Program-made: the position numbers and the translations under genes | The notes under the pieces: generated by a model | Told to the model about the DNA's origin: nothing | Database searches by the model: none | Seen by the model: only the letters and a program-made list of their open reading frames with translations | Shown here: positions 1-64,000 of the stretch, piece by piece | How the letters are laid out: each line of letters begins with the position of its first letter | Numbering within the stretch: position 1 is the stretch's first letter | Assembly (NCBI RefSeq): GCF_900187965.1 | Contig: NZ_FZNL01000024.1 | Span: 1-64,000, forward strand | Length of the DNA: 64,000 nucleotides | Source: Flavobacterium sp. ov086 | GTDB taxonomy: Bacteria; Bacteroidota; Bacteroidia; Flavobacteriales; Flavobacteriaceae | Direction of reading: 5' to 3'

Positions 1-3000
1 CAAGTAATTACAATCGAAGATACTACAGCGCCAACCTGGTCTACTGAAGTTAATTCGCTTAACGCAAAAATAGAATGCAGCAATCTGGAAGCTTTGGCAG
101 CAGCACAAGCCTTATTCCCTGTTGCAACCGATGCTTGTGATACTGATGTTTCGAATATCGTAAAAGCATCCGGTCAGTTTGTAGCGGTAGAAGGCTGCTC
201 AAATGCAGGAACTTATACCAATACCTGGACTGTAAAAGACGATTGCGGAAATACTTCTGAAACTTTCACGCAAGTAATTACAATCGAAGATACTACAGCG
301 CCAACCTTTGCAGGAGAACTTCCGGGTAATATTACAGTTTCTTGTGATGCAGTTCCTGCACCGGCAAATCTTGAAGCTTCTGATAATTGTAATGGAAATT
401 TACCAATCGTTTTCACTGAAACAAAAAGTGATATTCAAAACGAATGTGCTACAAATTATACTTTAACCCGTAAATGGACTACTAGTGATTGTGGTGGAAA
501 TATTACTTCACACATTCAAATCATAACAGTAAGAGATACAACTCCTCCAACGGGAACTGCTCCTGCTGATGTAGCTAATTTGCAAAGCATTGCGGATATT
601 CCAGCCGGAACTCCAGCTGACATCCCTGATGCTGCTGATAATTGCAGTAGTACTGTAAATATTACAGTTAGCGATTCTAATAATGGCGCAAGTGGTTGCG
701 ACGGAAATGTTTACATATTAACAAGAACCTATACTTTGACAGATTGTGCTGGTAATAAAACCGAATTGGTTCAAACGTTTACTGTTGACAATAAAGTTTC
801 AATAAGTGCAATTGGCTCAAATGTTACTTGTCTTGGAGGTCATGACGGTTCGATTGCAGTTACCAATAGTCCTGGTTCAACCGTAATTATCAGAAATGAA
901 AATAACGAGATTGTTGATAATACAAATTTACCGGCTGGAACTTATACGCTTACTGCAACATCTGTGGTAAACAATGAGAATCAAACTTGTACAGCTACAA
1001 CTACAGTAGTGCTTACTCAGCCAAATTATACTATTAAAATCTCCGGACAAATTATAAATGTAGATACAAATACTCCTCTTCCAAATGTACCTGTTACATT
1101 GATTCCGCAAGGTACTACAACTGGTCCTATATTACTACGTATTACGGGAGCTGATGGTCGTTATACTTTTACAGGTATGGCTGCAGGAAGTTATTTAGTT
1201 CAGGTTCAGGATGCGAATTTAAATAGTGTTTATCAATTGTTTCCTGTAACTACAAGTTTGTTCTTTACAACTCTTGAAGATTGTAAATTTCAAGAACATA
1301 ATTTTGAATACGGAAAATCAAATCTTCCAATTTTAGGAGATTTTGTTTGGTACGATACTAATAGTAACGGAATTCAGGACGAATGGTACGATGCTAACAA
1401 TGACGGTGTTATAACTAAAAATGTTCCGGATAGCGAAGGATCAATTGATTTTAGTCTATGGGAATGGATTGATCTAAATGGTGATGGCAGTTATACAGGT
1501 TCACAAAATGTTGGTGAATTAAATGCCGGCGGTTTTGGAAATGCAGCAAGTGCAAATGTTATCGTCGATGGTCCTAGCGGATATCATGCCGAAGTAATTG
1601 TAGGCATAATGGGATTCTGGAGAAGCAGACCTGAGTTTGAAAATCCTTATGGAGATTATACTATAAAATTGGTTAGAGATGCAAATTTTGACACTGCCGC
1701 AACAACTTTAGGGTTTAGTGGTTTAGTAAAAGTTATTCCGTCTTCTGGAGCAGATAAAAGAAAAACCGCTAAACCAGCCAAACCTGCAATGCATACTGTT
1801 TGTCAAACAACCAGCGCATCCTCATATGTGGTAACGGTAACTCCGGAAGATTTAATTCACTTAGATGCTGACTTTGGTGTAAACTGTAAAGAATACAAAG
1901 ATATTGTTGCCAATGATGATAGTGCCGGTCCGTTTCCTGGTTTTAATACTACTACACCAAATGTTTTGAATGTTTTACCAAATGATACCATTGAAGGTGT
2001 GGTTGTAACGGCGTCTGATGTTATAATAACTACGATAACACCAAATGAATTTTTACAATTAAATGCTGATGGTTCTGTAGACATTTTACCAAATGCACCT
2101 GCGGGAACTCTAACAATGGTATATCAAATTTGTGAAGCCGATCAAACTTCAAACTGTGATACTGCTACCGTAACCGTTACAGTTATATCTCCGGTTGATG
2201 CTGTAAATGATATCTATACTATTGGCTGTAATACTTTTGGATTAGCAGGAAACGTTTTAGCCAATGACTTTATAGGTGCAACGAGAGCTTCATTAGAACT
2301 GATAAACTTTACGTTATTGAGCCAAACCGATAATGAACCAAAAACAGATCCAAACATTACTATTGATGCTTCCGGAAATGTAATGGTATCAAGTTTAACT
2401 CCGTCCGGAACTTATAATTATGCTTATCAAATTTGTGATAAACTAAATACTGACAATTGTGATACTGCTACTATCACTATCACAGTAGCTCCGGCTGGCG
2501 TAACGAACCTCGCAAACGAAGCTTGTACTGATGACAGATCTCCTGTTGATTTACTTGCCTTATTGCCAGAAAACACACCACGAACAGGAACTTGGACAGA
2601 TATAGATGGCAGCAATGCATTGCAAGGAAATGTACTTAATGCATTTGGACTAGCGCTTGGCAATTATAAATTTGAATATAAAATAGTCGACGACAATTGT
2701 CCAAGAAGTATATTTCTTACTATGGAAATAAATGATGATTGCAGAGTATTAGCCTGTGAAAACATTGTAATACATAATGCCTTCTCTCCTAATGGAGACG
2801 GTAAAAATGACTTTTTCGTAATTGATAATATCGATCAGACGGAATGCTATCCTGAAAACACTGTAGAAATATATAATCGTTGGGGAATATTGGTTTTTGA
2901 AACTTCAAATTACAATAATACAACCAACGCATTTGACGGAACCTCAAGAGGAAGAACAACTGTAAAACAATCAGATGGATTACCAACAGGAACCTATTTT

Positions 3001-3084
3001 TATATTCTTAACTACAAATCTTTAGACGGAAATAATGCAATTCAAAATAATAAACTAGACGGATATTTATATCTGTCAAGATAG
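1..3084 (+). CDS. T9SS-secreted multidomain adhesin, type B C-terminal sorting domain (5' truncated)
   Basis: The frame is open from the first base, so the start lies outside the window; 1027 residues are visible. The left part has HYR/Ig-like modules with paired cysteines and 'DTTAPT' joints. A 36-base stretch at 1-36 recurs exactly at 271-306, giving a 270-base (90-residue) module period. Around bases 1330-1700 there is an SdrD-B-like segment ('DTNSNGIQDEW', 'DLNGDGSY'), followed by two 'ANDD'/'VLPND' cadherin-like modules. The last ~90 residues carry 'AFSPNGDGKNDFF', 'EIYNRWGILVFE' and 'LPTGTYFYIL', the hallmark of the gliding-motility-associated type B sorting domain. It is probably exported through the T9SS and held at the surface with the PorP/SprF protein encoded next. 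The ligand is unknown. Confidence 0.93.
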   Translation, partial: QVITIEDTTAPTWSTEVNSLNAKIECSNLEALAAAQALFPVATDACDTDVSNIVKASGQFVAVEGCSNAGTYTNTWTVKDDCGNTSETFTQVITIEDTTAPTFAGELPGNITVSCDAVPAPANLEASDNCNGNLPIVFTETKSDIQNECATNYTLTRKWTTSDCGGNITSHIQIITVRDTTPPTGTAPADVANLQSIADIPAGTPADIPDAADNCSSTVNITVSDSNNGASGCDGNVYILTRTYTLTDCAGNKTELVQTFTVDNKVSISAIGSNVTCLGGHDGSIAVTNSPGSTVIIRNENNEIVDNTNLPAGTYTLTATSVVNNENQTCTATTTVVLTQPNYTIKISGQIINVDTNTPLPNVPVTLIPQGTTTGPILLRITGADGRYTFTGMAAGSYLVQVQDANLNSVYQLFPVTTSLFFTTLEDCKFQEHNFEYGKSNLPILGDFVWYDTNSNGIQDEWYDANNDGVITKNVPDSEGSIDFSLWEWIDLNGDGSYTGSQNVGELNAGGFGNAASANVIVDGPSGYHAEVIVGIMGFWRSRPEFENPYGDYTIKLVRDANFDTAATTLGFSGLVKVIPSSGADKRKTAKPAKPAMHTVCQTTSASSYVVTVTPEDLIHLDADFGVNCKEYKDIVANDDSAGPFPGFNTTTPNVLNVLPNDTIEGVVVTASDVIITTITPNEFLQLNADGSVDILPNAPAGTLTMVYQICEADQTSNCDTATVTVTVISPVDAVNDIYTIGCNTFGLAGNVLANDFIGATRASLELINFTLLSQTDNEPKTDPNITIDASGNVMVSSLTPSGTYNYAYQICDKLNTDNCDTATITITVAPAGVTNLANEACTDDRSPVDLLALLPENTPRTGTWTDIDGSNALQGNVLNAFGLALGNYKFEYKIVDDNCPRSIFLTMEINDDCRVLACENIVIHNAFSPNGDGKNDFFVIDNIDQTECYPENTVEIYNRWGILVFETSNYNNTTNAFDGTSRGRTTVKQSDGLPTGTYFYILNYKSLDGNNAIQNNKLDGYLYLSR

Positions 3085-3098
3085 ATTACAGTAGGATA

Positions 3099-3132
3099 AA
3101 TGCGCTATAACTAATATTTTTTATAGCGCATT
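3099..3132 (+). terminator. Hairpin after the adhesin gene
   Basis: An 11-bp perfect stem (3099-3109 with 3122-3132, 'aatgcgctata' pairing with 'tatagcgcatt') lies 15 bases after the adhesin stop. No strong T-run follows on the + strand. It may be a weak terminator or an mRNA processing hairpin between the adhesin and porP/sprF. Confidence 0.45.
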
Positions 3133-3247
3133 AAGTAATAATCAATAAAAAAAATCCTTATTTTTTGAATAAGCGAGTGCATTGACTTTTTTGATTTACC
3201 GTATTACAAAAAATCAATAGCAATAATTAAAATAATAAATATCTACT

Positions 3248-4159
3248 ATGAGAACAAAATTATTTTTCTTCGTCATTATGTTTGTTACAATTGCGGGATA
3301 TGCTCAACAAGATGCACAATTTACGCAGTATATGTACAACACAATAAATATAAATCCCGCTTATGCTGGTTCTCGTGGCGCTCTAAGTATTTTTGCTTTG
3401 CACCGCGATCAATGGGTAGGACTTGATGGAGCTCCGAAAACCAATACTGTTTCGGTTAATACTCCAATCAATAATAGCAATATAGGGATAGGACTTTCGT
3501 TAGTGAATGACAAAATTGGTCCCACAAACGAAAACCAAATTTCGGCAGATGTATCTTATACCATACCAACTTCTGAGACCTGGAAACTCTCTTTTGGTAT
3601 TAAAGCCACTGCAGATATTTTTAATCTTGATGTGACTAAGCTAAACCCCGAAACCGCCGGAGATCCCCAGTTTCAAGACTTTAATAGTGATTTTTCACCT
3701 AATATTGGAGCTGGAGTTTATTGGCGTTCAGATAAAGCATACATAGGATTATCGGTTCCTAATTTTATAGAAACCAATCGCTATGATGATAATGATGTAG
3801 CAATCTATAAAGATAAAATGAACTATTATTTAATGGTAGGATATGTTTTTGATCTCTCTTATGATTTAAAATTTAAACCCGCATTACTAACAAAAATGGT
3901 TGAAGGCGCTCCTCTTCAAGTAGATGTTTCTGCAAACTTCATGTTTTTTGAAAAATTTACTGTTGGAGTGGCCTATAGATGGAGTGCTGCCATAAGTGCT
4001 ATGGTAGGATTTCAAATCACAGATGGGTTATATGTTGGATATGGATATGACAACGAAACGACCAATTTAAAGAACTACAATTCAGGTTCGCATGAAATTT
4101 TCCTGCGCTATGAAATCTTCAAAAACAATGGTAAAATCACAACTCCTCGTTTCTTTTAA
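3248..4159 (+). CDS. PorP/SprF family type IX secretion outer membrane protein
   Basis: 303 residues with a signal peptide (about 1-19, ending 'AGYAQ') and the family opening 'QDAQFTQYMYNT..INPAYAGSRG', followed by an alternating beta pattern typical of a 14-strand-type outer membrane barrel. In F. johnsoniae, SprF-like proteins are needed for secretion or attachment of partner proteins with type B sorting domains, and their genes usually sit just after the partner. The same arrangement is seen here, so it very likely serves the adhesin encoded before it. The following OmpA-family gene begins within about 11 bases, indicating one transcript. Confidence 0.93.
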   Translation: MRTKLFFFVIMFVTIAGYAQQDAQFTQYMYNTININPAYAGSRGALSIFALHRDQWVGLDGAPKTNTVSVNTPINNSNIGIGLSLVNDKIGPTNENQISADVSYTIPTSETWKLSFGIKATADIFNLDVTKLNPETAGDPQFQDFNSDFSPNIGAGVYWRSDKAYIGLSVPNFIETNRYDDNDVAIYKDKMNYYLMVGYVFDLSYDLKFKPALLTKMVEGAPLQVDVSANFMFFEKFTVGVAYRWSAAISAMVGFQITDGLYVGYGYDNETTNLKNYNSGSHEIFLRYEIFKNNGKITTPRFF

Positions 4160-4170
4160 AAATGATTATT

Positions 4171-6117
4171 ATGAAAAATTATATATTCCTTTGTCTAACA
4201 ATCATAAGTGTCTTTTCATTTAAAAGTTATTCTCAGCAAACAAAAGTAAACTCTGGTGATAAAAAATATGATAACTATGCTTATGTTGACGCGATAAAAA
4301 CCTACGAGAAAGTAGCCCAAAAGGGATACAAATCTGAGGACATGTTTAAAAAGCTTGGTAACTCTTATTATTTCAACTCTCAGTTTGACGGAGCTGCAAA
4401 ATGGTACGGAGAACTATTTGCAATGAACACAAATCTTGAACCTGAATATTATTACAGATATGCTCAGTCTTTAAAATCTATAGGACAAATTGACCAAGCA
4501 AACAAAATTCTGAATGAGTTTAATACCAAATACAAAGACGATATTAGAGGTAAACTTTATAAAGAAGATGTAAACTATCTCGACAAGATTAAAGCAAATT
4601 CAGGCCGTTATAAAATTGAAGATGCAGGTGTAAACAGTAAATATTCAGACTATGGTTCATTTGTATACAACAACAAACTATACTTTACCTCTGCCAGAGA
4701 CACCGGAAATTTTTCGCAACGCAAACACAAATGGACAGGAGAATACTTTACAAATCTTTATGATGCCGATATTGATACCACAAACAACAGTGCTTCTAAA
4801 GTGCATAAATTTAAAAGTGCTTTAAACACTAAATTCCACGAAGCTACACCAGTTTTTACAAAAGATGGTAAAACGGTTTACTTTACAAGAAACAACTATG
4901 TAAATGGTAAAAAAGGAAAAAATGAAAATAAAATTACTTTAGTAAAAATATATAAAGCAACACTCAATAATGATGGCAAATGGGGAAATATTACGGAACT
5001 TCCGTTTGACAGTGATAATTACACTACCGCACATCCAGCACTAAGCCCCGACGAAAAAACACTTTATTTTGCCTCTGATATGCCTGGAACGTTAGGACAA
5101 TCCGACATCTATAAAGTTAGCATAAATGGCAACGGAGAATATGGTACGCCCGAAAGTTTAGGAAAGCCCGTTAATACTGAAGGAAAAGAAACTTTTCCGT
5201 TTATCACTAACGAGAAGGAAATCTATTTTGCCTCAGACGGACATCCCGGATTAGGTGGTTTGGATGTATTTGTGGGACAAATAGAAGATAACGGAACTAT
5301 AACCGGAATTGAGAATCTTGGTGCCGATATTAACTCTCCAAAAGACGATTTTGCTTACATCATTGATCCTGTCTCCCGACTAGGTTATTTTAGCTCCAAT
5401 AAAGAAGGCGGGTTAGGCTCTGATGATATCTATAAATTTTTAGAAACAAAAAGACTAAGATGTATCCAGGAACTAAACGGTATTATCACAAATTCTGAGA
5501 CCGGAGCAATTTTACCGGGATCAAAAGTTACCTTATACGATATGGGATCTAATGACCCAAAAAGCTCTGTCATTGCAGATGAAGCGGGATATTACAGCTT
5601 CTCTGTTGAATGCGGCAAAAGTTATAATGTCCGAGCGGAGAAAGTAGATTTTTCTACTAAAGAAGTTAGCATAACAATTGGAAAAATAACCGGTAAAACC
5701 AGCCTTCCAATTGCATTAGATCCGTCAACTTGTAAAGTAACCGTTGGGGATGATTTAGGAAAATGCTTCAAAATAAAAATGATCTATTTTGACTTAGACA
5801 AATCAAATATCAGAACGGAAGCTGCTTTAGACTTAGAAAAAATATTAGTTGTATTGAATGACAATCCTACCATGAAACTGGATATTCGCTCACATACAGA
5901 CAGTCGTGCCTCATTTAAATACAATGACGCCTTATCTGACCGAAGAGCCAAATCTACCATACAATGGCTCGTTAAAAACGGCATTGCACCAAACAGATTA
6001 TCAGGTAAAGGTTATGGAGAAACCCAACTTGTAAATAGATGCGCCGACGATGTGCCTTGTACAGAAGCCGAGCATCAGGAAAATAGACGCAGCGAATTTA
6101 TTATTACTGCATTATAA
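4171..6117 (+). CDS. OmpA-family protein with TPR and PD40 (beta-propeller) repeats
   Basis: 648 residues from the ATG at 4171; an in-frame ATG at 4162 is possible, but the signal peptide (MKNYIFLCL...SYSQ) fits the later start. Domain order: signal peptide, TPR-like helices (about 35-140), WD40-like PD40 propeller with repeated 'YFASD' strands (about 160-430), a carboxypeptidase-regulatory-like beta sandwich (about 435-515), and a C-terminal OmpA domain ('IYFDLDKSNIR', 'RSHTDSRAS', 'LSDRRA') that should bind peptidoglycan. This layout is typical of the third gene in Flavobacteriia adhesin-PorP-OmpA clusters. It probably anchors the outer membrane partner complex to the cell wall. Confidence 0.9.
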   Translation: MKNYIFLCLTIISVFSFKSYSQQTKVNSGDKKYDNYAYVDAIKTYEKVAQKGYKSEDMFKKLGNSYYFNSQFDGAAKWYGELFAMNTNLEPEYYYRYAQSLKSIGQIDQANKILNEFNTKYKDDIRGKLYKEDVNYLDKIKANSGRYKIEDAGVNSKYSDYGSFVYNNKLYFTSARDTGNFSQRKHKWTGEYFTNLYDADIDTTNNSASKVHKFKSALNTKFHEATPVFTKDGKTVYFTRNNYVNGKKGKNENKITLVKIYKATLNNDGKWGNITELPFDSDNYTTAHPALSPDEKTLYFASDMPGTLGQSDIYKVSINGNGEYGTPESLGKPVNTEGKETFPFITNEKEIYFASDGHPGLGGLDVFVGQIEDNGTITGIENLGADINSPKDDFAYIIDPVSRLGYFSSNKEGGLGSDDIYKFLETKRLRCIQELNGIITNSETGAILPGSKVTLYDMGSNDPKSSVIADEAGYYSFSVECGKSYNVRAEKVDFSTKEVSITIGKITGKTSLPIALDPSTCKVTVGDDLGKCFKIKMIYFDLDKSNIRTEAALDLEKILVVLNDNPTMKLDIRSHTDSRASFKYNDALSDRRAKSTIQWLVKNGIAPNRLSGKGYGETQLVNRCADDVPCTEAEHQENRRSEFIITAL

Positions 6118-6146
6118 AAAATTTAAACTCCAATATTTTAAAATTC

Positions 6147-6196
6147 CAGATTCCAATGATATTCATTCTATTATTGGAATTTGGATTTTTTTTTAG
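6147..6196 (+). terminator. Intrinsic terminator of the adhesin-PorP-OmpA operon
   Basis: A 12-bp near-perfect stem (6147-6158 with 6173-6184) is followed by a run of nine T, 30 bases past the OmpA gene stop. It is closely similar in sequence to the terminator at 39661-39706. Confidence 0.85.
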
Positions 6197-6197
6197 G

Positions 6198-6345
6198 ATC
6201 AACGCTAAATATTGTGGGAAAAATAAATATACTCACTAATTATTTTTTACCGCAAACAGCGCAAAGATTTTTATCTAAGAATATGCCTTAGAAAGCACAG
6301 AGTTCACAAAGCTAAATCAATACAAAGCTTTGCTCCCGATAGCTA
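6198..6345. repeat. Dispersed intergenic repeat, family A, copy 1
   Basis: This stretch shares a long mosaic similarity with 42175-42385: 'gatcaac.ctaaat.ttgtgg', 'atatactcac.aattattttt', 'taccgcaaa..gcgcaaag' and 'agttcacaaagct..tcaa.acaaagctttg'. It is non-coding, lies in the gap 6118-6512, and is followed by two copies of 'gctcccgata.ctat' (near 6331 and 6388). It is probably a decaying genome-wide intergenic repeat. Nothing else is recognised in this gap. Confidence 0.7.
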
Positions 6346-6512
6346 TCTGGATTGCCTTTTATAAAAACTAAGATTAAAAAAACTTAGCTCCCGATAACTA
6401 TAAGGACTGTATAATTTTTTCTATTTGGAATTTATAAATTTTGCAAAAAAAAAAGTCGTTGCAATTCTTTGAATTACAACGACCAATAAAAACCAACCAG
6501 TCCAAAATTTTC

Positions 6513-7016
6513 CTATATTCTTGCAAATATATTTGTATAGTATTTTTTTCCCGTTCTTGGATCGGTTGTTATCGATATTCCAAAATGAGTATAATTTCCT
6601 TCAATATTTTCTTTATGTTCCGGGCTGTCTAACCAGGCTTTAAAAGCAGCATCAGAAGTTTTGTAGTTATAAGCTACATTCTCTCCAACGTTTTTAGCAC
6701 CAAGCAATTTCATAATATTCTCTGAACGTAAAACAAAATCATTGTGATTAACAACATTGTTCTCGATCATGTATTTATTATGCTCTTCGCACTTATAAGA
6801 AATGTGATTGATTTTTTCTAATGCGTTTAAACCGATACTTACACGGTAATCGTTTATTAATTGCATCGTTTCAAGTTCAGAATCGTTGTATGTATAACTT
6901 GTTACAACTTGCTCTGTTGAAGTACTATCTTCAGTTCCCTCAGCAGTGTCAGCAGTGCATGAGTTCATTGTAATAAACATTACAATGAACAACATGTTGC
7001 AGATAATCTTCTTCAT
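6513..7016 (-). CDS. CAP (SCP/PR1) domain lipoprotein
   Basis: 167 residues from 'MKKIICNMLF'; an ATG 12 bases upstream gives 171. The N-terminus is a lipoprotein signal with a cysteine after 'ITMNS'. The rest is one CAP domain: 'LINDYRVSIGLNAL', 'CEEHNKYMIENN', 'NHNDF', 'VGENVAYN', 'AFKAWLDSPEHKENI', 'FGISI' and 'YYTNIFA'. The usual His/Glu pocket residues are present. CAP proteins are secreted or surface proteins of poorly known function, and bacterial ones are sometimes linked to lipid or cell-wall binding. It stands alone, divergent from the upstream operon. Confidence 0.88.
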   Translation of the reverse strand: MKKIICNMLFIVMFITMNSCTADTAEGTEDSTSTEQVVTSYTYNDSELETMQLINDYRVSIGLNALEKINHISYKCEEHNKYMIENNVVNHNDFVLRSENIMKLLGAKNVGENVAYNYKTSDAAFKAWLDSPEHKENIEGNYTHFGISITTDPRTGKKYYTNIFARI

Positions 7017-7188
7017 AATCAATAGCATTTAAAACTTTAAAGTAAATGTTGGGGCAAATTCTTTAAATTTATTTTTAGATAAATCTTTTCGTATTTCTTA
7101 AGCCAAACGTATTTAATTTATCGGTAAACTACAAAATTAATCGATGAACTACATCATTATTTTATTATACAAAGTAAAATTCCTACAA

Positions 7189-7833
7189 CTAAGAAGATAA
7201 CCTCTCGATCTTCCAAGAAAAATCAGATTGGCTCGTATAACGAATTCTGTCGTGCAATCTGTTTGGTCTTCCCTGCCAAAATTCTACCTCTAAAGGAGTT
7301 ACCAAAAATCCACCCCAGTTTTCAGGTCTTGGAATTGGTTTTCCTTCAAATTCGGCTTCCAGTTTCTTTAAATTTTCTTCTAAAAATGCTCTTGACGGAA
7401 TCACTTCGCTTTGATGAGAAACTATCGCACCAAGTTTACTTCCGTCAGGACGAGAATCAAAATAACCGTCCGAAATGTTTTCAGAAGTTCTCTCAGCAGT
7501 TCCTTTAATAATTACCTGACGCTCCATTTCCTGCCAAAAAAAAGACAAACAAACATGTGGATTTGCGGCAATTGCTTTTCCTTTTTCGGAATCGTAATTG
7601 GTATAAAAAATAAAACCTTCCTCAGAAAATTTCTTTAATAAAACAACTCTCGATTTCGGGAAACCGTCCAATCCAATTGTCGAAACCGTCATAGCGTTTA
7701 CTTCTCCGCTTGCGCCAAAATCTTCGACCTCATGAAACCATCGGTTAAAAAGGTTAATTGGATCCTCAGGAATATTAGTTTCTAATAATTCACTTTTCTC
7801 GTAAGACTTTCTATAATTGCTTAAATCGTTCAT
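7189..7833 (-). CDS. pdxH: Pyridoxamine/pyridoxine 5'-phosphate oxidase
   Basis: 214 residues, the normal family length. PdxH is the FMN enzyme that oxidises PNP/PMP to pyridoxal 5'-phosphate. Seen motifs: 'AMTVSTIGLDGFPKSRVVLLK' (FMN-binding strand region), 'FYTNYDSEKGKAI', 'QVIIKGTAER', 'SHQSEVIPSR', and the C-terminal active-site block 'EFWQGRPNRLHDRIRY' followed by 'WKIERLSS'. It is the last gene of a minus-strand run from pyrR through pyrB and rnz, with 72 bases between it and rnz. It may be cotranscribed with them. Confidence 0.96.
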   Translation of the reverse strand: MNDLSNYRKSYEKSELLETNIPEDPINLFNRWFHEVEDFGASGEVNAMTVSTIGLDGFPKSRVVLLKKFSEEGFIFYTNYDSEKGKAIAANPHVCLSFFWQEMERQVIIKGTAERTSENISDGYFDSRPDGSKLGAIVSHQSEVIPSRAFLEENLKKLEAEFEGKPIPRPENWGGFLVTPLEVEFWQGRPNRLHDRIRYTSQSDFSWKIERLSS

Positions 7834-7905
7834 TTTTTAGATCTTTAGATTGTTGGACTTCTTAGATTTTTAGATGTGATCAAATTTTGATTTTTAAACC
7901 TGGTA

Positions 7906-8814
7906 TTATTCAAAATCAAAAGAAACGCCATCATTTCCTAATAAGACATTTGGGAAAATGGTTTCTGCTTCTTCTTTAAAACGCTCAATTCCGTCATATC
8001 TTGTAGAATAATGTCCTAAAACCAAATGTTTGGCATTTGCTTTTAAAGCTATTTTTGCAGCTTCTATTGCAGTAGAATGTAATGTTTTTAAAGCCAAAGC
8101 AGCTTCCGATTCCAGAAAAGTAGATTCGTGGTACAAAACATCAACATCTTTTATAATTGGGATAATATTCTCATGATAAACCGTATCTGAGCAAAAAGCA
8201 TAACTCAATGCAGGAATTGGGTCAAAAGACAATTTCTCGTTCTCGATTACAGTTCCGTCGTCAAGCGTAACATTTCCTCCGCCTTTTATTTTTTGATAAT
8301 ATGCCGTATGAATTTCGTATTGCCTTACGGCGTCTACATTTAGTTTTCTGTCTCCGGGTTTTTCCTGAAACAAAAATCCATTCGTGTAAACGCGATGTTT
8401 CAGCGGAATCGTTTTTACGATAACCTTACTATCTTCAAAAATGACTTCGCTTTCTTTAGATTCCAATTCATGATAAAACAACTCATAAGTTGTCCAGGAA
8501 CTCGATAATCTCAATTGTAACGTAATGATTTCCTTGATTCCTTTTGGACCATAAATATGCAGATCAGTAGTACGTCCCAGAAGCGCAAAAGTCGAAATAG
8601 TCCCAATCAGACCAAAAAAGTGATCTCCGTGTAAATGCGAAATAAAAATGTGATTAATTTTTGAGAATTTAATCTTGTTTTTACGCAATTGTACTTGAGT
8701 TCCTTCTCCGCAATCAATCAAAAACATTCTGTTTTTAATCTCTAAAACCTGCGCTGTTGGGTTAGTAATCGTTCTGGGAGTTGCGGCATAACAGCCAAGT
8801 ATAGTTAATTTCAA
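7906..8814 (-). CDS. rnz: Ribonuclease Z (tRNA 3'-endonuclease)
   Basis: 302 residues of the short tRNase Z type. The zinc-binding metallo-beta-lactamase motif 'SHLHGDH' (His60, His62, Asp64, His65) is intact. Also seen are 'LIDCGEGTQVQL' near 33, the exosite-bearing middle region, 'FCSDTVYHENI' and 'LVLGHYSTRY' near the C-terminus, which supply the remaining metal ligands. It would remove 3' trailers from tRNA precursors in the cytoplasm. A small STAS-like gene precedes it by 106 bases, separated by an inverted-repeat linker. Confidence 0.96.
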   Translation of the reverse strand: MKLTILGCYAATPRTITNPTAQVLEIKNRMFLIDCGEGTQVQLRKNKIKFSKINHIFISHLHGDHFFGLIGTISTFALLGRTTDLHIYGPKGIKEIITLQLRLSSSWTTYELFYHELESKESEVIFEDSKVIVKTIPLKHRVYTNGFLFQEKPGDRKLNVDAVRQYEIHTAYYQKIKGGGNVTLDDGTVIENEKLSFDPIPALSYAFCSDTVYHENIIPIIKDVDVLYHESTFLESEAALALKTLHSTAIEAAKIALKANAKHLVLGHYSTRYDGIERFKEEAETIFPNVLLGNDGVSFDFE

Positions 8815-8920
8815 TTTTATGTTTATTCGTTTATTTGGTGAATCGTTTAATCGCCAAAGATTAAAAATCAGATAAAAATATCGATTAAACAGTTAAACAA
8901 ATAAACAATTAACCAATTTC

Positions 8921-9253
8921 TTAAAATCCGAGATCTCTTTCGATTTCTTCCATTTCGATAATATCATGTGCTTCTAAAAGGGAAGGAACAACGATTAATT
9001 TATCAGAAATAGCATTAAAGTCAAGATCAGAAACTACAATTATAAATGATTTTTTAGCTTTTTTTTGTTGTTTGGAAAGCGGTAAAAAAAGTTTCAAATC
9101 ACCTTCTGCCAATTGAGCATTTGATGTTAAATCGATTATAATATTTTGTTTTTCAAAGGTTTTAAACTGCTGCGTCACTTTCTCCAAAAAAGAATTAAAA
9201 TCTCCCTGGGTATCTTTAATCGTAACGGTATGTCCTTTTTGATCTACTTTCAT
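8921..9253 (-). CDS. Small STAS-like protein upstream of rnz
   Basis: 110 residues with no signal peptide or membrane segment. The alternating pattern 'NIIIDLTSNAQLAEGDLKLFLPLS' then 'KKSFIIVVSDLDFNAI' and 'LIVVPSLLEAHDIIEMEEIERDLGF' looks like the beta-alpha fold of STAS/anti-sigma-antagonist domains. The usual phosphorylated serine motif is not evident. It sits directly upstream of rnz on the same strand. Names such as 'ribonuclease Z' sometimes given to such proteins would be positional only; nothing in the sequence shows nuclease activity. Confidence 0.65.
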   Translation of the reverse strand: MKVDQKGHTVTIKDTQGDFNSFLEKVTQQFKTFEKQNIIIDLTSNAQLAEGDLKLFLPLSKQQKKAKKSFIIVVSDLDFNAISDKLIVVPSLLEAHDIIEMEEIERDLGF

Positions 9254-9330
9254 TTTATAATATATAGGCTCTATTTTCGAGAGCTAAGGTACGAAGTTTT
9301 TTGTTTTTAATTTTAGTTTCAAAGTTTCAG

Positions 9331-9377
9331 GTTTCAAGTTTGTCAAGCTGAACGTCCCACAACGTGAAACTTGAAAC
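9331..9377. repeat. Inverted repeat between STAS-like gene and pyrB
   Basis: The arms 9331-9340 ('gtttcaagtt') and 9368-9377 are perfect inverted copies. Related 'gtttcaagtttcaggtt' wording recurs at 58938-58960, also in a gap between minus-strand genes. Probably a short dispersed palindromic repeat. Confidence 0.55.
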
Positions 9378-9390
9378 AAAAAAACTAAAC

Positions 9391-10317
9391 TTACTGTATT
9401 TTCGAAGCTAAAAGATAAATTACAGCCATTCTGATCGCTACACCATTTTCGACCTGATTCAAAATCACTGAATGATCTGAGTCTGCCACTTCAGAGGTTA
9501 TCTCTACTCCTCTGTTGATTGGTCCCGGGTGCATGATTACGATTTCTTTTCCAAGTGAATCTAATAATGGTTTATCAACTCCATATTGTTGTGCGTATTC
9601 ACGTGTTGATGGAAAGAAATTTACATCCATACGTTCGTTCTGAACGCGAAGCATGTTTGCAACGTCACACCATTCTAATGCTTTTCGTAAATTTGGTTCA
9701 ACCGTAACTCCTAGAGATTCAATATATCTTGGAATCAATGTTTTTGGTCCGCAAACCTTAACTTCAGCGCCTTGCATTTTCAAAGCATATATATTTGATA
9801 AGGCTACTCTTGAATGCAGAATATCACCTACAATAACAACTTTTTTTCCGGCTACATCGCCCAATTTTTCTCTGATCGAATAACTGTCTAATAAAGCCTG
9901 AGTTGGATGTTCGTGTGCTCCGTCTCCGGCGTTTACTATACTGGCTTTGACATTTTTAGATAAAAAATAAGCCGCTCCGGGATTGGAGTGGCGCATTACT
10001 ACCATATCTACTTTCATAGATAGAATATTGTTTACAGTATCAATTAAAGTTTCTCCTTTTTTAACAGATGATTGTGCTGCGGAAAAACTAATAACATCTG
10101 CAGATAATCGTTTTTGTGCTAACTCGAAAGAAAGTTTTGTTCTGGTACTGTTTTCGAAAAATATGTTAGCAATCGTAATATCTCGTAATGAAGGAACTTT
10201 TTTAATAGGTCGGTTAATGACTTCTTTAAAATGATCGGCAGTTTCAAAAATTAGGTTAATATCATTCTCGTTGATGTATTTAATTCCTAATAAGTGATTT
10301 ACGCTTAATTCTTTCAT
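9391..10317 (-). CDS. pyrB: Aspartate carbamoyltransferase catalytic subunit
   Basis: 308 residues, standard length. It condenses carbamoyl phosphate with aspartate, the first committed step of pyrimidine synthesis. The carbamoyl-phosphate signature 'FFENSTRTKLSFELA' (STRT at 57-60) is present, with 'MRHSNPGAA', 'HPTQALLD' and 'HPGPINRGVE' for the active site. No pyrI regulatory subunit gene lies nearby. pyrR lies two genes upstream on the same strand, so the group is probably a pyrimidine-regulated unit: pyrR, unknown gene, pyrB. Confidence 0.97.
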   Translation of the reverse strand: MKELSVNHLLGIKYINENDINLIFETADHFKEVINRPIKKVPSLRDITIANIFFENSTRTKLSFELAQKRLSADVISFSAAQSSVKKGETLIDTVNNILSMKVDMVVMRHSNPGAAYFLSKNVKASIVNAGDGAHEHPTQALLDSYSIREKLGDVAGKKVVIVGDILHSRVALSNIYALKMQGAEVKVCGPKTLIPRYIESLGVTVEPNLRKALEWCDVANMLRVQNERMDVNFFPSTREYAQQYGVDKPLLDSLGKEIVIMHPGPINRGVEITSEVADSDHSVILNQVENGVAIRMAVIYLLASKIQ

Positions 10318-10368
10318 TTTTGTTTCTTTAATATTTATTTGTCAATGCTTCTTTAACGAGAAGCTGCT

Positions 10369-11010
10369 TTATTGAATCATTCTATCTACAACTTCACTGT
10401 AATCTTGCAAATCCCTTGCATCTTCATCAAAAATCTTCTGCCATCTGAAACCGGTAATTTCAATTTTAGTTCGTGCAGAACCATCCCACTTTATTTTAAA
10501 ATCGTTGTTTATTAAAACTTCGGCAACTCGTTTTCCAACTTCTATAGTAACTGCATCATCAGAATTATCTACTTTCTGAAAAGCGATATACAAGCTTGGA
10601 TTTTCAATAGCGATTGCTCTTGCTAAGTCTTGTTCGTGATAAAAGCAATAACCATCAGACTCTATTTCATTTTCCTGCAATTCTCTTTCAACCTCAACTA
10701 CTTCATATTCACCATCGGTTGTGGTGTAACCTGCTTTGTGAAGCGCAACGATATTATCATCACATAATTCATCAAACGCATTTATTAGTCTTTCAGTATC
10801 TGTTGGACTTTTCCATTGTTTACTTTCCGAAAGTAACTTTTGGTATTCCTCTCTTATGGTATCAAAAGCCCATTCTTCAGAGATTTCGTCTGCAAATTCG
10901 TTATCCTCAATTTCTTCTATAATGTTTTCCTGAATCTCATCAATAGAATGAAATCCCATTCTGATCTGATTAAAAATTGATTCATAAATAAACGTTTTAT
11001 TCTCTGTCAT
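10369..11010 (-). CDS. Conserved acidic protein between pyrR and pyrB (unknown function)
   Basis: 213 residues, strongly acidic, soluble, no signal peptide. The N-terminal half is rich in Glu/Asp helices ('SIDEIQENIIEEIEDNEF'); the C-terminal half holds 'AVTIEVGKRVAEVLINNDF' and 'TKIEITGFRWQKIF'. I do not recognise a catalytic motif. It lies 51 bases before pyrB and 85 bases after pyrR on the same strand and is probably cotranscribed. The context hints at a housekeeping role, but no function can be assigned. Confidence 0.8.
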   Translation of the reverse strand: MTENKTFIYESIFNQIRMGFHSIDEIQENIIEEIEDNEFADEISEEWAFDTIREEYQKLLSESKQWKSPTDTERLINAFDELCDDNIVALHKAGYTTTDGEYEVVEVERELQENEIESDGYCFYHEQDLARAIAIENPSLYIAFQKVDNSDDAVTIEVGKRVAEVLINNDFKIKWDGSARTKIEITGFRWQKIFDEDARDLQDYSEVVDRMIQ

Positions 11011-11014
11011 GTTT

Positions 11015-11093
11015 ATTGTTTAATTGTTGATTTGTTAAAATTGTTTAATCGTTTTGTTTATTGCGATTAAACAATTAACCGATTTACCGATTA
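11015..11093. repeat. AT-rich inverted linker repeat (family C) downstream of pyrR
   Basis: It contains 'gtttaatcg' facing 'cgattaaacaattaacc'. The same words make linkers at 8820-8917 (upstream of rnz) and 60400-60530 (between the two Fe-S protein genes), each time between two minus-strand genes. It is probably a dispersed intercistronic hairpin element. Confidence 0.55.
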
Positions 11094-11095
11094 AA

Positions 11096-11635
11096 CTAAT
11101 TCGTTACCAGATGAACAACGTCTTCACCTTCATTTTCTATCCAGCTCACTTTTACTTTTTCGCCATTAATAGCATCTACCTGACGACCGCGATAATCGGG
11201 CTGAATTGGTAAATTACGGCTAAAACGTCTGTCGATTAACACCAACAATTCGATTTCTGAAGGTCGCCCAAAAGATTGAATTGCAGTTAAAGCAGAACGA
11301 ATGCTACGTCCGGTAAACAAAACGTCATCTATAAAAATGACTTTCTTGTCTTCGACTATAAAATTTATTTGTGTTTTATTGGCTTCCAGCGGTTTATCAG
11401 TACGACGGAAATCATCTCTAAAAAAAGTGATGTCCAGATATCCCAAAGAAATTTCAGGAACCTTGTATTCGTTTTCTAATATTTGTTTTAAACGTTCAGC
11501 TAAAAAAACGCCTCTTGGCTGAATCCCGACCAAAATAGTATCGGAGAAATCAAGATGTTTTTCGATTAACTGACAAGCCAAACGATGGAGTATGATAGTA
11601 ACTTCTTTTGAATTAAGTAATACTTTTTGGCTCAT
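11096..11635 (-). CDS. pyrR: PyrR: pyrimidine operon regulator / uracil phosphoribosyltransferase
   Basis: 179 residues from 'MSQKVLLNSKEV'. An upstream in-frame ATG at 11662 would add nine residues that do not look like family sequence. The PRPP-binding loop 'VIFIDDVLFTGRSIRSAL' is intact, with 'VGIQPRGVFLAERL' and 'LLVLIDRRFSRNLPIQPDY'. In Firmicutes PyrR binds pyr mRNA to control attenuation; in Bacteroidota the regulatory role is less certain, while the UPRTase activity is expected. It is the first gene of the minus-strand pyr run. Confidence 0.94.
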   Translation of the reverse strand: MSQKVLLNSKEVTIILHRLACQLIEKHLDFSDTILVGIQPRGVFLAERLKQILENEYKVPEISLGYLDITFFRDDFRRTDKPLEANKTQINFIVEDKKVIFIDDVLFTGRSIRSALTAIQSFGRPSEIELLVLIDRRFSRNLPIQPDYRGRQVDAINGEKVKVSWIENEGEDVVHLVTN

Positions 11636-11767
11636 AATTAAGTGTAATGTTTGGTTGGGCAAATATACGAAATCAGAATTTATTTGTTGGGGTGTTGGGA
11701 AGGGAAATATTTTTTTATTGAATTGATTCTTTAAGTTGCTAAACTTAATTTAATTTTCAAAAGTTTT

Positions 11768-11775
11768 TACATTTG
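11768..11775 (+). promoter_or_regulatory. Probable -7 promoter element for the membrane/TIR gene pair
   Basis: 'tacatttg' matches the Bacteroidota -7 consensus TAnnTTTG exactly, 136 bases before the first ATG of the pair. No convincing TTTG lies at the expected -33 distance. The leader would be about 130 bases long. Confidence 0.4.
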
Positions 11776-11911
11776 TAGTTTTACAAAATAAAATCTTTTT
11801 TTTGCTGCTGTAGATTTAAAACATTTCATTTGCTGTTTTTTTGTTTTATTTATCAACATGACACCGAATGATTTTTTAAAATGAACTATCAAATATTAAA
11901 TACCAAAAAAC

Positions 11912-12382
11912 ATGATATACGAAAAAAGCTTAGAAGACGAAATAGATTGGAAAGTAATTGATCAACTGCATACAGCCACAAATTTCTTTGCATCTACCAG
12001 TACAGAGTTGAAAAAATTATATTTTACATTAGTAGGAATCTCTATTCCTATATTAATCAAGTTATCTGATGATAAATTAGACAGATCCTTATTTATTAGC
12101 ATTTTTACCCTAACATTGCTTTTTTGGATATTAGATAGTTATACATACTTCTATCAAGATAAATTACGTGAAAAGATGAATGTATTATTTAACAATATAA
12201 AGCATAGAAATATTATTAAGAAAACTATAAGTGAAGATAATGACGAAATTATTATTGAAATTGATAGGACTAGTAAAAATAGAATTTGGAGATCGTTATT
12301 CAATTATTCAATGCTTTTGTACTTAACAATGTTTATTATTACATTAATTGCTTCTCTTTTATTTTGGACTAATATAATCTAA
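11912..12382 (+). CDS. Three-TM membrane protein paired with a TIR-like protein
   Basis: 156 residues. Predicted membrane segments: about 40-55 ('YFTLVGISIPILIKL'), 60-82 ('ISIFTLTLLFWILDSY') and 130-153 ('MLLYLTMFIITLIASLLFW'), separated by a charged cytoplasmic stretch with 'DKLREKM'. The 'FWILDSYTYFYQDKLR' block recalls the short 2TM proteins (SLATT/S-4TM-like) found beside signalling or defence genes, but I cannot assign a family. It ends four bases before the TIR-like gene, so the two are surely cotranscribed. Base composition is unusually AT-rich. It could be the membrane-disrupting or anchoring partner of the TIR-like protein. Confidence 0.7.
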   Translation: MIYEKSLEDEIDWKVIDQLHTATNFFASTSTELKKLYFTLVGISIPILIKLSDDKLDRSLFISIFTLTLLFWILDSYTYFYQDKLREKMNVLFNNIKHRNIIKKTISEDNDEIIIEIDRTSKNRIWRSLFNYSMLLYLTMFIITLIASLLFWTNII

Positions 12383-12386
12383 TCTT

Positions 12387-12704
12387 ATGAAATATTTTGT
12401 CTGCTATACAATAAGAGATAAAGAAATTACATTTTCTTTATTACAACATTATGCTAACTTTTTAAAAATTAGCGGTGATGTTTATATAGATCTTATAAAT
12501 AATAATTCTCTTGATAAACAAAAAAGAGTTTTTCAAGAATTAGATCAATGTGATGTATTAATTATTATAGAAACAAAAAACGTTTACAATTCTAAATGGG
12601 TTGAATTAGAAATTAATCGTGCTCTTGAATTAAAAAAAGAGATAGTTAAAATTTCAGTTAAAAGTATTTTAGAAAAAATAAGTAATTCTAATACATTTTG
12701 TTAA
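12387..12704 (+). CDS. Short TIR-like domain protein
   Basis: 105 residues, essentially one domain. The opening 'KYFVCYTIRDKEIT' resembles strand A of TIR domains, 'LDQCDVLIIIETKNVYNSKW' resembles the middle strand, and 'SKWVELEINRALELKK' matches the helix that carries the catalytic glutamate in NAD-cleaving TIRs (here Glu75, as in 'WVHKEI' of SARM1). No second domain is present, so it is a stand-alone TIR-like module at the lower size limit. The membrane-protein gene ends four bases upstream. Composition is extremely AT-rich, suggesting transfer. Alternative: a TIR-like/Thoeris-B-like nucleotide sensor without enzyme activity. Confidence 0.68.
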   Translation: MKYFVCYTIRDKEITFSLLQHYANFLKISGDVYIDLINNNSLDKQKRVFQELDQCDVLIIIETKNVYNSKWVELEINRALELKKEIVKISVKSILEKISNSNTFC

Positions 12705-12923
12705 TATTTTTCAATTCTGCTCTTGTAATTATAAACCATAAAATTATAATTTGTGTAATTAGAAAATGAACAATCTTATAGTAATTTTCAAAATATTTTG
12801 ACAATTAAAACCCAATCTCGAAAGAATATAAGGCGATACTGCGGAAATTCTTTCCTCGTCCTTAAAGTATAAGTCAAAGATTTCAAATCTAGATTTAGCA
12901 ATTTTATCCAGTCAATAAAAAAA

Positions 12924-13340
12924 ATGATTTACATAGACAAAAGCACATTTCCTCATTGTTATATTGAAGAAAAGAAATTTGACTGGGGAGAACCATACGA
13001 TGACATAACGCCAATTTTTAATTTATCGATTGATCCGGATTTATCTGATATTGAATTTACAATTGAGGTATTAGGCAAAAATAATTTTAAAATTAATTTA
13101 GGGAAGTTGTATAATATTCTACTTAACTATGAAGAAAATGATCGAATAGAAAACTTTAATACTCCAATTTTTAATCGCGAACTTTTATTAAGTAATATCC
13201 AAAAATATTTGAACTCTAATGAAGATCATATTTCTCCGTGGGAACAATCATATGATACATATCCTACTGAAAATGATTATTTGGAATCAATTGAAAAAGA
13301 TCTAAATAGAATATTATTATTTGAACGAAAGCAATACTAA
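12924..13340 (+). CDS. Orphan acidic protein, unknown function
   Basis: 138 residues, acidic, soluble, no signal peptide. It opens with 'MIYIDKSTFPHCYIEEKKFDWGEPYDDITP' and is rich in Asn, Asp and aromatic residues. The size and composition resemble small immunity-type or interaction proteins, but no motif supports that. The 219-base gap before it (12705-12923) contains nothing recognisable. It precedes a VOC gene by 19 bases and may be cotranscribed with it. Confidence 0.6.
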   Translation: MIYIDKSTFPHCYIEEKKFDWGEPYDDITPIFNLSIDPDLSDIEFTIEVLGKNNFKINLGKLYNILLNYEENDRIENFNTPIFNRELLLSNIQKYLNSNEDHISPWEQSYDTYPTENDYLESIEKDLNRILLFERKQY

Positions 13341-13359
13341 TCAAAGCTAATTAAAAATC

Positions 13360-13755
13360 ATGAAAGTAAAAATCATAGGAATTCCTGTCCAAGATCAGGA
13401 AAAGGCATTACAATTTTATACTACAAAATTAGGTTTTATTAAAAAACATGATGTGCCTTTAGGCGAAGGCAATAGATGGTTAACGGTAGTTTCTAAAGAC
13501 GAACCAGACGGAGTTGAAGTTTTATTAGAACCATCACCAAATCATTTTGAACCTTCAAAAACGTATCAAAAAGCGTTGTTTGAAGCCGGAATTCCCTACA
13601 CGCAATTTAATGTTGATAATCTTAAGGAAGAATATGAAAGATTGATTAGTCTTGGTGTAGAATTTAGTATGCAACCAACTGAAATGGGGAATGTAAAAAT
13701 TGCTATTTTGGATGATACTTGTGGGAATAAGATTCAGCTTATTGAAATAATCTAA
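13360..13755 (+). CDS. VOC-family (glyoxalase/bleomycin-resistance fold) protein
   Basis: 131 residues with two beta-alpha-beta-beta-beta modules: 'IIGIPVQDQEKALQFYTTKLGF' at the N-terminus and 'EYERLISLGVEFSMQPTEMGNVKIAILDDTCGNKIQLIEI' in two parts at the C-terminus. This is the common single-chain VOC type, acting as a metal-dependent dioxygenase or lyase or a binding protein. The substrate cannot be read from the sequence. It is the last plus-strand gene in the AT-rich patch. Confidence 0.9.
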   Translation: MKVKIIGIPVQDQEKALQFYTTKLGFIKKHDVPLGEGNRWLTVVSKDEPDGVEVLLEPSPNHFEPSKTYQKALFEAGIPYTQFNVDNLKEEYERLISLGVEFSMQPTEMGNVKIAILDDTCGNKIQLIEII

Positions 13756-13765
13756 CTATTTATCT

Positions 13766-13845
13766 CCATACGTAGACTGGATTAAAATCCAGCCCTACAA
13801 TATTTGCCGAGCCGATGGCTCTCTACTTATATTGAAATATTTTAC
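13766..13845. repeat. REP-like pair of short hairpins
   Basis: Two small perfect hairpins lie side by side: 'ctggattaaaatccag' and 'gagccgatggctc'. They fill the gap between convergent genes (VOC and the 195-residue protein). They look like the short palindromic units commonly scattered in Flavobacterium gaps and may also act as a two-way terminator. Confidence 0.5.
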
Positions 13846-13870
13846 TAGTAGATTTTTTTTGCTATTTAAT

Positions 13871-14458
13871 TTATTCCCGTACGGATTGATTATTAAAAAA
13901 GGCATTGAACATTTTAAATTCACCTAAGTAAGAATCCTGAAATGAAATATCTTCAAGAACAACATTCAATAATTCTTTTGGAAATTTCTGATATGATAAT
14001 TTATTTTCTACAATTTTTTCAACTTCTAAAACCAACTCGTCAATTTTTCTGGTTTCGGAACTATTTTTTTCTAACTCATCAATTTTTGACTGCGGAATAA
14101 CCATTTGGTTTTTATGAGTAATCGTTTGAATTACATAATAGGGAACTAAAAAACTTATATACAAATTGATTGATTTTAATTCGCCATTCTCAATCACATT
14201 AAGAAAAAATGTCAAACATCTGTCTTCCCAATGGTCAAGCTTGGAAAAGTCCTGGAACTCCTTTAATGTATAATCTTGTTCAAATTCATCGGTAAGTACT
14301 TTACGTTCTCTTATTGATTCTTCTGTATCAAAAGAATCAATAAGAGAACGTAATTTTTTATATTCATCAGATGCAATGAGTTTATCCCTTTCTGTCCATG
14401 CACATATATTTTTAGGATAATAGAGATAAGCTATATTTTCCAGAACTTTTTTAATCAT
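13871..14458 (-). CDS. Hypothetical protein, 195 residues
   Basis: No signal peptide or clear membrane helix. It is helical and charged, opening 'MIKKVLENIAYLYYPKNICAW' in two parts, with a hydrophobic middle stretch 'SINLYISFLVPYYVIQ'. I do not recognise the family. It is transcribed against the VOC gene and sits in the AT-rich accessory patch, next to other orphans. Confidence 0.7.
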   Translation of the reverse strand: MIKKVLENIAYLYYPKNICAWTERDKLIASDEYKKLRSLIDSFDTEESIRERKVLTDEFEQDYTLKEFQDFSKLDHWEDRCLTFFLNVIENGELKSINLYISFLVPYYVIQTITHKNQMVIPQSKIDELEKNSSETRKIDELVLEVEKIVENKLSYQKFPKELLNVVLEDISFQDSYLGEFKMFNAFFNNQSVRE

Positions 14459-14619
14459 AAGATTTACTTGTTTAAACTTTATCTAAGTTAATAGAAATCT
14501 CTAAATATTAGAACTTTTCAATCAAATTATATAAAGCATTTTTTTATTGTTTGAAGTAATTTTAATCTACGATAATTAGAATACTGGATTCTTATTACAA
14601 AACTTAAAACAGCAAAATC

Positions 14620-14793
14620 ATGCAAAAGATAATTACACGTTTGTTAATGGTATTTGTAATACTATTTTCATTTACTAGTTGCGAAGTTATAGGAGATATT
14701 TTTAAAGCCGGAATGGGATTCGGAATCTTTATCGTCATCTTTATAGTTGCGATTATTATTTTCATCTTCGCCAAGATATTCGGCAATAAATAA
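14620..14793 (+). CDS. 57-residue lipoprotein/membrane peptide
   Basis: The frame from ATG 14620 to TAA 14793 encodes a lipoprotein-type signal ('LLMVFVILFSFTSC', Cys21) followed by one strong membrane helix (about 32-52) and a basic end 'KIFGNK'. A perfect intrinsic terminator follows the stop immediately, supporting a real gene. A minus-strand frame over the same bases exists but lacks a sensible context. Function unknown. Confidence 0.7.
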   Translation: MQKIITRLLMVFVILFSFTSCEVIGDIFKAGMGFGIFIVIFIVAIIIFIFAKIFGNK

Positions 14794-14799
14794 GCATAA

Positions 14800-14836
14800 A
14801 AAAATCCCGTTCGGTTGCGAACGGGATTTCTTTTTT
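14800..14836. terminator. Bidirectional intrinsic terminator
   Basis: An 11-bp perfect stem ('aatcccgttcg' with its complement) and a four-base loop, flanked by A-runs on the left and T-runs on the right. It serves the 57-residue gene on + and the ABC-F gene on -. Confidence 0.92.
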
Positions 14837-14851
14837 ATCTAAAACTATGTT

Positions 14852-16471
14852 TTATTTAGCGTACATTTTTGTTCTTAATTCCTGAACTTTTTCATCATCC
14901 AGATATTCATCAAATGTCATATAACGGTCTATTGCTCCATTTGGCGTTAACTCCACTACTCTATTACCAACAGTTTGTGCAAACTCGTGGTCATGCGTTG
15001 TGAAAATTACTGAACCTTTGAAGTTTTTTAATGAGTTGTTGAAAGCCGTAATAGACTCCAAATCTAAGTGATTTGTTGGCTCGTCAAGCATCAGGATATT
15101 TGCACGCTCCATCATCATTCTTGATAACATACAACGTACTTTTTCTCCTCCTGATAAAACGCGGCTTGTTTTTAAAGCTTCTTCTCCAGAGAAAATCATT
15201 TTCCCTAAGAATCCTCTAATAAATACCTCATCGCGCTCTTCTTCTGTTTTTGCGTATTGACGTAACCAATCTACCAAAGTCAAATCGTTTTCAAAGAATG
15301 AATGATTTTCTGCCGGTAAATAAGCCTGATTTGTTGTAATTCCCCAATCAAAAGTTCCTGCATCAGCATTTTGCTGACCGTTTAAAATTTCGTAGAAAGC
15401 TGTTGTAGCACGTGAATCTTTAGAGAAAAGAACGATTTTATCGCCTTTTGCCATATTCAGGTTTACTCCTTTAAACAAAAGATCTCCTTCTACTGAAGCT
15501 TCTAAATTTTCTACATTCAAAATCTGATCTCCGGCTTCACGATCCTGATCAAAAATAATCGCAGGATAACGACGGCTTGAAGGTTTGATATCTGAAATAT
15601 TCAATTTAGAAATCATCTTTTTACGAGAAGTTGCTTGTTTCGATTTTGCAACGTTCGCACTAAAACGACGAATAAACTCTTCTAATTCCTGTTTCTTTTC
15701 TTCGGCTTTTTTGTTTTGCTGAGCACGTTGTTTTGCTGCCAATTGGCTAGACTCGTACCAGAAAGTATAGTTTCCTGAGTAGTGATTTATTTTTCCAAAA
15801 TCGATATCAGAAATATGTGTACAAACCGAATCTAAAAAGTGACGGTCGTGAGATACTACAATTACTGTATTTTCATAATTTGCCAAGAAGTTTTCTAACC
15901 AAGAGATGGTTTCAAAATCCAAATCGTTGGTAGGCTCATCCATAATAAGCAAATCCGGGTTTCCAAAAAGTGCCTGCGCCAAAAGCACACGTACTTTAAT
16001 TTTTCCCTCTAGATCTCCCATTAAAGTATAATGGTGTTCTTCGTTGATTCCTAAGTTCGACAGCATCGATGCGGCATCAGAATCTGCATTCCATCCGTTC
16101 ATTTCTTCAAACTGAACCTGAAGTTCTCCAATTCGGTCTGCGTTTTTATCGTTGTAGTCTAAATAAAGCTCATCCATTTCTTTTTTAACAGCATAAAGAA
16201 CTTTATTTCCCATCAAAACGGTTTCCAAAACGGTATGCTCATCGAACATGTTGTGATTTTGGTTCAAAACCGACATACGTTTTCCCGGCTCTAAATGAAT
16301 GTGTCCGGAAGTTGGGTCGATATCGCCCGAAATGATTTTTAGAAAAGTAGATTTTCCAGCACCATTGGCTCCAATAACTCCATAAATATTTCCGTGTGTG
16401 AATGTGGTATTTACTTCGTCAAACAAAATTCGTTTGCCAAATTGAACTGATAAATTATTGACTGTTAACAT
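14852..16471 (-). CDS. ABC-F family ATPase (YbiT/EttA-like)
   Basis: 539 residues, two ABC domains, no membrane domain. Domain 1 has a perfect Walker A 'GANGAGKST' (34-42) and 'LLIMDEPTNDLD'. Its signature region reads 'LEGKIKVRVLLAQAL' instead of LSGGQ. A lysine/glutamine-rich linker helix ('AKQRAQQNKKAEEKKQELEE') follows. Domain 2 has 'LSGGEKVRCMLSRMMM' and 'ILMLDEPTNHLD', but its Walker A position reads 'FSKDSRATTAF', without the usual GxxGxGKT. ABC-F proteins act on the ribosome (translation factors or antibiotic protection). The size and pattern suit the YbiT-type housekeeping branch. ATP use by the second site is doubtful. Confidence 0.92.
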   Translation of the reverse strand: MLTVNNLSVQFGKRILFDEVNTTFTHGNIYGVIGANGAGKSTFLKIISGDIDPTSGHIHLEPGKRMSVLNQNHNMFDEHTVLETVLMGNKVLYAVKKEMDELYLDYNDKNADRIGELQVQFEEMNGWNADSDAASMLSNLGINEEHHYTLMGDLEGKIKVRVLLAQALFGNPDLLIMDEPTNDLDFETISWLENFLANYENTVIVVSHDRHFLDSVCTHISDIDFGKINHYSGNYTFWYESSQLAAKQRAQQNKKAEEKKQELEEFIRRFSANVAKSKQATSRKKMISKLNISDIKPSSRRYPAIIFDQDREAGDQILNVENLEASVEGDLLFKGVNLNMAKGDKIVLFSKDSRATTAFYEILNGQQNADAGTFDWGITTNQAYLPAENHSFFENDLTLVDWLRQYAKTEEERDEVFIRGFLGKMIFSGEEALKTSRVLSGGEKVRCMLSRMMMERANILMLDEPTNHLDLESITAFNNSLKNFKGSVIFTTHDHEFAQTVGNRVVELTPNGAIDRYMTFDEYLDDEKVQELRTKMYAK

Positions 16472-16574
16472 GAATGTCTTTTTAATTAATTTGGTGCAAA
16501 AGTAGTGAAAAAGGTTCTAAGTTGCAAAGGTGCTAAGGTTCTAAGTTTTTTTATTGTGGGCGTTTATTTTTTAC

Positions 16575-16705
16575 CATATAAGTCATATAAGTTCATTTAA
16601 GCCAAACTTAATAACTTATATGGCTAAAAAATAAATCATGTAAGTTTTATAAATATTTAAACTAAGCTTATAATCTCTTATATCACTTATATGGTTTAAA
16701 ATTAC
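16575..16705. repeat. AT-rich repeat cluster upstream of the rhuM-like gene
   Basis: Several near-copies of 'catataagtt' / 'acttatatgg' in both orientations (about 16575-16700). A 13-base piece 'atataagttcatt' at 16585 reappears just after the rhuM-like gene at 17745. This may mark an inserted unit or be regulatory. Otherwise the 267-base gap is empty. Confidence 0.5.
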
Positions 16706-16738
16706 AATTTTGCTTACCTTCACTTTTTATTCAAAATT

Positions 16739-17731
16739 ATGCAGGCTCCCATTTTATTATATCAAACTTCTCAATCTAAAATAGAAGTCGAAGTAACTTA
16801 TCTTGACGAAAGCTTTTGGCTTTCGCAAAAAGCAATGGCACAGTTATTTGGAATTGAATCCCATACGATAACCTATCATTTAAAAGAAATTTATAAAAGT
16901 TTAGAATTAGATTCAATTTCAACTACTCGAAAAATTCGAGCAGTTCAAATCGAAGGAAAAAGAGAAGTTAGCAGAGAAATTGATTTTTACAATCTTGATG
17001 TAATTATTGCTGTTGGTTATAGAGTAAATTCTAGTCAGGCTACTCAATTTAGAATTTGGGCAACCAAAACGCTTAAAGAATTCATCATTAAAGGATTTGT
17101 TATGAATGATGAAATGCTTAAAAACGGAAAGGCTTTTGGCAAAGATTATTTTGAGGAGTTATTAGAACGCATTAGAGAAATTCGTTCTTCGGAAAGACGT
17201 TTTTATCAAAAAATAACGGATATCTATGCTCTTTCTGCAAATTATGAAAAAGATAGTATTGAGACTAAAGCTTTTTTTGCAACGGTACAAAATAAACTTC
17301 ATTGGGCAATAACCGGAAAAACTGCTGCGGAAATAATTTATACAGAAGCTGATGCTGCCAAAATTTATATGGGATTGTCGACATGGAAAGATGCGCCTGA
17401 CGGAAAAATTCTAAAAAGTGATGTTAGTGTTGCTAAAAACTATTTGAATGACGCACATATTCAAGAACTTAATCGAATTGTTTCTGCCTACTTAGATCTG
17501 GCCGAAAATTATACCAAAAGACAGATTATTATGCAAATGGAAGATTGGAGTGTTTTCCTTAATAATTTTCTGCAACTTTCAAGTTATCCAATTCTGAATG
17601 ATAAAGGAAAAATCACTCACTTAGAAGCAAAAATCAAAGCTGAGATGGAGTTTGAAAAATTCCGAATTATTCAAGACAGAGAATATTTGTCTGATTTTGA
17701 TAAGGAAATAATGAGATTAAACAAGAAATAG
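16739..17731 (+). CDS. RhuM-family (virulence RhuM-like) protein
   Basis: 330 residues. The N-terminal DNA-binding-like region has 'LDESFWLSQKAMAQLFG' and 'TITYHLKEIYKSLELD', followed by the family core 'YNLDVIIAVGYRVNSSQATQFRIWA' in two parts and 'KGFVMNDEMLKNG'. The C-terminal half is helical, with 'AAEIIYTEADAAKIYMGL'. RhuM-like proteins are widespread in accessory and phage-related DNA; their biochemical role is unknown, though the pathogenicity-island gene of Salmonella gave the name. No phage, toxin or antitoxin gene is adjacent. Flanking AT repeats suggest it is an insertion in a housekeeping neighbourhood. Confidence 0.85.
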   Translation: MQAPILLYQTSQSKIEVEVTYLDESFWLSQKAMAQLFGIESHTITYHLKEIYKSLELDSISTTRKIRAVQIEGKREVSREIDFYNLDVIIAVGYRVNSSQATQFRIWATKTLKEFIIKGFVMNDEMLKNGKAFGKDYFEELLERIREIRSSERRFYQKITDIYALSANYEKDSIETKAFFATVQNKLHWAITGKTAAEIIYTEADAAKIYMGLSTWKDAPDGKILKSDVSVAKNYLNDAHIQELNRIVSAYLDLAENYTKRQIIMQMEDWSVFLNNFLQLSSYPILNDKGKITHLEAKIKAEMEFEKFRIIQDREYLSDFDKEIMRLNKK

Positions 17732-17825
17732 TTAAGCTTTAGTATATAAGTTCATTAAAATAAACTTTTTACATAAAAGGCAAAATACAATAACACCTAA
17801 CTTCTTACTTTTAACATCTAACTTT

Positions 17826-18599
17826 TTACAATTTACTTTCTTTCTCTAAAGCAACTTCAAGACTTTTATAGTTATTTAAAACTTTAGCAATCGAACCTCC
17901 TTTATTAAGTATAAAATGTGTTGGAAAGGCATTTAAATTCAAGGTTTCGTTCATATACGTTTTCATGTTTGGAATAACGGAATATGAAAGTGGTTTTCTT
18001 GCCAAGAATACTTTTAGTTGTTCCGGTGTATCTTCGGCTAGGCTTATGAAAAGTATGTCTTTTCGGTCTTTGTATTTTTCAACTAATTGATTTACTTCGG
18101 GAAATTCTTTAATGCAGGCGGCACAATGAATATACCAGCATTTTATGACTATTATTTTTCCTTTCATAGTTTCGTTTGAAACCAGATTTCCGTTTAGGTC
18201 TTTAAACGAGAATTTAGGAAAAGGTTTTCCTTCCATTTCAAAATTCTTTAAGGCATCAAAAGCTTCCTGATTGATGGTGGCTTTTATACTTGTATCTGAA
18301 TTTGGCTGAATTTTAAACAGCTTATAATAGTAAATTGAATCCTCGGACTTTAGTCGTATTGGAATGTAATTTCCGTTTGTTAATTCATTTAGAAAAGCTT
18401 CTTTTGAAATTTCTTTTGAATCTGTATCAAGTGCAACATAATCTCTGGAAAGCATTATATTTTTACTTTGATACGTCCACCAATCGCTGAATTTATTTTG
18501 AATTTGGCTTGGATCAACTTCCGGATTTCCGAATTTGGTTTGGCTGAAAATTGTAGTTGAAACTAGAAATGTTATTAGAAAAATGATTGACTTCTTCAT
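17826..18599 (-). CDS. TlpA/ResA-like periplasmic thioredoxin-fold protein
   Basis: 257 residues with a signal peptide (about 1-19, 'STTIFSQT'). The N-terminal ~110 residues are a family-specific region; the C-terminal thioredoxin domain has 'KGKIIVIKCWYIHCAACIKEF', in which the redox pair is CAAC, plus 'FISLAEDTPEQL' and 'NAFPTHFILNKGG' with the cis-proline. It probably transfers electrons or reduces disulfides in the periplasm. It is transcribed divergently from the Lgt-like operon across a 98-base gap. Confidence 0.9.
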   Translation of the reverse strand: MKKSIIFLITFLVSTTIFSQTKFGNPEVDPSQIQNKFSDWWTYQSKNIMLSRDYVALDTDSKEISKEAFLNELTNGNYIPIRLKSEDSIYYYKLFKIQPNSDTSIKATINQEAFDALKNFEMEGKPFPKFSFKDLNGNLVSNETMKGKIIVIKCWYIHCAACIKEFPEVNQLVEKYKDRKDILFISLAEDTPEQLKVFLARKPLSYSVIPNMKTYMNETLNLNAFPTHFILNKGGSIAKVLNNYKSLEVALEKESKL

Positions 18600-18697
18600 G
18601 AATTTTTAATACCTGAATTTGGATTTCAAAAATACTTAAATTTATTTTAAAAACATTCACCTGGATTTACCTATATTAGCTAAAATTCTGATTAAAA

Positions 18698-19459
18698 ATG
18701 ATATTCCCTTTTCAATTTGAAATCTTTGAAAAAACCTTTTACTGGCATTTTATATTTGAAACTTTAGCTTTTTTTATTGGCATAAGAATCTATTATTTTC
18801 TGAAGAAAAGAACACAAGACCCTATATCAGACATTAATCGTTTAATTATAATGATTGGTGCTATGATTGGTGCTTTAATAGGATCAAGATTTATTGCTTT
18901 ATTAGAAACTCCGTCATCAATTACCCATCAGACTTTTTTAACATTATATCAAAACAAAACAGTTGCAGGAGGATTTTTGGGAGGATTATTTGGCGTTGAA
19001 ATAATAAAAAAAATAATTGGAGTAAAAATCGCTTCGGGAGATTTATATGTTATTCCAATTATTGTGGCATTATTTATTGGCAGAATTGGGTGTTTTTCCA
19101 TGGGAATTGCAGAGCCAACTTATGGCAACGAAACTACCTTTTTTACAGGAATGAATTTAGGTGACGGCCTGCAAAGACATCCTGTTGCTTTGTATGAAAT
19201 GTTATTTATGATTTTTCTTTTTGTTTTATTTCAAAGTATAAAAAATAAAAATTTGATTAATGGAGATCGATTTAAACTCTTTATGGTTTTATATTTTTTA
19301 TTTCGATTTTTAGTAGAATTTTTAAAACCATACCAACCTTTATTTCTTAATTTAAGCAGCATACAATGGAGTTCGATTTTAATTTTTATTTATTATTGGA
19401 AGTTTCTCTGCCGAATATTTGCTTATCAATACAAAGAAAATCTTATTTCTTCACTTTAA
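18698..19459 (+). CDS. Lgt-like (prolipoprotein diacylglyceryl transferase family) membrane protein
   Basis: 253 residues with about seven membrane helices. Lgt-like motifs are 'GRIGCFSMGIAEP' (Arg129 region), 'RHPVALYE' (His161) and 'FLFRFLVEFLKPYQ' near the C-terminus. The site where true Lgt has the 'HGG' histidine (His103 in E. coli) reads 'VAGGFLGGLFG', without a histidine. It is probably a paralogue with a changed acceptor or donor. It is the first of four tightly packed genes: the radical SAM gene starts 11 bases after it. The likely reaction is transfer of a diacylglyceryl or other lipid group, which is inference. Confidence 0.8.
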   Translation: MIFPFQFEIFEKTFYWHFIFETLAFFIGIRIYYFLKKRTQDPISDINRLIIMIGAMIGALIGSRFIALLETPSSITHQTFLTLYQNKTVAGGFLGGLFGVEIIKKIIGVKIASGDLYVIPIIVALFIGRIGCFSMGIAEPTYGNETTFFTGMNLGDGLQRHPVALYEMLFMIFLFVLFQSIKNKNLINGDRFKLFMVLYFLFRFLVEFLKPYQPLFLNLSSIQWSSILIFIYYWKFLCRIFAYQYKENLISSL

Positions 19460-19469
19460 ATATAATAGA

Positions 19470-20858
19470 ATGAAAACTCGTGATTACATATTTTACGATT
19501 ACACTAAAAGCCTTTGTCCTCATTGTTTAGCCCTTGTAGACACTAAAATTGTTTTTCAGGATGATAAAGTCTGGATGTTAAAACATTGCAAAACACATGG
19601 CGAGTTAAAGTCGATGATTGCAGATGATGTTAACTATTATAAGCAACTTCGTAATTACAATAAACAATCTGAAATGCCTTTAAAATTCAATACAAAAGTG
19701 CATTATGGTTGTCCGTATGACTGCGGACTATGTACAGATCACGAACAGCATTCCTGTTTGACAATTATTGAAGTTACAGATCGTTGTAATTTAGCCTGCC
19801 CTACTTGTTACGCCAGCTCAGCTCCAAACTACGGCAGACATCGCACATTAGAAGAAATTGAAAAAATGTTTGATACTGTTGTAGCAAACGAAGGTGAACC
19901 GGATGTAGTCCAGATTTCAGGAGGAGAACCAACTGTGCATCCTGAGTTTTTTAAAATTTTAGATATTGCCAAAAGTAAACCTATCAAACATTTGATGGTA
20001 AATACAAACGGTATTAGAATTGCAAAAGACATCAAATTTGTGGAGACTCTTGCTACCTATATGCCCGATTTTGAAATTTATTTGCAATTTGACAGTTTTA
20101 AACCCGAAGTATTGGAAAAATTGCGTGGTGAAGATTTAACCGAAGTACGCAAAAAAGCCATCGAACATCTAAATCATTTTAATATTTCGACAACCTTGGT
20201 CATCACACTTCAAAAAGGAGAAAATGACGATGAAATTGGTAAAATAATAGAGTATGCTTTACAACAAAAATGTGTTCGTGGTGTTACTTTTCAGCCTACA
20301 CAAGTTGCCGGCAGAAATGATAATTACGATGATATTTCAGGAAGAATAACCCTCACAGAAGTCCGCAGAAAAATTTACGAGCAAGCTCCTCTTTTTACTC
20401 CACAGGATTTAATTCCTGTTCCTTGCAATCCAGACGCTTTATGTATGGCTTATGCGCTAAAAATTGATGGAGAAGTTTTTCCTATGACCCATTTGATTAA
20501 TCCGGAAGATCTGTTGAATAATTCGAAAAACACAATCGTTTTTGAGCATGACGAAAAACTAAAAACACATATGCTTAATTTATTCAGCACAGGTATTTCT
20601 GTAGATTGTGCTGAAGGTGAATTTAATGAATTAATGTGTTGTTTGCCAAGAGTTCAGTCAGACACCTTAAATTATAATAACTTATTTCGAATTTTGATTA
20701 TGAATTTTATGGATGCTCATGATTTTGATGTTAGGGCGGTTAAAAAATCATGTGTTCATATTGTAAGTGATAAAATGAAAATTATTCCGTTTGAAACTAT
20801 GAATTTATTCTACAGAGATAACAAAATTGAAAAAATAAGAGAAAAATTAAATGTTTAA
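19470..20858 (+). CDS. Radical SAM protein of the Tes/COG1964-like group
   Basis: 462 residues from the ATG at 19470; an in-frame ATG at 19419 would overlap the Lgt-like gene by 41 bases and adds no family sequence. The N-terminus is zinc-ribbon-like (Cys16, Cys19, Cys40), followed by 'YGCPYDCGLCTDH' (Cys81, 85, 88). The radical SAM cluster motif is 'DRCNLACPTC' (Cys106, 110, 113), followed by 'QISGGEPTVHPEF'. A late 'CAEGEFNELMCCLPR' may bind another cluster. The arrangement matches the group that includes archaeal tetraether lipid synthase, which joins lipid tails. Here it would act on a membrane lipid or lipidated protein; this is inference from the family and from the neighbouring Lgt-like gene. 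Confidence 0.85.
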   Translation: MKTRDYIFYDYTKSLCPHCLALVDTKIVFQDDKVWMLKHCKTHGELKSMIADDVNYYKQLRNYNKQSEMPLKFNTKVHYGCPYDCGLCTDHEQHSCLTIIEVTDRCNLACPTCYASSAPNYGRHRTLEEIEKMFDTVVANEGEPDVVQISGGEPTVHPEFFKILDIAKSKPIKHLMVNTNGIRIAKDIKFVETLATYMPDFEIYLQFDSFKPEVLEKLRGEDLTEVRKKAIEHLNHFNISTTLVITLQKGENDDEIGKIIEYALQQKCVRGVTFQPTQVAGRNDNYDDISGRITLTEVRRKIYEQAPLFTPQDLIPVPCNPDALCMAYALKIDGEVFPMTHLINPEDLLNNSKNTIVFEHDEKLKTHMLNLFSTGISVDCAEGEFNELMCCLPRVQSDTLNYNNLFRILIMNFMDAHDFDVRAVKKSCVHIVSDKMKIIPFETMNLFYRDNKIEKIREKLNV

Positions 20859-20873
20859 TAAAACTATTAAAAT

Positions 20874-21053
20874 ATGGATATGGAGAGTTTAGTGTTTTGG
20901 GGATTTATTCTGTTGGCGATGTTTTTAATTGGCCTTGTTGGTTTAATTTTTAGCAAAGAAAACAAAAAGTTTTTTTTAACACTTTTGTTGATTCCTATAA
21001 TCATTGTTGTAATAGGATTTGGAACATGCGTAGTCATTATGAGTAATCTATAA
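20874..21053 (+). CDS. 59-residue two-helix membrane protein (paralogue 1)
   Basis: ATG 20874 to TAA 21053, 15 bases after the radical SAM gene. Two hydrophobic helices (about 6-25 and 34-52) are joined by a charged loop 'FSKENKKFF'. The second helix ends 'VIGFGTC', exactly as in the next gene. The conserved cysteine at a membrane boundary is notable beside an Lgt-like gene, though the context is not a standard lipobox. An in-frame ATG at 20880 could also be the start. Function unknown. Confidence 0.7.
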   Translation: MDMESLVFWGFILLAMFLIGLVGLIFSKENKKFFLTLLLIPIIIVVIGFGTCVVIMSNL

Positions 21054-21066
21054 TTTTATATTTTAT

Positions 21067-21264
21067 ATGGGAGAGTTTTTAGTTTTAGTGGGAGGTTTCA
21101 CTGCTTTTATAAGTGTGATTGCTTTTTTAATTGGAATAGGTCGTTTGATATTTATATCAGACGATAAAAAAGTTTCATTAAAAATTATTCTATACTCCGT
21201 TATAGCTTTTATAATTGGTTTTGGTACCTGTGCTGCCAATTTTTCGTTGGGCGGAATGCATTAA
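21067..21264 (+). CDS. 65-residue two-helix membrane protein (paralogue 2)
   Basis: Starts 13 bases after paralogue 1. Helices at about 5-28 and 39-58 flank 'FISDDKKVSL'; the second ends 'FIIGFGTCAAN', sharing 'IGFGTC' with the neighbour, and the tail is 'FSLGGMH'. The tandem arrangement and shared motif indicate gene duplication inside the operon. It may be a structural partner or substrate of the Lgt-like or radical SAM enzymes. No known family recognised. Confidence 0.72.
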   Translation: MGEFLVLVGGFTAFISVIAFLIGIGRLIFISDDKKVSLKIILYSVIAFIIGFGTCAANFSLGGMH

Positions 21265-21294
21265 TAAAAAAAACCTGGCAATAAAATTGCCAGG
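21264..21294 (-). terminator. Intrinsic terminator of the chitin operon (chiA end)
   Basis: An 8-bp stem (21274-21281 with 21287-21294, 'cctggcaa'). Read on the minus strand it is followed by eight T, fitting termination of the chiA transcript. On the + strand no T-run follows. Confidence 0.75.
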
Positions 21295-21300
21295 CTTAGA

Positions 21301-21354
21301 ATGCTCTCCTTCAGGTGAAAACCAAATAACAAATCACCTGAGTTCGATGCATTT
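21301..21354. other. Nested hairpin in the chiA 3' region
   Basis: 'tcaggtga' (21309-21316) pairs with 'tcacctga' (21334-21341), and an outer 'aatgc' / 'gcatt' pair encloses it. This is a two-tier stem in the gap between chiA and its terminator, possibly protecting the mRNA 3' end. Confidence 0.5.
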
Positions 21355-21449
21355 ATTCGAAATAAAAATTAGATTAAAAAATAAATAACCAAACTCAATT
21401 TTAACCGTTCCAATGTTTTATTTCTATTTTTTTATTCATTGTAATAAAC

Positions 21450-24400
21450 CTAGTTTAAGAAGTTCATTACTTTGAAAGATTTTGTTTTTCCTTCTTTGTT
21501 TGTTACAACAACTAAGAACAATTGTTTCGTTGAGAAACTTTGATCCTGTAGCAGAATTTCTTTATTATTCTGAATATTTTTATGACTTACTAAAGTTTGT
21601 CCAAGGATGTTAAATACATCAACCTGAGCGATCTCTTCGGTATCATTTGTAACTGATAATGCATTGTTTTTAAAGTATGCTATCGTTGCACTGCTTTTTG
21701 AAGGAACAGCATCAAGCGCTAATGTTTTTGCTGTTGACTGTGAAGCAAAATAAGCAGCATAGGCTTTAGATAATTCAGATGAATTACCACAAGAAGATGC
21801 ATCCCAGTTTACAGACCAAGTCATTAAACCTCTTAAAGAAGGATATGGTCCGCCTGGCTGCATAGTGTATGTTCTTCCTGTAAAAGTGGTTCCGGTTCTT
21901 AAATAATGCATAGCATTAATTCCTTCTGTAGGCGTTAAATAACCGCTACCTGCAGCACTTGGACAAGCTGGTAATGCAATAAGAACTTTTGAAGGCGGTA
22001 AACCATCAAAATGCATTCCTGTTGTACCAATGTTATACCCTTTTATCACCATATCAGTTAGGGCTGTTACCATGTTTGCTTTCTTAGCAGAACCATAATA
22101 TTGACCATCTAATCCGTTTTCTCCTCCTGTATTATACAATTGTACAGCTAACAAATCCAATTCATTACGTAAGTTTTGAATGATTGGCAAGAAAGAACCA
22201 AAAGTATCTGTATAGGTAGAATATCCTCCTTGTACGTATTGTGTTTCCGGAGCTGCAGTTAATAAAAATCCAGGACCATAGTAAGCTTTTAATTCTTTGA
22301 AAGCATCTACTACGTTTTTTAATCTTGGATAAGCAGAAATACCTGCATAAGAAATATCTCTTAAACCTCCTGCATTAAAATTCATTGATCCGCCTTCAAA
22401 ATCAATATCAACTCCATCAAATTGATACTCATCAATAATTGCTTTCAGACCATTAACAAAAATATTTTTTTGAGTTACATTGTCCAAAACAACATGACCA
22501 TTTTGACCTCCAATAGAGACAATAACAGGAACGCCGCTATCTCTTAAGGATTTTATATCATTTTTCAATAATTGCTTATTGAAAACACCATTGGTCAAAT
22601 ATCTAGTATCATTTGTAGTTAATACTGGTGTATAACCATCACGATTAACTGTTTCTACGAAAGAATAATCAACTACGTTAAACTTACTTCCCACCATTTG
22701 AGAAAAATATAAAAATGGAGCACCAGTATTTTCCCAAGAATGTGCATATCCTAAAAGAACTTTAGATGGTAGTGGAATGAATCTATTCGTGCTCACCGGA
22801 GCAATTTTAATTGTATTGTTTAATGTAGTTACACCAGATTGATTATCGGTTGCTTTGATTACAACTGGATAATCCTGATAAGCAGATGGTGTAAAATTAT
22901 ACGTATAAGTATTATTTGTACCTGCTGTCATGTTAAATGTACCTCCATTTATTGTAATAGTAACACCTGAAACCGATCCGTTACTATCAACAGCTGTAAC
23001 CGAAATTGGCACAACCTGGAAAGAACTTTGGTTTACAGTAGTATTAGATGGTGAGTTCCAAGTAATTACCGGCAATGAATTAGGGCAGTTTGCACCTGAA
23101 CAACTTAATGTAAAACTATATGTTTTTGCATCTGTTGTTCCGTTTGATGCAGTAGCCGTAACGGTTAACGTATGACTAAGCGAAAACTGATTTGCTACTG
23201 GTGTCCAAACCGATGTATAAGTTCCAGAAGAATTGGTAGCACTCAAGGTTTGTCCATCTAAACTAAATACAACTGATGAGATTGTAGTGGCATCAGCAGC
23301 ACTTAATCCAACACTTGCAACAAAATTAATTGCTGATCCTAAATTTATAGCAATCGCAGAAGCTGTTGGCGCTGTAATGGTAACCACTGGCTTAGTCGTA
23401 ACCACCGCTTGTCTATTAAAATTATAAACTGTTGAAGTTGTTGGAACTGCAAAGTTGGCTAAGTTATTTGGGTAGTAAGTTACATCACCATTTTCCCACG
23501 CATTTAATTTCAAACTTAAAATTTGTGTATAACCTGCTACAACTGCATTATCGAAAGTATAATTTCCTGATGCATCTGTTGTTGCCAAAACACTTTTCCA
23601 GTTGTGTGTACTATCTGTCCAAGGTAAAACGATTTCTACTTTTGCTCCAGCTACTGCAACTGTTCCGTTTTTAACTGTTCCGCTAATTAAGTTTGCCTGA
23701 ACTTGTGCTGCTTTTGCAGTTGAGCTTGTATTAAAATTATAAACCGTTGGATTTGCAGGAACAGGGAAATTTGCCAAATTTGATGGTAAATAAACCACTT
23801 CTCCATTCTCCCAAGAATTTAATTTTAAACTTGTAACTGTTGTATATCCAGCTACAACTGAATTATCAAAGCTGTATTTTCCTTGTGCATCTGTTGTCGC
23901 AATAACGCTTTTCCAGTTGTGTGTGCTATCTGTCCAAGGTAAAACGATTTCTACTTTTGCACCAGCTACGAGAACTGTTCCATTTTTAACTGTTCCGCTG
24001 ATTTTGCTTGTAGGAACTACAATAGCATCCTGTGAGAAGTTTAATGTTTTGTTCGCAATTAAATTGGTATAAACTGTTGAAGCCGGAGTGTAGGTTTGTC
24101 CTGCTAAAGCAGCAGTCACCGTATAAGTTCCGCCTGACGGTAAATTCGCAATTGTATAAACTCCGCTTGAATTTGTAGTTGCTGTAAAAGTTCCTCCTGT
24201 TGAAGTTGCTGTAACCGTAACTCCTGAAACTGGAGTTGTTCCGTTAAGAACTGTTCCGCTTACTGTATAATATACAATTGGCGCACCTTGAGCAAAATTC
24301 AATGTTTTGTTTGCATCAATTGCGTTATAAACTGTTGAAGTTGGCGTATAAGAGAATCCTGTTTTTGCAGCTGTAACCGTAAATTTAAGTCCTGCTGTTA

Positions 24401-26189
24401 AACCTGCAACACTGTAAACTCCGCTTGCATTTGAAGTCGCAGTTAAAACTGTTGCTCCTGAAGTTGCTGTAACTGTTACACCAGAAACTCCTGTTGCTCC
24501 ATTAAGAACTGTTCCGCTTACTGTATATGTAGGCTGAGATCCGTTAATGATTACTCCAGTTTGATTAGTAGTAACGTTTGTCAAAGTTACAGGCGTAAAA
24601 GTATAAGTAGCTTTTAACGCTGTAAGGATATAATTTTGTCCCGTAGTAAGGTTGCTGAATGTGAAATTACCTCCTGTAGAAACCACAGTTTGCAATACTA
24701 CATTACTTGCATTACGTAATTCAACAGTTACATCCGGAACTAAAGCTGTTCCGGTTTTTACCGAACCTGCAATACTTACTGTTCCAGGAACGATGCTTCC
24801 AAATGATGTATCAACCTGAGTTAATAATGAATTTGCAATAGAACCTCTTGTATCCTGAGATAATTCCCAAACCATACCTCCGGCAAGATTTCTTGATTTA
24901 ATATATTGTACTTTTAAATCCATTGATTGTTTATCTTCATAGGAGATAAACTGTTTTAAAGTAGCATTGTACAAATAAGGAACTTTTGTTGTATTATCAA
25001 AGTATCTTACCCATCCTGCAGCTGCTGCAGCTGCTGTAACCTGCATTGTATTTGGATCTAAATAAGCGTGTGAATTGGTAACCGGATTTCCGACAAGATC
25101 ACAAATTTCAATACTTCCTGATTTTTCGCACGCTGCCGGACCATCCCAAGTTCCTGTTGGATTTTGTGGATTTGTACATCCGCTAACTATATCTCTTGGT
25201 GCTGAAACGAATAATCCATTTGTTGAATTTGTCGCTACATGATCAAATTTCTTTCCGTAGAAAGGTAATCCCATGATTAATTTATTCGCAGGAAAACCAA
25301 CAACGTTCAAATATTGATTTGTCAATTCGTCTAATGATTCTGATTGTGTGGCGCCATAAAGCGGATCATTTGTGTTTCCGCTGGCATATAATGGTGCGTT
25401 GTAGCATGTTTTATCATACCAGTTTCCACCAAAATCATATCCAAAATACGTGATATAATCACAATAAGTAGAAATATCTTCTGTCATTCCGTATTGTGCT
25501 CTGTTTGATGGTCCTAAATATTGTTTGGCAACATTTCGAACATTGTTTCCAGCAGCAATCGAGATTAATTTATTTGGCATTGCCTGACGCATTGCTTTCA
25601 ATAAATACACTAAATTTTTGTTGTCGTCCGGGCTGTACTTTTGCGGAGGAATTGGTGCTCCGTTAATTACTTCGGTACCGTCTGTTCCTCCAGAAAGAGG
25701 ATATTCCCAGTCAATATCGAATCCATCAATAAATGGATATTTGGTAATAAAGTTTGCCATATCTGTAGCTAAAGCAGCTCTTGCAACAGGACTTGCTGCA
25801 ATTGGAGAAAGATCCTGACCTTTTGTCCATCCTCCAACAGAAATTAAAATTTTAAGATGTGGATACTTTTCCTTAAGTTTCATTAAGTCATAAAAGTTTC
25901 CTTTTACAGGAGCATCCCATGGAATTCCACCTTCCATATGCTCAAAATCAGCATACGAATCCAAACATAACAACTTTGTATTCTCCGGATGTGCAGGATC
26001 GAAAGTTGTTCCATAAAAAGAATAATTCAAATGCGTCAATTTACTTCCGTCTATCTTCGGAATATTAAAATCCCGGGCATAAATGGCCCATTGCGCATAG
26101 TACCCTACTACTTTTTTACCGTGAGCTGGTTGGGCTAACGCGAGTAAGGGAAACAGTAACAAAAAAAGCAATCTGTAATAATGTTTCAT
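21450..26189 (-). CDS. chiA: Giant secreted chitinase with two GH18 domains (ChiA type)
   Basis: 1579 residues from 'MKHYYRLLFLLLF', which begins a good signal peptide; the ATG 39 bases upstream adds an unlikely leader. The N-terminal GH18 domain (about 25-470) has 'SVGGW' and the catalytic DxxDxDxE motif 'DGFDIDWE' (155-162). Then come several CNA-B-like modules, including two near-identical 105-residue tandem copies containing 'VEIVLPWTDSTHNWKSV', and Ig-like modules. The C-terminal GH18 domain (about 1130-1480) has 'SIGGQNG' and 'DGVDIDFE'. The last ~70 residues form a T9SS sorting domain of type A ('VDVFNILGQTLVS'). It closely matches F. johnsoniae ChiA in size and layout. It should digest chitin outside the cell after T9SS export. 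Confidence 0.96.
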   Translation of the reverse strand: MKHYYRLLFLLLFPLLALAQPAHGKKVVGYYAQWAIYARDFNIPKIDGSKLTHLNYSFYGTTFDPAHPENTKLLCLDSYADFEHMEGGIPWDAPVKGNFYDLMKLKEKYPHLKILISVGGWTKGQDLSPIAASPVARAALATDMANFITKYPFIDGFDIDWEYPLSGGTDGTEVINGAPIPPQKYSPDDNKNLVYLLKAMRQAMPNKLISIAAGNNVRNVAKQYLGPSNRAQYGMTEDISTYCDYITYFGYDFGGNWYDKTCYNAPLYASGNTNDPLYGATQSESLDELTNQYLNVVGFPANKLIMGLPFYGKKFDHVATNSTNGLFVSAPRDIVSGCTNPQNPTGTWDGPAACEKSGSIEICDLVGNPVTNSHAYLDPNTMQVTAAAAAAGWVRYFDNTTKVPYLYNATLKQFISYEDKQSMDLKVQYIKSRNLAGGMVWELSQDTRGSIANSLLTQVDTSFGSIVPGTVSIAGSVKTGTALVPDVTVELRNASNVVLQTVVSTGGNFTFSNLTTGQNYILTALKATYTFTPVTLTNVTTNQTGVIINGSQPTYTVSGTVLNGATGVSGVTVTATSGATVLTATSNASGVYSVAGLTAGLKFTVTAAKTGFSYTPTSTVYNAIDANKTLNFAQGAPIVYYTVSGTVLNGTTPVSGVTVTATSTGGTFTATTNSSGVYTIANLPSGGTYTVTAALAGQTYTPASTVYTNLIANKTLNFSQDAIVVPTSKISGTVKNGTVLVAGAKVEIVLPWTDSTHNWKSVIATTDAQGKYSFDNSVVAGYTTVTSLKLNSWENGEVVYLPSNLANFPVPANPTVYNFNTSSTAKAAQVQANLISGTVKNGTVAVAGAKVEIVLPWTDSTHNWKSVLATTDASGNYTFDNAVVAGYTQILSLKLNAWENGDVTYYPNNLANFAVPTTSTVYNFNRQAVVTTKPVVTITAPTASAIAINLGSAINFVASVGLSAADATTISSVVFSLDGQTLSATNSSGTYTSVWTPVANQFSLSHTLTVTATASNGTTDAKTYSFTLSCSGANCPNSLPVITWNSPSNTTVNQSSFQVVPISVTAVDSNGSVSGVTITINGGTFNMTAGTNNTYTYNFTPSAYQDYPVVIKATDNQSGVTTLNNTIKIAPVSTNRFIPLPSKVLLGYAHSWENTGAPFLYFSQMVGSKFNVVDYSFVETVNRDGYTPVLTTNDTRYLTNGVFNKQLLKNDIKSLRDSGVPVIVSIGGQNGHVVLDNVTQKNIFVNGLKAIIDEYQFDGVDIDFEGGSMNFNAGGLRDISYAGISAYPRLKNVVDAFKELKAYYGPGFLLTAAPETQYVQGGYSTYTDTFGSFLPIIQNLRNELDLLAVQLYNTGGENGLDGQYYGSAKKANMVTALTDMVIKGYNIGTTGMHFDGLPPSKVLIALPACPSAAGSGYLTPTEGINAMHYLRTGTTFTGRTYTMQPGGPYPSLRGLMTWSVNWDASSCGNSSELSKAYAAYFASQSTAKTLALDAVPSKSSATIAYFKNNALSVTNDTEEIAQVDVFNILGQTLVSHKNIQNNKEILLQDQSFSTKQLFLVVVTNKEGKTKSFKVMNFLN
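23560..24000 (-). repeat. Tandem 315-base module duplication inside chiA
   Basis: Sequences around 23597-23655 and 23911-23970 are nearly identical, with a 315-base period (105 residues). The high DNA identity over the core, including synonymous positions, implies a recent duplication or ongoing recombination between the modules. Confidence 0.85.
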
Positions 26190-26697
26190 AATTAAATTAA
26201 TATTGGTTAATAAAAAGAAATATTCCAATCACAATAAATTACATACCGCAACTCTGTATATAAAATGCAATAATTGGGATTCAATCAATTGCAAAAAAAA
26301 GATTGCAATCAACTGGAGATTAATTCATATTACTTTTAAAAATAAATATTACTATTACTGATTTTATCCATAATCATTAGTGAATAGTAGTGATTGATAT
26401 TTATTAAATTTTAAAAATTAGTTTAAATACAAAAGATAAATTCGGGGTCTATCTAGTTTTATGCTCTATTTGGTTTTGTCATGTTTTTAATTCTATTCTT
26501 CTTTATTTGGTTTTAAGGGTTACTATTTGATTTCTATAATTCTTATATTTATATTCGTTTTAACAGGTTTTTATAGCGATTTTATTCAGTTTTACCATAA
26601 TTATCTCTACTAGAAAATTCTAGTAGAGATAAAAAAATTACTAAATAATCATGGTAACTTAAACTTACTAAACACTAATTCAAACCAAACTTTCTCT
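26190..26697. other. chiA upstream region (508 bases)
   Basis: A non-coding, very AT-rich gap between the hexosaminidase and chiA genes. It should hold the chiA promoter, but no good TTTG/TAnnTTTG pair is visible. Near 26280-26325, 'caatcaattgca' and 'caatcaactgga' form an imperfect direct repeat around 'attgca' arms, a possible regulator site. A strong hairpin at 26601-26632 is listed separately. Confidence 0.5.
26601..26632. other. 15-bp perfect hairpin downstream of the GH20 gene
   Basis: 'ttatctctactagaa' pairs perfectly with 26618-26632 around a two-base centre. Outer 'accat' / 'atggt' bases can extend it. No T-run follows on either strand, so it is not a simple terminator. It lies in the mRNA between the hexosaminidase and chiA genes and could be a 3' stabiliser, processing site or operator. 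Confidence 0.65.
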
Positions 26698-28764
26698 TTA
26701 TATCAATTTCTTAAGACTTGCATAAACTGATAACTCAACATCTGCATGATCTTTTGTATTACATTGTTCGATTAGATTTTTTAAATCATCTGCTTTTAAA
26801 GTTGATTTATTATCCAATACAAGTAATAATTCTTGTGATGCATCATTCAATTTCTTCGACAAAGGCAAAATTGGCTGTACTAAAGGTGCATTTGCACTTA
26901 ACTCAATTAATCCTTTATTTACTGCGATCCATTTGTTAAAAAATGCTGCAACTTTTTCCTTATTTTCCGGCGTTTTACTAGCCAAATACTGATTTACGGC
27001 ATCATCAAAAGCTAAAGACTCTTTAGCGTCTGGTCCACAGGCATCTGCAAAAAGTGTAAACGGTGAGTACATTTGGTATTCTGTTCCGCCTTTATTACGT
27101 GTGTATCCTTTTAATGGCTCACAAACATTTGCAAATTCATTAAGCGATTTTATGTTTTGATTGTTTGAGATATTTCTCAAGATCACCGCTTTGTTACGAA
27201 TGTGTGTTAATCCTAGTTCTTCCAATCTAAATGATACTACATCAAGACGTTTGCGCATACTTGCTAAATCTGTAATATCCTCGGCTGACCAAAGTCTCTC
27301 TGCAATTGCTGCTGTTCTTGGCCACAATCTTGAATCTATTGTTGTTGAAGTTGCAAGCTCTGTCCACATTGTAGCTTCTCCACCTAAAATTCTTGCTTTT
27401 TCTTCGGCAGTTAAATTGGCTCCTTTTGGCATTGGGTCATTTAAATAATGACTTGCAACAGGGTACATTAAATCGATATAATATCCGTTTGACAAAACTG
27501 TTTTATATCCTTTTTTTACTGCATCTACTAAAGATTGTCCGGCAACCATTCCTTCATTTGGACCTCTCCAAGAATGAATAATAGCGTCTTTTGACATGTT
27601 CTTAGTCATAATTTCTTCCCAACCCATTAACTGTTTTCCATGTTTTTTAAGCATCGGAACTAATTGCATGGTAAAATAAGTCTGTAACTCATGATTGTTA
27701 GCTAACTTATTTTTCTTCATGAATTCTTGAATTTTCGGGTTTGAGTCCCAATCTTTTCCTTCATTTTCATCTCCTCCGATATGAAAATAAGCTCCTGGAA
27801 ATAATGGACAAACCTCATCAAAAATTTCACTTAATAATTGATATGTTTTAGGATTTGAAGGATCTAATGTTGGCGAAAAAATACCAGCATTTCTTTCAAT
27901 TCCATAGGTAGCAATTGCTGTACCTTGAATATTTTTTTCAGAAGTTCCTCCTGTCAATGTAATCACCTTACTTCCAATTTCCGGGTAAGCCGTTAAAATT
28001 GCAGATCCATGACCAGGAACATCTATTTCCGGAACTACCAAAATACCGCGCTCATCAGCATATTTTACGATATTTTTAATTTCCTCTTGTGTATAATACA
28101 TCCCATCTGAAGCTACATCTATAAGCTTCTTATGTTTTTTCATTTCGATTCTCCAACCTTGATCATCAACCAAATGCCAGTGAAAAACATTCATTTTCAT
28201 TGCTGCCAATCCGTCAATGTTTCTTTTGACAACATCAATTGGCTGAAAATGCCTTGCAACATCAATCATCAAACCTCTCCATGTAAATCTTGGAAAATCA
28301 GATATTTGTGAGATCGGGAAATAAAATGAAGTATTATTATTCTGCAACATTTGCAATAACGTTTCAAGACCATGTAAAGCTCCTAAATCGCTTGTTGCAT
28401 TTATTGTAATTTGATTTTGTTTGATGTCTAAATGATAACTTTCATCTTCGTATAAACCAATTTTTCCGCTTTTAGTACAGTTAATCTGAAGCTCAGCTGT
28501 TGGCACTTCATTTAATTTTGTAATAAAACCTTGTTGAAAAAACATACCAGTTCTACCGTCTAAGCGACGCAAAAAGCGAGTTACTCCACTAAAAATACGT
28601 GGGTTAGGGTTTCCGGTAATGTTCACTTTAAAATTTTTGTTTAAAGCAAAATTCCCATCGTTTAAAACAACACTTTGAGGCCAAGGCATAAGATTTAGCT
28701 GCTCTTTTTGAATTTGAGCACTAGAGGTTACACCTGCTAATAGTAGAACTAATAAATATTTCAT
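26698..28764 (-). CDS. GH20 beta-N-acetylhexosaminidase
   Basis: 688 residues from 'MKYLLVLLLAGVTSSAQ', a signal peptide; an ATG 39 bases upstream is less likely. After a GH20b N-terminal domain (about 25-150) the catalytic barrel starts with 'FPRFTWRGLMIDVARHF'. It contains 'VPEIDVPGHGSA', the catalytic Asp-Glu pair in 'FHIGGDENEG' (near residue 330) and 'LMGWEEI'. A helical tail ends with 'SVYASLKKLI'. It should cut GlcNAc from chito-oligosaccharides in the periplasm. It lies between chiA and the nagB fusion in the same direction, as in the F. johnsoniae chitin locus. Confidence 0.95.
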   Translation of the reverse strand: MKYLLVLLLAGVTSSAQIQKEQLNLMPWPQSVVLNDGNFALNKNFKVNITGNPNPRIFSGVTRFLRRLDGRTGMFFQQGFITKLNEVPTAELQINCTKSGKIGLYEDESYHLDIKQNQITINATSDLGALHGLETLLQMLQNNNTSFYFPISQISDFPRFTWRGLMIDVARHFQPIDVVKRNIDGLAAMKMNVFHWHLVDDQGWRIEMKKHKKLIDVASDGMYYTQEEIKNIVKYADERGILVVPEIDVPGHGSAILTAYPEIGSKVITLTGGTSEKNIQGTAIATYGIERNAGIFSPTLDPSNPKTYQLLSEIFDEVCPLFPGAYFHIGGDENEGKDWDSNPKIQEFMKKNKLANNHELQTYFTMQLVPMLKKHGKQLMGWEEIMTKNMSKDAIIHSWRGPNEGMVAGQSLVDAVKKGYKTVLSNGYYIDLMYPVASHYLNDPMPKGANLTAEEKARILGGEATMWTELATSTTIDSRLWPRTAAIAERLWSAEDITDLASMRKRLDVVSFRLEELGLTHIRNKAVILRNISNNQNIKSLNEFANVCEPLKGYTRNKGGTEYQMYSPFTLFADACGPDAKESLAFDDAVNQYLASKTPENKEKVAAFFNKWIAVNKGLIELSANAPLVQPILPLSKKLNDASQELLLVLDNKSTLKADDLKNLIEQCNTKDHADVELSVYASLKKLI

Positions 28765-28923
28765 TTTTACTGTTTTTGAAAAGATGTTATCCTGAGACAA
28801 CATTAATAATAGATAATAGAAACAAAACTCAGAATGATCTCTCTATTGAACCTCACTAATCGCTATGAAATCAATCTGAATTTTGAATTTGATTCGCTCC
28901 AATCCGAATCTTAAAAAACAACT

Positions 28924-30861
28924 CTAGTAATCAAAACGCTTAAATGCTTCAATTGCTTCGTATTCAGCCAATCCTAATTCATCATATAAAATAGCTGTAT
29001 TTTTATTACGGTCTTCGGCTCTAACCCAGAATTCTCTTGAGTCATTTCCTTGAAACATTACTCGGTCTTTTTGAGATTGGTGATATAAAATTGCATGACG
29101 TTTCAACAATACTTCTGATGGAGAAAGGGGAACTGCCATATCAATTTCATGAATATCCCATTCGTGCCATGCGCCTCTGTACAACCATAACCAACAGTCG
29201 TCCATGTATTTTTCTGGTTTTAACTCTTTCATGGCGGCAAAGATCGCGTTTAGACAAACTTCGTGTGTTCCGTGTGGATCTGCCAAATCTCCTGCAGCAA
29301 ATACCTGATGTGGTTTTATTTGTGCAATAATATCTTTTACGATGGCAATATCTTCAGGTCCTAACGGATTTTTCTTCACTTGTCCTGTTTCGTAAAACGG
29401 AAGATCTAAAAAGTGTGTGTTTTCATCTTTTAAACCAATATATCTTGTCGCTGCATAAGATTCTCTTCGACGGATAAGTCCTTTTAATTTTCGAACTTCC
29501 AATGAATCGATTTGATTTTCTGATTTGCTATTCAAAAACTCAATTACAGATTTGAAGTTGATTCCGCTTCCGGCTTCACCAATAAAATCTTTGGCAACCT
29601 CAGCAAATTTCAATGCCTCGTCGTCTGTAACAGCAATATTTCCGGAGGTTTGATATACAACATGTACATCGTGACCTTGTTTTATCAATTTTGAAAAAGT
29701 TCCTCCCATAGAAATCACATCGTCATCCGGATGTGGACTAAAAAGAATCACTCGTTTTTTTGCTGGATTGGCTCTTTCCGGACGGTGTGAATCGTCAGTA
29801 TTTGGTTTTCCACCTGGCCATCCTGTGATGGTATGCTGTAATACGTTGAACATATTAATGTTCAAATCATAAGCAGAACCTTCTTGCGCCAAAAGATCAG
29901 ACATTCCGTTATTGTTGTAATCACGGTCTGTTAATTTTAATATAGATTGTTTTGTTTTTTGGCACAACCAAACAATCGCTTTGCTTTTTAATTCCTGATT
30001 CCAAATGCATTCTCCAACTAACCAAGGCGTTTTGAAACGTGTTAACTCAGATGCTGCAGACTGGTCTAATACGAAAGTTGCATTAGGATGATTTTGTAAA
30101 AATGTCGCAGGAACTTCTGAACTGATATCTCCCTGAATAGTTCTCTTGATGATATCGGCTTTGTTTTGTCCCCAAGCCATTAATACGATTCTTTTAGATC
30201 TCATGATCGTAGAAACTCCCATGGTAATCGCTCTTTTAGGAACGTTATCTATACCATTAAAATCTGATGAAGCATCTACTCTTGTAATGTGATCCAGTGT
30301 AATAATTCTGGTTCCAGAGTTGATATGTGATCCCGGTTCATTGAAACCTACGTGACCAGTACGACCAATACCTAATAATTGAAAATCAAGTCCTCCTGCA
30401 TTTTTAATATTCATTTCATAATCGATGCAATATTGATTTAATTCATCAATATGTACCGTTCCATCAGGAATATTAACATTATCTGGGTTGATATCAATAT
30501 GATTAAAAAGATGCTGATGCATGAAATAGTGATAGCTCTGGTTGTTCTCTTTAGTCATTGGATAATATTCATCCAAATTGAAAGTAATTACATTGCTAAA
30601 ACTTAATCCTTCTTCTCTGTGCATTCTCACTAATTCCTCATATACTTTTATAGGAGAAGAACCTGTTGCCAAACCTAATACGCAAGATTTACCTTTTTCT
30701 TGTTTAGATCTAATTAATTGCGCAATTTCCTGCGCTACAATTACTGAAGCTTCTACAGAACTTTTGAAGATTTCGTTATGGATTTTTTCAAATCGAGTTT
30801 CTTCAAATTTCCCCGCGCTTTTATAGCTGATATCAGGTTTTATTTCTAAAGCACTTTTCAT
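28924..30861 (-). CDS. nagB: NagB-PIG-L fusion: glucosamine-6-phosphate deaminase with deacetylase-like domain
   Basis: 645 residues. The first half (about 20-290) is a NagB domain: 'GLATGSSPIKVYEEL', 'FNLDEYYP' (Asp97, Glu98), 'GIGRTGHVGFNEPG'. The second half (about 370-620) is a PIG-L/LmbE-type zinc deacetylase domain: 'LFSPHPDDDVISMGG' and 'DLADPHGTHEVC'. NagB turns GlcN-6-P into fructose-6-P and ammonia. PIG-L proteins deacetylate GlcNAc groups, so one polypeptide could deacetylate GlcNAc-6-P and then deaminate it. No separate nagA is in the window. Fusions of this size are known in Bacteroidota and usually named only after NagB. Confidence 0.93.
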   Translation of the reverse strand: MKSALEIKPDISYKSAGKFEETRFEKIHNEIFKSSVEASVIVAQEIAQLIRSKQEKGKSCVLGLATGSSPIKVYEELVRMHREEGLSFSNVITFNLDEYYPMTKENNQSYHYFMHQHLFNHIDINPDNVNIPDGTVHIDELNQYCIDYEMNIKNAGGLDFQLLGIGRTGHVGFNEPGSHINSGTRIITLDHITRVDASSDFNGIDNVPKRAITMGVSTIMRSKRIVLMAWGQNKADIIKRTIQGDISSEVPATFLQNHPNATFVLDQSAASELTRFKTPWLVGECIWNQELKSKAIVWLCQKTKQSILKLTDRDYNNNGMSDLLAQEGSAYDLNINMFNVLQHTITGWPGGKPNTDDSHRPERANPAKKRVILFSPHPDDDVISMGGTFSKLIKQGHDVHVVYQTSGNIAVTDDEALKFAEVAKDFIGEAGSGINFKSVIEFLNSKSENQIDSLEVRKLKGLIRRRESYAATRYIGLKDENTHFLDLPFYETGQVKKNPLGPEDIAIVKDIIAQIKPHQVFAAGDLADPHGTHEVCLNAIFAAMKELKPEKYMDDCWLWLYRGAWHEWDIHEIDMAVPLSPSEVLLKRHAILYHQSQKDRVMFQGNDSREFWVRAEDRNKNTAILYDELGLAEYEAIEAFKRFDY

Positions 30862-30900
30862 TTCTTTTTCTTTTTTTGCTATTTACAATTTTGGTTTTTG

Positions 30901-30936
30901 AAATGGTACAAGCAATTTGCATTGCTTATACCATTT
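30901..30936. other. 16-bp hairpin between susD and nagB
   Basis: 'aaatggtacaagcaat' pairs with 30921-30936 (one G-U pair) around a four-base loop, in the 110-base gap between susD and nagB. No T-run follows on the minus strand, so it looks like an intercistronic processing or stabilising hairpin rather than a terminator. It could allow SusCD to be made in excess of the downstream enzymes. Confidence 0.65.
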
Positions 30937-30971
30937 ACTAACCAAACTTAAATTCTTTTAATCTCTATGTT

Positions 30972-32552
30972 TTAGAAGTTAGGAGCTGTAGTATCCCACC
31001 AAAGTCTGGTTCCACCATTGTCAGGTCCGCCTAACTTAGCAAGTCCTGTTTCGTAACCACCTTTGTTACCTGTTTTTTCAGCTTGAACAAAGTTGATTCT
31101 TCTAACACCTAAAGTAGATGAAATTGTACCTCCACTATAATTTTTGATTACCGGGAAAAGTTTAGGATATCCTGTTCTTCTGTATTCAGACCATGCTTCT
31201 TGTCCTTCCGGGAAACCTGCAATCCATTTTTGAGTAATGATTTTTTGCAATTTCACTTCATTAGTTGCAGCAGCATCCCAAGCAACAGTTACATTGTTTA
31301 CAGCTGGTGAATTGTTTTCAGGGAAATTAGGATCTACATAATCAATTGCTTTTTTAACATTGTCAGCATAATATGCAGAGGCTCCTGAAACTCCTCTTTG
31401 ATCAAATGAAGCCTGAATACCTAATTTATATAGTGCTTCAGCGTCACCGCCCATGTTCCATCCTCTTAATGCACCTTCAGCTCTTAAGAAATAAGCTTCG
31501 GCAGTAGTCATTAAAACAACTTCTTTTGATCTGATTACTGAACCAACTCCAGAAAAATCCTGGTGATCTGCTTTTGCAGCAATAGCGATACCTGTACGGA
31601 TACCTTTATATTGTCCAGGAAATTGAGTTGATGTATCAAAGTAAACTGGCATTCTAGGATCATCATATCCTTTTAAGATTGATTCCATATCTGCAGACAT
31701 ACGGATGTCTAACCATCCACCACTAATAGTTGCGATAGGGTTTGTGTAAACAGCAGATACAACTTTGAACAAATCAGCATTTGTAGTGAAAACTCCAAAT
31801 TTATGAGCTACAGCTTTTTCAGCTTGTAATTTAGCAACAGCAGGGCTAATTTTTACCACACGCATTGCTAATCTTAAACGTAATGTGTTAGCAAATTTTA
31901 CCCAAGCTTTATAATCTCCTTTATAACCTGATTCATCTGTTGAAGCAAAAACACTTACATCTCCTGCGTCAACTCTTTTTGTTAATTCAGTAACAGCAAT
32001 ATCAAGTTCATTGAACATTTGAGTATAAACTTCTTCTTGTGAATCGTAAGCAATTGTAGTATCTAATGTACCAAATTTAGAATAAATGATTGGTCCAAAG
32101 ATATCCGTAAGTCTATGCATTCCTTCTACTTTCAGAATCAATGATAAAGCATAAAACTGATCGTATTTACCTTTACTTTTGTTTGCAATATCATTAGCAT
32201 TATACATGATAGTTTTGTAGGCAGTTTCCCAACAAACACCATTCCAGTTGTCAACTAATGAATAAGTTGTATTATTAATTCCTCCGGCAAACGGAGTTGG
32301 ACTTGCCATATAACCTGACCAGACATCACCATTTAATCCTTGTTGCAATTGATACAAATCTGGTGGATTTAGGATTTGGATATTATTAAACATCGGAGAA
32401 AACCCTCCTTTAATATGATTAAAATCCTGTTCAAAATCTACTGGAGTAATACCATTTTTATTGGTATTTATGTCATCAAAATTATCTGTACAACCAACTA
32501 CTGTCAGCAAAGAAACACAGATAGCTGTTTTTATTATTTTATTTAGTTCCAT
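30972..32552 (-). CDS. SusD/RagB-family chito-oligosaccharide-binding lipoprotein
   Basis: 526 residues with a lipoprotein signal ending 'LLTVVGC' (Cys21) followed by 'TDNFDDINTNKNG'. The body is the helical TPR-like fold of the SusD-like group, with 'LRLRLAMRVVKI' and 'AEAYFLRAEGALRGW'. It ends 'GLAKLGGPDNGGTRLWWD', the group's usual C-terminal wording. It should sit on the cell surface and cap the SusC channel encoded immediately upstream (10-base gap). Chitin oligomers as ligand are inferred from the locus. Confidence 0.95.
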   Translation of the reverse strand: MELNKIIKTAICVSLLTVVGCTDNFDDINTNKNGITPVDFEQDFNHIKGGFSPMFNNIQILNPPDLYQLQQGLNGDVWSGYMASPTPFAGGINNTTYSLVDNWNGVCWETAYKTIMYNANDIANKSKGKYDQFYALSLILKVEGMHRLTDIFGPIIYSKFGTLDTTIAYDSQEEVYTQMFNELDIAVTELTKRVDAGDVSVFASTDESGYKGDYKAWVKFANTLRLRLAMRVVKISPAVAKLQAEKAVAHKFGVFTTNADLFKVVSAVYTNPIATISGGWLDIRMSADMESILKGYDDPRMPVYFDTSTQFPGQYKGIRTGIAIAAKADHQDFSGVGSVIRSKEVVLMTTAEAYFLRAEGALRGWNMGGDAEALYKLGIQASFDQRGVSGASAYYADNVKKAIDYVDPNFPENNSPAVNNVTVAWDAAATNEVKLQKIITQKWIAGFPEGQEAWSEYRRTGYPKLFPVIKNYSGGTISSTLGVRRINFVQAEKTGNKGGYETGLAKLGGPDNGGTRLWWDTTAPNF

Positions 32553-32562
32553 TTTTTTAATT

Positions 32563-35500
32563 TTAGAAAGTTACATTTAAATTAAGACCGATACTTCTAG
32601 TAGAAGGCAAACCATAAATATCAACACCTTGTAAACCTTGACCTGTACTTAAAGCAACGTTTGGATCAAAAGGAGCATCTTTGTAAATAAAGAATAAGTT
32701 TCTGGCAATTAGTGAAATACTTGCAGTTTGAATGAATGGTAGAGTTTTTGCATTGAAAGTATATCCAACTGAAACCTCTCTAACACTTACATTTGTTGCA
32801 TTGTAAATATATTCTCCACTAATACCTGCTCTACCTCCAACTTGTTTATAGTAAGATTCTGCATCCATTTTAGTAACAGCAACACCATCGCTTGCTCTTA
32901 CAGCGTTGATAGTAACACCACCAGCATTTCTAGCATCACCTGATGCTTTTGAAACTCCAAAACTATCATTTTGTGCTTCTGTTAAACTCATTACATCACC
33001 TCCAAAACGACCATCAACTAATATAGTTGCAAAGAATGATCCGAATTTGAATGAGTTAGAAAGGCTTAACATAAAGTCAGGATTAGAATTACCAACTTCT
33101 TGGAAATCTGTTTTTTGGAATGTTCCGTCATCATTTAATAAAGATCTTCCTTGTGCATCTTTTTTAATGTTGATACCTTCAATAACTCCAAATGGTCTTC
33201 CTTCAATCAATGAGTACCTGTAACTGTTTACTCCAGGATTTGTTAAGTTAATTCTACCTCCTAATTCTTCAGGAATTTCTTTTACTTTGTTTTTGTTTTG
33301 AGAATAGTTTACCATTGCATCCCAAGAGAATTTATCTCCTTTGATGATTGATGCATTTACCATAAGCTCAATACCTTTATTTTCTATACTACCTGCATTA
33401 ATTCCGTAGAAATCAACACCTTGAACATTTCCAACTGGAGCAACAACTTGCAAATATTGGTTTTTAGTTTCTGAATGATAGTAAGAAAAATCAAATCCTA
33501 ATCTACTGTTAAAGAATCTCCACTCTGTTCCAATCTCATATTCAGATTTTAATTCAGGCTTCAAACTTGTACCTGTTTTTGGAGCAACTAATGGATTGTA
33601 TTTTGTTCCGCTTCCTTGTGGGTAATAGTTTGTAGGAGTTGTAATAAAAGGAGCAACGTCATTACCTGCCTGAGCATAAGCTACACGAACTTTACCATAG
33701 TTAATAAATTCCGGTAACGTAGTCATTTCGCTGATCAAACCAGTCAAACCAACAGATGGGTAAAAATATCCACCTTCTTCAGTGTTTACTAATGTAGATG
33801 ACCAGTCTTTTCTTCCTGTAAGATCTAAGAACAACATGTCTTTATAACCAAAAGTAGTTGCAGCAAAGATTGATTGAATTTCTTTGTTAGAATCAATTGT
33901 TTGGTAGTTTTCTGCATTGTTATTGAAGTTATGCAATGTAAACCAGTTTGCATATTTCAATCCCCCACCAACACCTGAATCTAAAATTGTTTTTTGATTA
34001 ATCATTGTGTTTCTAACACTTGTACCTACGTTAGCATTGAAAGAAAAATCAGATCCAATTTTTGTATTAATTGTAGCGATTAAATCTGCGTAACGTTGTG
34101 TGCTTAAAGCATCTTCATGATAGTATCTACCATTTATGTGAGATAAAGCTCCTTGAGTTGTTGCGTAGATATATTTGTCATATCCACTTGAGATTCTATT
34201 ATAGTTATATCTCGCAGCAATACTTAACCAACCAGTTGCTTTATAGTTTAAAGATAAAGCTCCGTTGAAAAAGTCATTTGTATCTTCAGATTTATTTCTG
34301 TTAATTCCCCAGTATGGGTTTTGCATAATATCTCTGTTTGTCATCCAGTTTTGAGCCATTAAGTTTCTTGTTGGATCAAATAATTCATAATTATCTTTGT
34401 AATAATTAAAGTCATTTCCACGTGGCATTAAATAAACTCCTGTAAGTGGGTTGAAATAAAGACCGTTAACTGGTTTGTTATCTACTGACTGAGAAGTATA
34501 GTTTGCATTAGCTGCAAAAGTCAATTTATCTTCAAAGAATTTAGCTGTCTGACGAATTCCAAAGTTATTTTTCTTTAAAGTGTTTCCTGGAATAATTCCT
34601 GAAGCAGAAGTATTAGCGTAAGAAAAAGTTGTAGAAGAATAATCATTAGCTGTAGAATATCCTAAAGAAGTAATTTGAGTAACCCCTGTTTCAAAGAAAT
34701 CCTTAACATAGTCATTTGTTTTTTGTTTTGCTCCCCAAGTTTCATCAGCACCTTTTACAGCAACGTAATCTGATTGAAATTTAGGCATGTAAGCAGCACT
34801 TTCGAAAGTAGTTACAGAAGAAGCAGTAATGTTAGCTTTTCCGTTTTTAGCTTTTTTAGAAGAAAGTAAAATTACTCCATTTGCTCCCTGGCTACCGTAT
34901 AATACAGAAGCAGCCGCACCTTTTAATACTGTCATTCCTTCGTAATCATCAGGATTAATCAAAGACACAACGTCTCCACCATCACGGTTACCCCCAGATA
35001 AACTACCAAATGTATCATTTGGCTGACCTGAACCAGCATTCAATATAGGAATACCATCGATAACATATAAAGGTTGGCTATTAACAACTGAAGAGTTTCC
35101 ACGGATAACTACTTTAGTAGATCCACCAGTACCTCCTGAGCTTTTTGTTACAGCAACACCGGCAACTTTACCAGCGATTGTATTGATAAGGTTGGCATCT
35201 TTTACACGAGTCAACTCTTCTCCTTTAAGTTCCTGAGCTGCATAAGTCAAAGATTTTCTTGTTTTCTTAATACCTAATGACGTTACAACAACTTCACTTA
35301 AAGCATTTGATGACGCTTGTAGCATTTTAACATTAATTGTAGAAGCATCACCTACAATTATTGATTGTGTTTCAAGACCAACATAGCTAAAAACTAATGT
35401 TTGTCCTTTTTGTACTTCAATTGCGTACAAACCATCAAAATCGGTCGTAGAACCTTTTTGACCTCCTTGTACAGCAACAGATGCCCCTGGCAATGGCATC

Positions 35501-35598
35501 CCGTCAGAATCCGTAATCACACCCTTGACATTTTTTACTTGTGCAAGCGAAACTTGCGCCGTAAAAACAATCATAAAGATTAAGAAAATTTTTTTCAT
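32563..35598 (-). CDS. SusC/RagA-family TonB-dependent outer membrane transporter
   Basis: 1011 residues: signal peptide (1-19), a carboxypeptidase-regulatory-like domain (about 22-100, '[18 protein letters not shown]'), TonB-dependent plug (about 110-240, '[10 protein letters not shown]', 'YVIDGIPI', '[13 protein letters not shown]'), then a 22-strand-type barrel ending in phenylalanine ('GLNLNVTF'). It should import chito-oligosaccharides with TonB energy, together with SusD. It is the first gene of the minus-strand chitin operon (susC, susD, nagB, GH20, chiA). Its upstream region carries a near-consensus promoter and a palindromic element. Confidence 0.96.
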
Positions 35599-35657
35599 GT
35601 TTATTTATTTTGTTAGTTATGAGGTAAAATTATTCTTAAGGTATTGTTAAAAAAAAT

Positions 35658-35690
35658 AAATTATACAAACAGCAATAAATTTTAAACAAA
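35658..35690 (-). promoter_or_regulatory. susC promoter
   Basis: On the minus strand, TTTG (complement of 35687-35690) is followed by 21 bases and then TATAATTT (complement of 35658-35665), close to the Bacteroidota -33/-7 consensus TTTG / TAnnTTTG. The mRNA leader would be about 50 bases. The palindromic element at 35713-35732 lies just upstream of the -33 box. Confidence 0.6.
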
Positions 35691-35696
35691 CGACAT

Positions 35697-35732
35697 AAAA
35701 CAATCAATAATCCGTTTTCCGAAAACGTTTTC
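35697..35732 (-). promoter_or_regulatory. Candidate activator/operator site upstream of susC (copy 1)
   Basis: It contains two overlapping palindromes: 'cgttttccgaaaacg' (35713-35727) and the perfect 12-base 'gaaaacgttttc' (35721-35732). The 33 bases 35697-35729 recur with 29 identities at 36072-36104. It sits directly upstream of the -33 box, where an activator would bind. The adjacent LytTR regulator is the natural candidate. LacI-type proteins favour such palindromes too, but no LacI gene is in the window. Confidence 0.55.
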
Positions 35733-35960
35733 ATGATGACATATTCTAACGTTTTTTACTTATATGTGCTTTTTAATTAAAAAAATAAGAGATTTAGTTA
35801 ACAAATGTTTAATCTATAATAAAGAGGTAATTATCTGATTTTTAGATTTAAAATCATTTAATTTTAAATAACAAACATTTAATTTTAACAAAACATTACA
35901 AACTAGATCTTAAAACAATAAAAGCTTATTAGGCATGACTTTATATTTGAGATTTAGTTT

Positions 35961-36070
35961 TTAGTTTACATCCAACCAAACTTTACTGATCCAATCGTCC
36001 TTTCCTCCCATTCTTGCAACAGCTTCTAAATGATTTTTCTCGTTTTTCTGCATCTCATCATTAGGACAAA
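35961..36070 (-). pseudogene. C-terminal remnant of a second SusD-family gene
   Basis: Read on the minus strand, this stretch encodes about 35 residues ending in a TAA at 35961-35963: '..NDEMQKNEKNH', then 'LEAVARMGGKDDWISKVWLD', then 'VN'. It aligns with the intact SusD C-terminus ('GLAKLGGPDNGGTRLWWD'), sharing the spacing of the Gly-Gly, Asp and Trp-x-Asp positions. There is no start codon and no rest of the gene. Immediately beyond it (36072-36104) lies a second copy of the susC-upstream element. I read this as a scar: an internal deletion removed a second susC and most of its susD. Confidence 0.65.
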
Positions 36071-36071
36071 C

Positions 36072-36104
36072 AAAACAATCAACAATATGTTTTACGAAAA
36101 CGTT
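36072..36104 (-). promoter_or_regulatory. Second copy of the susC-upstream element (orphaned)
   Basis: 29 of 33 bases match 35697-35729, including 'aaaacaatcaa' and 'acgaaaacgtt'. In copy 1 a promoter and susC follow; here the sequence changes at about 36066-36071 ('gtttgt') straight into the SusD remnant. The copy may have lost its promoter, or may now act on the divergent sensor-kinase gene that starts at 36242. Confidence 0.6.
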
Positions 36105-36241
36105 ATACCATAGAAATAACTTATTAATTGCCTTTTAGTACAAAATAATATTCAAAAGAATTGTGTTTTACCAACTAATTGTTTAAAGTTGCACATTATT
36201 TACAATGAGAAACCAACCAAAGCAATAATTACTACTATAAA

Positions 36242-37294
36242 TTGGGCGAAATTCAAAAATTGAAATTTGACATTAAACTTCAAAATCATATTTGGTTCTG
36301 GGGTACTTACTTCACTCTTAACTTCTTAAGATGGGGAGCTTATTTTAATGATTACCCCTATTCCTTCAAATCAAACTTAATTGAGTTCTCGCTACATATT
36401 CCTTTAGTTTATTTCAATCTTTTTGTGTTAGTACCCAGATATGTATTAAAACAGAAATATATTACATATACTTTTTCATTGCTGGCAAGTCTATTTGGGG
36501 TTTATTTATTAAAAACAGCACTTACCTATTATATAATATCAGAGAATATCTGGCCGGAAGCTAATCGTGAGTATCATCCTTTTGAGATCAATCATATTGT
36601 AGCAGTATGCATTGGCGAATTGTATGTTCTTGCAATGGCATCTTCTGTTTATCTTACTTTGACCTGGTTACGAGAGCGAGAAAGAAACAGATCATTAAGA
36701 GAAAATCAGTTTAAAATCAAGTTAAAGTATCTTGAAAACCAGATTCAGCCACATTTTTTCTTCAATACCTTAAATAACCTTTATGCATTATCACTAGAAT
36801 CTTCAAATAAGGTTCCTGATGTAATTATAAAACTATCAAATTTGATGGAATATGTGTTATATGATGTAAAAGGGACAAAATTTGTTCCTTTAATTAAAGA
36901 AATTGATTATATTCAAAATTACATCGAAATAGAGAAGTTACGTTTTGAAAATGTAGAAGTTACGATAAACCTGGAATCTAATATTGATGATATTGTTGTT
37001 CCTCCACTAATTTTCATTTCTTTGGTCGAAAATGCCTTTAAACATGGGAGTTTAAACAATCATAACTTAAAAATAAAGATAAACTGTAAAATTATTGACA
37101 ATAAAATCTTAGATTTTGAAATCTTAAATAATTTTGTAATTTCACAAAATCTTAATCAAAAAGGAGGAATTGGATTAGTCAATACCAAAAAACGATTAAA
37201 ATTAATTTATAAGAATAATTTCAGTCTTAAACACGACACTAAATTCAATTACTATATAATCCGTTTGCAAATACCTATTAATGATGAAGATTAA
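36242..37294 (+). CDS. LytS-type membrane sensor histidine kinase of the chitin locus
   Basis: 350 residues. Four membrane helices (about 18-36, 48-66, 75-98, 118-140) precede a linker and a His_kinase domain: 'ENQIQPHFFFNTLNNLYAL' (His171), 'FISLVENAFKHG' and 'GGIGLVNTKKRLKLIY'. There is no ATG start: the frame opens with TTG at 36242, and another in-frame TTG lies at 36260. Its 3' end overlaps the regulator gene by 14 bases, so translation is coupled. It is divergent from susC. It probably senses a chitin product and controls the locus, by analogy with the two-component pair in the F. johnsoniae chitin locus. Confidence 0.9.
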   Translation: MGEIQKLKFDIKLQNHIWFWGTYFTLNFLRWGAYFNDYPYSFKSNLIEFSLHIPLVYFNLFVLVPRYVLKQKYITYTFSLLASLFGVYLLKTALTYYIISENIWPEANREYHPFEINHIVAVCIGELYVLAMASSVYLTLTWLRERERNRSLRENQFKIKLKYLENQIQPHFFFNTLNNLYALSLESSNKVPDVIIKLSNLMEYVLYDVKGTKFVPLIKEIDYIQNYIEIEKLRFENVEVTINLESNIDDIVVPPLIFISLVENAFKHGSLNNHNLKIKINCKIIDNKILDFEILNNFVISQNLNQKGGIGLVNTKKRLKLIYKNNFSLKHDTKFNYYIIRLQIPINDED

Positions 37295-37985
37295 ATGCGT
37301 GTTGATCGATGATGAGCCATTAGCTATCAAAGTCCTGCAGAATTACTTTACCAATTTTACAGATTTTGAGGTAATTGGTACATTTAATAATTCTCTGGAA
37401 GCGCTCGATTTTATAAACAGCACTTCTGTAGATGCTGTTTTTCTGGACATTAATATGCCAATGATGACTGGATTTGAATTGATTAGCTTAATCGAAAACA
37501 AAACTAAAGTCATTATCACAACTGCGTTTAGAGAATTTGCTGCTGAAAGTTATGATCTTGATGTTTTGGATTATTTAGTAAAACCTATTCCGCTGCCAAG
37601 ATTTATAAAATGCATTAATAAAATCACCACCGAATACAATTTAAAAAACAATATTAAAGTAGAAACCACCAAAGGAGATTCTCATATTTTTATCAAAGTC
37701 GATAAAAAAATGATGAAAATTAATATTGAAGAAATTTTATTTGTCGAAGGAATGAAGGAATACATAAAAGTTGTAACTCCTGATAAAACCTATATTACAC
37801 ACAAATCTTTAACTTCATTATCTGAAGAATTGCCCGCAGACCGCTTCTTACGAATCCATAAATCGTATGTAATTGCCTTAAATAAAGTAAAATCTATAGA
37901 GGGAAACCGCATCCAGATTCAATCTTACACCATCCCTATTGGTAGAAATTATAGTAAAGAAGTAAAAAACAAAATTCTGGAATAA
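37281..37985 (+). CDS. LytTR-type response regulator
   Basis: 234 residues; two consecutive ATGs (37281, 37284) can start it. The receiver domain (1-115) has 'CVLIDDEP', phospho-acceptor Asp56 in 'VFLDINMPMM' and Lys in 'LDYLVKPIPLPRF'. The LytTR DNA-binding domain (about 130-234) has 'HIFIKVDKKMMKI', 'FVEGMKEYIKVV', 'FLRIHKSYVIAL' and 'IPIGRNY'. It overlaps the kinase gene. It should bind sites upstream of susC and perhaps the transporter gene; repeats at 35697 and 36072 are candidates. Confidence 0.94.
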   Translation: MMKIKCVLIDDEPLAIKVLQNYFTNFTDFEVIGTFNNSLEALDFINSTSVDAVFLDINMPMMTGFELISLIENKTKVIITTAFREFAAESYDLDVLDYLVKPIPLPRFIKCINKITTEYNLKNNIKVETTKGDSHIFIKVDKKMMKINIEEILFVEGMKEYIKVVTPDKTYITHKSLTSLSEELPADRFLRIHKSYVIALNKVKSIEGNRIQIQSYTIPIGRNYSKEVKNKILE

Positions 37986-38045
37986 CTTCCTCTGATAAAT
38001 TCATTTTCTAAGTTGGTAAAAACTAACACTTTGTTGAAAAAATGA

Positions 38046-38091
38046 CGTCGTTCGTTTAAATTTAACATTATTTGTGTCATTTTATTTTTTT
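38046..38091 (+). promoter_or_regulatory. Promoter-region motif shared by the transporter and susC
   Basis: 'gtcgttcgtttaaa.ttta' followed by 'atttgt..catttta' and a T-run matches, with small gaps, the strand leading into susC ('gtcgtttgtttaaaattta ... gtttgtataattta'). Both copies point toward their gene. This suggests common regulation of import across both membranes. The -7 box here is weaker than that of susC. Confidence 0.4.
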
Positions 38092-38160
38092 TTGATATAC
38101 TTAACAAATATATTTACGGTCTTCAAAAAACAATATAATAAAAAATTAACCTCTTAAATT

Positions 38161-39633
38161 ATGAGTTCAGAAAATGTTCAAACCAAATGGGGACAGTTTA
38201 TCTCTTTGATAATTGTTTTCTTCTTTTGGGGTTTTGTTGGTTCAGCCAATGATATCCTTATTCCAGTATTCAAAAAAGTATTTACCTTATCTCAAGTACA
38301 ATCACAATTAGTAGCTTGGGCGTTTTATGTTTCTTATTTTGTAGGTTCTATAATTTTCTTTATAATATCTTTAAAAGTAGACATTTTACAAAGATTCGGA
38401 TATAAGAAAACACTTTCTGCCGGATTACTTTTATCCGCTTTTGGATCATTTTTATTCATTCCAGCAGCAACAATGGAAAGTTTTCCATTCTTCTTAACCG
38501 CTTTATTTACAATAGCTTTAGGTTTTTCAATTCAACAAATCGTAGCAAATCCTTTAGCTATTAAAATGGGAAGCCCACAAACCGGAGCTCACCGTTTAAC
38601 ACTTGCAGGAGGAATAAACTCTTTTGGAACAACAATTGGAGCTATTCTTTTAGGAATCGCTTTGTTTGGAATGGGAGACGATAAAAAAACATCTCTTTCA
38701 TTAGAAGATATCAAACTACCTTTTATAATTTTAGGTCTTGCATTTATTGCTGTAGCAGTTTTTATGTACTTTTCTAAAATCGAAGATCCTGCAAAAGAAG
38801 AGGAAGAAGTAGTTAAAGTTGCACACGAAAAATTCAATATTCTTGATTACCCACAATTGTATTTAGGAATGTTAGGAATCTTTATTTATGTTGGAACTGA
38901 GGTAACTATCATCAGTAATCTACCAGCTTTATTACACACTTCTGAATTCGGAAATGTACTGGAAGATGCAATTGCGCCTTTTATCGCCCTTTACTGGGGA
39001 AGCTTAATGATTGGTCGCTGGAATGGTGGAGTTAACGTTTTCAACACTTCAAACTTAGTAAATACAGCACTTAAATTTATTGTTCCTGCAGTTGCATTTG
39101 GAGTAATTATTGGCGCTAATATATTTGCTAAACACGATGTTTCTTCTTTCTACATTTACCCAATCTGGATTTTATTGTTTATCGCAATAAGTTTTGTTGG
39201 TGGTAAAAATGCCGGAAAAACTTTAATGCTTTTCGGAATCTCAGGTTTAGTAATGATGTTTGCAGGATTAGTTTATCCAGATCCGTCTATTGCTAAATTC
39301 TTCTTTATCTCTGGAGGTTTATTCTTGTCTATTATGTGGCCGTCAATCTTCGATTTAGCGATTGCTGGTTTAGGAAAAAATACCGGAAAAGCATCTTCAT
39401 TCCTGATTATGATGATTCTTGGAGGAGGAGTTATTCCTTTAGTTCAGGGAAGTATCTGTGATATCGACCTTACTAGCCCAGAAGGAATCTTTGGTATTAC
39501 ATGGACACATTTCTCTTATATCGTACCACTTCTTGGTTTTGCATATTTAGGATTCTATGGCTTTTATTGCCCTAAAATCTTAAAAAGACAAGGAATCGAT
39601 CATAACATTCAAAGCGAAGGCGGAGGTCACTAA
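38161..39633 (+). CDS. nagP: MFS amino-sugar transporter (NagP/FucP-like)
   Basis: 490 residues with about 12 membrane helices, of the FHS (fucose/glucose-galactose) group: 'FFFWGFVGSANDILIPVFKK' in helix 1, 'FGYKKTLSAGLLL', 'QQIVANPLAIKMG', and a second-half 'GRWNGG' in place of the usual GR signature. NagP-type members carry GlcNAc across the inner membrane. Its place beside the chitin enzymes supports GlcNAc as substrate. It follows the LytTR regulator by 175 bases and ends in a strong terminator. Confidence 0.9.
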   Translation: MSSENVQTKWGQFISLIIVFFFWGFVGSANDILIPVFKKVFTLSQVQSQLVAWAFYVSYFVGSIIFFIISLKVDILQRFGYKKTLSAGLLLSAFGSFLFIPAATMESFPFFLTALFTIALGFSIQQIVANPLAIKMGSPQTGAHRLTLAGGINSFGTTIGAILLGIALFGMGDDKKTSLSLEDIKLPFIILGLAFIAVAVFMYFSKIEDPAKEEEEVVKVAHEKFNILDYPQLYLGMLGIFIYVGTEVTIISNLPALLHTSEFGNVLEDAIAPFIALYWGSLMIGRWNGGVNVFNTSNLVNTALKFIVPAVAFGVIIGANIFAKHDVSSFYIYPIWILLFIAISFVGGKNAGKTLMLFGISGLVMMFAGLVYPDPSIAKFFFISGGLFLSIMWPSIFDLAIAGLGKNTGKASSFLIMMILGGGVIPLVQGSICDIDLTSPEGIFGITWTHFSYIVPLLGFAYLGFYGFYCPKILKRQGIDHNIQSEGGGH

Positions 39634-39660
39634 GCCATTATAAAAAATTCCAAATTTTAA

Positions 39661-39706
39661 AATCCAAATTCCAATTATCTATAATTGGAATTTGGATTTT
39701 TTTTAT
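39661..39706 (+). terminator. Intrinsic terminator after the amino-sugar transporter
   Basis: An 18-bp stem ('aatccaaattccaattat' with 39681-39698) with a two-base centre, followed by eight T. Very similar wording forms the terminator at 6147-6196. Confidence 0.92.
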
Positions 39707-39719
39707 TGCTTTTAAAAAT

Positions 39720-40214
39720 CTATTTTGCCGTTATAATAGCATTCAAATTCTTCTTGAAAGCAGCCTTATTTTGCGCTGATAATATATAAACAACATCTTT
39801 ATCAGCATGAATAATAACTTTATCAATATTAGCTTCTAAAAGCGCTTTTGGATCTTTAATTTTCAAGGTACAAGCGCCATCAAAAAAGCCATCATCTTCT
39901 ATTATTTTTTTAGCTTCCAGAATTGTTCCATCACTTAAAACTGCCGAAATTGTCATCGAATTATTCAAAGTTTTTGAATAAAATCCATCCATTACCAATA
40001 GCAAACGATATGAATTTTTCATTTCTGGCCCTTTAAATTCATGGCGTGTAATATTGTACCGCAAACCTTTGGCAAGAGTCTGAAATTGAACCGAACAATC
40101 CAACTCAAATGTTGCTACATCGCCAGCTTCATTTATTGATGTTAGTACTTTGGCTTGCGCATTTACCGAAATATTAATTAGCAAAAATGCCAAAATCAGG
40201 ATAACTTTTTTCAT
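39720..40214 (-). CDS. Exported protein of unknown function
   Basis: 164 residues from 'MKKVILILAFLLINISVNAQ', a clear signal peptide; an ATG 21 bases upstream gives 171. The mature part is beta-rich ('YRLLLVMDGFYSKTLNNSMT', 'VIIHADKDVVYIL'). No known motif recognised. It is convergent with the transporter gene and separated from transaldolase by a terminator. Confidence 0.78.
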   Translation of the reverse strand: MKKVILILAFLLINISVNAQAKVLTSINEAGDVATFELDCSVQFQTLAKGLRYNITRHEFKGPEMKNSYRLLLVMDGFYSKTLNNSMTISAVLSDGTILEAKKIIEDDGFFDGACTLKIKDPKALLEANIDKVIIHADKDVVYILSAQNKAAFKKNLNAIITAK

Positions 40215-40242
40215 ATGTACTTCTTTTTTAGACATATAAAAG

Positions 40243-40281
40243 TAAAAAAAATCGCCATGTTTCTGACGAAAATGGCGATTT
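40243..40281 (-). terminator. Intrinsic terminator downstream of transaldolase
   Basis: A 9-bp stem (40250-40258 with 40272-40280, 'aatcgccat'). On the minus strand a run of eight T follows. It ends the transaldolase transcript 23 bases after its stop. Confidence 0.85.
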
Positions 40282-40303
40282 AAATTATATTTAAAAGGTA
40301 GAA

Positions 40304-40960
40304 TTATTTATTTCCTTTTTCAAAATCAGCTACAAACTGAGCAAGTCCAATATCTGTTAATGGGTGTTTTAACAATCCGTAAATTGCAGAAAGAGGTCCC
40401 GTCATGACATCAGCACCAATTTTAGCACAGTTTACAATATGCATTGTGTGACGCACAGAAGCAGCTAAAATTTGAGTTTCGTAACCGTAGTTATCAAAAA
40501 TCAATCTAATCTCTTCAATCAATGCTAAACCATCAGTTGAAACATCATCTAAACGACCAATAAAAGGCGAAACATAAGTAGCTCCAGCTTTTGCAGCCAA
40601 TAAAGCCTGACCAGCAGAAAACACAAGGGTTACATTCGTTTTAATTCCTTTATCCGAAAAATATTTTGCAGCCATAACACCTTCCTTAGTCATTGGCAAT
40701 TTCACCACGATTTGGTCATGTAATTCAGCCAACTCCTCACCTTCTTTAATCATTCCATCATAATCAAGCGCATTTACTTCAGCACTTACATCACCTTCAA
40801 CAAGATTACAGATGTCAACATAATGCTTCAAAATATTGTTTTTCCCGGTAATACCTTCTTTCGCCATTAATGACGGATTAGTTGTTACACCATCCAAAAC
40901 ACCTAAAGCCTGCGCTTCTTTAATTTGAGCTAAATTAGCTGTATCAATAAAAAATTTCAT
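40304..40960 (-). CDS. TalC-type transaldolase / fructose-6-phosphate aldolase family
   Basis: 218 residues, the short single-domain class. It opens '[20 protein letters not shown]', with 'DGVTTNPSL'. The Schiff-base lysine is Lys87 in 'IVVKLPMT', followed by '[15 protein letters not shown]' and 'SPFIGRLDD'. It would interconvert pentose-phosphate pathway sugars or cleave fructose-6-P. The two activities cannot be told apart by eye; transaldolase is the usual name in Flavobacterium. It stands alone with its own terminator. Confidence 0.94.
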
Positions 40961-40992
40961 AATCTATTTATATTTAATTGTGTTGATTTATT

Positions 40993-41092
40993 TTGGGCGT
41001 GTTCGCTGCGGCGAATCAGGCTTTCGGCTATATCTTTTGTTCCGCTTCTCTTCACAAAAGGATACCACCTCTATCCCTCACGCAAACTCAGC
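40993..41092. repeat. Dispersed repeat, family B, copy 1
   Basis: It contains 'ggctatatcttttgt', a short loop, and 'acaaaaggataccacc', forming a hairpin. A related element at 58137-58210 keeps the outer 'ctatatctttt ... aaaaggatacca' but has different inner stem bases that still pair. It lies in the gap between transaldolase and a small membrane protein. Confidence 0.65.
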
Positions 41093-41112
41093 TGCAAAAT
41101 TACAACTTATAA

Positions 41113-41313
41113 TTATTTTGAAGTATCCTTTTTATTTAATTGTTTTAATTCATCTCTAATTTCTTCCAAAACTCTTAAAGTATCTTCTTTATAAACTTCT
41201 GAATTATTGATTTTATCACTTAGTGAACTTACTATTCTGCGAATTATAAACCAAATAACAATAAAAACTAAAAGGGCAAAAATAGTAGGTAGAAAATCTG
41301 TAATCTTATCCAT
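41113..41313 (-). CDS. 66-residue single-helix membrane protein
   Basis: One membrane helix near the N-terminus ('IFALLVFIVIWFIIRRIV', about 11-28), then a charged amphipathic tail with 'VLEEIRDELKQLNKKD', likely a short coiled coil. It starts four bases after the SDR stop, so it is cotranscribed with it. Function unknown. Confidence 0.72.
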   Translation of the reverse strand: MDKITDFLPTIFALLVFIVIWFIIRRIVSSLSDKINNSEVYKEDTLRVLEEIRDELKQLNKKDTSK

Positions 41314-41317
41314 AATA

Positions 41318-42121
41318 TTATAATTTATAATGATTCATTAGCATTTTCTCATACATCTTATCTGGAAGAGCACGTTTTAGAACAATTGAGAATTTCTGCA
41401 TAAAAGCCCCCACTTTATAATGAACATTAGGCTTTTTTTCCTGCATTATTTTATAAACAAACTCGGCCATTTCATTTGGATTACTTCCCGCATCAACATG
41501 ATCATTCATCGTTGCAAGTGTATCTCCATAAACTTTTTCATAAGCAGAACCTTTTATGACAGGCGCATGGTAACGACCAGAAGCAATATTTGTTGCAAAA
41601 TCGCCCGGTGCTACATTTGTGATTTCAATTCCAAAAGATTTGACCTCCATACGCAAAGCCTCCGTAATTAACTCCAAAGCTCCTTTTGATGCCGAATAAA
41701 CACTGCGATAAGGCAAACCCATATAACCTGCAATCGAAGTAATATTAATAATTAAACCTGAATTTTGTTCTCGCATTTGTGGCAAAGCAGCTTTCATAAC
41801 TTCAATTGGACCAAAAAAATTAGTCTCAAAATTATTCTTGATTTCCTCCATCGGAATTTCTTCTAATGGACCAGTAATACCAACACCGGCATTATTAATT
41901 ACAACATCTAATCTTCCTGAAGTTGCAATAATCTTAGCTACAGCAGACTTTATAGATTCGACATTTCTAACATCTAAAGCTACAAGTGGAAAAATAGAAT
42001 TCAGTACTTTTTCAGGATTTCTACTCGTTCCATAAACAACGAAACCTTTTTTATGTAAAAATTCTCCAATTGATTTTCCAATCCCTGAGGATCCTCCGGT
42101 AATTAAAACGACTTTGCTCAT
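41318..42121 (-). CDS. Short-chain dehydrogenase/reductase (classical SDR)
   Basis: 267 residues. The NAD(P)-binding motif 'ITGGSSGIGKSIG' is at 7-19, with 'NNAGVG' near 90, the catalytic serine in 'INITSIAGY' and the catalytic pair in 'YSASKG' (YxxxK). The basic residues after the second strand ('TSRNPEKV') suggest NADP(H). The substrate is unknown. It heads a two-gene unit with the 66-residue membrane protein. Confidence 0.93.
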   Translation of the reverse strand: MSKVVLITGGSSGIGKSIGEFLHKKGFVVYGTSRNPEKVLNSIFPLVALDVRNVESIKSAVAKIIATSGRLDVVINNAGVGITGPLEEIPMEEIKNNFETNFFGPIEVMKAALPQMREQNSGLIINITSIAGYMGLPYRSVYSASKGALELITEALRMEVKSFGIEITNVAPGDFATNIASGRYHAPVIKGSAYEKVYGDTLATMNDHVDAGSNPNEMAEFVYKIMQEKKPNVHYKVGAFMQKFSIVLKRALPDKMYEKMLMNHYKL

Positions 42122-42174
42122 TATTAAGTTAGATGTTAAATGTTATAAGTTATGAGTTGATGTGCAGGATAAAA

Positions 42175-42385
42175 CTAGATCAACACTAAATGTTGTGGAA
42201 AAATATTAAAAATATACTCACCAATTATTTTTTTACCGCAAAATTCGCAAAGTTTTTTTGCATTGTATTACGGTAAGTAAAAGGCAAAGTTCACAAAGCT
42301 GGTTCAACACAAAGCTTTGCGAACTTTGTACTTTATATTAAGCTTGCATATAAAAAAACTTTGCGAACTTTGCGGTAAATTTTTT
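42175..42385. repeat. Dispersed intergenic repeat, family A, copy 2
   Basis: It matches 6198-6345 over several blocks and continues with 'caaagctttgcgaactttg' and its reverse near 42312-42384, so this copy can fold on itself. It fills most of the gap between the SDR gene and the SRP RNA (42122-42512). No gene seen. Confidence 0.7.
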
Positions 42386-42512
42386 TTCTCTTTCCACGGT
42401 TTTTTTGTATTGATCCATAAAACTTCTAACCTCTTACAATTAACTTCTAACTCACGAAAGGTCCAAAAATAAAAAAATCCTCCATAAGGAAGACTACTTT
42501 TGTATTAATTCT

Positions 42513-42537
42513 AAAAAAAATCCCGACAGTTCGGGAC
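42513..42537 (-). terminator. Terminator of the SRP RNA gene
   Basis: A short stem 'tcccga' / 'tcggga' (42521-42526 with 42531-42536), followed on the minus strand by eight T. It lies just beyond the 3' end of the SRP RNA. Confidence 0.75.
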
Positions 42538-42551
42538 AATAAAATAAAAAA

Positions 42552-42646
42552 TGGCAAGCGACCTACATCGCACCGCTCAACCACGTACCCTTGCTATGTT
42601 CCCATCCTGGGGGAGTCTGCAGGAGCTGGTCGTGTAGGACTTGCCG
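42552..42646 (-). ncRNA. ffs: Signal recognition particle RNA (small bacterial 4.5S type)
   Basis: About 95 nucleotides. Closing stem: 'ggcaag' (42553-42558) with 'cttgcc' (42640-42645). The RNA strand contains the conserved apical domain with 'gggaacatagcaagg', including the asymmetric and symmetric loops that bind Ffh. There is no Alu domain, as usual for the small type. A perfect promoter lies directly upstream and a T-rich terminator downstream. With Ffh it targets nascent membrane proteins. Confidence 0.92.
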
Positions 42647-42649
42647 GTG

Positions 42650-42680
42650 CAAATATACAATCTTTTTATATTTTTGCAAG
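42650..42680 (-). promoter_or_regulatory. SRP RNA promoter (consensus Bacteroidota type)
   Basis: On the minus strand CTTG (complement of 42677-42680) is followed by exactly 19 bases and then TATATTTG (complement of 42650-42657), a perfect TAnnTTTG. The start point would be about 42645, matching the RNA's 5' stem. Confidence 0.85.
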
Positions 42681-42734
42681 ACCTTTGTTGCTATAAAAAT
42701 ATCGTCGTATATTGGCTTATTCAAATTTTAAACT

Positions 42735-43787
42735 ATGAAAAAATATAACTTCCTAACTGTCATTTTATTAGGAATCACATTAATTGGATGTGGAGATACA
42801 AAAAAAGGTGAAAATTCTTTATTTAACATTGATGATTCTGCTTTTCCGGCTCATTTTTTACCTCAAGAATCAATTTCTATCGGAATTTTGAACCCAAATT
42901 CGAAAGAAATTGACAGTGTAACTTACTTTATAAACGACAAAAAAGTGGGTAGCACAAAAGGTTCTGAAAAATTCAAATTTGACTTAAAAGATCAACGATT
43001 AGGATATCAATACTTAAAAGCAACCGTATATTTTGGCTCAGATTCTTCTGATGCTACTAAACGTGTTGAACTAGTTTCGAACATTGAACCAAAATTATTA
43101 AAATATAAAGTTATCAATACATATCCTCACGATAAAAAATCTTTTACTGAAGGATTAGAATTCCATAATGATACCCTTTACGAAAGTACCGGACAAGAGG
43201 GCGCCTCGTACTTGAGAAAATATGATTATAAAACAGGGAAGATTTTCAAACAAATTGATCTTGATAAAAAATACTTTGGAGAAGGAATCACTTTCATCAA
43301 TGGAAAATTATTTCAATTGACCTGGCAAAACAAAACCGGTTTTATCTATGACGCAAAAACCTTGAAACTTGAAAAGACGTTTGCTTATGACAAAGAGATT
43401 GAAGGTTGGGGAATGACAAATGATGGGAAATATATTTATCAAACGGATAAAACAGAAAAAATCTGGAAAATGGATCCGGCAACTCAAAAAATGATAGATT
43501 ATATCAACGTTTACTCAGGAAGTTCAAAAATTAAAGCAATTAATGAGTTAGAATGGATTAACGGAAAAATCTACACTAATGTTTGGTTTAAAGATGCAAT
43601 TGCAGTTGTAAACCCAACGTCGGGAGCTGTTGAAGGAATCTTGAATATGTCTGATTTACGTAAGTCCATGCCTGATGTTACTACGGAAGATGTTTTAAAT
43701 GGAATTGCTTACAATCCTAAAACTAAAACTATTTTTGTAACTGGTAAAAATTGGAGCAAAATGTTCGAAATTACTGTTTCGGAATAA
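42735..43787 (+). CDS. Glutaminyl-peptide cyclotransferase, propeller type, lipoprotein
   Basis: 350 residues with a lipoprotein signal ending 'LGITLIGC' (Cys20). An Ig-like N-terminal region (about 35-120) precedes the five-bladed propeller of the plant/bacterial glutamine cyclotransferase family: 'KSFTEGLEFHNDTLYESTGQ', 'FGEGITFINGKLFQLTWQN', 'EGWGMTNDGKYIYQTD', 'ELEWINGKIYTNVW'. It should form pyroglutamate at peptide N-termini. Free N-terminal Gln after signal cleavage is common in Bacteroidota exported proteins, several of which occur in this window, so these are plausible substrates. Confidence 0.92.
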   Translation: MKKYNFLTVILLGITLIGCGDTKKGENSLFNIDDSAFPAHFLPQESISIGILNPNSKEIDSVTYFINDKKVGSTKGSEKFKFDLKDQRLGYQYLKATVYFGSDSSDATKRVELVSNIEPKLLKYKVINTYPHDKKSFTEGLEFHNDTLYESTGQEGASYLRKYDYKTGKIFKQIDLDKKYFGEGITFINGKLFQLTWQNKTGFIYDAKTLKLEKTFAYDKEIEGWGMTNDGKYIYQTDKTEKIWKMDPATQKMIDYINVYSGSSKIKAINELEWINGKIYTNVWFKDAIAVVNPTSGAVEGILNMSDLRKSMPDVTTEDVLNGIAYNPKTKTIFVTGKNWSKMFEITVSE

Positions 43788-43810
43788 AAGAATACATTCC
43801 AATTTAGAAA

Positions 43811-43866
43811 CACGAATTTCACAAATTTCACGAATTATTCCGTGATAATTTGTGAAATTTGTCTTT
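43811..43866 (+). terminator. Long-stem terminator/repeat after the cyclotransferase gene
   Basis: 'aatttcacaaatttcacg' faces 'cgtgataatttgtgaaatt' (43841-43859), then 'tgtctttt'. The same 'cacgaatttca' wording builds the terminator at 49181-49292, pointing to a recurring cassette. Confidence 0.7.
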
Positions 43867-43897
43867 TAAAATACCTTTATACAATAAAACCAAAACA

Positions 43898-45133
43898 ATG
43901 ACAACTCTTATAACAAATATAAAAGAACTACTTCAGATTCGTGAAACTTCAATTTCTAAAGTTTCGGGAACTGAAATGGCGGAACTTCCAACCATCAAAA
44001 ATGCTTTTTTGGTTCTAAAAGATGATCTTATTGCAGATTTCGGTTCCATGGATAATCTTCCTGAAATTAAAGCTGACAAAATTATCGATGCAACGGGGCA
44101 AATTATATTACCATCGTGGTGCGACAGTCACACGCATATTGTTTATGCCGGTAATCGCGAGCAGGAATTTGTGGATCGAATCAATGGTTTTTCATATGAA
44201 GAAATTGCCAATCGCGGTGGCGGAATCTTAAATTCGGCTAAAAAACTCAACGAAACTTCAGAAGAAGAAATCTATGAGCAGTCAAAACTTCGTTTAGAAG
44301 AGGTCATGCATTTAGGAACCGGAGCTGTTGAAATAAAATCAGGTTACGGATTAACAATCGAAGGCGAGATAAAAATGCTTCGCGTGATTAAAAAACTGGC
44401 AGAAAATTATCCAATTACTATAAAGTCAACTTTTTTGGGCGCACACGCTTTTCCTGTGCATTACAAAGAAAACAAAGCCGGTTATATTGATGAAATCATA
44501 ACCAAAATGCTCCCCGAAATTGCTCAAAACAAACTAGCTGATTTCGTTGATGTATTTTGCGAAAAAGGCTATTTTTCTGTTGAAGAAACCGAAAAAATAA
44601 TGGAAGCGGGAATACAACTCGGCTTAAAGCCAAAAATTCACGTAAATCAGTTTAATTCTATAGGAGGAATACAAGCCGGAATTAAATTTAACGCCCTTTC
44701 TGTCGATCATCTTGAAATTATGAACCCGGAAGATATCGAAGCATTAAAAGATACCGAAACAATGCCTGTTGCACTCCCTTCATGTTCTTATTTTTTAAGT
44801 ATCCCATACGCACCTGCGCGAGATATGATAAAAGCAGGATTACCATTAGCTTTAGCTACTGATTTTAACCCTGGTTCTACTCCATCCGGAAATATGAATT
44901 TTGTTGTATCAACAGCTTGTATCAAAATGAAAATGACACCGGAAGAAGCTATAAATGCAGCGACTATTAATGGCGCTTATGCAATGGGAATCTCAGAAAC
45001 TCACGGAAGTATTACAAAAGGAAAGAAAGCCAATCTGATCCTTACAAAACCAATTTCATCTTATTATCAAATTCCTTATGCATTTGGGAGTAATTTAATT
45101 GAAAGTGTTTTTGTAAATGGCAAAATCATCTAA
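43898..45133 (+). CDS. hutI: Imidazolonepropionase
   Basis: 411 residues from 'MTTLITNIKELLQI'; an ATG at 43859 lies inside the preceding terminator hairpin and is unlikely. The amidohydrolase fold has the metal motif 'SHTHIVYAGNREQEF', 'GYGLTIEGEIKML', 'LGAHAFPVHY', 'HVNQFNSIGG' and 'ATDFNPGSTPSGNM'. It hydrolyses imidazolonepropionate to formiminoglutamate in histidine breakdown. The next step's enzyme (hutG) is encoded 1.6 kb downstream. hutH and hutU are not in the window. Confidence 0.96.
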   Translation: MTTLITNIKELLQIRETSISKVSGTEMAELPTIKNAFLVLKDDLIADFGSMDNLPEIKADKIIDATGQIILPSWCDSHTHIVYAGNREQEFVDRINGFSYEEIANRGGGILNSAKKLNETSEEEIYEQSKLRLEEVMHLGTGAVEIKSGYGLTIEGEIKMLRVIKKLAENYPITIKSTFLGAHAFPVHYKENKAGYIDEIITKMLPEIAQNKLADFVDVFCEKGYFSVEETEKIMEAGIQLGLKPKIHVNQFNSIGGIQAGIKFNALSVDHLEIMNPEDIEALKDTETMPVALPSCSYFLSIPYAPARDMIKAGLPLALATDFNPGSTPSGNMNFVVSTACIKMKMTPEEAINAATINGAYAMGISETHGSITKGKKANLILTKPISSYYQIPYAFGSNLIESVFVNGKII

Positions 45134-45245
45134 TAGTTAGAATCCTATTCGCTAATTCATTCAATAGTTAAAACAAACATAAAAATCTTACAATAAATAG
45201 TTATCTCTAAAAAAGATCCTATATTTACAATTCAGATTTTTAGAT

Positions 45246-45386
45246 ATGGAAATTTTAGTCCTAATAAGTATAAGTAAATTTGGTACGAAGCAAAATGTTT
45301 CATGTACCAACAGAAGCTTGTATACTAACGAGAACATTTCAAAATTGTCTTCTTTGTTAAAATTAAAAATCTTCCCGAATTATTAA
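45246..45386 (+). CDS. Possible 46-residue peptide (doubtful)
   Basis: An ATG-to-TAA frame with no signal, no clear motif and no visible ribosome site ('MEILVLISISKFGTKQ...'). It lies in the 415-base stretch after hutI that otherwise holds nothing recognisable. It may be chance. Confidence 0.2.
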   Translation: MEILVLISISKFGTKQNVSCTNRSLYTNENISKLSSLLKLKIFPNY

Positions 45387-45548
45387 GCATCGCGAGTGTG
45401 CTTACTAAAATCCTATAAAACTTTTCTGCACGATACCTTTCAATCCATATTGAATATTGTGACTCGCCATAAAGTTTTTATTTATTACAAAATAAATTAC
45501 AGGATCTGGATTATAAAATATTTTAATAATTAAAACAAAAAAGAAATC

Positions 45549-45644
45549 ATGGCTAAGAAAGCTTCAACAACAGATTTAAAAGCGAAAAAGCAGGAGAAAA
45601 TTCAAAAAAAGCTAGAAGAACAACAAACTAGAAAAAGAAAATAG
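45549..45644 (+). CDS. 31-residue very basic peptide
   Basis: ATG 45549 to TAG 45644. It reads 'MAKKASTTDLKAKKQEKIQK' and continues 'KLEEQQTRKRK': eleven lysines and two arginines among 31 residues, all helix-prone. A perfect terminator follows 34 bases later, supporting expression. Short Lys-rich proteins like this are found in many Flavobacteriia. Nucleic-acid or ribosome binding is plausible but unproven. Confidence 0.6.
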   Translation: MAKKASTTDLKAKKQEKIQKKLEEQQTRKRK

Positions 45645-45678
45645 ATACTAAATTAATGTGATTTTTAATTTAATGAAA

Positions 45679-45714
45679 AAAGGTCTGTGAAAAACTTCAC
45701 AGACCTTTAATATT
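45679..45714. terminator. Bidirectional intrinsic terminator
   Basis: A perfect 13-bp stem 'aaaggtctgtgaa' with its complement, loop 'aac'. On the minus strand a T-run follows (for the coiled-coil gene); on + the tail is weaker. Confidence 0.85.
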
Positions 45715-45742
45715 TTAGTGGTATTGCAATCTAAGCGACGTA

Positions 45743-46621
45743 TTATCTTAAGTTGAAACTAGTTTTAGAAACTAATTCATCATTATCAAAAACATTGATA
45801 AAATAAGTCCCTTTAGCAAAATCTTTACCTGGTAAATCTTCACTCACATTAACTGTTTTATTTTCGTACTTAACAGTAGTTTTAAAACTATATGTCAATG
45901 AATTATCACCAAAACTCTCTGTTTTCTTTTCGCCTAAAACATTGTTTTTAGCATCGATAACTTGTACATAATACGTTTTATCTCCAGATTTAGCAATTTG
46001 ATTTTCAGCAATTGTAAAACTAATTTTCAAAACATCAGCACGGCTTGCTTTATCCGTTTCGATTTGTTTCCCTGAGCTTCTCAATTTGTAAGCAGCAGTT
46101 TTTGTATTTAAAACTGATAATTTAGCTCCTTTTTCAACTGTTTTAGCCAATTCTTCGTTTTGCCCAACTAATACTTCATTGTATTTTTTAGATTCTCCTA
46201 AAACTGTAATTGTACTATCTCTTTGAACTGTTAAAACACCATTTTGTTTTTTCAATTCGTCGTTTTCAGCTACAAGAGTTTTCATTTTACCTTGCATAGC
46301 CTGAACTTGTGATCTGAATTTAGACACATCACCTTTTGATTTATTCAAATCATCCATCAAAGCTACTACTTTATCTCTTTCCTGAATTAACTCGTCAGAC
46401 ATAGAAGTGTTTTCGGCAATTGCAGCATCATAAGTTGCTTTCAATTCTTGCAAATCTTTCATAACAGATTGTTTTTCTGTCATAGTTGTTGTAAGTTCAG
46501 TTTTAACTACCTCTGTATCAGAAGATAATTTAAAAATATACACTAAGCTACCAATTAGTAGGACTGCTAAAACCGCGATTATCGCCTTTAGACTTGAGTT
46601 GTTGTTCTTTGGGTTTTCCAT
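45743..46621 (-). CDS. Membrane-anchored coiled-coil protein
   Basis: 292 residues. One N-terminal membrane helix ('IIAVLAVLLIGSLVYIF', about 14-30) is followed by a long coiled coil (about 35-165) of Lys/Glu heptads. The C-terminal beta-sandwich-like domain (about 190-292) has 'ADVLKISFTIAENQIA', 'YYVQVIDAKNNVLGEK' and 'GTYFINVFDNDELV'. It is probably a periplasm-facing structural or chromosome-segregation-like protein common in Flavobacteriia. No enzyme motif. It stands alone, divergent from hutG. Confidence 0.82.
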   Translation of the reverse strand: MENPKNNNSSLKAIIAVLAVLLIGSLVYIFKLSSDTEVVKTELTTTMTEKQSVMKDLQELKATYDAAIAENTSMSDELIQERDKVVALMDDLNKSKGDVSKFRSQVQAMQGKMKTLVAENDELKKQNGVLTVQRDSTITVLGESKKYNEVLVGQNEELAKTVEKGAKLSVLNTKTAAYKLRSSGKQIETDKASRADVLKISFTIAENQIAKSGDKTYYVQVIDAKNNVLGEKKTESFGDNSLTYSFKTTVKYENKTVNVSEDLPGKDFAKGTYFINVFDNDELVSKTSFNLR

Positions 46622-46694
46622 ATTTAAATAATTTTCTTTAAAACAAATTTAAGAATTAATATAAAGGTAATAACGTAAGTTGTTACAATTATAT

Positions 46695-46702
46695 TATTTT
46701 TG
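46695..46702 (+). promoter_or_regulatory. -7 promoter element of hutG
   Basis: 'tatttttg' fits TAnnTTTG and lies 18 bases before the hutG ATG, giving a very short leader. Confidence 0.4.
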
Positions 46703-46719
46703 GAAAATATTTTTTTTTC

Positions 46720-47757
46720 ATGGAGAAAGTAATTCCTTTTACTGTAAATGATTTAGCAAAAATCACAAATCACCGAAGCGGTGAAATAAAATTTGGAGAA
46801 AAAATGATTGTTATTCCCAAGGGAGTAGACAAACTCAATTTCTTAAAAGAAAGTGAAGCTAAATATGTGCTTTTGGGAATACCCGAAGACATTGGCGTTC
46901 GCGCAAACTTTGGCAGACCCGGAGCGGCTTCTGCATGGGAAAGTGCCATTAAAAGCATTGCAAACATTCAGCACAATCGTTTTTCAAAAGGCAGCCAGAT
47001 TATTGTTTTAGGGCAAATTAATGTCACCGAAGAAATGCGTGATGTCGAAAATCTTGATTTCAACGATATTGACGACCGATCGAAACTAAGCCAGTTAGTA
47101 GAAAAAATTGACAAAGAAGTTTCACATATTATTTTTACTATCGTAAAAGCAGGAAAAACCCCCATCATTATCGGTGGAGGTCATAATAATGCTTACGGAA
47201 ATATAAAGGGCTCGGCTTTAGCCAAAGGAAAACCAATAAACGCAATTAATTTTGATGCTCATTCTGATTTTAGAATTCTGGAAGGACGTCACAGCGGAAA
47301 CGGTTTCTCATATGCCTACGAAGAAGGTTTCTTAAAGAAATACTTCATCTTTGGTTTACATGAAAATTACACTTCAAAAAGCGTTCTGGATATCATTAAA
47401 AAACTAGAAGATCGTGTTCGCTACAATACTTACGACAGTGTCAATATTCGCAAGGAGAAAGATTTTAGCAGAGAAATGGCTTTAGCTTTAGAATTTATCC
47501 GAACAGATTCTTTTGGAATTGAAATTGATCTGGATGCAATTCCTAACATCGCCAGCAGCGCCATGACAATCAGTGGGTTTTCTGTAGAAGAATTAAGGCA
47601 GTTTATATCCTTTTTTGGACAACATAAAAATGCTACTTATTTACATATTTGCGAAGGCGCACCAGATTTAGACAATTCTCCAAACAATAATTTAATTGGT
47701 AAATTAATTGGGTATTTAATAACTGATTTTATTAAAGCTAACAACGAAAAAGAGTAA
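46720..47757 (+). CDS. hutG: Formimidoylglutamase (arginase/ureohydrolase family)
   Basis: 345 residues. Binuclear manganese motifs: 'IIGGGHNNAYG' (a variant of GGDHS), 'NFDAHSDFR' and 'EIDLDAIPNIASSAM'. The 'GIPEDIGVRANFGRPGA' N-terminal block is typical of formimidoylglutamase rather than arginase. It would release formamide from formimidoylglutamate, the step after HutI. The hutI gene is on the same strand 1.6 kb upstream, separated by two terminators, so the two are not one operon. Confidence 0.88.
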   Translation: MEKVIPFTVNDLAKITNHRSGEIKFGEKMIVIPKGVDKLNFLKESEAKYVLLGIPEDIGVRANFGRPGAASAWESAIKSIANIQHNRFSKGSQIIVLGQINVTEEMRDVENLDFNDIDDRSKLSQLVEKIDKEVSHIIFTIVKAGKTPIIIGGGHNNAYGNIKGSALAKGKPINAINFDAHSDFRILEGRHSGNGFSYAYEEGFLKKYFIFGLHENYTSKSVLDIIKKLEDRVRYNTYDSVNIRKEKDFSREMALALEFIRTDSFGIEIDLDAIPNIASSAMTISGFSVEELRQFISFFGQHKNATYLHICEGAPDLDNSPNNNLIGKLIGYLITDFIKANNEKE

Positions 47758-47838
47758 TCCCTTAGAATGTTAACTCCTAAAAATCAAGCCATTTACCAAA
47801 TAAAACAAGTTTCAAATAAAGGATTGACTGAATAAACC

Positions 47839-47846
47839 TATCTTTG
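47839..47846 (+). promoter_or_regulatory. -7 promoter element of the DEAD-box helicase gene
   Basis: 'tatctttg' is an exact TAnnTTTG, 45 bases before the ATG. A clear -33 box is not seen. Confidence 0.45.
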
Positions 47847-47890
47847 CACAGAATTTTAGTAATTAAAACTAAATTCTTAATACCTAAGAT

Positions 47891-49141
47891 ATGTTATTCG
47901 AAGATTTATCACTTTCAAAAAGTATACAAAAAGCCGTATTTGAAGAAGGCTACTTAAATCCTACTCCTATTCAGGAACAATCTATTCCGATTGTTCTCGC
48001 AGGAAGAGATTTAATTGGTTGTGCACAAACAGGTACGGGAAAAACGGCTGCTTTTGCCATTCCAATCATACATCAATTACACCGAATTGTTGGCTCATCA
48101 AAAAAAGCTAAAGTAATTCGTGCTCTTATAGTAACTCCAACACGTGAATTAGCGGTACAAATTGGTCAAAGTTTTGACACTTATGCAAAATACACCAACT
48201 TAACTCAGCTGACTATTTTTGGAGGAGTTTCACAAAATCCGCAAGTAGATACACTAAAAAAAGGTGTTGATATTCTGGTAGCAACTCCCGGAAGATTACT
48301 AGATTTACAAAAACAAGGTTTTCTGGACTTAGATCATTTACATACTTTGGTTTTGGATGAAGCTGATCAAATGCTTGATATGGGTTTTATAAACGATGTA
48401 AAAAAGATCGTAAAACTAACTCCTAAAAACCGTCAAACATTATTGTTTTCTGCAACTATGCCAATCGCAATTCGCGAACTGGCTGAAATGTTCCTTCAAG
48501 ATCCTGCTAAAGTAGAAGTTTCTCCAGTTTCATCAACTGCTGAAAATGTAGAACAACGCGTTTATTTTGTTGAAAAAACAGAAAAAAGAAACTTATTATA
48601 TCATTTAATAAAGAACGAAGATCTATCAAATGTTTTAGTTTTCTCAAGAACTAAACATGGGGCAGATAATGTTGTTAAAGCACTTCGCAAAAAAGATATT
48701 CCGGCAGAAGCGATTCACGGGGACAAATCTCAAAATGCGAGACAACGTGTTTTAGATGCTTTCAAAAACAAAGAAGTTGGTGTTCTTGTAGCGACTGATA
48801 TCGCAGCAAGAGGTATTGATATTGACCAGCTGCCATTTGTAATTAATTTTGACCTACCTAATATTCCTGAAACTTATGTCCATAGAATTGGACGTACAGG
48901 TCGCGCTGGAAATGGTGGTGTTGCAATTTCTTTTTGCAGTAAAGATGAACAGCCTTATTGGAAAGACATTCAAAAGTTAATAAAAGTTGATGTAAAAGTT
49001 ATCACAGATCATCCGTATCAGTGGCATTCAGGAAGTCCGGAAGCAACGGCCGAAAAGCCTAAAAATTCCAACCGAAGCGGTGGTGCTCACAAATCGAGAA
49101 AATCAAATGCTTCTAAACAGAATAAAAAACGCTGGTATTAA
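47891..49141 (+). CDS. DEAD-box RNA helicase (RhlE-like)
   Basis: 416 residues. All core motifs are present: Q motif 'PTPIQEQSIPI', Walker A 'AQTGTGKT' (45-52), 'PTRELAVQ', 'GGVSQNPQ', 'TPGRLLDL', 'VLDEADQMLDMGF', 'FSATMP', 'VFSRTKHGAD', 'ATDIAARGIDI' and 'YVHRIGRTGRAG'. A short basic tail ('RSGGAHKSRKSN') replaces a longer RNA-binding extension. It should remodel RNA in ribosome assembly or decay, perhaps in the cold. Single-gene unit with its own promoter and terminator. Confidence 0.96.
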   Translation: MLFEDLSLSKSIQKAVFEEGYLNPTPIQEQSIPIVLAGRDLIGCAQTGTGKTAAFAIPIIHQLHRIVGSSKKAKVIRALIVTPTRELAVQIGQSFDTYAKYTNLTQLTIFGGVSQNPQVDTLKKGVDILVATPGRLLDLQKQGFLDLDHLHTLVLDEADQMLDMGFINDVKKIVKLTPKNRQTLLFSATMPIAIRELAEMFLQDPAKVEVSPVSSTAENVEQRVYFVEKTEKRNLLYHLIKNEDLSNVLVFSRTKHGADNVVKALRKKDIPAEAIHGDKSQNARQRVLDAFKNKEVGVLVATDIAARGIDIDQLPFVINFDLPNIPETYVHRIGRTGRAGNGGVAISFCSKDEQPYWKDIQKLIKVDVKVITDHPYQWHSGSPEATAEKPKNSNRSGGAHKSRKSNASKQNKKRWY

Positions 49142-49180
49142 TCTTACTCCCGCGAGATAAGCATTATAAAAACAGTTCTA

Positions 49181-49292
49181 AACACGAATTTCATCAATTT
49201 ACACAAATTCTAACAGGTTAATTAACCTTGTTTGAGGAATTACTTTCACAAACGAATTAGTGACAATTGATGAAATTCGTGTTTTTTTTTAT
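49181..49292 (+). terminator. Very long stem terminator after the helicase
   Basis: A perfect 19-bp stem: 49181-49199 ('aacacgaatttcatcaatt') with 49265-49283, followed by at least eight T. The inner part holds another palindrome, 'caggttaattaacctg'-like, at about 49213-49230. Related to the element at 43811. Confidence 0.85.
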
Positions 49293-49304
49293 ACTTGTAT
49301 TGTA

Positions 49305-51488
49305 CTAATCAATACTTTTTGCTTCATTTATTAAGTAATTTATAATCTTAAATAACTTAACCGGTTCAAATGGTTTTATTATAATATCATTTATTCCGGA
49401 CGAAATTGCCTCTTCTGCTATTTCATCTTTATCAAAAGCTGTAAGCGCTACAATTGGTGTTTTTATGTCTTGCAGACGAATCCTTTTGGTTGTTTCAAAT
49501 CCATTCATTAACGGCATATTTATATCCATTAGAATAAGATCAAACTTTTCATTTTCTAAGATTTTAAGGGCTCCAAAACCATCGTCTACAACTTTACAGA
49601 TATAATTATTTTTTTCAATAATTTTCTTTGTTACCAACTGGTTAATCAAGTTATCTTCAACAACTAGTATTTTATAAACTTCGTTTGAAGTCAAATCAAC
49701 CTCAATTTCCTCAATAATATTTTTTGTTTTCTGAGGATCATATTCAAACGGAATCATAAACGAAAAGGAAGTTCCTTCTCCTATATTACTTTCTAAACTT
49801 ATTGTACTTCCAAAAAGGCCCAATAATCGTTTTACAATACTTAATCCCAGTCCGGTTCCCTGATAATCTTCATCTTTCCTTCCTACCTGAACAAATTTTT
49901 CGAAAATTTTCCCCTGATCAACAGCTGCGATTCCAACACCATTATCTTTAATAAGAAAATCCAGAAAATATAATTTTTCTTCTATTCTATCGAGATTTAC
50001 AATAATTTCTACTTCTCCGTCTTTTGTAAATTTCAAAGCATTACTAACCAGGTTCATTACAATCTGAGCTAGTCTTAACTTGTCTCCAATTAAATATTCC
50101 GGAATATCCGGATCAATCGATACATTTATTTTATTATTGTTTTTCTGGGATAAAAAGGAAAGTGAGTTTTTTATCATTGTAATTTCATCCGAAATATTAA
50201 ATGTCAAACTCTCCAGAACAACTTTGTTCTCTTCAATTTTATTGATTTGAAGAATATCATTTACTAAAGACAATAAATATCTGGCTGAAAATTTCAAAGC
50301 ACTTAAATGCTGACTTTGCGACAACTCTTTATGTTCTTCAAGAAGCATATTAGTTATCCCCACAACTCCATAAAGCGGTGTGCGCAATTCATGGCTTATT
50401 GTAGAGATAAACTGGGTTTTAAGCATTGAAGCTTCTTCTGCAATTTCTTTTGCCTTTAAAAGCTCCAAATTATGCCTTTTCTTAAATCTTATATTTTTTA
50501 CCAGAGTGACAATTAATAAAAGAAGAATTAAGGAAATAACAATGAACAGAATAACAATAATTCTTGATTTCTTTAGACTTTGATACTGCGTTATTTTTTC
50601 GTTTTCAATTTTATCAATTTGCCTTTTATATTCGTCCAATTCGAGATTAAAACCTGCAATAGATGCTTTTTTAAGCTTGTCTTCATTATAGATTTGTTCT
50701 GTTATTTTATTATAAGCAGATAAATTAGTGTAAGCATCTTTATATTTCCCACTCTTATTCAAAAATTTTGAATACTCCAGATGTGCATAGGAGAGATCGA
50801 TTTTTTCTATATTTGTTTTACCTAACTGTATTGCTTTTTCAAAATAATCAAGAGCTTTCAGATTGTCGTCTTTGTAACTGCAATACATACCATTTAACAT
50901 ATTAACAATTATGACGGTATCATCATCTCCAATTTTCTTTTGGTTATTATTTACAAAGTTCAAATAAGGATATCCCTTTTCAAAATTACCAATATCAAAA
51001 TAGGACCACGCGAGATTGACATTTGTAAAATATATCTGGCTCAGATCCTTGCTTTTAGTGCTTAATTCGATGGATTTTTTATAAAAATAGATTCCTCGTT
51101 TATACTGTTTCTTTTCAAAGCAATATATATTCCCAAGATTGTTATACAGCATATTCTTAAAGCCATCATTTTTTGCTTTATCGGCATAAAAAAGACTTCT
51201 TTTATAAAAAAAAATTGCTTTGTCATATTCTCCCAAATCGTTATAATTAGCTCCGATTATATTATACGAACGGGCAATAAAATAATCATTTTTGGCAATT
51301 GTTGAGTGATTGAGCGCAACTCTGGAAATAATTAAAGATTTTTCGAAATTTGACTCTCTATAATTGGAAAGTGCCTCTAATATAAGTTTATCGATCTTTT
51401 CTGTTGGTAAATTACTCTGTGCCCATAAATTAAAGGAAAGAAAATTTAACAATATTAAACAGTAGAAAAAGATTCGAAATCGAAACAT
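49305..51488 (-). CDS. TPR-containing hybrid sensor histidine kinase
   Basis: 727 residues from 'MFRFRIFFYCLILLNFLSF'; an ATG 21 bases upstream is possible. Domain order: signal peptide, periplasmic TPR repeats (about 35-280, e.g. 'YNNLGNIYCFEKKQYKRGI'), one membrane helix ('IIVILFIVISLILLLLIVTL', about 310-330), HisKA with 'ISTISHELRTPLYG', HATPase with 'QIVMNLVSNALKF', 'DNGVGI' and 'GTGLGLSIVKRLL', and a C-terminal receiver with Asp in 'LILMDINMPLMNG' and 'ALTAFDKDE'. There is no output DNA-binding domain, so it must signal to other proteins. It is divergent from a double-glycine peptide gene 340 bases away. Confidence 0.94.
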   Translation of the reverse strand: MFRFRIFFYCLILLNFLSFNLWAQSNLPTEKIDKLILEALSNYRESNFEKSLIISRVALNHSTIAKNDYFIARSYNIIGANYNDLGEYDKAIFFYKRSLFYADKAKNDGFKNMLYNNLGNIYCFEKKQYKRGIYFYKKSIELSTKSKDLSQIYFTNVNLAWSYFDIGNFEKGYPYLNFVNNNQKKIGDDDTVIIVNMLNGMYCSYKDDNLKALDYFEKAIQLGKTNIEKIDLSYAHLEYSKFLNKSGKYKDAYTNLSAYNKITEQIYNEDKLKKASIAGFNLELDEYKRQIDKIENEKITQYQSLKKSRIIVILFIVISLILLLLIVTLVKNIRFKKRHNLELLKAKEIAEEASMLKTQFISTISHELRTPLYGVVGITNMLLEEHKELSQSQHLSALKFSARYLLSLVNDILQINKIEENKVVLESLTFNISDEITMIKNSLSFLSQKNNNKINVSIDPDIPEYLIGDKLRLAQIVMNLVSNALKFTKDGEVEIIVNLDRIEEKLYFLDFLIKDNGVGIAAVDQGKIFEKFVQVGRKDEDYQGTGLGLSIVKRLLGLFGSTISLESNIGEGTSFSFMIPFEYDPQKTKNIIEEIEVDLTSNEVYKILVVEDNLINQLVTKKIIEKNNYICKVVDDGFGALKILENEKFDLILMDINMPLMNGFETTKRIRLQDIKTPIVALTAFDKDEIAEEAISSGINDIIIKPFEPVKLFKIINYLINEAKSID

Positions 51489-51830
51489 AATTTGGAAATA
51501 TTTATTCAAATATACATTATTACGACAAAAAATAACAGCTTGATTTTTACAAAGTTATTTTTTGTTTCATCATTTAATAATAACGTTTAACAAAAAAGAT
51601 AAACTTGCGTTTGAATCTTAAAATTTAAACAATCTCAAGAGCACATGCATAGAGAATATATCAAGATTTTGCAAAAAAAAACCAACAATCTAAATTTAGC
51701 TAAAAACCAAAAAATACTCAAAATCCAATAACATTTTAACACTATAAATGAAATAAAATTTTATCTTTAACAAAATTTACAAACACAAGCCCCAAGTGTT
51801 TTAGAAGATTGGTGCATTAAAACAAAAATT

Positions 51831-51956
51831 ATGTTAGAAAACTTTTTAAAATTTACAGAAGTAGAAAAATTGACTAAAGCACAACAAAAAACTATCCAAG
51901 GCGGAGATGTTCCACCAGATGATGAAGAAGGAAGAAAAGGAAAAGTAGCAGCATAA
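51831..51956 (+). CDS. 41-residue double-glycine leader peptide
   Basis: ATG 51831 to TAA 51956, with an AT-rich leader and a strong terminator after it. The N-terminal helix 'MLENFLKFTEVEKLTKAQQK' is followed by 'TIQGG', the Gly-Gly cleavage signal of bacteriocin/RiPP-type leaders. The product would be a 16-residue, very acidic then basic tail ('DVPPDDEEGRKGKVAA') without Cys, Ser or Thr. No peptidase-containing ABC exporter or modifying enzyme is adjacent. It may be a signalling peptide exported by machinery elsewhere. The 320 bases before it (51510-51830) show nothing else. Confidence 0.7.
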   Translation: MLENFLKFTEVEKLTKAQQKTIQGGDVPPDDEEGRKGKVAA

Positions 51957-52013
51957 TTGCTAAATAAGTTTGTAGTTTGAAATATTTCCTCAACTACAAA
52001 CTATTACTAAAAG

Positions 52014-52052
52014 TAAAACCGTAATAAGTATAAACTCATTACGGTTTTTTTT
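52014..52052. terminator. Intrinsic terminator between the peptide and symporter genes
   Basis: 'aaaccgtaataagt' pairs with 'actcattacggttt' (one G-U), followed by eight T on the + strand. It ends the peptide transcript and may also serve the opposing symporter gene. Confidence 0.85.
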
Positions 52053-52073
52053 ATGAAGTAAATTAAGCAATAC

Positions 52074-53360
52074 TTAACTTTCGATTTCTAAATTTGAATT
52101 CTCCTCTTTATCATCTTCCCATTGCCCAACAACAGATGTTGCCAAAGCATTTCCTAATACATTTGTTGCGCTTCTGAACATATCACAAAAGTGATCAATT
52201 GGCAAGATCAAAGCAATTCCCTCTACAGGAATTTTAAACATTCCGCAAGTAGCCGCAACAATAACCAAACTAGCCCTTGGTACTCCCGCAATCCCTTTAC
52301 TGGTTAACATTAAAACCAAAAGCATCGCCATTTGCGTCCCTAAGTCCAGATGTACACCGTAAAACTGAGCGATAAAAATACTGGCAAAAGTCATGTACAT
52401 CATACTTCCGTCAAGGTTAAACGAATATCCAAGCGGCAGCATGAATGCTACAATTTTATCTTTAACTCCAAAATCTTCTAATTCTTCTGTTAATTTAGGA
52501 AAAACGGCCTCACTACTTGTTGTTCCAAACGCAATTGCCAATGGTCCAATAATACGTTTTAATAATTCAGTCATTCTTCCTTTTAAGAAAATATAACCTA
52601 CAGCGATCAAAACCACCCATAATGTACTGATTCCTATCAGAAATGATCCAAAGAATTTAAAATAAGTAATGATCAATTCTTCTGCATCTCTAATAGCAAA
52701 TACTCCTGCAATGGCACCAAAAACTCCAATTGGAGCAAAGTTCATTACATAGTTTACCATTTTTAAAACAATATGCGAAGCTTTATCAAAAGCATTTATA
52801 ATTGGCTTTACAGTACTTCCTAATGAAGCTGCTGCTAATCCAAAAAAGATAGAAAATATTACAATCTGCAAAATTTCATTGGTTGCCATTGCTTCAAAAA
52901 TACTTTTAGGAACAATATGTTCCACAAAATTCTCAACAGACAAGATTTTTGTTTTAGCGGTAACCTCACTAGCTGCAGACATATCAACATGATCCAGCTT
53001 CAAACCTACTCCCGGTTCTAAGATATTTACATAAAACAATCCAATCAATAAGGATATAAAAGAAGCAGTAAAAAACCATCCAAGTGCTTTTCCTCCAACT
53101 CTTCCCACCGTTTTTATATCTCCTAACTTTGCAATTCCCACTACTAACGTGGTAAAAACTAAAGGAGCAATAATCATTTGCACTAATCTGATAAAGATCG
53201 TTGCAAGCATTTTTATTTTATTACTAAACGAAAGTGCTGTTTCCGGCGAAATCGAATTGTGAATAATAATTCCCAGAGTCGCTCCAAGAACCATTGCAAT
53301 TATAATTTGCCCTGTTAAGCCTTTAATAAATGATTTTTTTTTAGTTTCTGTAACTTGCAT
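52074..53360 (-). CDS. Dicarboxylate/amino-acid:cation symporter (GltP/DctA family)
   Basis: 428 residues with about eight membrane helices plus re-entrant loops. Family motifs: 'AFGTTSSEAVFPKL' (serine-rich hairpin), 'GYSFNLDGSMMYMTFASIFI' and 'GIAGVPRASLVI', 'ILPIDHFCDMFRSATNVLGN'. It couples uptake of glutamate, aspartate or C4-dicarboxylates to protons or sodium. The substrate cannot be fixed by eye. It is the gene after aroC on the same strand, 52 bases away. Confidence 0.94.
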   Translation of the reverse strand: MQVTETKKKSFIKGLTGQIIIAMVLGATLGIIIHNSISPETALSFSNKIKMLATIFIRLVQMIIAPLVFTTLVVGIAKLGDIKTVGRVGGKALGWFFTASFISLLIGLFYVNILEPGVGLKLDHVDMSAASEVTAKTKILSVENFVEHIVPKSIFEAMATNEILQIVIFSIFFGLAAASLGSTVKPIINAFDKASHIVLKMVNYVMNFAPIGVFGAIAGVFAIRDAEELIITYFKFFGSFLIGISTLWVVLIAVGYIFLKGRMTELLKRIIGPLAIAFGTTSSEAVFPKLTEELEDFGVKDKIVAFMLPLGYSFNLDGSMMYMTFASIFIAQFYGVHLDLGTQMAMLLVLMLTSKGIAGVPRASLVIVAATCGMFKIPVEGIALILPIDHFCDMFRSATNVLGNALATSVVGQWEDDKEENSNLEIES

Positions 53361-53412
53361 TAATTTACTTTTTTAGATTAAAATATCAAGACCCTCACTG
53401 TCTTAACTTTTA

Positions 53413-54471
53413 TTAATATGTTTTGTTGATTAAATAAAAATCAGCCAAAACAATTGCCGCCATTGCTTCAACAATTGGCACTGCACGAGGCACTACACAC
53501 GGATCATGACGGCCTTTACCCGTCATTGGTGTAATATTTCCTTTATTATCTAATGAATCCTGAGTTTGCATGATAGTCGCAACCGGTTTGAAAGCTACTC
53601 TAAAATAGATATCCATTCCGTTGCTGATTCCTCCCTGAATTCCTCCTGAAAGATTTGTTTTTGTAGTTCCGTCCGGATTGTATAAATCGTTGTGTTCGCT
53701 ACCCTTCATTTCAGAACCGGAAAATCCGCTTCCGTATTCAAAACCTTTTACTGCATTTATAGAAAGCATTGCCTTTCCTAGTTCAGCGTGCAATTTATCA
53801 AAAACCGGTTCGCCTAAACCAACAGGAACGTTTTTAATTACACAGGAAACAACTCCACCAACAGTATCTCCCTGTTTGCGGATATCACGAATATATTCTT
53901 CCATAATTGCTGCCGATTTTTCATCCGGACAACGAACAGGATTGCTTTCTATTTTAGAAAAATCTAAATCCTGGTATGGCGTATTCAAATGAATTGGACC
54001 AACTGAAGAAACGTATGCATTAATTTTAATTTCCGGCAACATTTGTTTTGCAATTGCACCAGCTACTACTCTACTTGCAGTTTCTCTTGCAGAACTTCTT
54101 CCGCCACCGCGATAATCACGAAAACCGTATTTTTGGTCATAAACATAATCAGCATGACTTGGTCTGTAATTATCTTTTATGTGAGAATAATCATCTGATT
54201 TTTGATTGGTGTTCGGAATAATAAAACCAATTGGAGTTCCTGTAGTTTTACCTTCAAAAATACCGGATAAAAACTGAACTGCATCCGGTTCTTTTCTTTG
54301 TGTTACGATTGCTGATTGTCCCGGTTTTCTACGAGACATTTCAACCTCGATTGCTTCCAGATCAAGTTCTATTCCAGATGGACATCCATCAATAATTCCG
54401 CCTAAAGCTTCACCATGAGATTCTCCAAATGTAGTAACTTTATATAGGGTGCCGTAGCTATTTCCTGCCAT
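53413..54471 (-). CDS. aroC: Chorismate synthase
   Basis: 352 residues from '[20 protein letters not shown]', the conserved start of the family; a longer frame of 399 residues begins 141 bases upstream but adds non-family sequence. Seen motifs: '[16 protein letters not shown]', '[15 protein letters not shown]', '[12 protein letters not shown]' (FMN/EPSP binding), '[16 protein letters not shown]' and '[18 protein letters not shown]'. It makes chorismate, the branch point for aromatic compounds. It lacks other aro genes nearby and is divergent from the LpxH-like gene. Confidence 0.97.
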
Positions 54472-54658
54472 TGTATTTAGTTTTGAGCAAATGTAAGTTT
54501 TATGAATTAAATTAAAAAATTTAAAATTAGTATTATTAAGAAAGGGTTGCGGCCAATAAAAATCACAATTTATTAAAATTGTCGCCAAATTGGTAACCTT
54601 TTGATAAAACAAATCTGACTAGAGTTTCTTTTATTTGCTAAACTTCAAAAACGAAAAA

Positions 54659-55483
54659 TTGAAAAAACGAAATGTTGAATTGGTCATCCTTTCAGATGTC
54701 CATTTGGGAACTTACGGAAGTCACGCTAAAGAATTAAACAACTATCTATCAAGCATTAAACCAAAAACATTAGTCTTAAATGGTGATATTATTGATGCTT
54801 GGCAATTTAGAAAATCCTATTTCCCAAAAGCGCACTTAAGAGTCATTCAACGCATTATAGGGATGGCTTCGAAAGGTACAAAGGTGTATTATATTACTGG
54901 AAACCATGATGAAATCCTTCGAAAATTCAGTGATATGAATATGGGAAATTTTGCTTTAGTCGATAAATTAGTTTTAGAATTAGACGACAAAAAAGCATGG
55001 ATTTTTCACGGAGACGTTTTTGACGCTTCTGTTCAGCACTCCAAATGGATTGCTAAACTTGGAGGTTTAGGTTACGATTATCTAATTCTTACCAATCGTT
55101 TTGCAAATTGGTGTCTGGCAAAACTAGGAAGAGAACCTTATTCATTCTCTAAAAAAATTAAAGCGAGCGTAAAAAAGGCTGTAAAATTCATTTCAGATTT
55201 CGAAACTACTGCAACAGATTTAGCGATCGAAAAAAAATATGATTATGTAATTTGCGGACACATTCACGAACCAAAAATCATTACCAAAGAGAATAAACAC
55301 GGATCTACTTTATATCTAAATTCGGGAGATTGGGTCGAAAACCTGACCGCTTTAGAGTACCACAAAAAGCGTTGGAAATTATATTCATACGCTGAAAGTA
55401 ATTTTACTGAAGAAGAAAATCTTTTTGAAATGGAAGACATTTTAAGTTCACAATTAATTTCTTCAATTATCCTGAACAAATAA
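54659..55483 (+). CDS. LpxH-like metallophosphoesterase
   Basis: 274 residues from a TTG at 54659 (start 'KKRNVELVILSDVHLGTYGS' after the initiator); an earlier TTG at 54635 gives 282. No ATG is available before the first metal motif. Calcineurin-type motifs are complete: 'DVHLG', 'NGDIIDAW', 'TGNHDE', 'FHGDVFD' and 'CGHIHEP'. It resembles the UDP-2,3-diacylglucosamine hydrolase group of lipid A synthesis, but its size and helical insert also fit related phosphoesterases in Flavobacteriia. The exact substrate is uncertain. Confidence 0.86.
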   Translation: MKKRNVELVILSDVHLGTYGSHAKELNNYLSSIKPKTLVLNGDIIDAWQFRKSYFPKAHLRVIQRIIGMASKGTKVYYITGNHDEILRKFSDMNMGNFALVDKLVLELDDKKAWIFHGDVFDASVQHSKWIAKLGGLGYDYLILTNRFANWCLAKLGREPYSFSKKIKASVKKAVKFISDFETTATDLAIEKKYDYVICGHIHEPKIITKENKHGSTLYLNSGDWVENLTALEYHKKRWKLYSYAESNFTEEENLFEMEDILSSQLISSIILNK

Positions 55484-55642
55484 CACTATAATTCTTAAAA
55501 CACTCTGATTATAACAGATAACACTATTTTCATGAAATTTCATTGGTTTCAAAAATGTGAATTATATAACAATTTCAAATAATTTTATACGTTTGAGAAT
55601 GGTATCCCACATTACATTTGAAGAAAATTAATAACCAATTTT

Positions 55643-56140
55643 ATGAAAAAAATAATTTTATCAGCCATTATGCTATTAGGATTAGCGTTTACGGCTCAAT
55701 CACAAGAAATTTCGAAAAACGCTTTAGGAATCCGTTTAGGAGACAATAACGGTTTTGGCGGGGAAGTATCCTATCAATTGGGTTTAAACCAAAAAAATAG
55801 ACTTGAATTTGATTTAGGATGGAGAAACAGTAGTGATGTAGATGCAATTAAAGGTGTTGCCCTTTATCAATGGGTTTGGAATATTGATGGTGGTTTTAAC
55901 TGGTATGCTGGTGTTGGTGGAGGATTAGCAGCTTGGGATCACGATTATTACAACAACAACTACAAATATAATGATAGTGGAACTTATGTATTTGCTGCAG
56001 GAGATATTGGTATTGAATATAGATTTAGTGAAGCACCAATTACACTTTCATTAGATGCAAGACCAGAAATTGGTTCCGGATATTATGACGATGACAACTT
56101 TGGATTTGACGTTGGATTAGGCGTTAAGTTTAGATTCTAA
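55643..56140 (+). CDS. Small outer membrane beta-barrel protein
   Basis: 165 residues: signal peptide (about 1-20, 'GLAFTAQSQ'), then eight-strand-type alternating sequence with many Gly and aromatic residues ('GFGGEVSYQLGL', 'RLEFDLGWR', 'WNIDGGFNWYAGVGGGLA', 'YVFAAGDIGIEYRF') and a C-terminal phenylalanine ('VGLGVKFRF'), the usual barrel end. Function unknown; such proteins are often stress- or envelope-related. Single gene with a strong terminator. Confidence 0.88.
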   Translation: MKKIILSAIMLLGLAFTAQSQEISKNALGIRLGDNNGFGGEVSYQLGLNQKNRLEFDLGWRNSSDVDAIKGVALYQWVWNIDGGFNWYAGVGGGLAAWDHDYYNNNYKYNDSGTYVFAAGDIGIEYRFSEAPITLSLDARPEIGSGYYDDDNFGFDVGLGVKFRF

Positions 56141-56156
56141 ATAAAAAATAATTACA

Positions 56157-56192
56157 TAAAAAAACCTGTCGCATTAACGACAGGTTTTTTTT
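56157..56192 (+). terminator. Intrinsic terminator after the barrel gene
   Basis: 'aaaacctgtcg' with its complement (inner stem 56165-56171 / 56178-56184) and eight T on the + strand. Confidence 0.92.
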
Positions 56193-56205
56193 ATGTATTA
56201 TCAAT

Positions 56206-56256
56206 CTGAGCGAAGTCGAAGCCCTCGCAAGCTTTCAAGTCTTCGACTTCGCTCAC
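56206..56256. repeat. Palindromic element 'tgagcgaagtcgaag'
   Basis: 56207-56221 and 56241-56255 are perfect 15-base inverted copies around a 19-base loop. This wording is typical of a high-copy palindromic repeat in flavobacterial genomes. It lies between convergent genes. Confidence 0.75.
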
Positions 56257-56286
56257 GGTATTATTTCGAGCCTGACATAAAATTTA

Positions 56287-56709
56287 TTACTTGATAATAA
56301 TATCCTTTTTAGAATGTATTTTCACAACCGTATAAGGATATGTAATCACCTGCATTACCATTGCATCCGGAGCAGGATTATTTTCTTTCACAGTAATGAT
56401 AATATTTTTATCCGTTTCCTCTACTTTCTCAACACCAATAGAATATCCGCCAGTGTTTTTCTCCCCCATATTCAGGATAACATAATTTGAATTACCAATA
56501 TCTGTCTGTTTCATTTTACTTGTCAAAAGCGGATCATTTTCCAACATTTTGATTTCATTAGGTTCAGTCAGAATCTCAAAAAACTTGATGTTTCCTCCCC
56601 CATCAGATTGCTCTGTCAAAACTTCGTATAAAACCTTTGAATCTGATGTCTTTTTTACTCCACAAGAAACGAGTAGCAAAACTACTAAGGCCGAAATTAT
56701 TTTTTTCAT
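56287..56709 (-). CDS. Lipoprotein of unknown function, downstream of bshA
   Basis: 140 residues with a lipoprotein signal ending 'VVLLLVSC' (Cys16). The mature part is beta-rich, with 'NSNYVILNMGEKNTGGYSIG', a PrcB-like 'GGY.I' strand pair, and ends 'TVVKIHSKKDIIIK'. The PrcB-type (protease-complex-associated) resemblance is tentative. It starts 11 bases after the bshA stop, so it is cotranscribed. Confidence 0.78.
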   Translation of the reverse strand: MKKIISALVVLLLVSCGVKKTSDSKVLYEVLTEQSDGGGNIKFFEILTEPNEIKMLENDPLLTSKMKQTDIGNSNYVILNMGEKNTGGYSIGVEKVEETDKNIIITVKENNPAPDAMVMQVITYPYTVVKIHSKKDIIIK

Positions 56710-56720
56710 TTATCTTTATT

Positions 56721-57872
56721 TTAAGATTGCTGTTTCTCTGCCTTATAATCATCAATTGCTCTTTGATACAAAGCCTCATATTTAGGTAGAATATTTTTGA
56801 TATCAAACTTCTTCGCTACTTCAAGCGCATTTGCCTTAAACTTATTCAGAGTTTCATCATCTTTTAGGATTTTAATTGCATTTGCAGCCATTTCCTCCAC
56901 ATTTCCAACATTGCTCAAATATCCTGAATAACCATCAAAATTAACTTCAGGCAAACCACCGGAATTACTCGAAATCACAGGAACTCCGCAAGCCATCGCT
57001 TCCAGTGCTGCCAAACCAAAACTTTCTGTTTCTGACGGAAGTAAAAATAAATCTGTCAGACATAAGATTTTATCAATTTCATTACTATTTCCAAAGAAAA
57101 TCACCTTGTCGTAAATTCCTAATTCCATACATAAAATCTCCGCTTTTTCTTTTTCCGGTCCATCACCAACCATCATTAATTTAGCAGGCATTACTTTCTG
57201 AATATTATAGAAAATCTTAATAATATCCGGAATACGTTTTACCTTTCTAAAATTACTGATATGAGTAATGATACGCTCATTTTCCTTCGCCATTACATAA
57301 CGATGACAAGGCTCTTGCGGGTCTTTTCTGACTTTATCCAATTCAATAAAATTTGGAATTACCCTAATCTTATTTTTGATTTTAAACAACTTCAAAGTAT
57401 CATCTTTCAGACTCTGAGAAACTGAAGTCACATAATCCGATTTATTGATACTAAAAGTTACTGCAGGTTTATAAAACGGGTGATTTCCAACCAGCGTAAT
57501 ATCCGTTCCGTGAAGTGTTGTAATCATCGGAAGATTAATTCCTTCATTTTTCAGCATTTGCTTTGCCATATACCCCGCATATGCGTGAGGAATAGCATAA
57601 TGCACATGAAGCACTTCGATTTTATACAATTTCACCATATCAACCAATTTACTTGACAAAGCCAACTCATAAGGCTGATAATGAAAAAGTGGATATTCCG
57701 GAACGTTTACTTCGTGATAATGAACATTAGGATTCAAAAGTGCCAACCTAACCGGCTGACTATAAGTAATAAAATGTATTTCGTGTCCGCGTCTGGCTAA
57801 TTCAAGGCCTAATTCTGTAGCAACTACACCACTACCGCCAAATGTCGGATAACAAACTATAGCTATTTTCAT
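56721..57872 (-). CDS. bshA: N-acetyl-alpha-D-glucosaminyl L-malate synthase
   Basis: 383 residues, a GT4-family glycosyltransferase. The opening 'MKIAIVCYPTFGGSGVVATE', 'GHEIHFITYSQPVRL', 'VLHVHYAIPHAYAGYMAKQM', 'TTLHGTDITLVG' and 'LLPSETESFGLAALEAMACG' match BshA. It joins UDP-GlcNAc and L-malate, the first step of bacillithiol synthesis, a low-molecular thiol found in many Bacteroidota. bshB and bshC are not in the window. Confidence 0.95.
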   Translation of the reverse strand: MKIAIVCYPTFGGSGVVATELGLELARRGHEIHFITYSQPVRLALLNPNVHYHEVNVPEYPLFHYQPYELALSSKLVDMVKLYKIEVLHVHYAIPHAYAGYMAKQMLKNEGINLPMITTLHGTDITLVGNHPFYKPAVTFSINKSDYVTSVSQSLKDDTLKLFKIKNKIRVIPNFIELDKVRKDPQEPCHRYVMAKENERIITHISNFRKVKRIPDIIKIFYNIQKVMPAKLMMVGDGPEKEKAEILCMELGIYDKVIFFGNSNEIDKILCLTDLFLLPSETESFGLAALEAMACGVPVISSNSGGLPEVNFDGYSGYLSNVGNVEEMAANAIKILKDDETLNKFKANALEVAKKFDIKNILPKYEALYQRAIDDYKAEKQQS

Positions 57873-58371
57873 GTATTAAATTTAGTTCTACGAAAGTACT
57901 CAAAAATCACGTTTAATTGAAGTTTTAGATTGTTAGATTTTTGTGAATATTAGTCCGCAGATTATTAGATTGTTAGACTAACTTAGAATTTTAGACTAGC
58001 TTAGAATTCAAGATTACTGAATTTTAGAATCATGATAAATCCAGTAGAAATCTCAAGATCTTCAACCAAACTCATAATTCATAACTTGTAATTCCTCATT
58101 ATTTTCAGGAGCAGAAAAATTAATTTTCAAAAAAAGCTTTTGTCCCGCTGTCCACTATATCTTTTATGGTGAACCCCACCATAAAAGGATACCACTCCCA
58201 TCGGGGCTAGATTAGAAGCTTTTGGTTTTATAAGATCTTTTCTTCCCGAAACCTCGGGATAAAAACCTGTCCCTTTTGTCGCAATTCCTCTTTGTCAAAG
58301 TTTTGAACTTTGACAAAGATTTTCACAATATGTCGTAAAACTAAACGCAACTTTTACTACCATCTAAAAAA
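57873..58371. repeat. Gap with mixed dispersed repeats
   Basis: The region begins with repeated 'tagattgttaga' / 'acttagaattttaga' units (57925-58030), similar to 7838-7880. It then has a family B hairpin copy (58137-58210) and a strong palindrome 'ctttgtcaaagtt' (58289-58301 with 58305-58317). No coding potential recognised. Confidence 0.6.
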
Positions 58372-58407
58372 CAAAAAAAGGCACAAAAACTAAATTTTGC
58401 ACCTTTC
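58372..58407 (-). terminator. Intrinsic terminator of the 160-residue gene
   Basis: The minus strand reads 'aaaggtgcaaaa', loop, 'ttttgtgccttttttt'. It is 20 bases past the stop. Confidence 0.85.
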
Positions 58408-58427
58408 AAATATTATATAAATTTCTT

Positions 58428-58910
58428 TTAGAAAAATCTGCTATGCCAGCTATCAGCAGCAGGAACTTCCCAAGATTCATTGTATTCTTCAATATTGTTT
58501 ACAAGATTATTGAAAACAATTGTATTCTCAGAAACCGATTTATCTTTAACCATTTTCTTGAAATCAATCAATGGTTTGTGTGCGATATGCTCACCAAGTT
58601 TAAAAGTAACGTTCATTTTATCTAACAGATCAACGTTGTACTTTTTCTCTAAACTCTGAATAAACTCTACCGAACTATCGATAGAACATCCTGTAGCTGC
58701 TTGTACATCTTGATTTACAGCCAAAATAATGAATCGGTTGTATTTCAATTGATACGAAGCTTCTAAACTCGTTCCGTGTGCTGCCCAGCCTTCAACGAAA
58801 GCTTTCAGGTCAGTTTCTATTTCAGAAAATTCTTCCTCAGAAAACTTTCTGTTTGATTGATAAATCCAAATTCTGGATTCACCAGGTAAATCTTCAAAAG
58901 GTATATACAT
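58428..58910 (-). CDS. Conserved flavobacterial protein often named 'ABC transporter ATPase' (no ATPase motifs)
   Basis: 160 residues from 'MYIPFEDLPGESRIWIYQSN'; an ATG 39 bases upstream gives a lysine-rich extension. Soluble, no signal. Other conserved-looking blocks are 'FVEGWAAHGTSLEASYQLKY', 'AATGCSIDSSVEFIQSLEKK' and 'SWEVPAADSWHSRFF'. There is no Walker A, signature or Walker B, so the common database name is not supported. It lies next to genes for Fe-S and exported proteins on the same strand. Function unknown. Confidence 0.85.
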   Translation of the reverse strand: MYIPFEDLPGESRIWIYQSNRKFSEEEFSEIETDLKAFVEGWAAHGTSLEASYQLKYNRFIILAVNQDVQAATGCSIDSSVEFIQSLEKKYNVDLLDKMNVTFKLGEHIAHKPLIDFKKMVKDKSVSENTIVFNNLVNNIEEYNESWEVPAADSWHSRFF

Positions 58911-58996
58911 TTTAATCTTTCTTTTAGTTTTTTTTGTTTCAAGTTTCAAGTTTCAGGTTAAAACCTTTGAACCTTTGCAACTTTGAACCTCAAATT

Positions 58997-59599
58997 TTAC
59001 TGTTTCTCTATTTTGGTAAGAATTTTAAAATACCTGAATTCTTTGGCTTTTGAATCAAACAACTCAATCTCAGTGTAACTTACCTTAAGCTTATCTTTTT
59101 TCTTAATTTCATTATTAGTCAGCAATGGAGCCGTATCAAAAGAATCTAATAAAAGAAAACTATAATTTCTACCAGTTTGATCTTTTAATTGCAAAGTCAC
59201 AAACTGCTCCCATTTAATATCAATTACTTCACCAGAAACAAAAGAATCCTCTTTCTCAACTTCTTTCTCTTCTTTTATAGCACTTCTTCCTAATTCTATA
59301 ATTACATTAGGACATACTTGCATCATTTTTATAGCTACATTTTCTCCTAACTTAGTCATACCTTCTACATCCGAAAAATCAACTTTCTCTGAAGGCTTAA
59401 ACTCCGACATATGATCTGTATAACTTTTAATCATACATACTCCTACTTCAGTTTTAAAATCTGCAGCAGATAAATTCGGGTCTTTGGCTTTTTTAGTTTC
59501 TAAACATTGACAAGTTTCTTTTGCAATAACTTCCAGAACATCTTGAGAATAAGATGCCACACTACAAAGCAAAACAACTAATAAAAATATTTTCTTCAT
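58997..59599 (-). CDS. Exported protein, unknown function
   Basis: 200 residues from 'MKKIFLLVVLLCSVASYSQ', a good signal peptide; the longer start overlaps the preceding gene. The mature part has 'ETCQCLETKKAKDPNLSAAD', 'VGVCMIKSY' and a beta-rich OB-like C-terminus ('GEVIDIKWEQFVTLQLKDQT', 'FRYFKILTKIEKQ'). Four cysteines occur in its N-terminal half. It starts two bases after the Fe-S protein stop, so it is cotranscribed. Confidence 0.8.
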   Translation of the reverse strand: MKKIFLLVVLLCSVASYSQDVLEVIAKETCQCLETKKAKDPNLSAADFKTEVGVCMIKSYTDHMSEFKPSEKVDFSDVEGMTKLGENVAIKMMQVCPNVIIELGRSAIKEEKEVEKEDSFVSGEVIDIKWEQFVTLQLKDQTGRNYSFLLLDSFDTAPLLTNNEIKKKDKLKVSYTEIELFDSKAKEFRYFKILTKIEKQ

Positions 59600-59600
59600 A

Positions 59601-60392
59601 TTACAAATCCTGCGCATTAGCAATTAGCTCCGCAATATCCATTACTTTTACCTGCCCTTCTTTTTCCTGATGTTTAATTCCATCTGTCAACATTGTATTA
59701 CAAAATGGGCAACCTGCTGCAATAATATCCGGTTTTACTTCTAATGCATCTTCGGTACGCAACACATTTACTTCTTTGTTTCCTGGTTCAGCATCTTTAA
59801 ACATTTGTGCTCCACCTGCTCCACAACACAAGCCATTTGCTTTTGAACGCTTCATTTCGACTAATTCAACATCAAGTTTCTGAATCAAATCTCTTGGAGC
59901 TTCATAAACTTTATTTGCTCTTCCTAAATAACAAGGATCGTGAAAAGTAATTTTCTTTCCTTTAAATTGCCCGCCTTCAACTGTCAATCTTCCATCATCT
60001 ATTAATGACTTTAAAAACTCAGTATGATGAATTACTTCATATTGACCTCCTAATTCAGGATACTCATTTTTTAAAGTATTAAAACAATGCGGACAAGCCG
60101 TTACGATTTTTTTAGCTTCATATGCATTCAAAACCTCGATATTCATCATGGCTTGCATTTGAAACAAAAATTCATTTCCGGCACGTTTTGCAGGATCTCC
60201 GGTACAACTCTCTTCAGTACCTAATACTGCAAATGAAACATTGGTACGATTTAAGATTCGCACAAATGCTTTTGTAATTTTTTTTGCTCTATCATCAAAA
60301 CTCCCTGCGCAACCAACCCAAAATAAAACTTCCGGTTGTGTTCCCTGGGCTAGCATTTCAGCCATTGTTGGCACTACTAAACTTTCTGACAT
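59601..60392 (-). CDS. Cysteine-rich (Fe-S)-binding oxidoreductase subunit, CCG-domain (HdrB/LutA-like)
   Basis: 263 residues. Two CCG-type domains: 'WVGCAGSFDDRAKK' with 'VTACPHCFNTLKNEYP', and 'FHDPCYLGR' with 'GLCCGAGGAQMF' and 'AAGCPFCNTML'. These bind 4Fe-4S clusters in HdrB, LutA and GlpC relatives. The membrane Fe-S protein gene lies 141 bases upstream on the same strand. Together they resemble a membrane-bound electron-transfer module conserved across Bacteroidota. The donor and acceptor are unknown. Confidence 0.92.
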   Translation of the reverse strand: MSESLVVPTMAEMLAQGTQPEVLFWVGCAGSFDDRAKKITKAFVRILNRTNVSFAVLGTEESCTGDPAKRAGNEFLFQMQAMMNIEVLNAYEAKKIVTACPHCFNTLKNEYPELGGQYEVIHHTEFLKSLIDDGRLTVEGGQFKGKKITFHDPCYLGRANKVYEAPRDLIQKLDVELVEMKRSKANGLCCGAGGAQMFKDAEPGNKEVNVLRTEDALEVKPDIIAAGCPFCNTMLTDGIKHQEKEGQVKVMDIAELIANAQDL

Positions 60393-60533
60393 CTTCTTTT
60401 GTTGTTAAATCGGTTAATTGTTAATTTGGTTAATCGCTCTCTTGCAATAACCCTTTCGCTAACATTAACACAGAAATTTATTTTATTAATCCATTCAACG
60501 GTTAAACAAATAACCAATTAAACGGTTTTCGTT

Positions 60534-61865
60534 TTAGTTTTCGTTTTTCCAGTTCAATCTGTCTTGCTGGCTATATTGCCAAGGCGCTCCATTATTTTCA
60601 ATGTTTGTCATCATGGCATTCAATGACATTGGAGCAGCACTTTGTTCCATAACCAAGTAACGACGCATATCCATAATAATAGACAACGGGCTAATGTTTA
60701 CAGGACATTCCTCAACACAAGCATTACATGAAGTACATGCCCATAATTCTTCAGGCGTGATATAATCGTTCAATAATGTTTTATTATCCGGAACAAAAAC
60801 ACCTTTATTGGCATCAATATTTTTTCCAACTTCTTGCAAACGATCTCTTGTATCCATCATAATTTTACGAGGAGACAACTTTTTACCCGTTTGGTTTGCT
60901 GGACAAGACGATGTACAACGTCCACATTCTGTACAAGTATAAGCGTTTAGTAATTGTACCCAGTTTAAATCCTGAACATCACTAGCTCCAAATTTACTTG
61001 GAACAGCATTTTCATCCACAGGAGCGGCTGCAAACGGATCTGCATTTGGATCCATCATTAATTTAACCTCTTTAGTTACTGATTCTAAATTATCAAACTG
61101 TCCTTCCGGATTTAAGTTTGCAAAATAAGTATTTGGGAAAGCTAAAAGTATGTGTAAATGTTTTGAGAAGTATAAATAGTTCATAAAAACTAAAATACCG
61201 GCGATATGCAACCACCAGAATACTTCAAACAACAAAACAACCAATTCGTTTGACATTCCATTAAAAATTGGCGCTATAAACTGACTCACCGGAAAACTTC
61301 CTGCTTTATGAAAAACTCCACCAGGAACATTTTGCAAATGAAGATCAGAAGCATTCATTAACAGAAACAAAATCATCAAAACTGTTTCAAAATACAAGAT
61401 ATAATTGGCATCACTTCTAGGAAAACCATTTAAATCAGGATTAATGAAACGTTTTAATTTAATGACATTTCTTCTAATCCAGAAAACGGTAACAGCAAAA
61501 ATCACAAGTAGTGCTAATATCTCAAAAGAAGCAATCAAAATATCATAAACAACACCTAAATAAGGCGCAAAAACTCTATGCGTCCCTATTAAACCGTCGA
61601 TTATGATTTCGAGTAATTCGATATTAATAATTATAAATCCAACATATACGAAAATATGAAGTATTCCAGCTACAGGGCGTCTCACCATTTTTGATTGCCC
61701 AAGAGCAATCAATGCCATGTTTTTCCATCGTGCTTTAGAATTATCTTTTCGATTTACATCTACTCCTAAATTAATATTTCGGATGATTTTTTTTACGCTC
61801 GATGCAAAAAAACCGAAACCAACAATTAGAAGTATAGCGAACAAAATATTATCTAAATAACTCAT
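60534..61865 (-). CDS. Membrane protein with 4Fe-4S dicluster domain (HdrE/NarI + HdrC-like)
   Basis: 443 residues. About six membrane helices in the first 260 residues with well-placed histidines ('GILHIFVYVGFIIINIE', 'WWLHIAGILVFMNYLYFSKH') that could ligate haem b. Then a dicluster ferredoxin-like domain: 'CTECGRCTSSCPANQTG' and 'CTSCNACVEECPVNISP'. It is likely to take electrons to or from the quinone pool and work with the CCG-domain protein encoded next. The gene begins five bases after the MCE gene stop. Confidence 0.92.
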   Translation of the reverse strand: MSYLDNILFAILLIVGFGFFASSVKKIIRNINLGVDVNRKDNSKARWKNMALIALGQSKMVRRPVAGILHIFVYVGFIIINIELLEIIIDGLIGTHRVFAPYLGVVYDILIASFEILALLVIFAVTVFWIRRNVIKLKRFINPDLNGFPRSDANYILYFETVLMILFLLMNASDLHLQNVPGGVFHKAGSFPVSQFIAPIFNGMSNELVVLLFEVFWWLHIAGILVFMNYLYFSKHLHILLAFPNTYFANLNPEGQFDNLESVTKEVKLMMDPNADPFAAAPVDENAVPSKFGASDVQDLNWVQLLNAYTCTECGRCTSSCPANQTGKKLSPRKIMMDTRDRLQEVGKNIDANKGVFVPDNKTLLNDYITPEELWACTSCNACVEECPVNISPLSIIMDMRRYLVMEQSAAPMSLNAMMTNIENNGAPWQYSQQDRLNWKNEN

Positions 61866-61870
61866 TCTAA

Positions 61871-62836
61871 TTAATTTTTAGTTGTTGTGTTAGCTTCTTC
61901 AGTTGGTGCTACATATGGTTTGTTTTTCTTTCCAAAAAGAGAAACATTTACATAACGTGTTGGGTAAAGACGAACGTCCTGTAATAACAACTCTAACTCT
62001 TTTGAAGTTTTAGACAAGTTATTATACAAAGCGTCATCACTTAATAATTTACCGGCAGTACCTTTTCCTGAGTTTAAGTTACTCATGAGATTATCAACTT
62101 TAGCCAAAGTCTGATTTAAGTTTCGAACTGTTTTTCCTAAATCGGCTTTATTTAAAGAATCTGATATCTTATTAAAGTTACTTGACATTTTATTAAAGTT
62201 TGTTACAACTCCATTAATTTGTCCTTTATTAGTATCTAAAATAGTATTAAGACTTCCTGAAGCTTTATGAAACTGCTCCATTGTCTGACTCAATTCTGCT
62301 AATGATTTTTTTAAATTTTCCTGTCCTTGTTTATCTAAAACATTGTTCAGTCCTGAAACCAACGTATTAATATTAGCAAGCATTACGTCTAATTTTTGCT
62401 GAATTGGCTCTATTTTACCTCCTAAAGATTCTGTTAATCCCAATTCAACTTTAGATCCTAAAGTTTGTCCGTCTTCTGCTGGTTCTTTATCCGCCAGATT
62501 AGGAATAATCTTGATCTGTTTTCCCCCTATTAAACTTGGAGAATACAAAGATGCCTGGCTTGATTTTGAGATTGGAAAATCTGTTTTTAACTGAAGTTCA
62601 ACTAATAATTTACCTGTTACTTCACTAATTGTGATTTTATTTACCTTACCAATAACAAGTCCGTTTATGGTAACTGGTGCTGATGCTGACAAATCCTCAA
62701 CATTATCATACTCTGCATATAATGTTTTGTAATTTGTAAAAAGGTCTCTGCCTTTTAAAAAACTATAGCCCCAAATAAATAATAAAATTGACGCGATGAC
62801 TAAAATAGCCGTTTTAATTTCTCTTGTTAGTTTCAA
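61871..62836 (-). CDS. MCE/MlaD-family lipid-transport protein
   Basis: 321 residues. One N-terminal membrane helix ('TAILVIASILLFIWGYSFL', about 9-27), then the MCE domain (about 35-115: 'YKTLYAEYDNVEDLSASAPV', 'INGLVIGKVNKI', 'LIGGKQIKI'), then a long helical tail with Asn/Ser-rich coiled-coil segments. MCE proteins pass phospholipids between membranes. The ATPase and permease partners are not adjacent. Its gene is between an amidase and the Fe-S proteins, a cluster order common in Flavobacteriia. Confidence 0.93.
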   Translation of the reverse strand: MKLTREIKTAILVIASILLFIWGYSFLKGRDLFTNYKTLYAEYDNVEDLSASAPVTINGLVIGKVNKITISEVTGKLLVELQLKTDFPISKSSQASLYSPSLIGGKQIKIIPNLADKEPAEDGQTLGSKVELGLTESLGGKIEPIQQKLDVMLANINTLVSGLNNVLDKQGQENLKKSLAELSQTMEQFHKASGSLNTILDTNKGQINGVVTNFNKMSSNFNKISDSLNKADLGKTVRNLNQTLAKVDNLMSNLNSGKGTAGKLLSDDALYNNLSKTSKELELLLQDVRLYPTRYVNVSLFGKKNKPYVAPTEEANTTTKN

Positions 62837-62886
62837 AATTCTAAGTGTTTCTACAAAATTAATATAAATATTCGAACAAAAGACTA

Positions 62887-64000
62887 TTATTTAATAGCGT
62901 CTTGAATACTGATTTTTTCTCCATCTTTATTTGCAATTAAATAAGCTGCGCCATATCCTTTGTCTTTAGCTTCTTGCAAATATTTTTTGGCAGCTTCGTA
63001 ATCTGCCGTTTCCTGATAGAAATATTTGTAAATATTATTTTCGTACAACATCGTTACATTTTTTAGTCCTTTAAAATTTTTAGGTTCCAAAGACGTTTTT
63101 TTGATACTGGCTATAAGTTGCACTTTAAAGAACGTTCCTTTTGGAGCTTTTTTTACAGCAACCGATTCGACCGCTTTAGGTTTTGCAGGAGTGGTATCTC
63201 TCGCCGGTCTTGCTTCTACAATTTCCGGAGCGCCAGAACCAAAATATTCTCTCTTATAACTTAAAATAGCTTCAGCAATAGCTCTTGCAATTTCATCCTG
63301 ACCTTCTTCTGAATTTAAAACATTTCCTTCCGTAGGATTCGAAACAAAACCTGTTTCTACTAATACTCTAGGCATATATGCTTTATGAAGTACCATAAAT
63401 GGGGCTTGTTTAACTCCGCCTTGTCTTATTTTTTTACCAAGTTTTTCAAAATTATCTTCAATTTTACTTGCTAATGAAATACTGTTCTCCAAATACTCTT
63501 CCTGCATTAAGGTCATACTAATCATAGATTCTGGCGAATTTGGGTCAAAACCTTCGTATTTACGTTTATAATCTTTTTCTAAAGTAATTACCGAGTTCTC
63601 TTTTTTCGCTGCTTCAAGATTTGAAGCTGTTTTACTCAAACCCATTACATAAGTTTCGGTTCCGTCTGCTGCAGTATTTTTGTTTGCATTACAATGTATA
63701 GAAACAAAAATATTTGAATTTGCACGGTTTGCGATGTTGGCTCTTTCTACCAAATCAATAAAAACATCCGTTTTACGAGTATAAATAACATCAACGTTTG
63801 GATTAAGTTCTAATATCTTTCCAACTTTTAGAACAATAGCCAAAGCAATATTTTTTTCAATTCGTCCGCTATAAACTGCTCCAAAATCGTGATCACCATG
63901 TCCAGCATCAAGAGTTACCTTAAAAACATTTGCCTGACTGTAAGCACAAAATGACATTATCGTTAGAAAAAAAGTAAATATTACCTTAATTTTGTTAAAT
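62887..64000 (-). CDS. N-acetylmuramoyl-L-alanine amidase (Amidase_3), 5' end outside the window
   Basis: The frame remains open to base 64000: residues 'FNKIKVIFTFFLTI' precede 'MSFCAYSQ', forming a signal peptide whose start codon lies beyond the edge. The internal ATG at 63957 would cut the signal in half. The catalytic domain has 'TLDAGHGDHDFGAVYSG', 'NIALAIVLKVGKIL', 'FVSIHCNANKN' and 'VLVETGFVSNPTEG', giving the zinc His/Glu set. A linker with 'PARDTTPAKPKAVE' leads to a C-terminal SPOR-like domain ('FFKVQLIASIKKTS', 'YKYFYQETADYEAAKKYLQE'). It cuts peptide side chains off peptidoglycan, probably at the division site. Confidence 0.94.
   Translation of the reverse strand, partial: FNKIKVIFTFFLTIMSFCAYSQANVFKVTLDAGHGDHDFGAVYSGRIEKNIALAIVLKVGKILELNPNVDVIYTRKTDVFIDLVERANIANRANSNIFVSIHCNANKNTAADGTETYVMGLSKTASNLEAAKKENSVITLEKDYKRKYEGFDPNSPESMISMTLMQEEYLENSISLASKIEDNFEKLGKKIRQGGVKQAPFMVLHKAYMPRVLVETGFVSNPTEGNVLNSEEGQDEIARAIAEAILSYKREYFGSGAPEIVEARPARDTTPAKPKAVESVAVKKAPKGTFFKVQLIASIKKTSLEPKNFKGLKNVTMLYENNIYKYFYQETADYEAAKKYLQEAKDKGYGAAYLIANKDGEKISIQDAIK

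Follow-up and report, generated by a model that had tools for sequence, protein, structure and literature searches.

A cusDII remnant beside cusS points to loss of a second SusC/SusD-type pair from a Flavobacterium chitin utilization locus

Results

Gene content of the chitin utilization locus

The window, by which we mean the whole stretch of DNA analyzed here, comprises 64,000 nt of Flavobacterium sp. ov086 (GCF_900187965.1, contig NZ_FZNL01000024.1, positions 1 to 64,000 of the forward strand), a single strain whose assembly is a 58-contig draft with a rated completeness of 99.99%. It carries a Flavobacterium chitin utilization locus (ChiUL). On the plus strand lie cusS, encoding a sensor histidine kinase (36242..37294; His_kinase, PF06580) and 93.3% identical at the DNA level to its counterpart in Flavobacterium sp. 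JAS (locus L020), and, as identified by domain searches, cusR, encoding a LytTR response regulator (37281..37985), and the MFS transporter gene of the locus (38161..39633). The minus strand holds an intact SusC-like transporter gene, cusCI (32563..35598; domain search and locus comparison), an intact SusD-like gene, cusDI (30972..32552), whose product is the orthologue of F. johnsoniae CusDI (PDB 5J90, E 4.4e-270), and, again from domain searches, a nagB-like gene with Glucosamine_iso and PIG-L domains (28924..30861), a GH20 chitobiase gene (26698..28803) and chiA, an open frame with two GH18 stretches (21450..26228). All the genes by which we recognized a ChiUL are present, namely a two-GH18 chiA, a GH20 gene, nagB, cusSR, an MFS gene and at least one cusC/D pair. 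The PIG-L domain of the nagB-like protein, of deacetylase type, is an extra one. The same genome encodes a further sensor kinase that is 43% identical to CusS (G000:C21:298305-299336), and similar second CusS-like matches occur in genomes G005, G006, G008 and G015.

The ChiUL of F. johnsoniae, as presented in the main text of PMC5127042, shares cusS-cusR, the MFS gene, cusCI-cusDI, nagB, the GH20 gene and chiA with the window; unlike it, the window lacks cusCII, chiB and all of cusDII except its tail. We refer to cusCI-cusDI as pair I and to cusCII-cusDII as pair II, both of the SusC/SusD type. A preliminary description of this DNA had placed two such pairs and an extra GH18 gene in the F. johnsoniae locus, in agreement with that source, where the extra gene is chiB.

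The window's CusCI protein is ≈95% like that of F. aquidurense DSM 18293 (L025) and ≈59% like that of strain JAS, its sister, with a switch from JAS-like to L025-like similarity within the 5' portion of cusCI, at ≈35300-35400. This suggests that a cusCI-cusDI cassette (30972-35300) was exchanged in the window. An exchange exactly at the upstream element described below is not supported, as the switch falls inside the first part of cusCI.

Organization of the cusCI-cusS gap

The gap between cusCI and cusS measures 643 bases. Next to cusS is a region (36105..36241) homologous to the sequence upstream of the cusS-side element in two-pair relatives, followed by the element itself (36072..36104, minus strand); the cusCII leader and gene that lie downstream of it in relatives are gone. 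A joint (36066..36071), read by eye from the alignment of both parental sequences, leads into the last 34 codons and stop of cusDII (35961..36065, minus strand), which were recognized from PDB and Pfam matches and the JAS alignment. Behind these come ≈44 bases of the cusDII-chiB spacer (35917..35960, minus strand; JAS, locus profile and G144 alignments), a second joint where chiB is missing (35905..35917, corresponding to a step from 6545 to 7662 in L153, the locus of genome G144) and the chiB-cusCI intergenic sequence (35730..35904, minus strand), 94.7% identical to L153 over 35905-35450. The gap ends with a second copy of the element (35697..35729, minus strand), whose core starts 129 bases before cusCI, and with the cusCI leader and presumed promoter (35599..35696, minus strand), delimited by comparing leaders among loci. 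The two 33-base copies are identical at 29 of 33 positions (88%), as the preliminary description had it.

The minus-strand peptide at 35961-36065, PNDEMQKNEKNHLEAVARMGGKDDWISKVWLDVN followed by a stop, finds its top match among all PDB sequences in residues 451-484 of the 484 of 5J5U (26/34 identical by hand count, E 1.1e-12); 5J90 is CusDI and 5J5U is CusDII according to the main text of PMC5127042. Its sole Pfam match is to PF12741 (SusD-like; positions 464-495 of 495) with an E value of 0.057, below the curated cut-off. Conversely, the JAS CusDII used as a query recovers the remnant from the whole genome (E 2.7e-10), which together with the 5J5U match rules out a chance resemblance. The preliminary description had called a SusD C-terminus of about 35 residues here and aligned it with the intact SusD of the locus. 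The call of a SusD-family tail is borne out, while the type is corrected: the sequence fits CusDII and the intact protein is CusDI, so a derivation of the tail from cusDI is also ruled out. A CusDII of ≈507 residues has been reduced to its last 34, which leaves out the signal, scaffold and glycan-binding site of a full-length protein, and by its sequence the fragment is a remnant rather than a working CusDII.

We compared the remnant with 45 intact cusDII tails, having set aside 3 of 48. Four of its 34 residues occur in none of the 45, each intact tail having at most two such residues, and two of its substitutions fall at positions invariant across all 45. Of the 34 sites, 10 differ between the remnant and the JAS tail, whereas intact pairs of like cusS identity (n = 15) differ at 2.3 on average and at 7 at most. 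This comparison is inflated because the window's lost allele was nearer that of G144 (six differences) than that of JAS. Its dN/dS against four relatives (0.04-0.19) overlaps that of the four computable intact pairs (0.05-0.14) and is not clearly raised. For these last two reasons, decay of the cusDII tail is only suggested.

Two joints and three blocks

Three pieces of the window align to the JAS locus. Positions 36300-36070 match 10059-9828, ahead of cusCII; positions 36074-35932 match 5120-4978, which hold the cusDII tail and following sequence; and positions 35922-35452 match 4899-4426, running from the upstream side of cusCI into the gene. This mapping leaves a single gap of ≈4.7 kb, and JAS retains intact the order proposed in the preliminary description as ancestral (element, susC-II, susD-II, element, susC-I, susD-I). 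The missing length depends on the reference, being 4.7 kb against JAS and 5.1 kb against G144, and the deletion would have been larger if a subtilase gene (see below) was lost in the same event. At the first joint, cusCII-upstream sequence matches as far as 36070 and cusDII sequence begins to match at 36066, which agrees with the earlier placement near 36066-36071; either a 3-base filler or a slipped match fits the bases there.

We also aligned the gap to a profile of 36 loci, namely L153, L154 and the 34 that contain both pairs and chiB. The gap resolves into three blocks, at model positions 22-172, 4887-5038 and 6204-6449, which follow the order found in intact relatives, with the cusS side first, then the tail of cusDII, the spacer between cusDII and chiB, and the spacer between chiB and cusCI. 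Where the window jumps from the cusDII-chiB to the chiB-cusCI spacer, G144 holds chiB, which argues that chiB was lost separately; relative to L153, the second joint lacks chiB and ≈30-50 bp on each side. The single deletion originally proposed therefore stands for pair II, whereas chiB, located between the pairs in an older ancestor, went in a step of its own. In the JAS locus, chiB is likewise missing; the ends there fall within 4 and 12 profile positions of those in the window, and the sequence at the joint is different. The two loci may share this loss or have undergone it independently.

Searches of the whole genome found pair II at no other place, the best-scoring paralogues being 38% (CusDII), 37% (CusCII) and 44% (ChiB) identical, which rules out relocation of pair II in this assembly. 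A search of 398 genomes of the genus gave matches to some part of the gap in 127; among the matches listed, the joint is spanned only by the window's own. We considered whether the genome really has pair II and the assembler joined across it, given that the two elements are direct repeats in a draft of many contigs. This seems very improbable: the joint connects an element to a cusDII codon rather than an element to an element, pair II is nowhere in a nearly complete assembly, the tail bears the four residues unseen in intact tails, and comparable scars occur in other genomes.

Pair II in relatives

To place the gap among relatives, we marked the pairs and chiB in loci around cusS from Flavobacterium genomes (best 80 of 147), each covered to at most 10 kb from cusS, so that "absent" means absent from the locus. 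Among these 80, pair II, chiB and pair I occur together in 34 loci, both pairs without chiB in 6, pair II and chiB with cusCI out of reach in 8 (owing to a contig end in L079) and a single CI-type pair beside cusS in 32. In the sampled stretches of L086, L089, L092, L093, L094, L097 and L098, pair II and chiB are accompanied by no cusCI-like match. Neither result that the preliminary description had named as refuting its reading was obtained: the fragment matches the SusD family, and a tblastn search found the cusDII tail in 0 of the 32 single-pair gaps (best 80 of 147).

In a quick tree of five flank genes, with SH-aLRT support only and three rows less than half filled, the window and JAS are sisters (SH-aLRT 100). 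An equally quick tree enlarged with cusS, cusR and eight genomes, likewise with three rows under half filled, retains this pairing (98) and places window, JAS, G144, G311 and G126 in a five-row clade (100); two long outgroup rows were flagged in it. All four other clade members have a full-length pair II, which makes the loss private to the window's lineage among the five, and three of the four have chiB, JAS being the exception. Across the 84-row tree (best 80 of 147 loci), pair II requires 16 changes, which become 17 losses under a single gain at the base; the corresponding figures for chiB are 20 and 21. Most simply, the pair II changes are losses, and relatives appear to have lost this pair many times. 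The chiB losses are not all clean: in the two-pair loci L022, L034, L048 and L056, short stretches of chiB can still be aligned (L023 lies outside the set). These are pieces of the chiB start, with the chiB end as well in L034, and represent separate chiB deletion scars.

Deeper genomes carry at this locus one pair (G005 and G030), at least one (G003, where the contig ends), two CI-type pairs (G004) or none in reach (G010), which makes a gain of pair II near the base of the 84-row clade probable; the deepest branches have weak support (69). Over 39 two-pair loci (741 pairs), the rank correlation with flank distance is 0.07 for CusCI, 0.14 for CusCII and 0.18 for CusDII, against 0.55 for both cusS and cusR. 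Allele exchange within the locus is likely from these values, so that transfer could have brought pair II back in some of the 16 cases. Both observations lend something to the idea that the window's single-pair layout is ancestral, with the tail brought in by transfer or partial duplication and nothing deleted. We consider this scarcely credible, because pair II is reconstructed for the common ancestor of the 84 rows on the rooted tree and is present in the four closest relatives, and because the gap preserves cusS side, cusDII tail and both spacers in their intact order.

A conserved element upstream of both pairs

With at most 3 mismatches, a 31-base consensus of the element finds two sites in the window and 0 in 100 shuffles, and the only two perfect matches in the genome are both at this locus. 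A genome-wide motif is not supported, the 7 matches with 1-2 mismatches equaling the 7 of a reversed control. Only the longer element is distinctive, since the 3 window matches to a 15-base core with 2 mismatches (1.1 expected) were reached by 15 of 100 shuffles. When up to 9 mismatches are allowed, the 80 loci (best of 147) contain 124 copies, compared with 1 for the reversed pattern. In this sample a copy lies 122-149 bases before cusCII in 48/48 pair-II loci and 129-130 bases before cusCI in 40/40 loci with cusCI in reach; 28 of the single-pair loci have one copy by the same scan and four have two (L049, L058, L066 and L085). Among the deeper genomes, copies were found at up to 9 mismatches in G003, G004 and G030 and none in G005 and G010. 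The G004 locus (L162) has two close copies, at 9777 and 9932, between cusS and cusC.

Five of the 32 single-pair loci (best 80 of 147) have long gaps and were set aside. In 27/27 of the remaining clean loci, the 60 bases upstream of the single element resemble pair-II copies more closely, while the downstream leader is closer to those of pair I. The element itself is of the pair-I kind more often (22 loci, against 5 closer to pair II). Such hybrid flanks would be expected if recombination between two copies excised the intervening sequence, or if the state with one copy is the older one.

Four loci, L049 (Flavobacterium daemonense JCM 19455), L058, L066 and L087, have a cusS-proximal copy and a spacer as in the window; the L087 copy is degenerate in its second half and was missed by the element scan. 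L049 resembles the window in having a single pair and two elements that enclose a remnant. Unlike in the window, its remnant is the last part of chiB, which indicates that the deletion ran further. Because the L058, L066 and L087 spacers hold no recognizable remnant, we infer rather than observe that these are scars. In all five loci the left block stops within profile positions 157-176; on this profile the start of the element is near 140 and that of cusCII at 262. The cusS-proximal copy may be kept by selection, or this place may be one that deletions favor; both would fit the alignments.

The core of the left element, CGTTTTCG, is intact in all five, and together with the low dN/dS of the tail this could mean that the remnant is kept for a function, such as that of a leader peptide or of a regulatory transcript started from the left element. 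Such a role appears highly unlikely, given that the cusCII leader and presumed promoter are gone, two invariant residues are altered and the L058, L066 and L087 spacers contain nothing recognizably coding.

The same slot can hold a different unit. In G126 (L155:7758-10130), a gene for a secreted subtilase (Peptidase_S8 with a secretion tail) follows the cusS-proximal copy, between cusS and the first cusC. Like pair II, this unit is element-headed and sits beside cusS, and it differs in that its product is a protease of the S8 family and not a SusC/D pair. A similar frame occupies the slot in L085, Pfam having been applied to L155 only, and G144 and G311 have an orphan element without a subtilase gene, their downstream sequences being alike by eye. 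From these cases, the slot beside cusS seems to have been emptied repeatedly. The window's left element, attributed in the preliminary description to pair II, could instead be the cusS-nearest copy of a three-element ancestor.

Discussion

We interpret the cusCI-cusS gap, with high confidence, as the deletion scar of cusCII-cusDII, chiB having been lost by another deletion. An ancestor with the order cusS, element, cusCII-cusDII, chiB, element, cusCI-cusDI would have undergone one deletion that took out chiB and another, of ≈4.7 kb or more, that started just behind the cusS-proximal element and ended before the last 34 codons of cusDII, removing the whole of cusCII with its leader, and cusDII up to the tail. 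The left element and the cusDII tail would be what was left over. The order of the two deletions we can only infer. Pair I is still preceded by an element and leader of its own, so the locus is probably functional with this pair alone.

Work on F. johnsoniae, as given in the main text of PMC5127042, bears on this reading. Of the mutants with one or two pair genes deleted, only those without cusDI were impaired, and growth on chitin was crippled when both pairs were missing. CusDII bound chitopentaose and chitohexaose only, and the authors termed the dual SusC/D pairs puzzling. Their delta(cusCII-cusDII) laboratory mutant resembles the window in having pair II removed and one pair left; the window differs in that its deletion is natural, has other ends and is accompanied by natural loss of chiB. 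Among the papers listed by our literature searches, we recognized none on natural loss of pair II or on this element; single-pair relatives may be drawn in the Figure 2 synteny map of PMC5127042, a source we cite for its main text. The words "promoter" and "operon" are absent from that main text.

By its position and conservation, the element is a putative CusR operator. More speculatively, and with considerable doubt, the ≈31-base element may bound interchangeable operon units that are recurrently lost, the cusS-proximal copy being kept because it would also control cusS-cusR. Each unit, whether a SusC/D pair, a pair with chiB or a subtilase gene, would then stand behind its own copy, and be lost cleanly by recombination between copies or by a deletion starting just behind the cusS-proximal one.

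The scar itself is real, well supported and ordinary in kind, an instance of gene loss; the interesting part is recurrence at one element, and its value lies in the comparative pattern. The repeated deletion ends point to a candidate CusR operator. At least 16 changes of pair II in 84 loci, most simply losses, are natural repeats of the F. johnsoniae pair II knock-out; comparing these loci could show which habitats or forms of chitin keep pair II.
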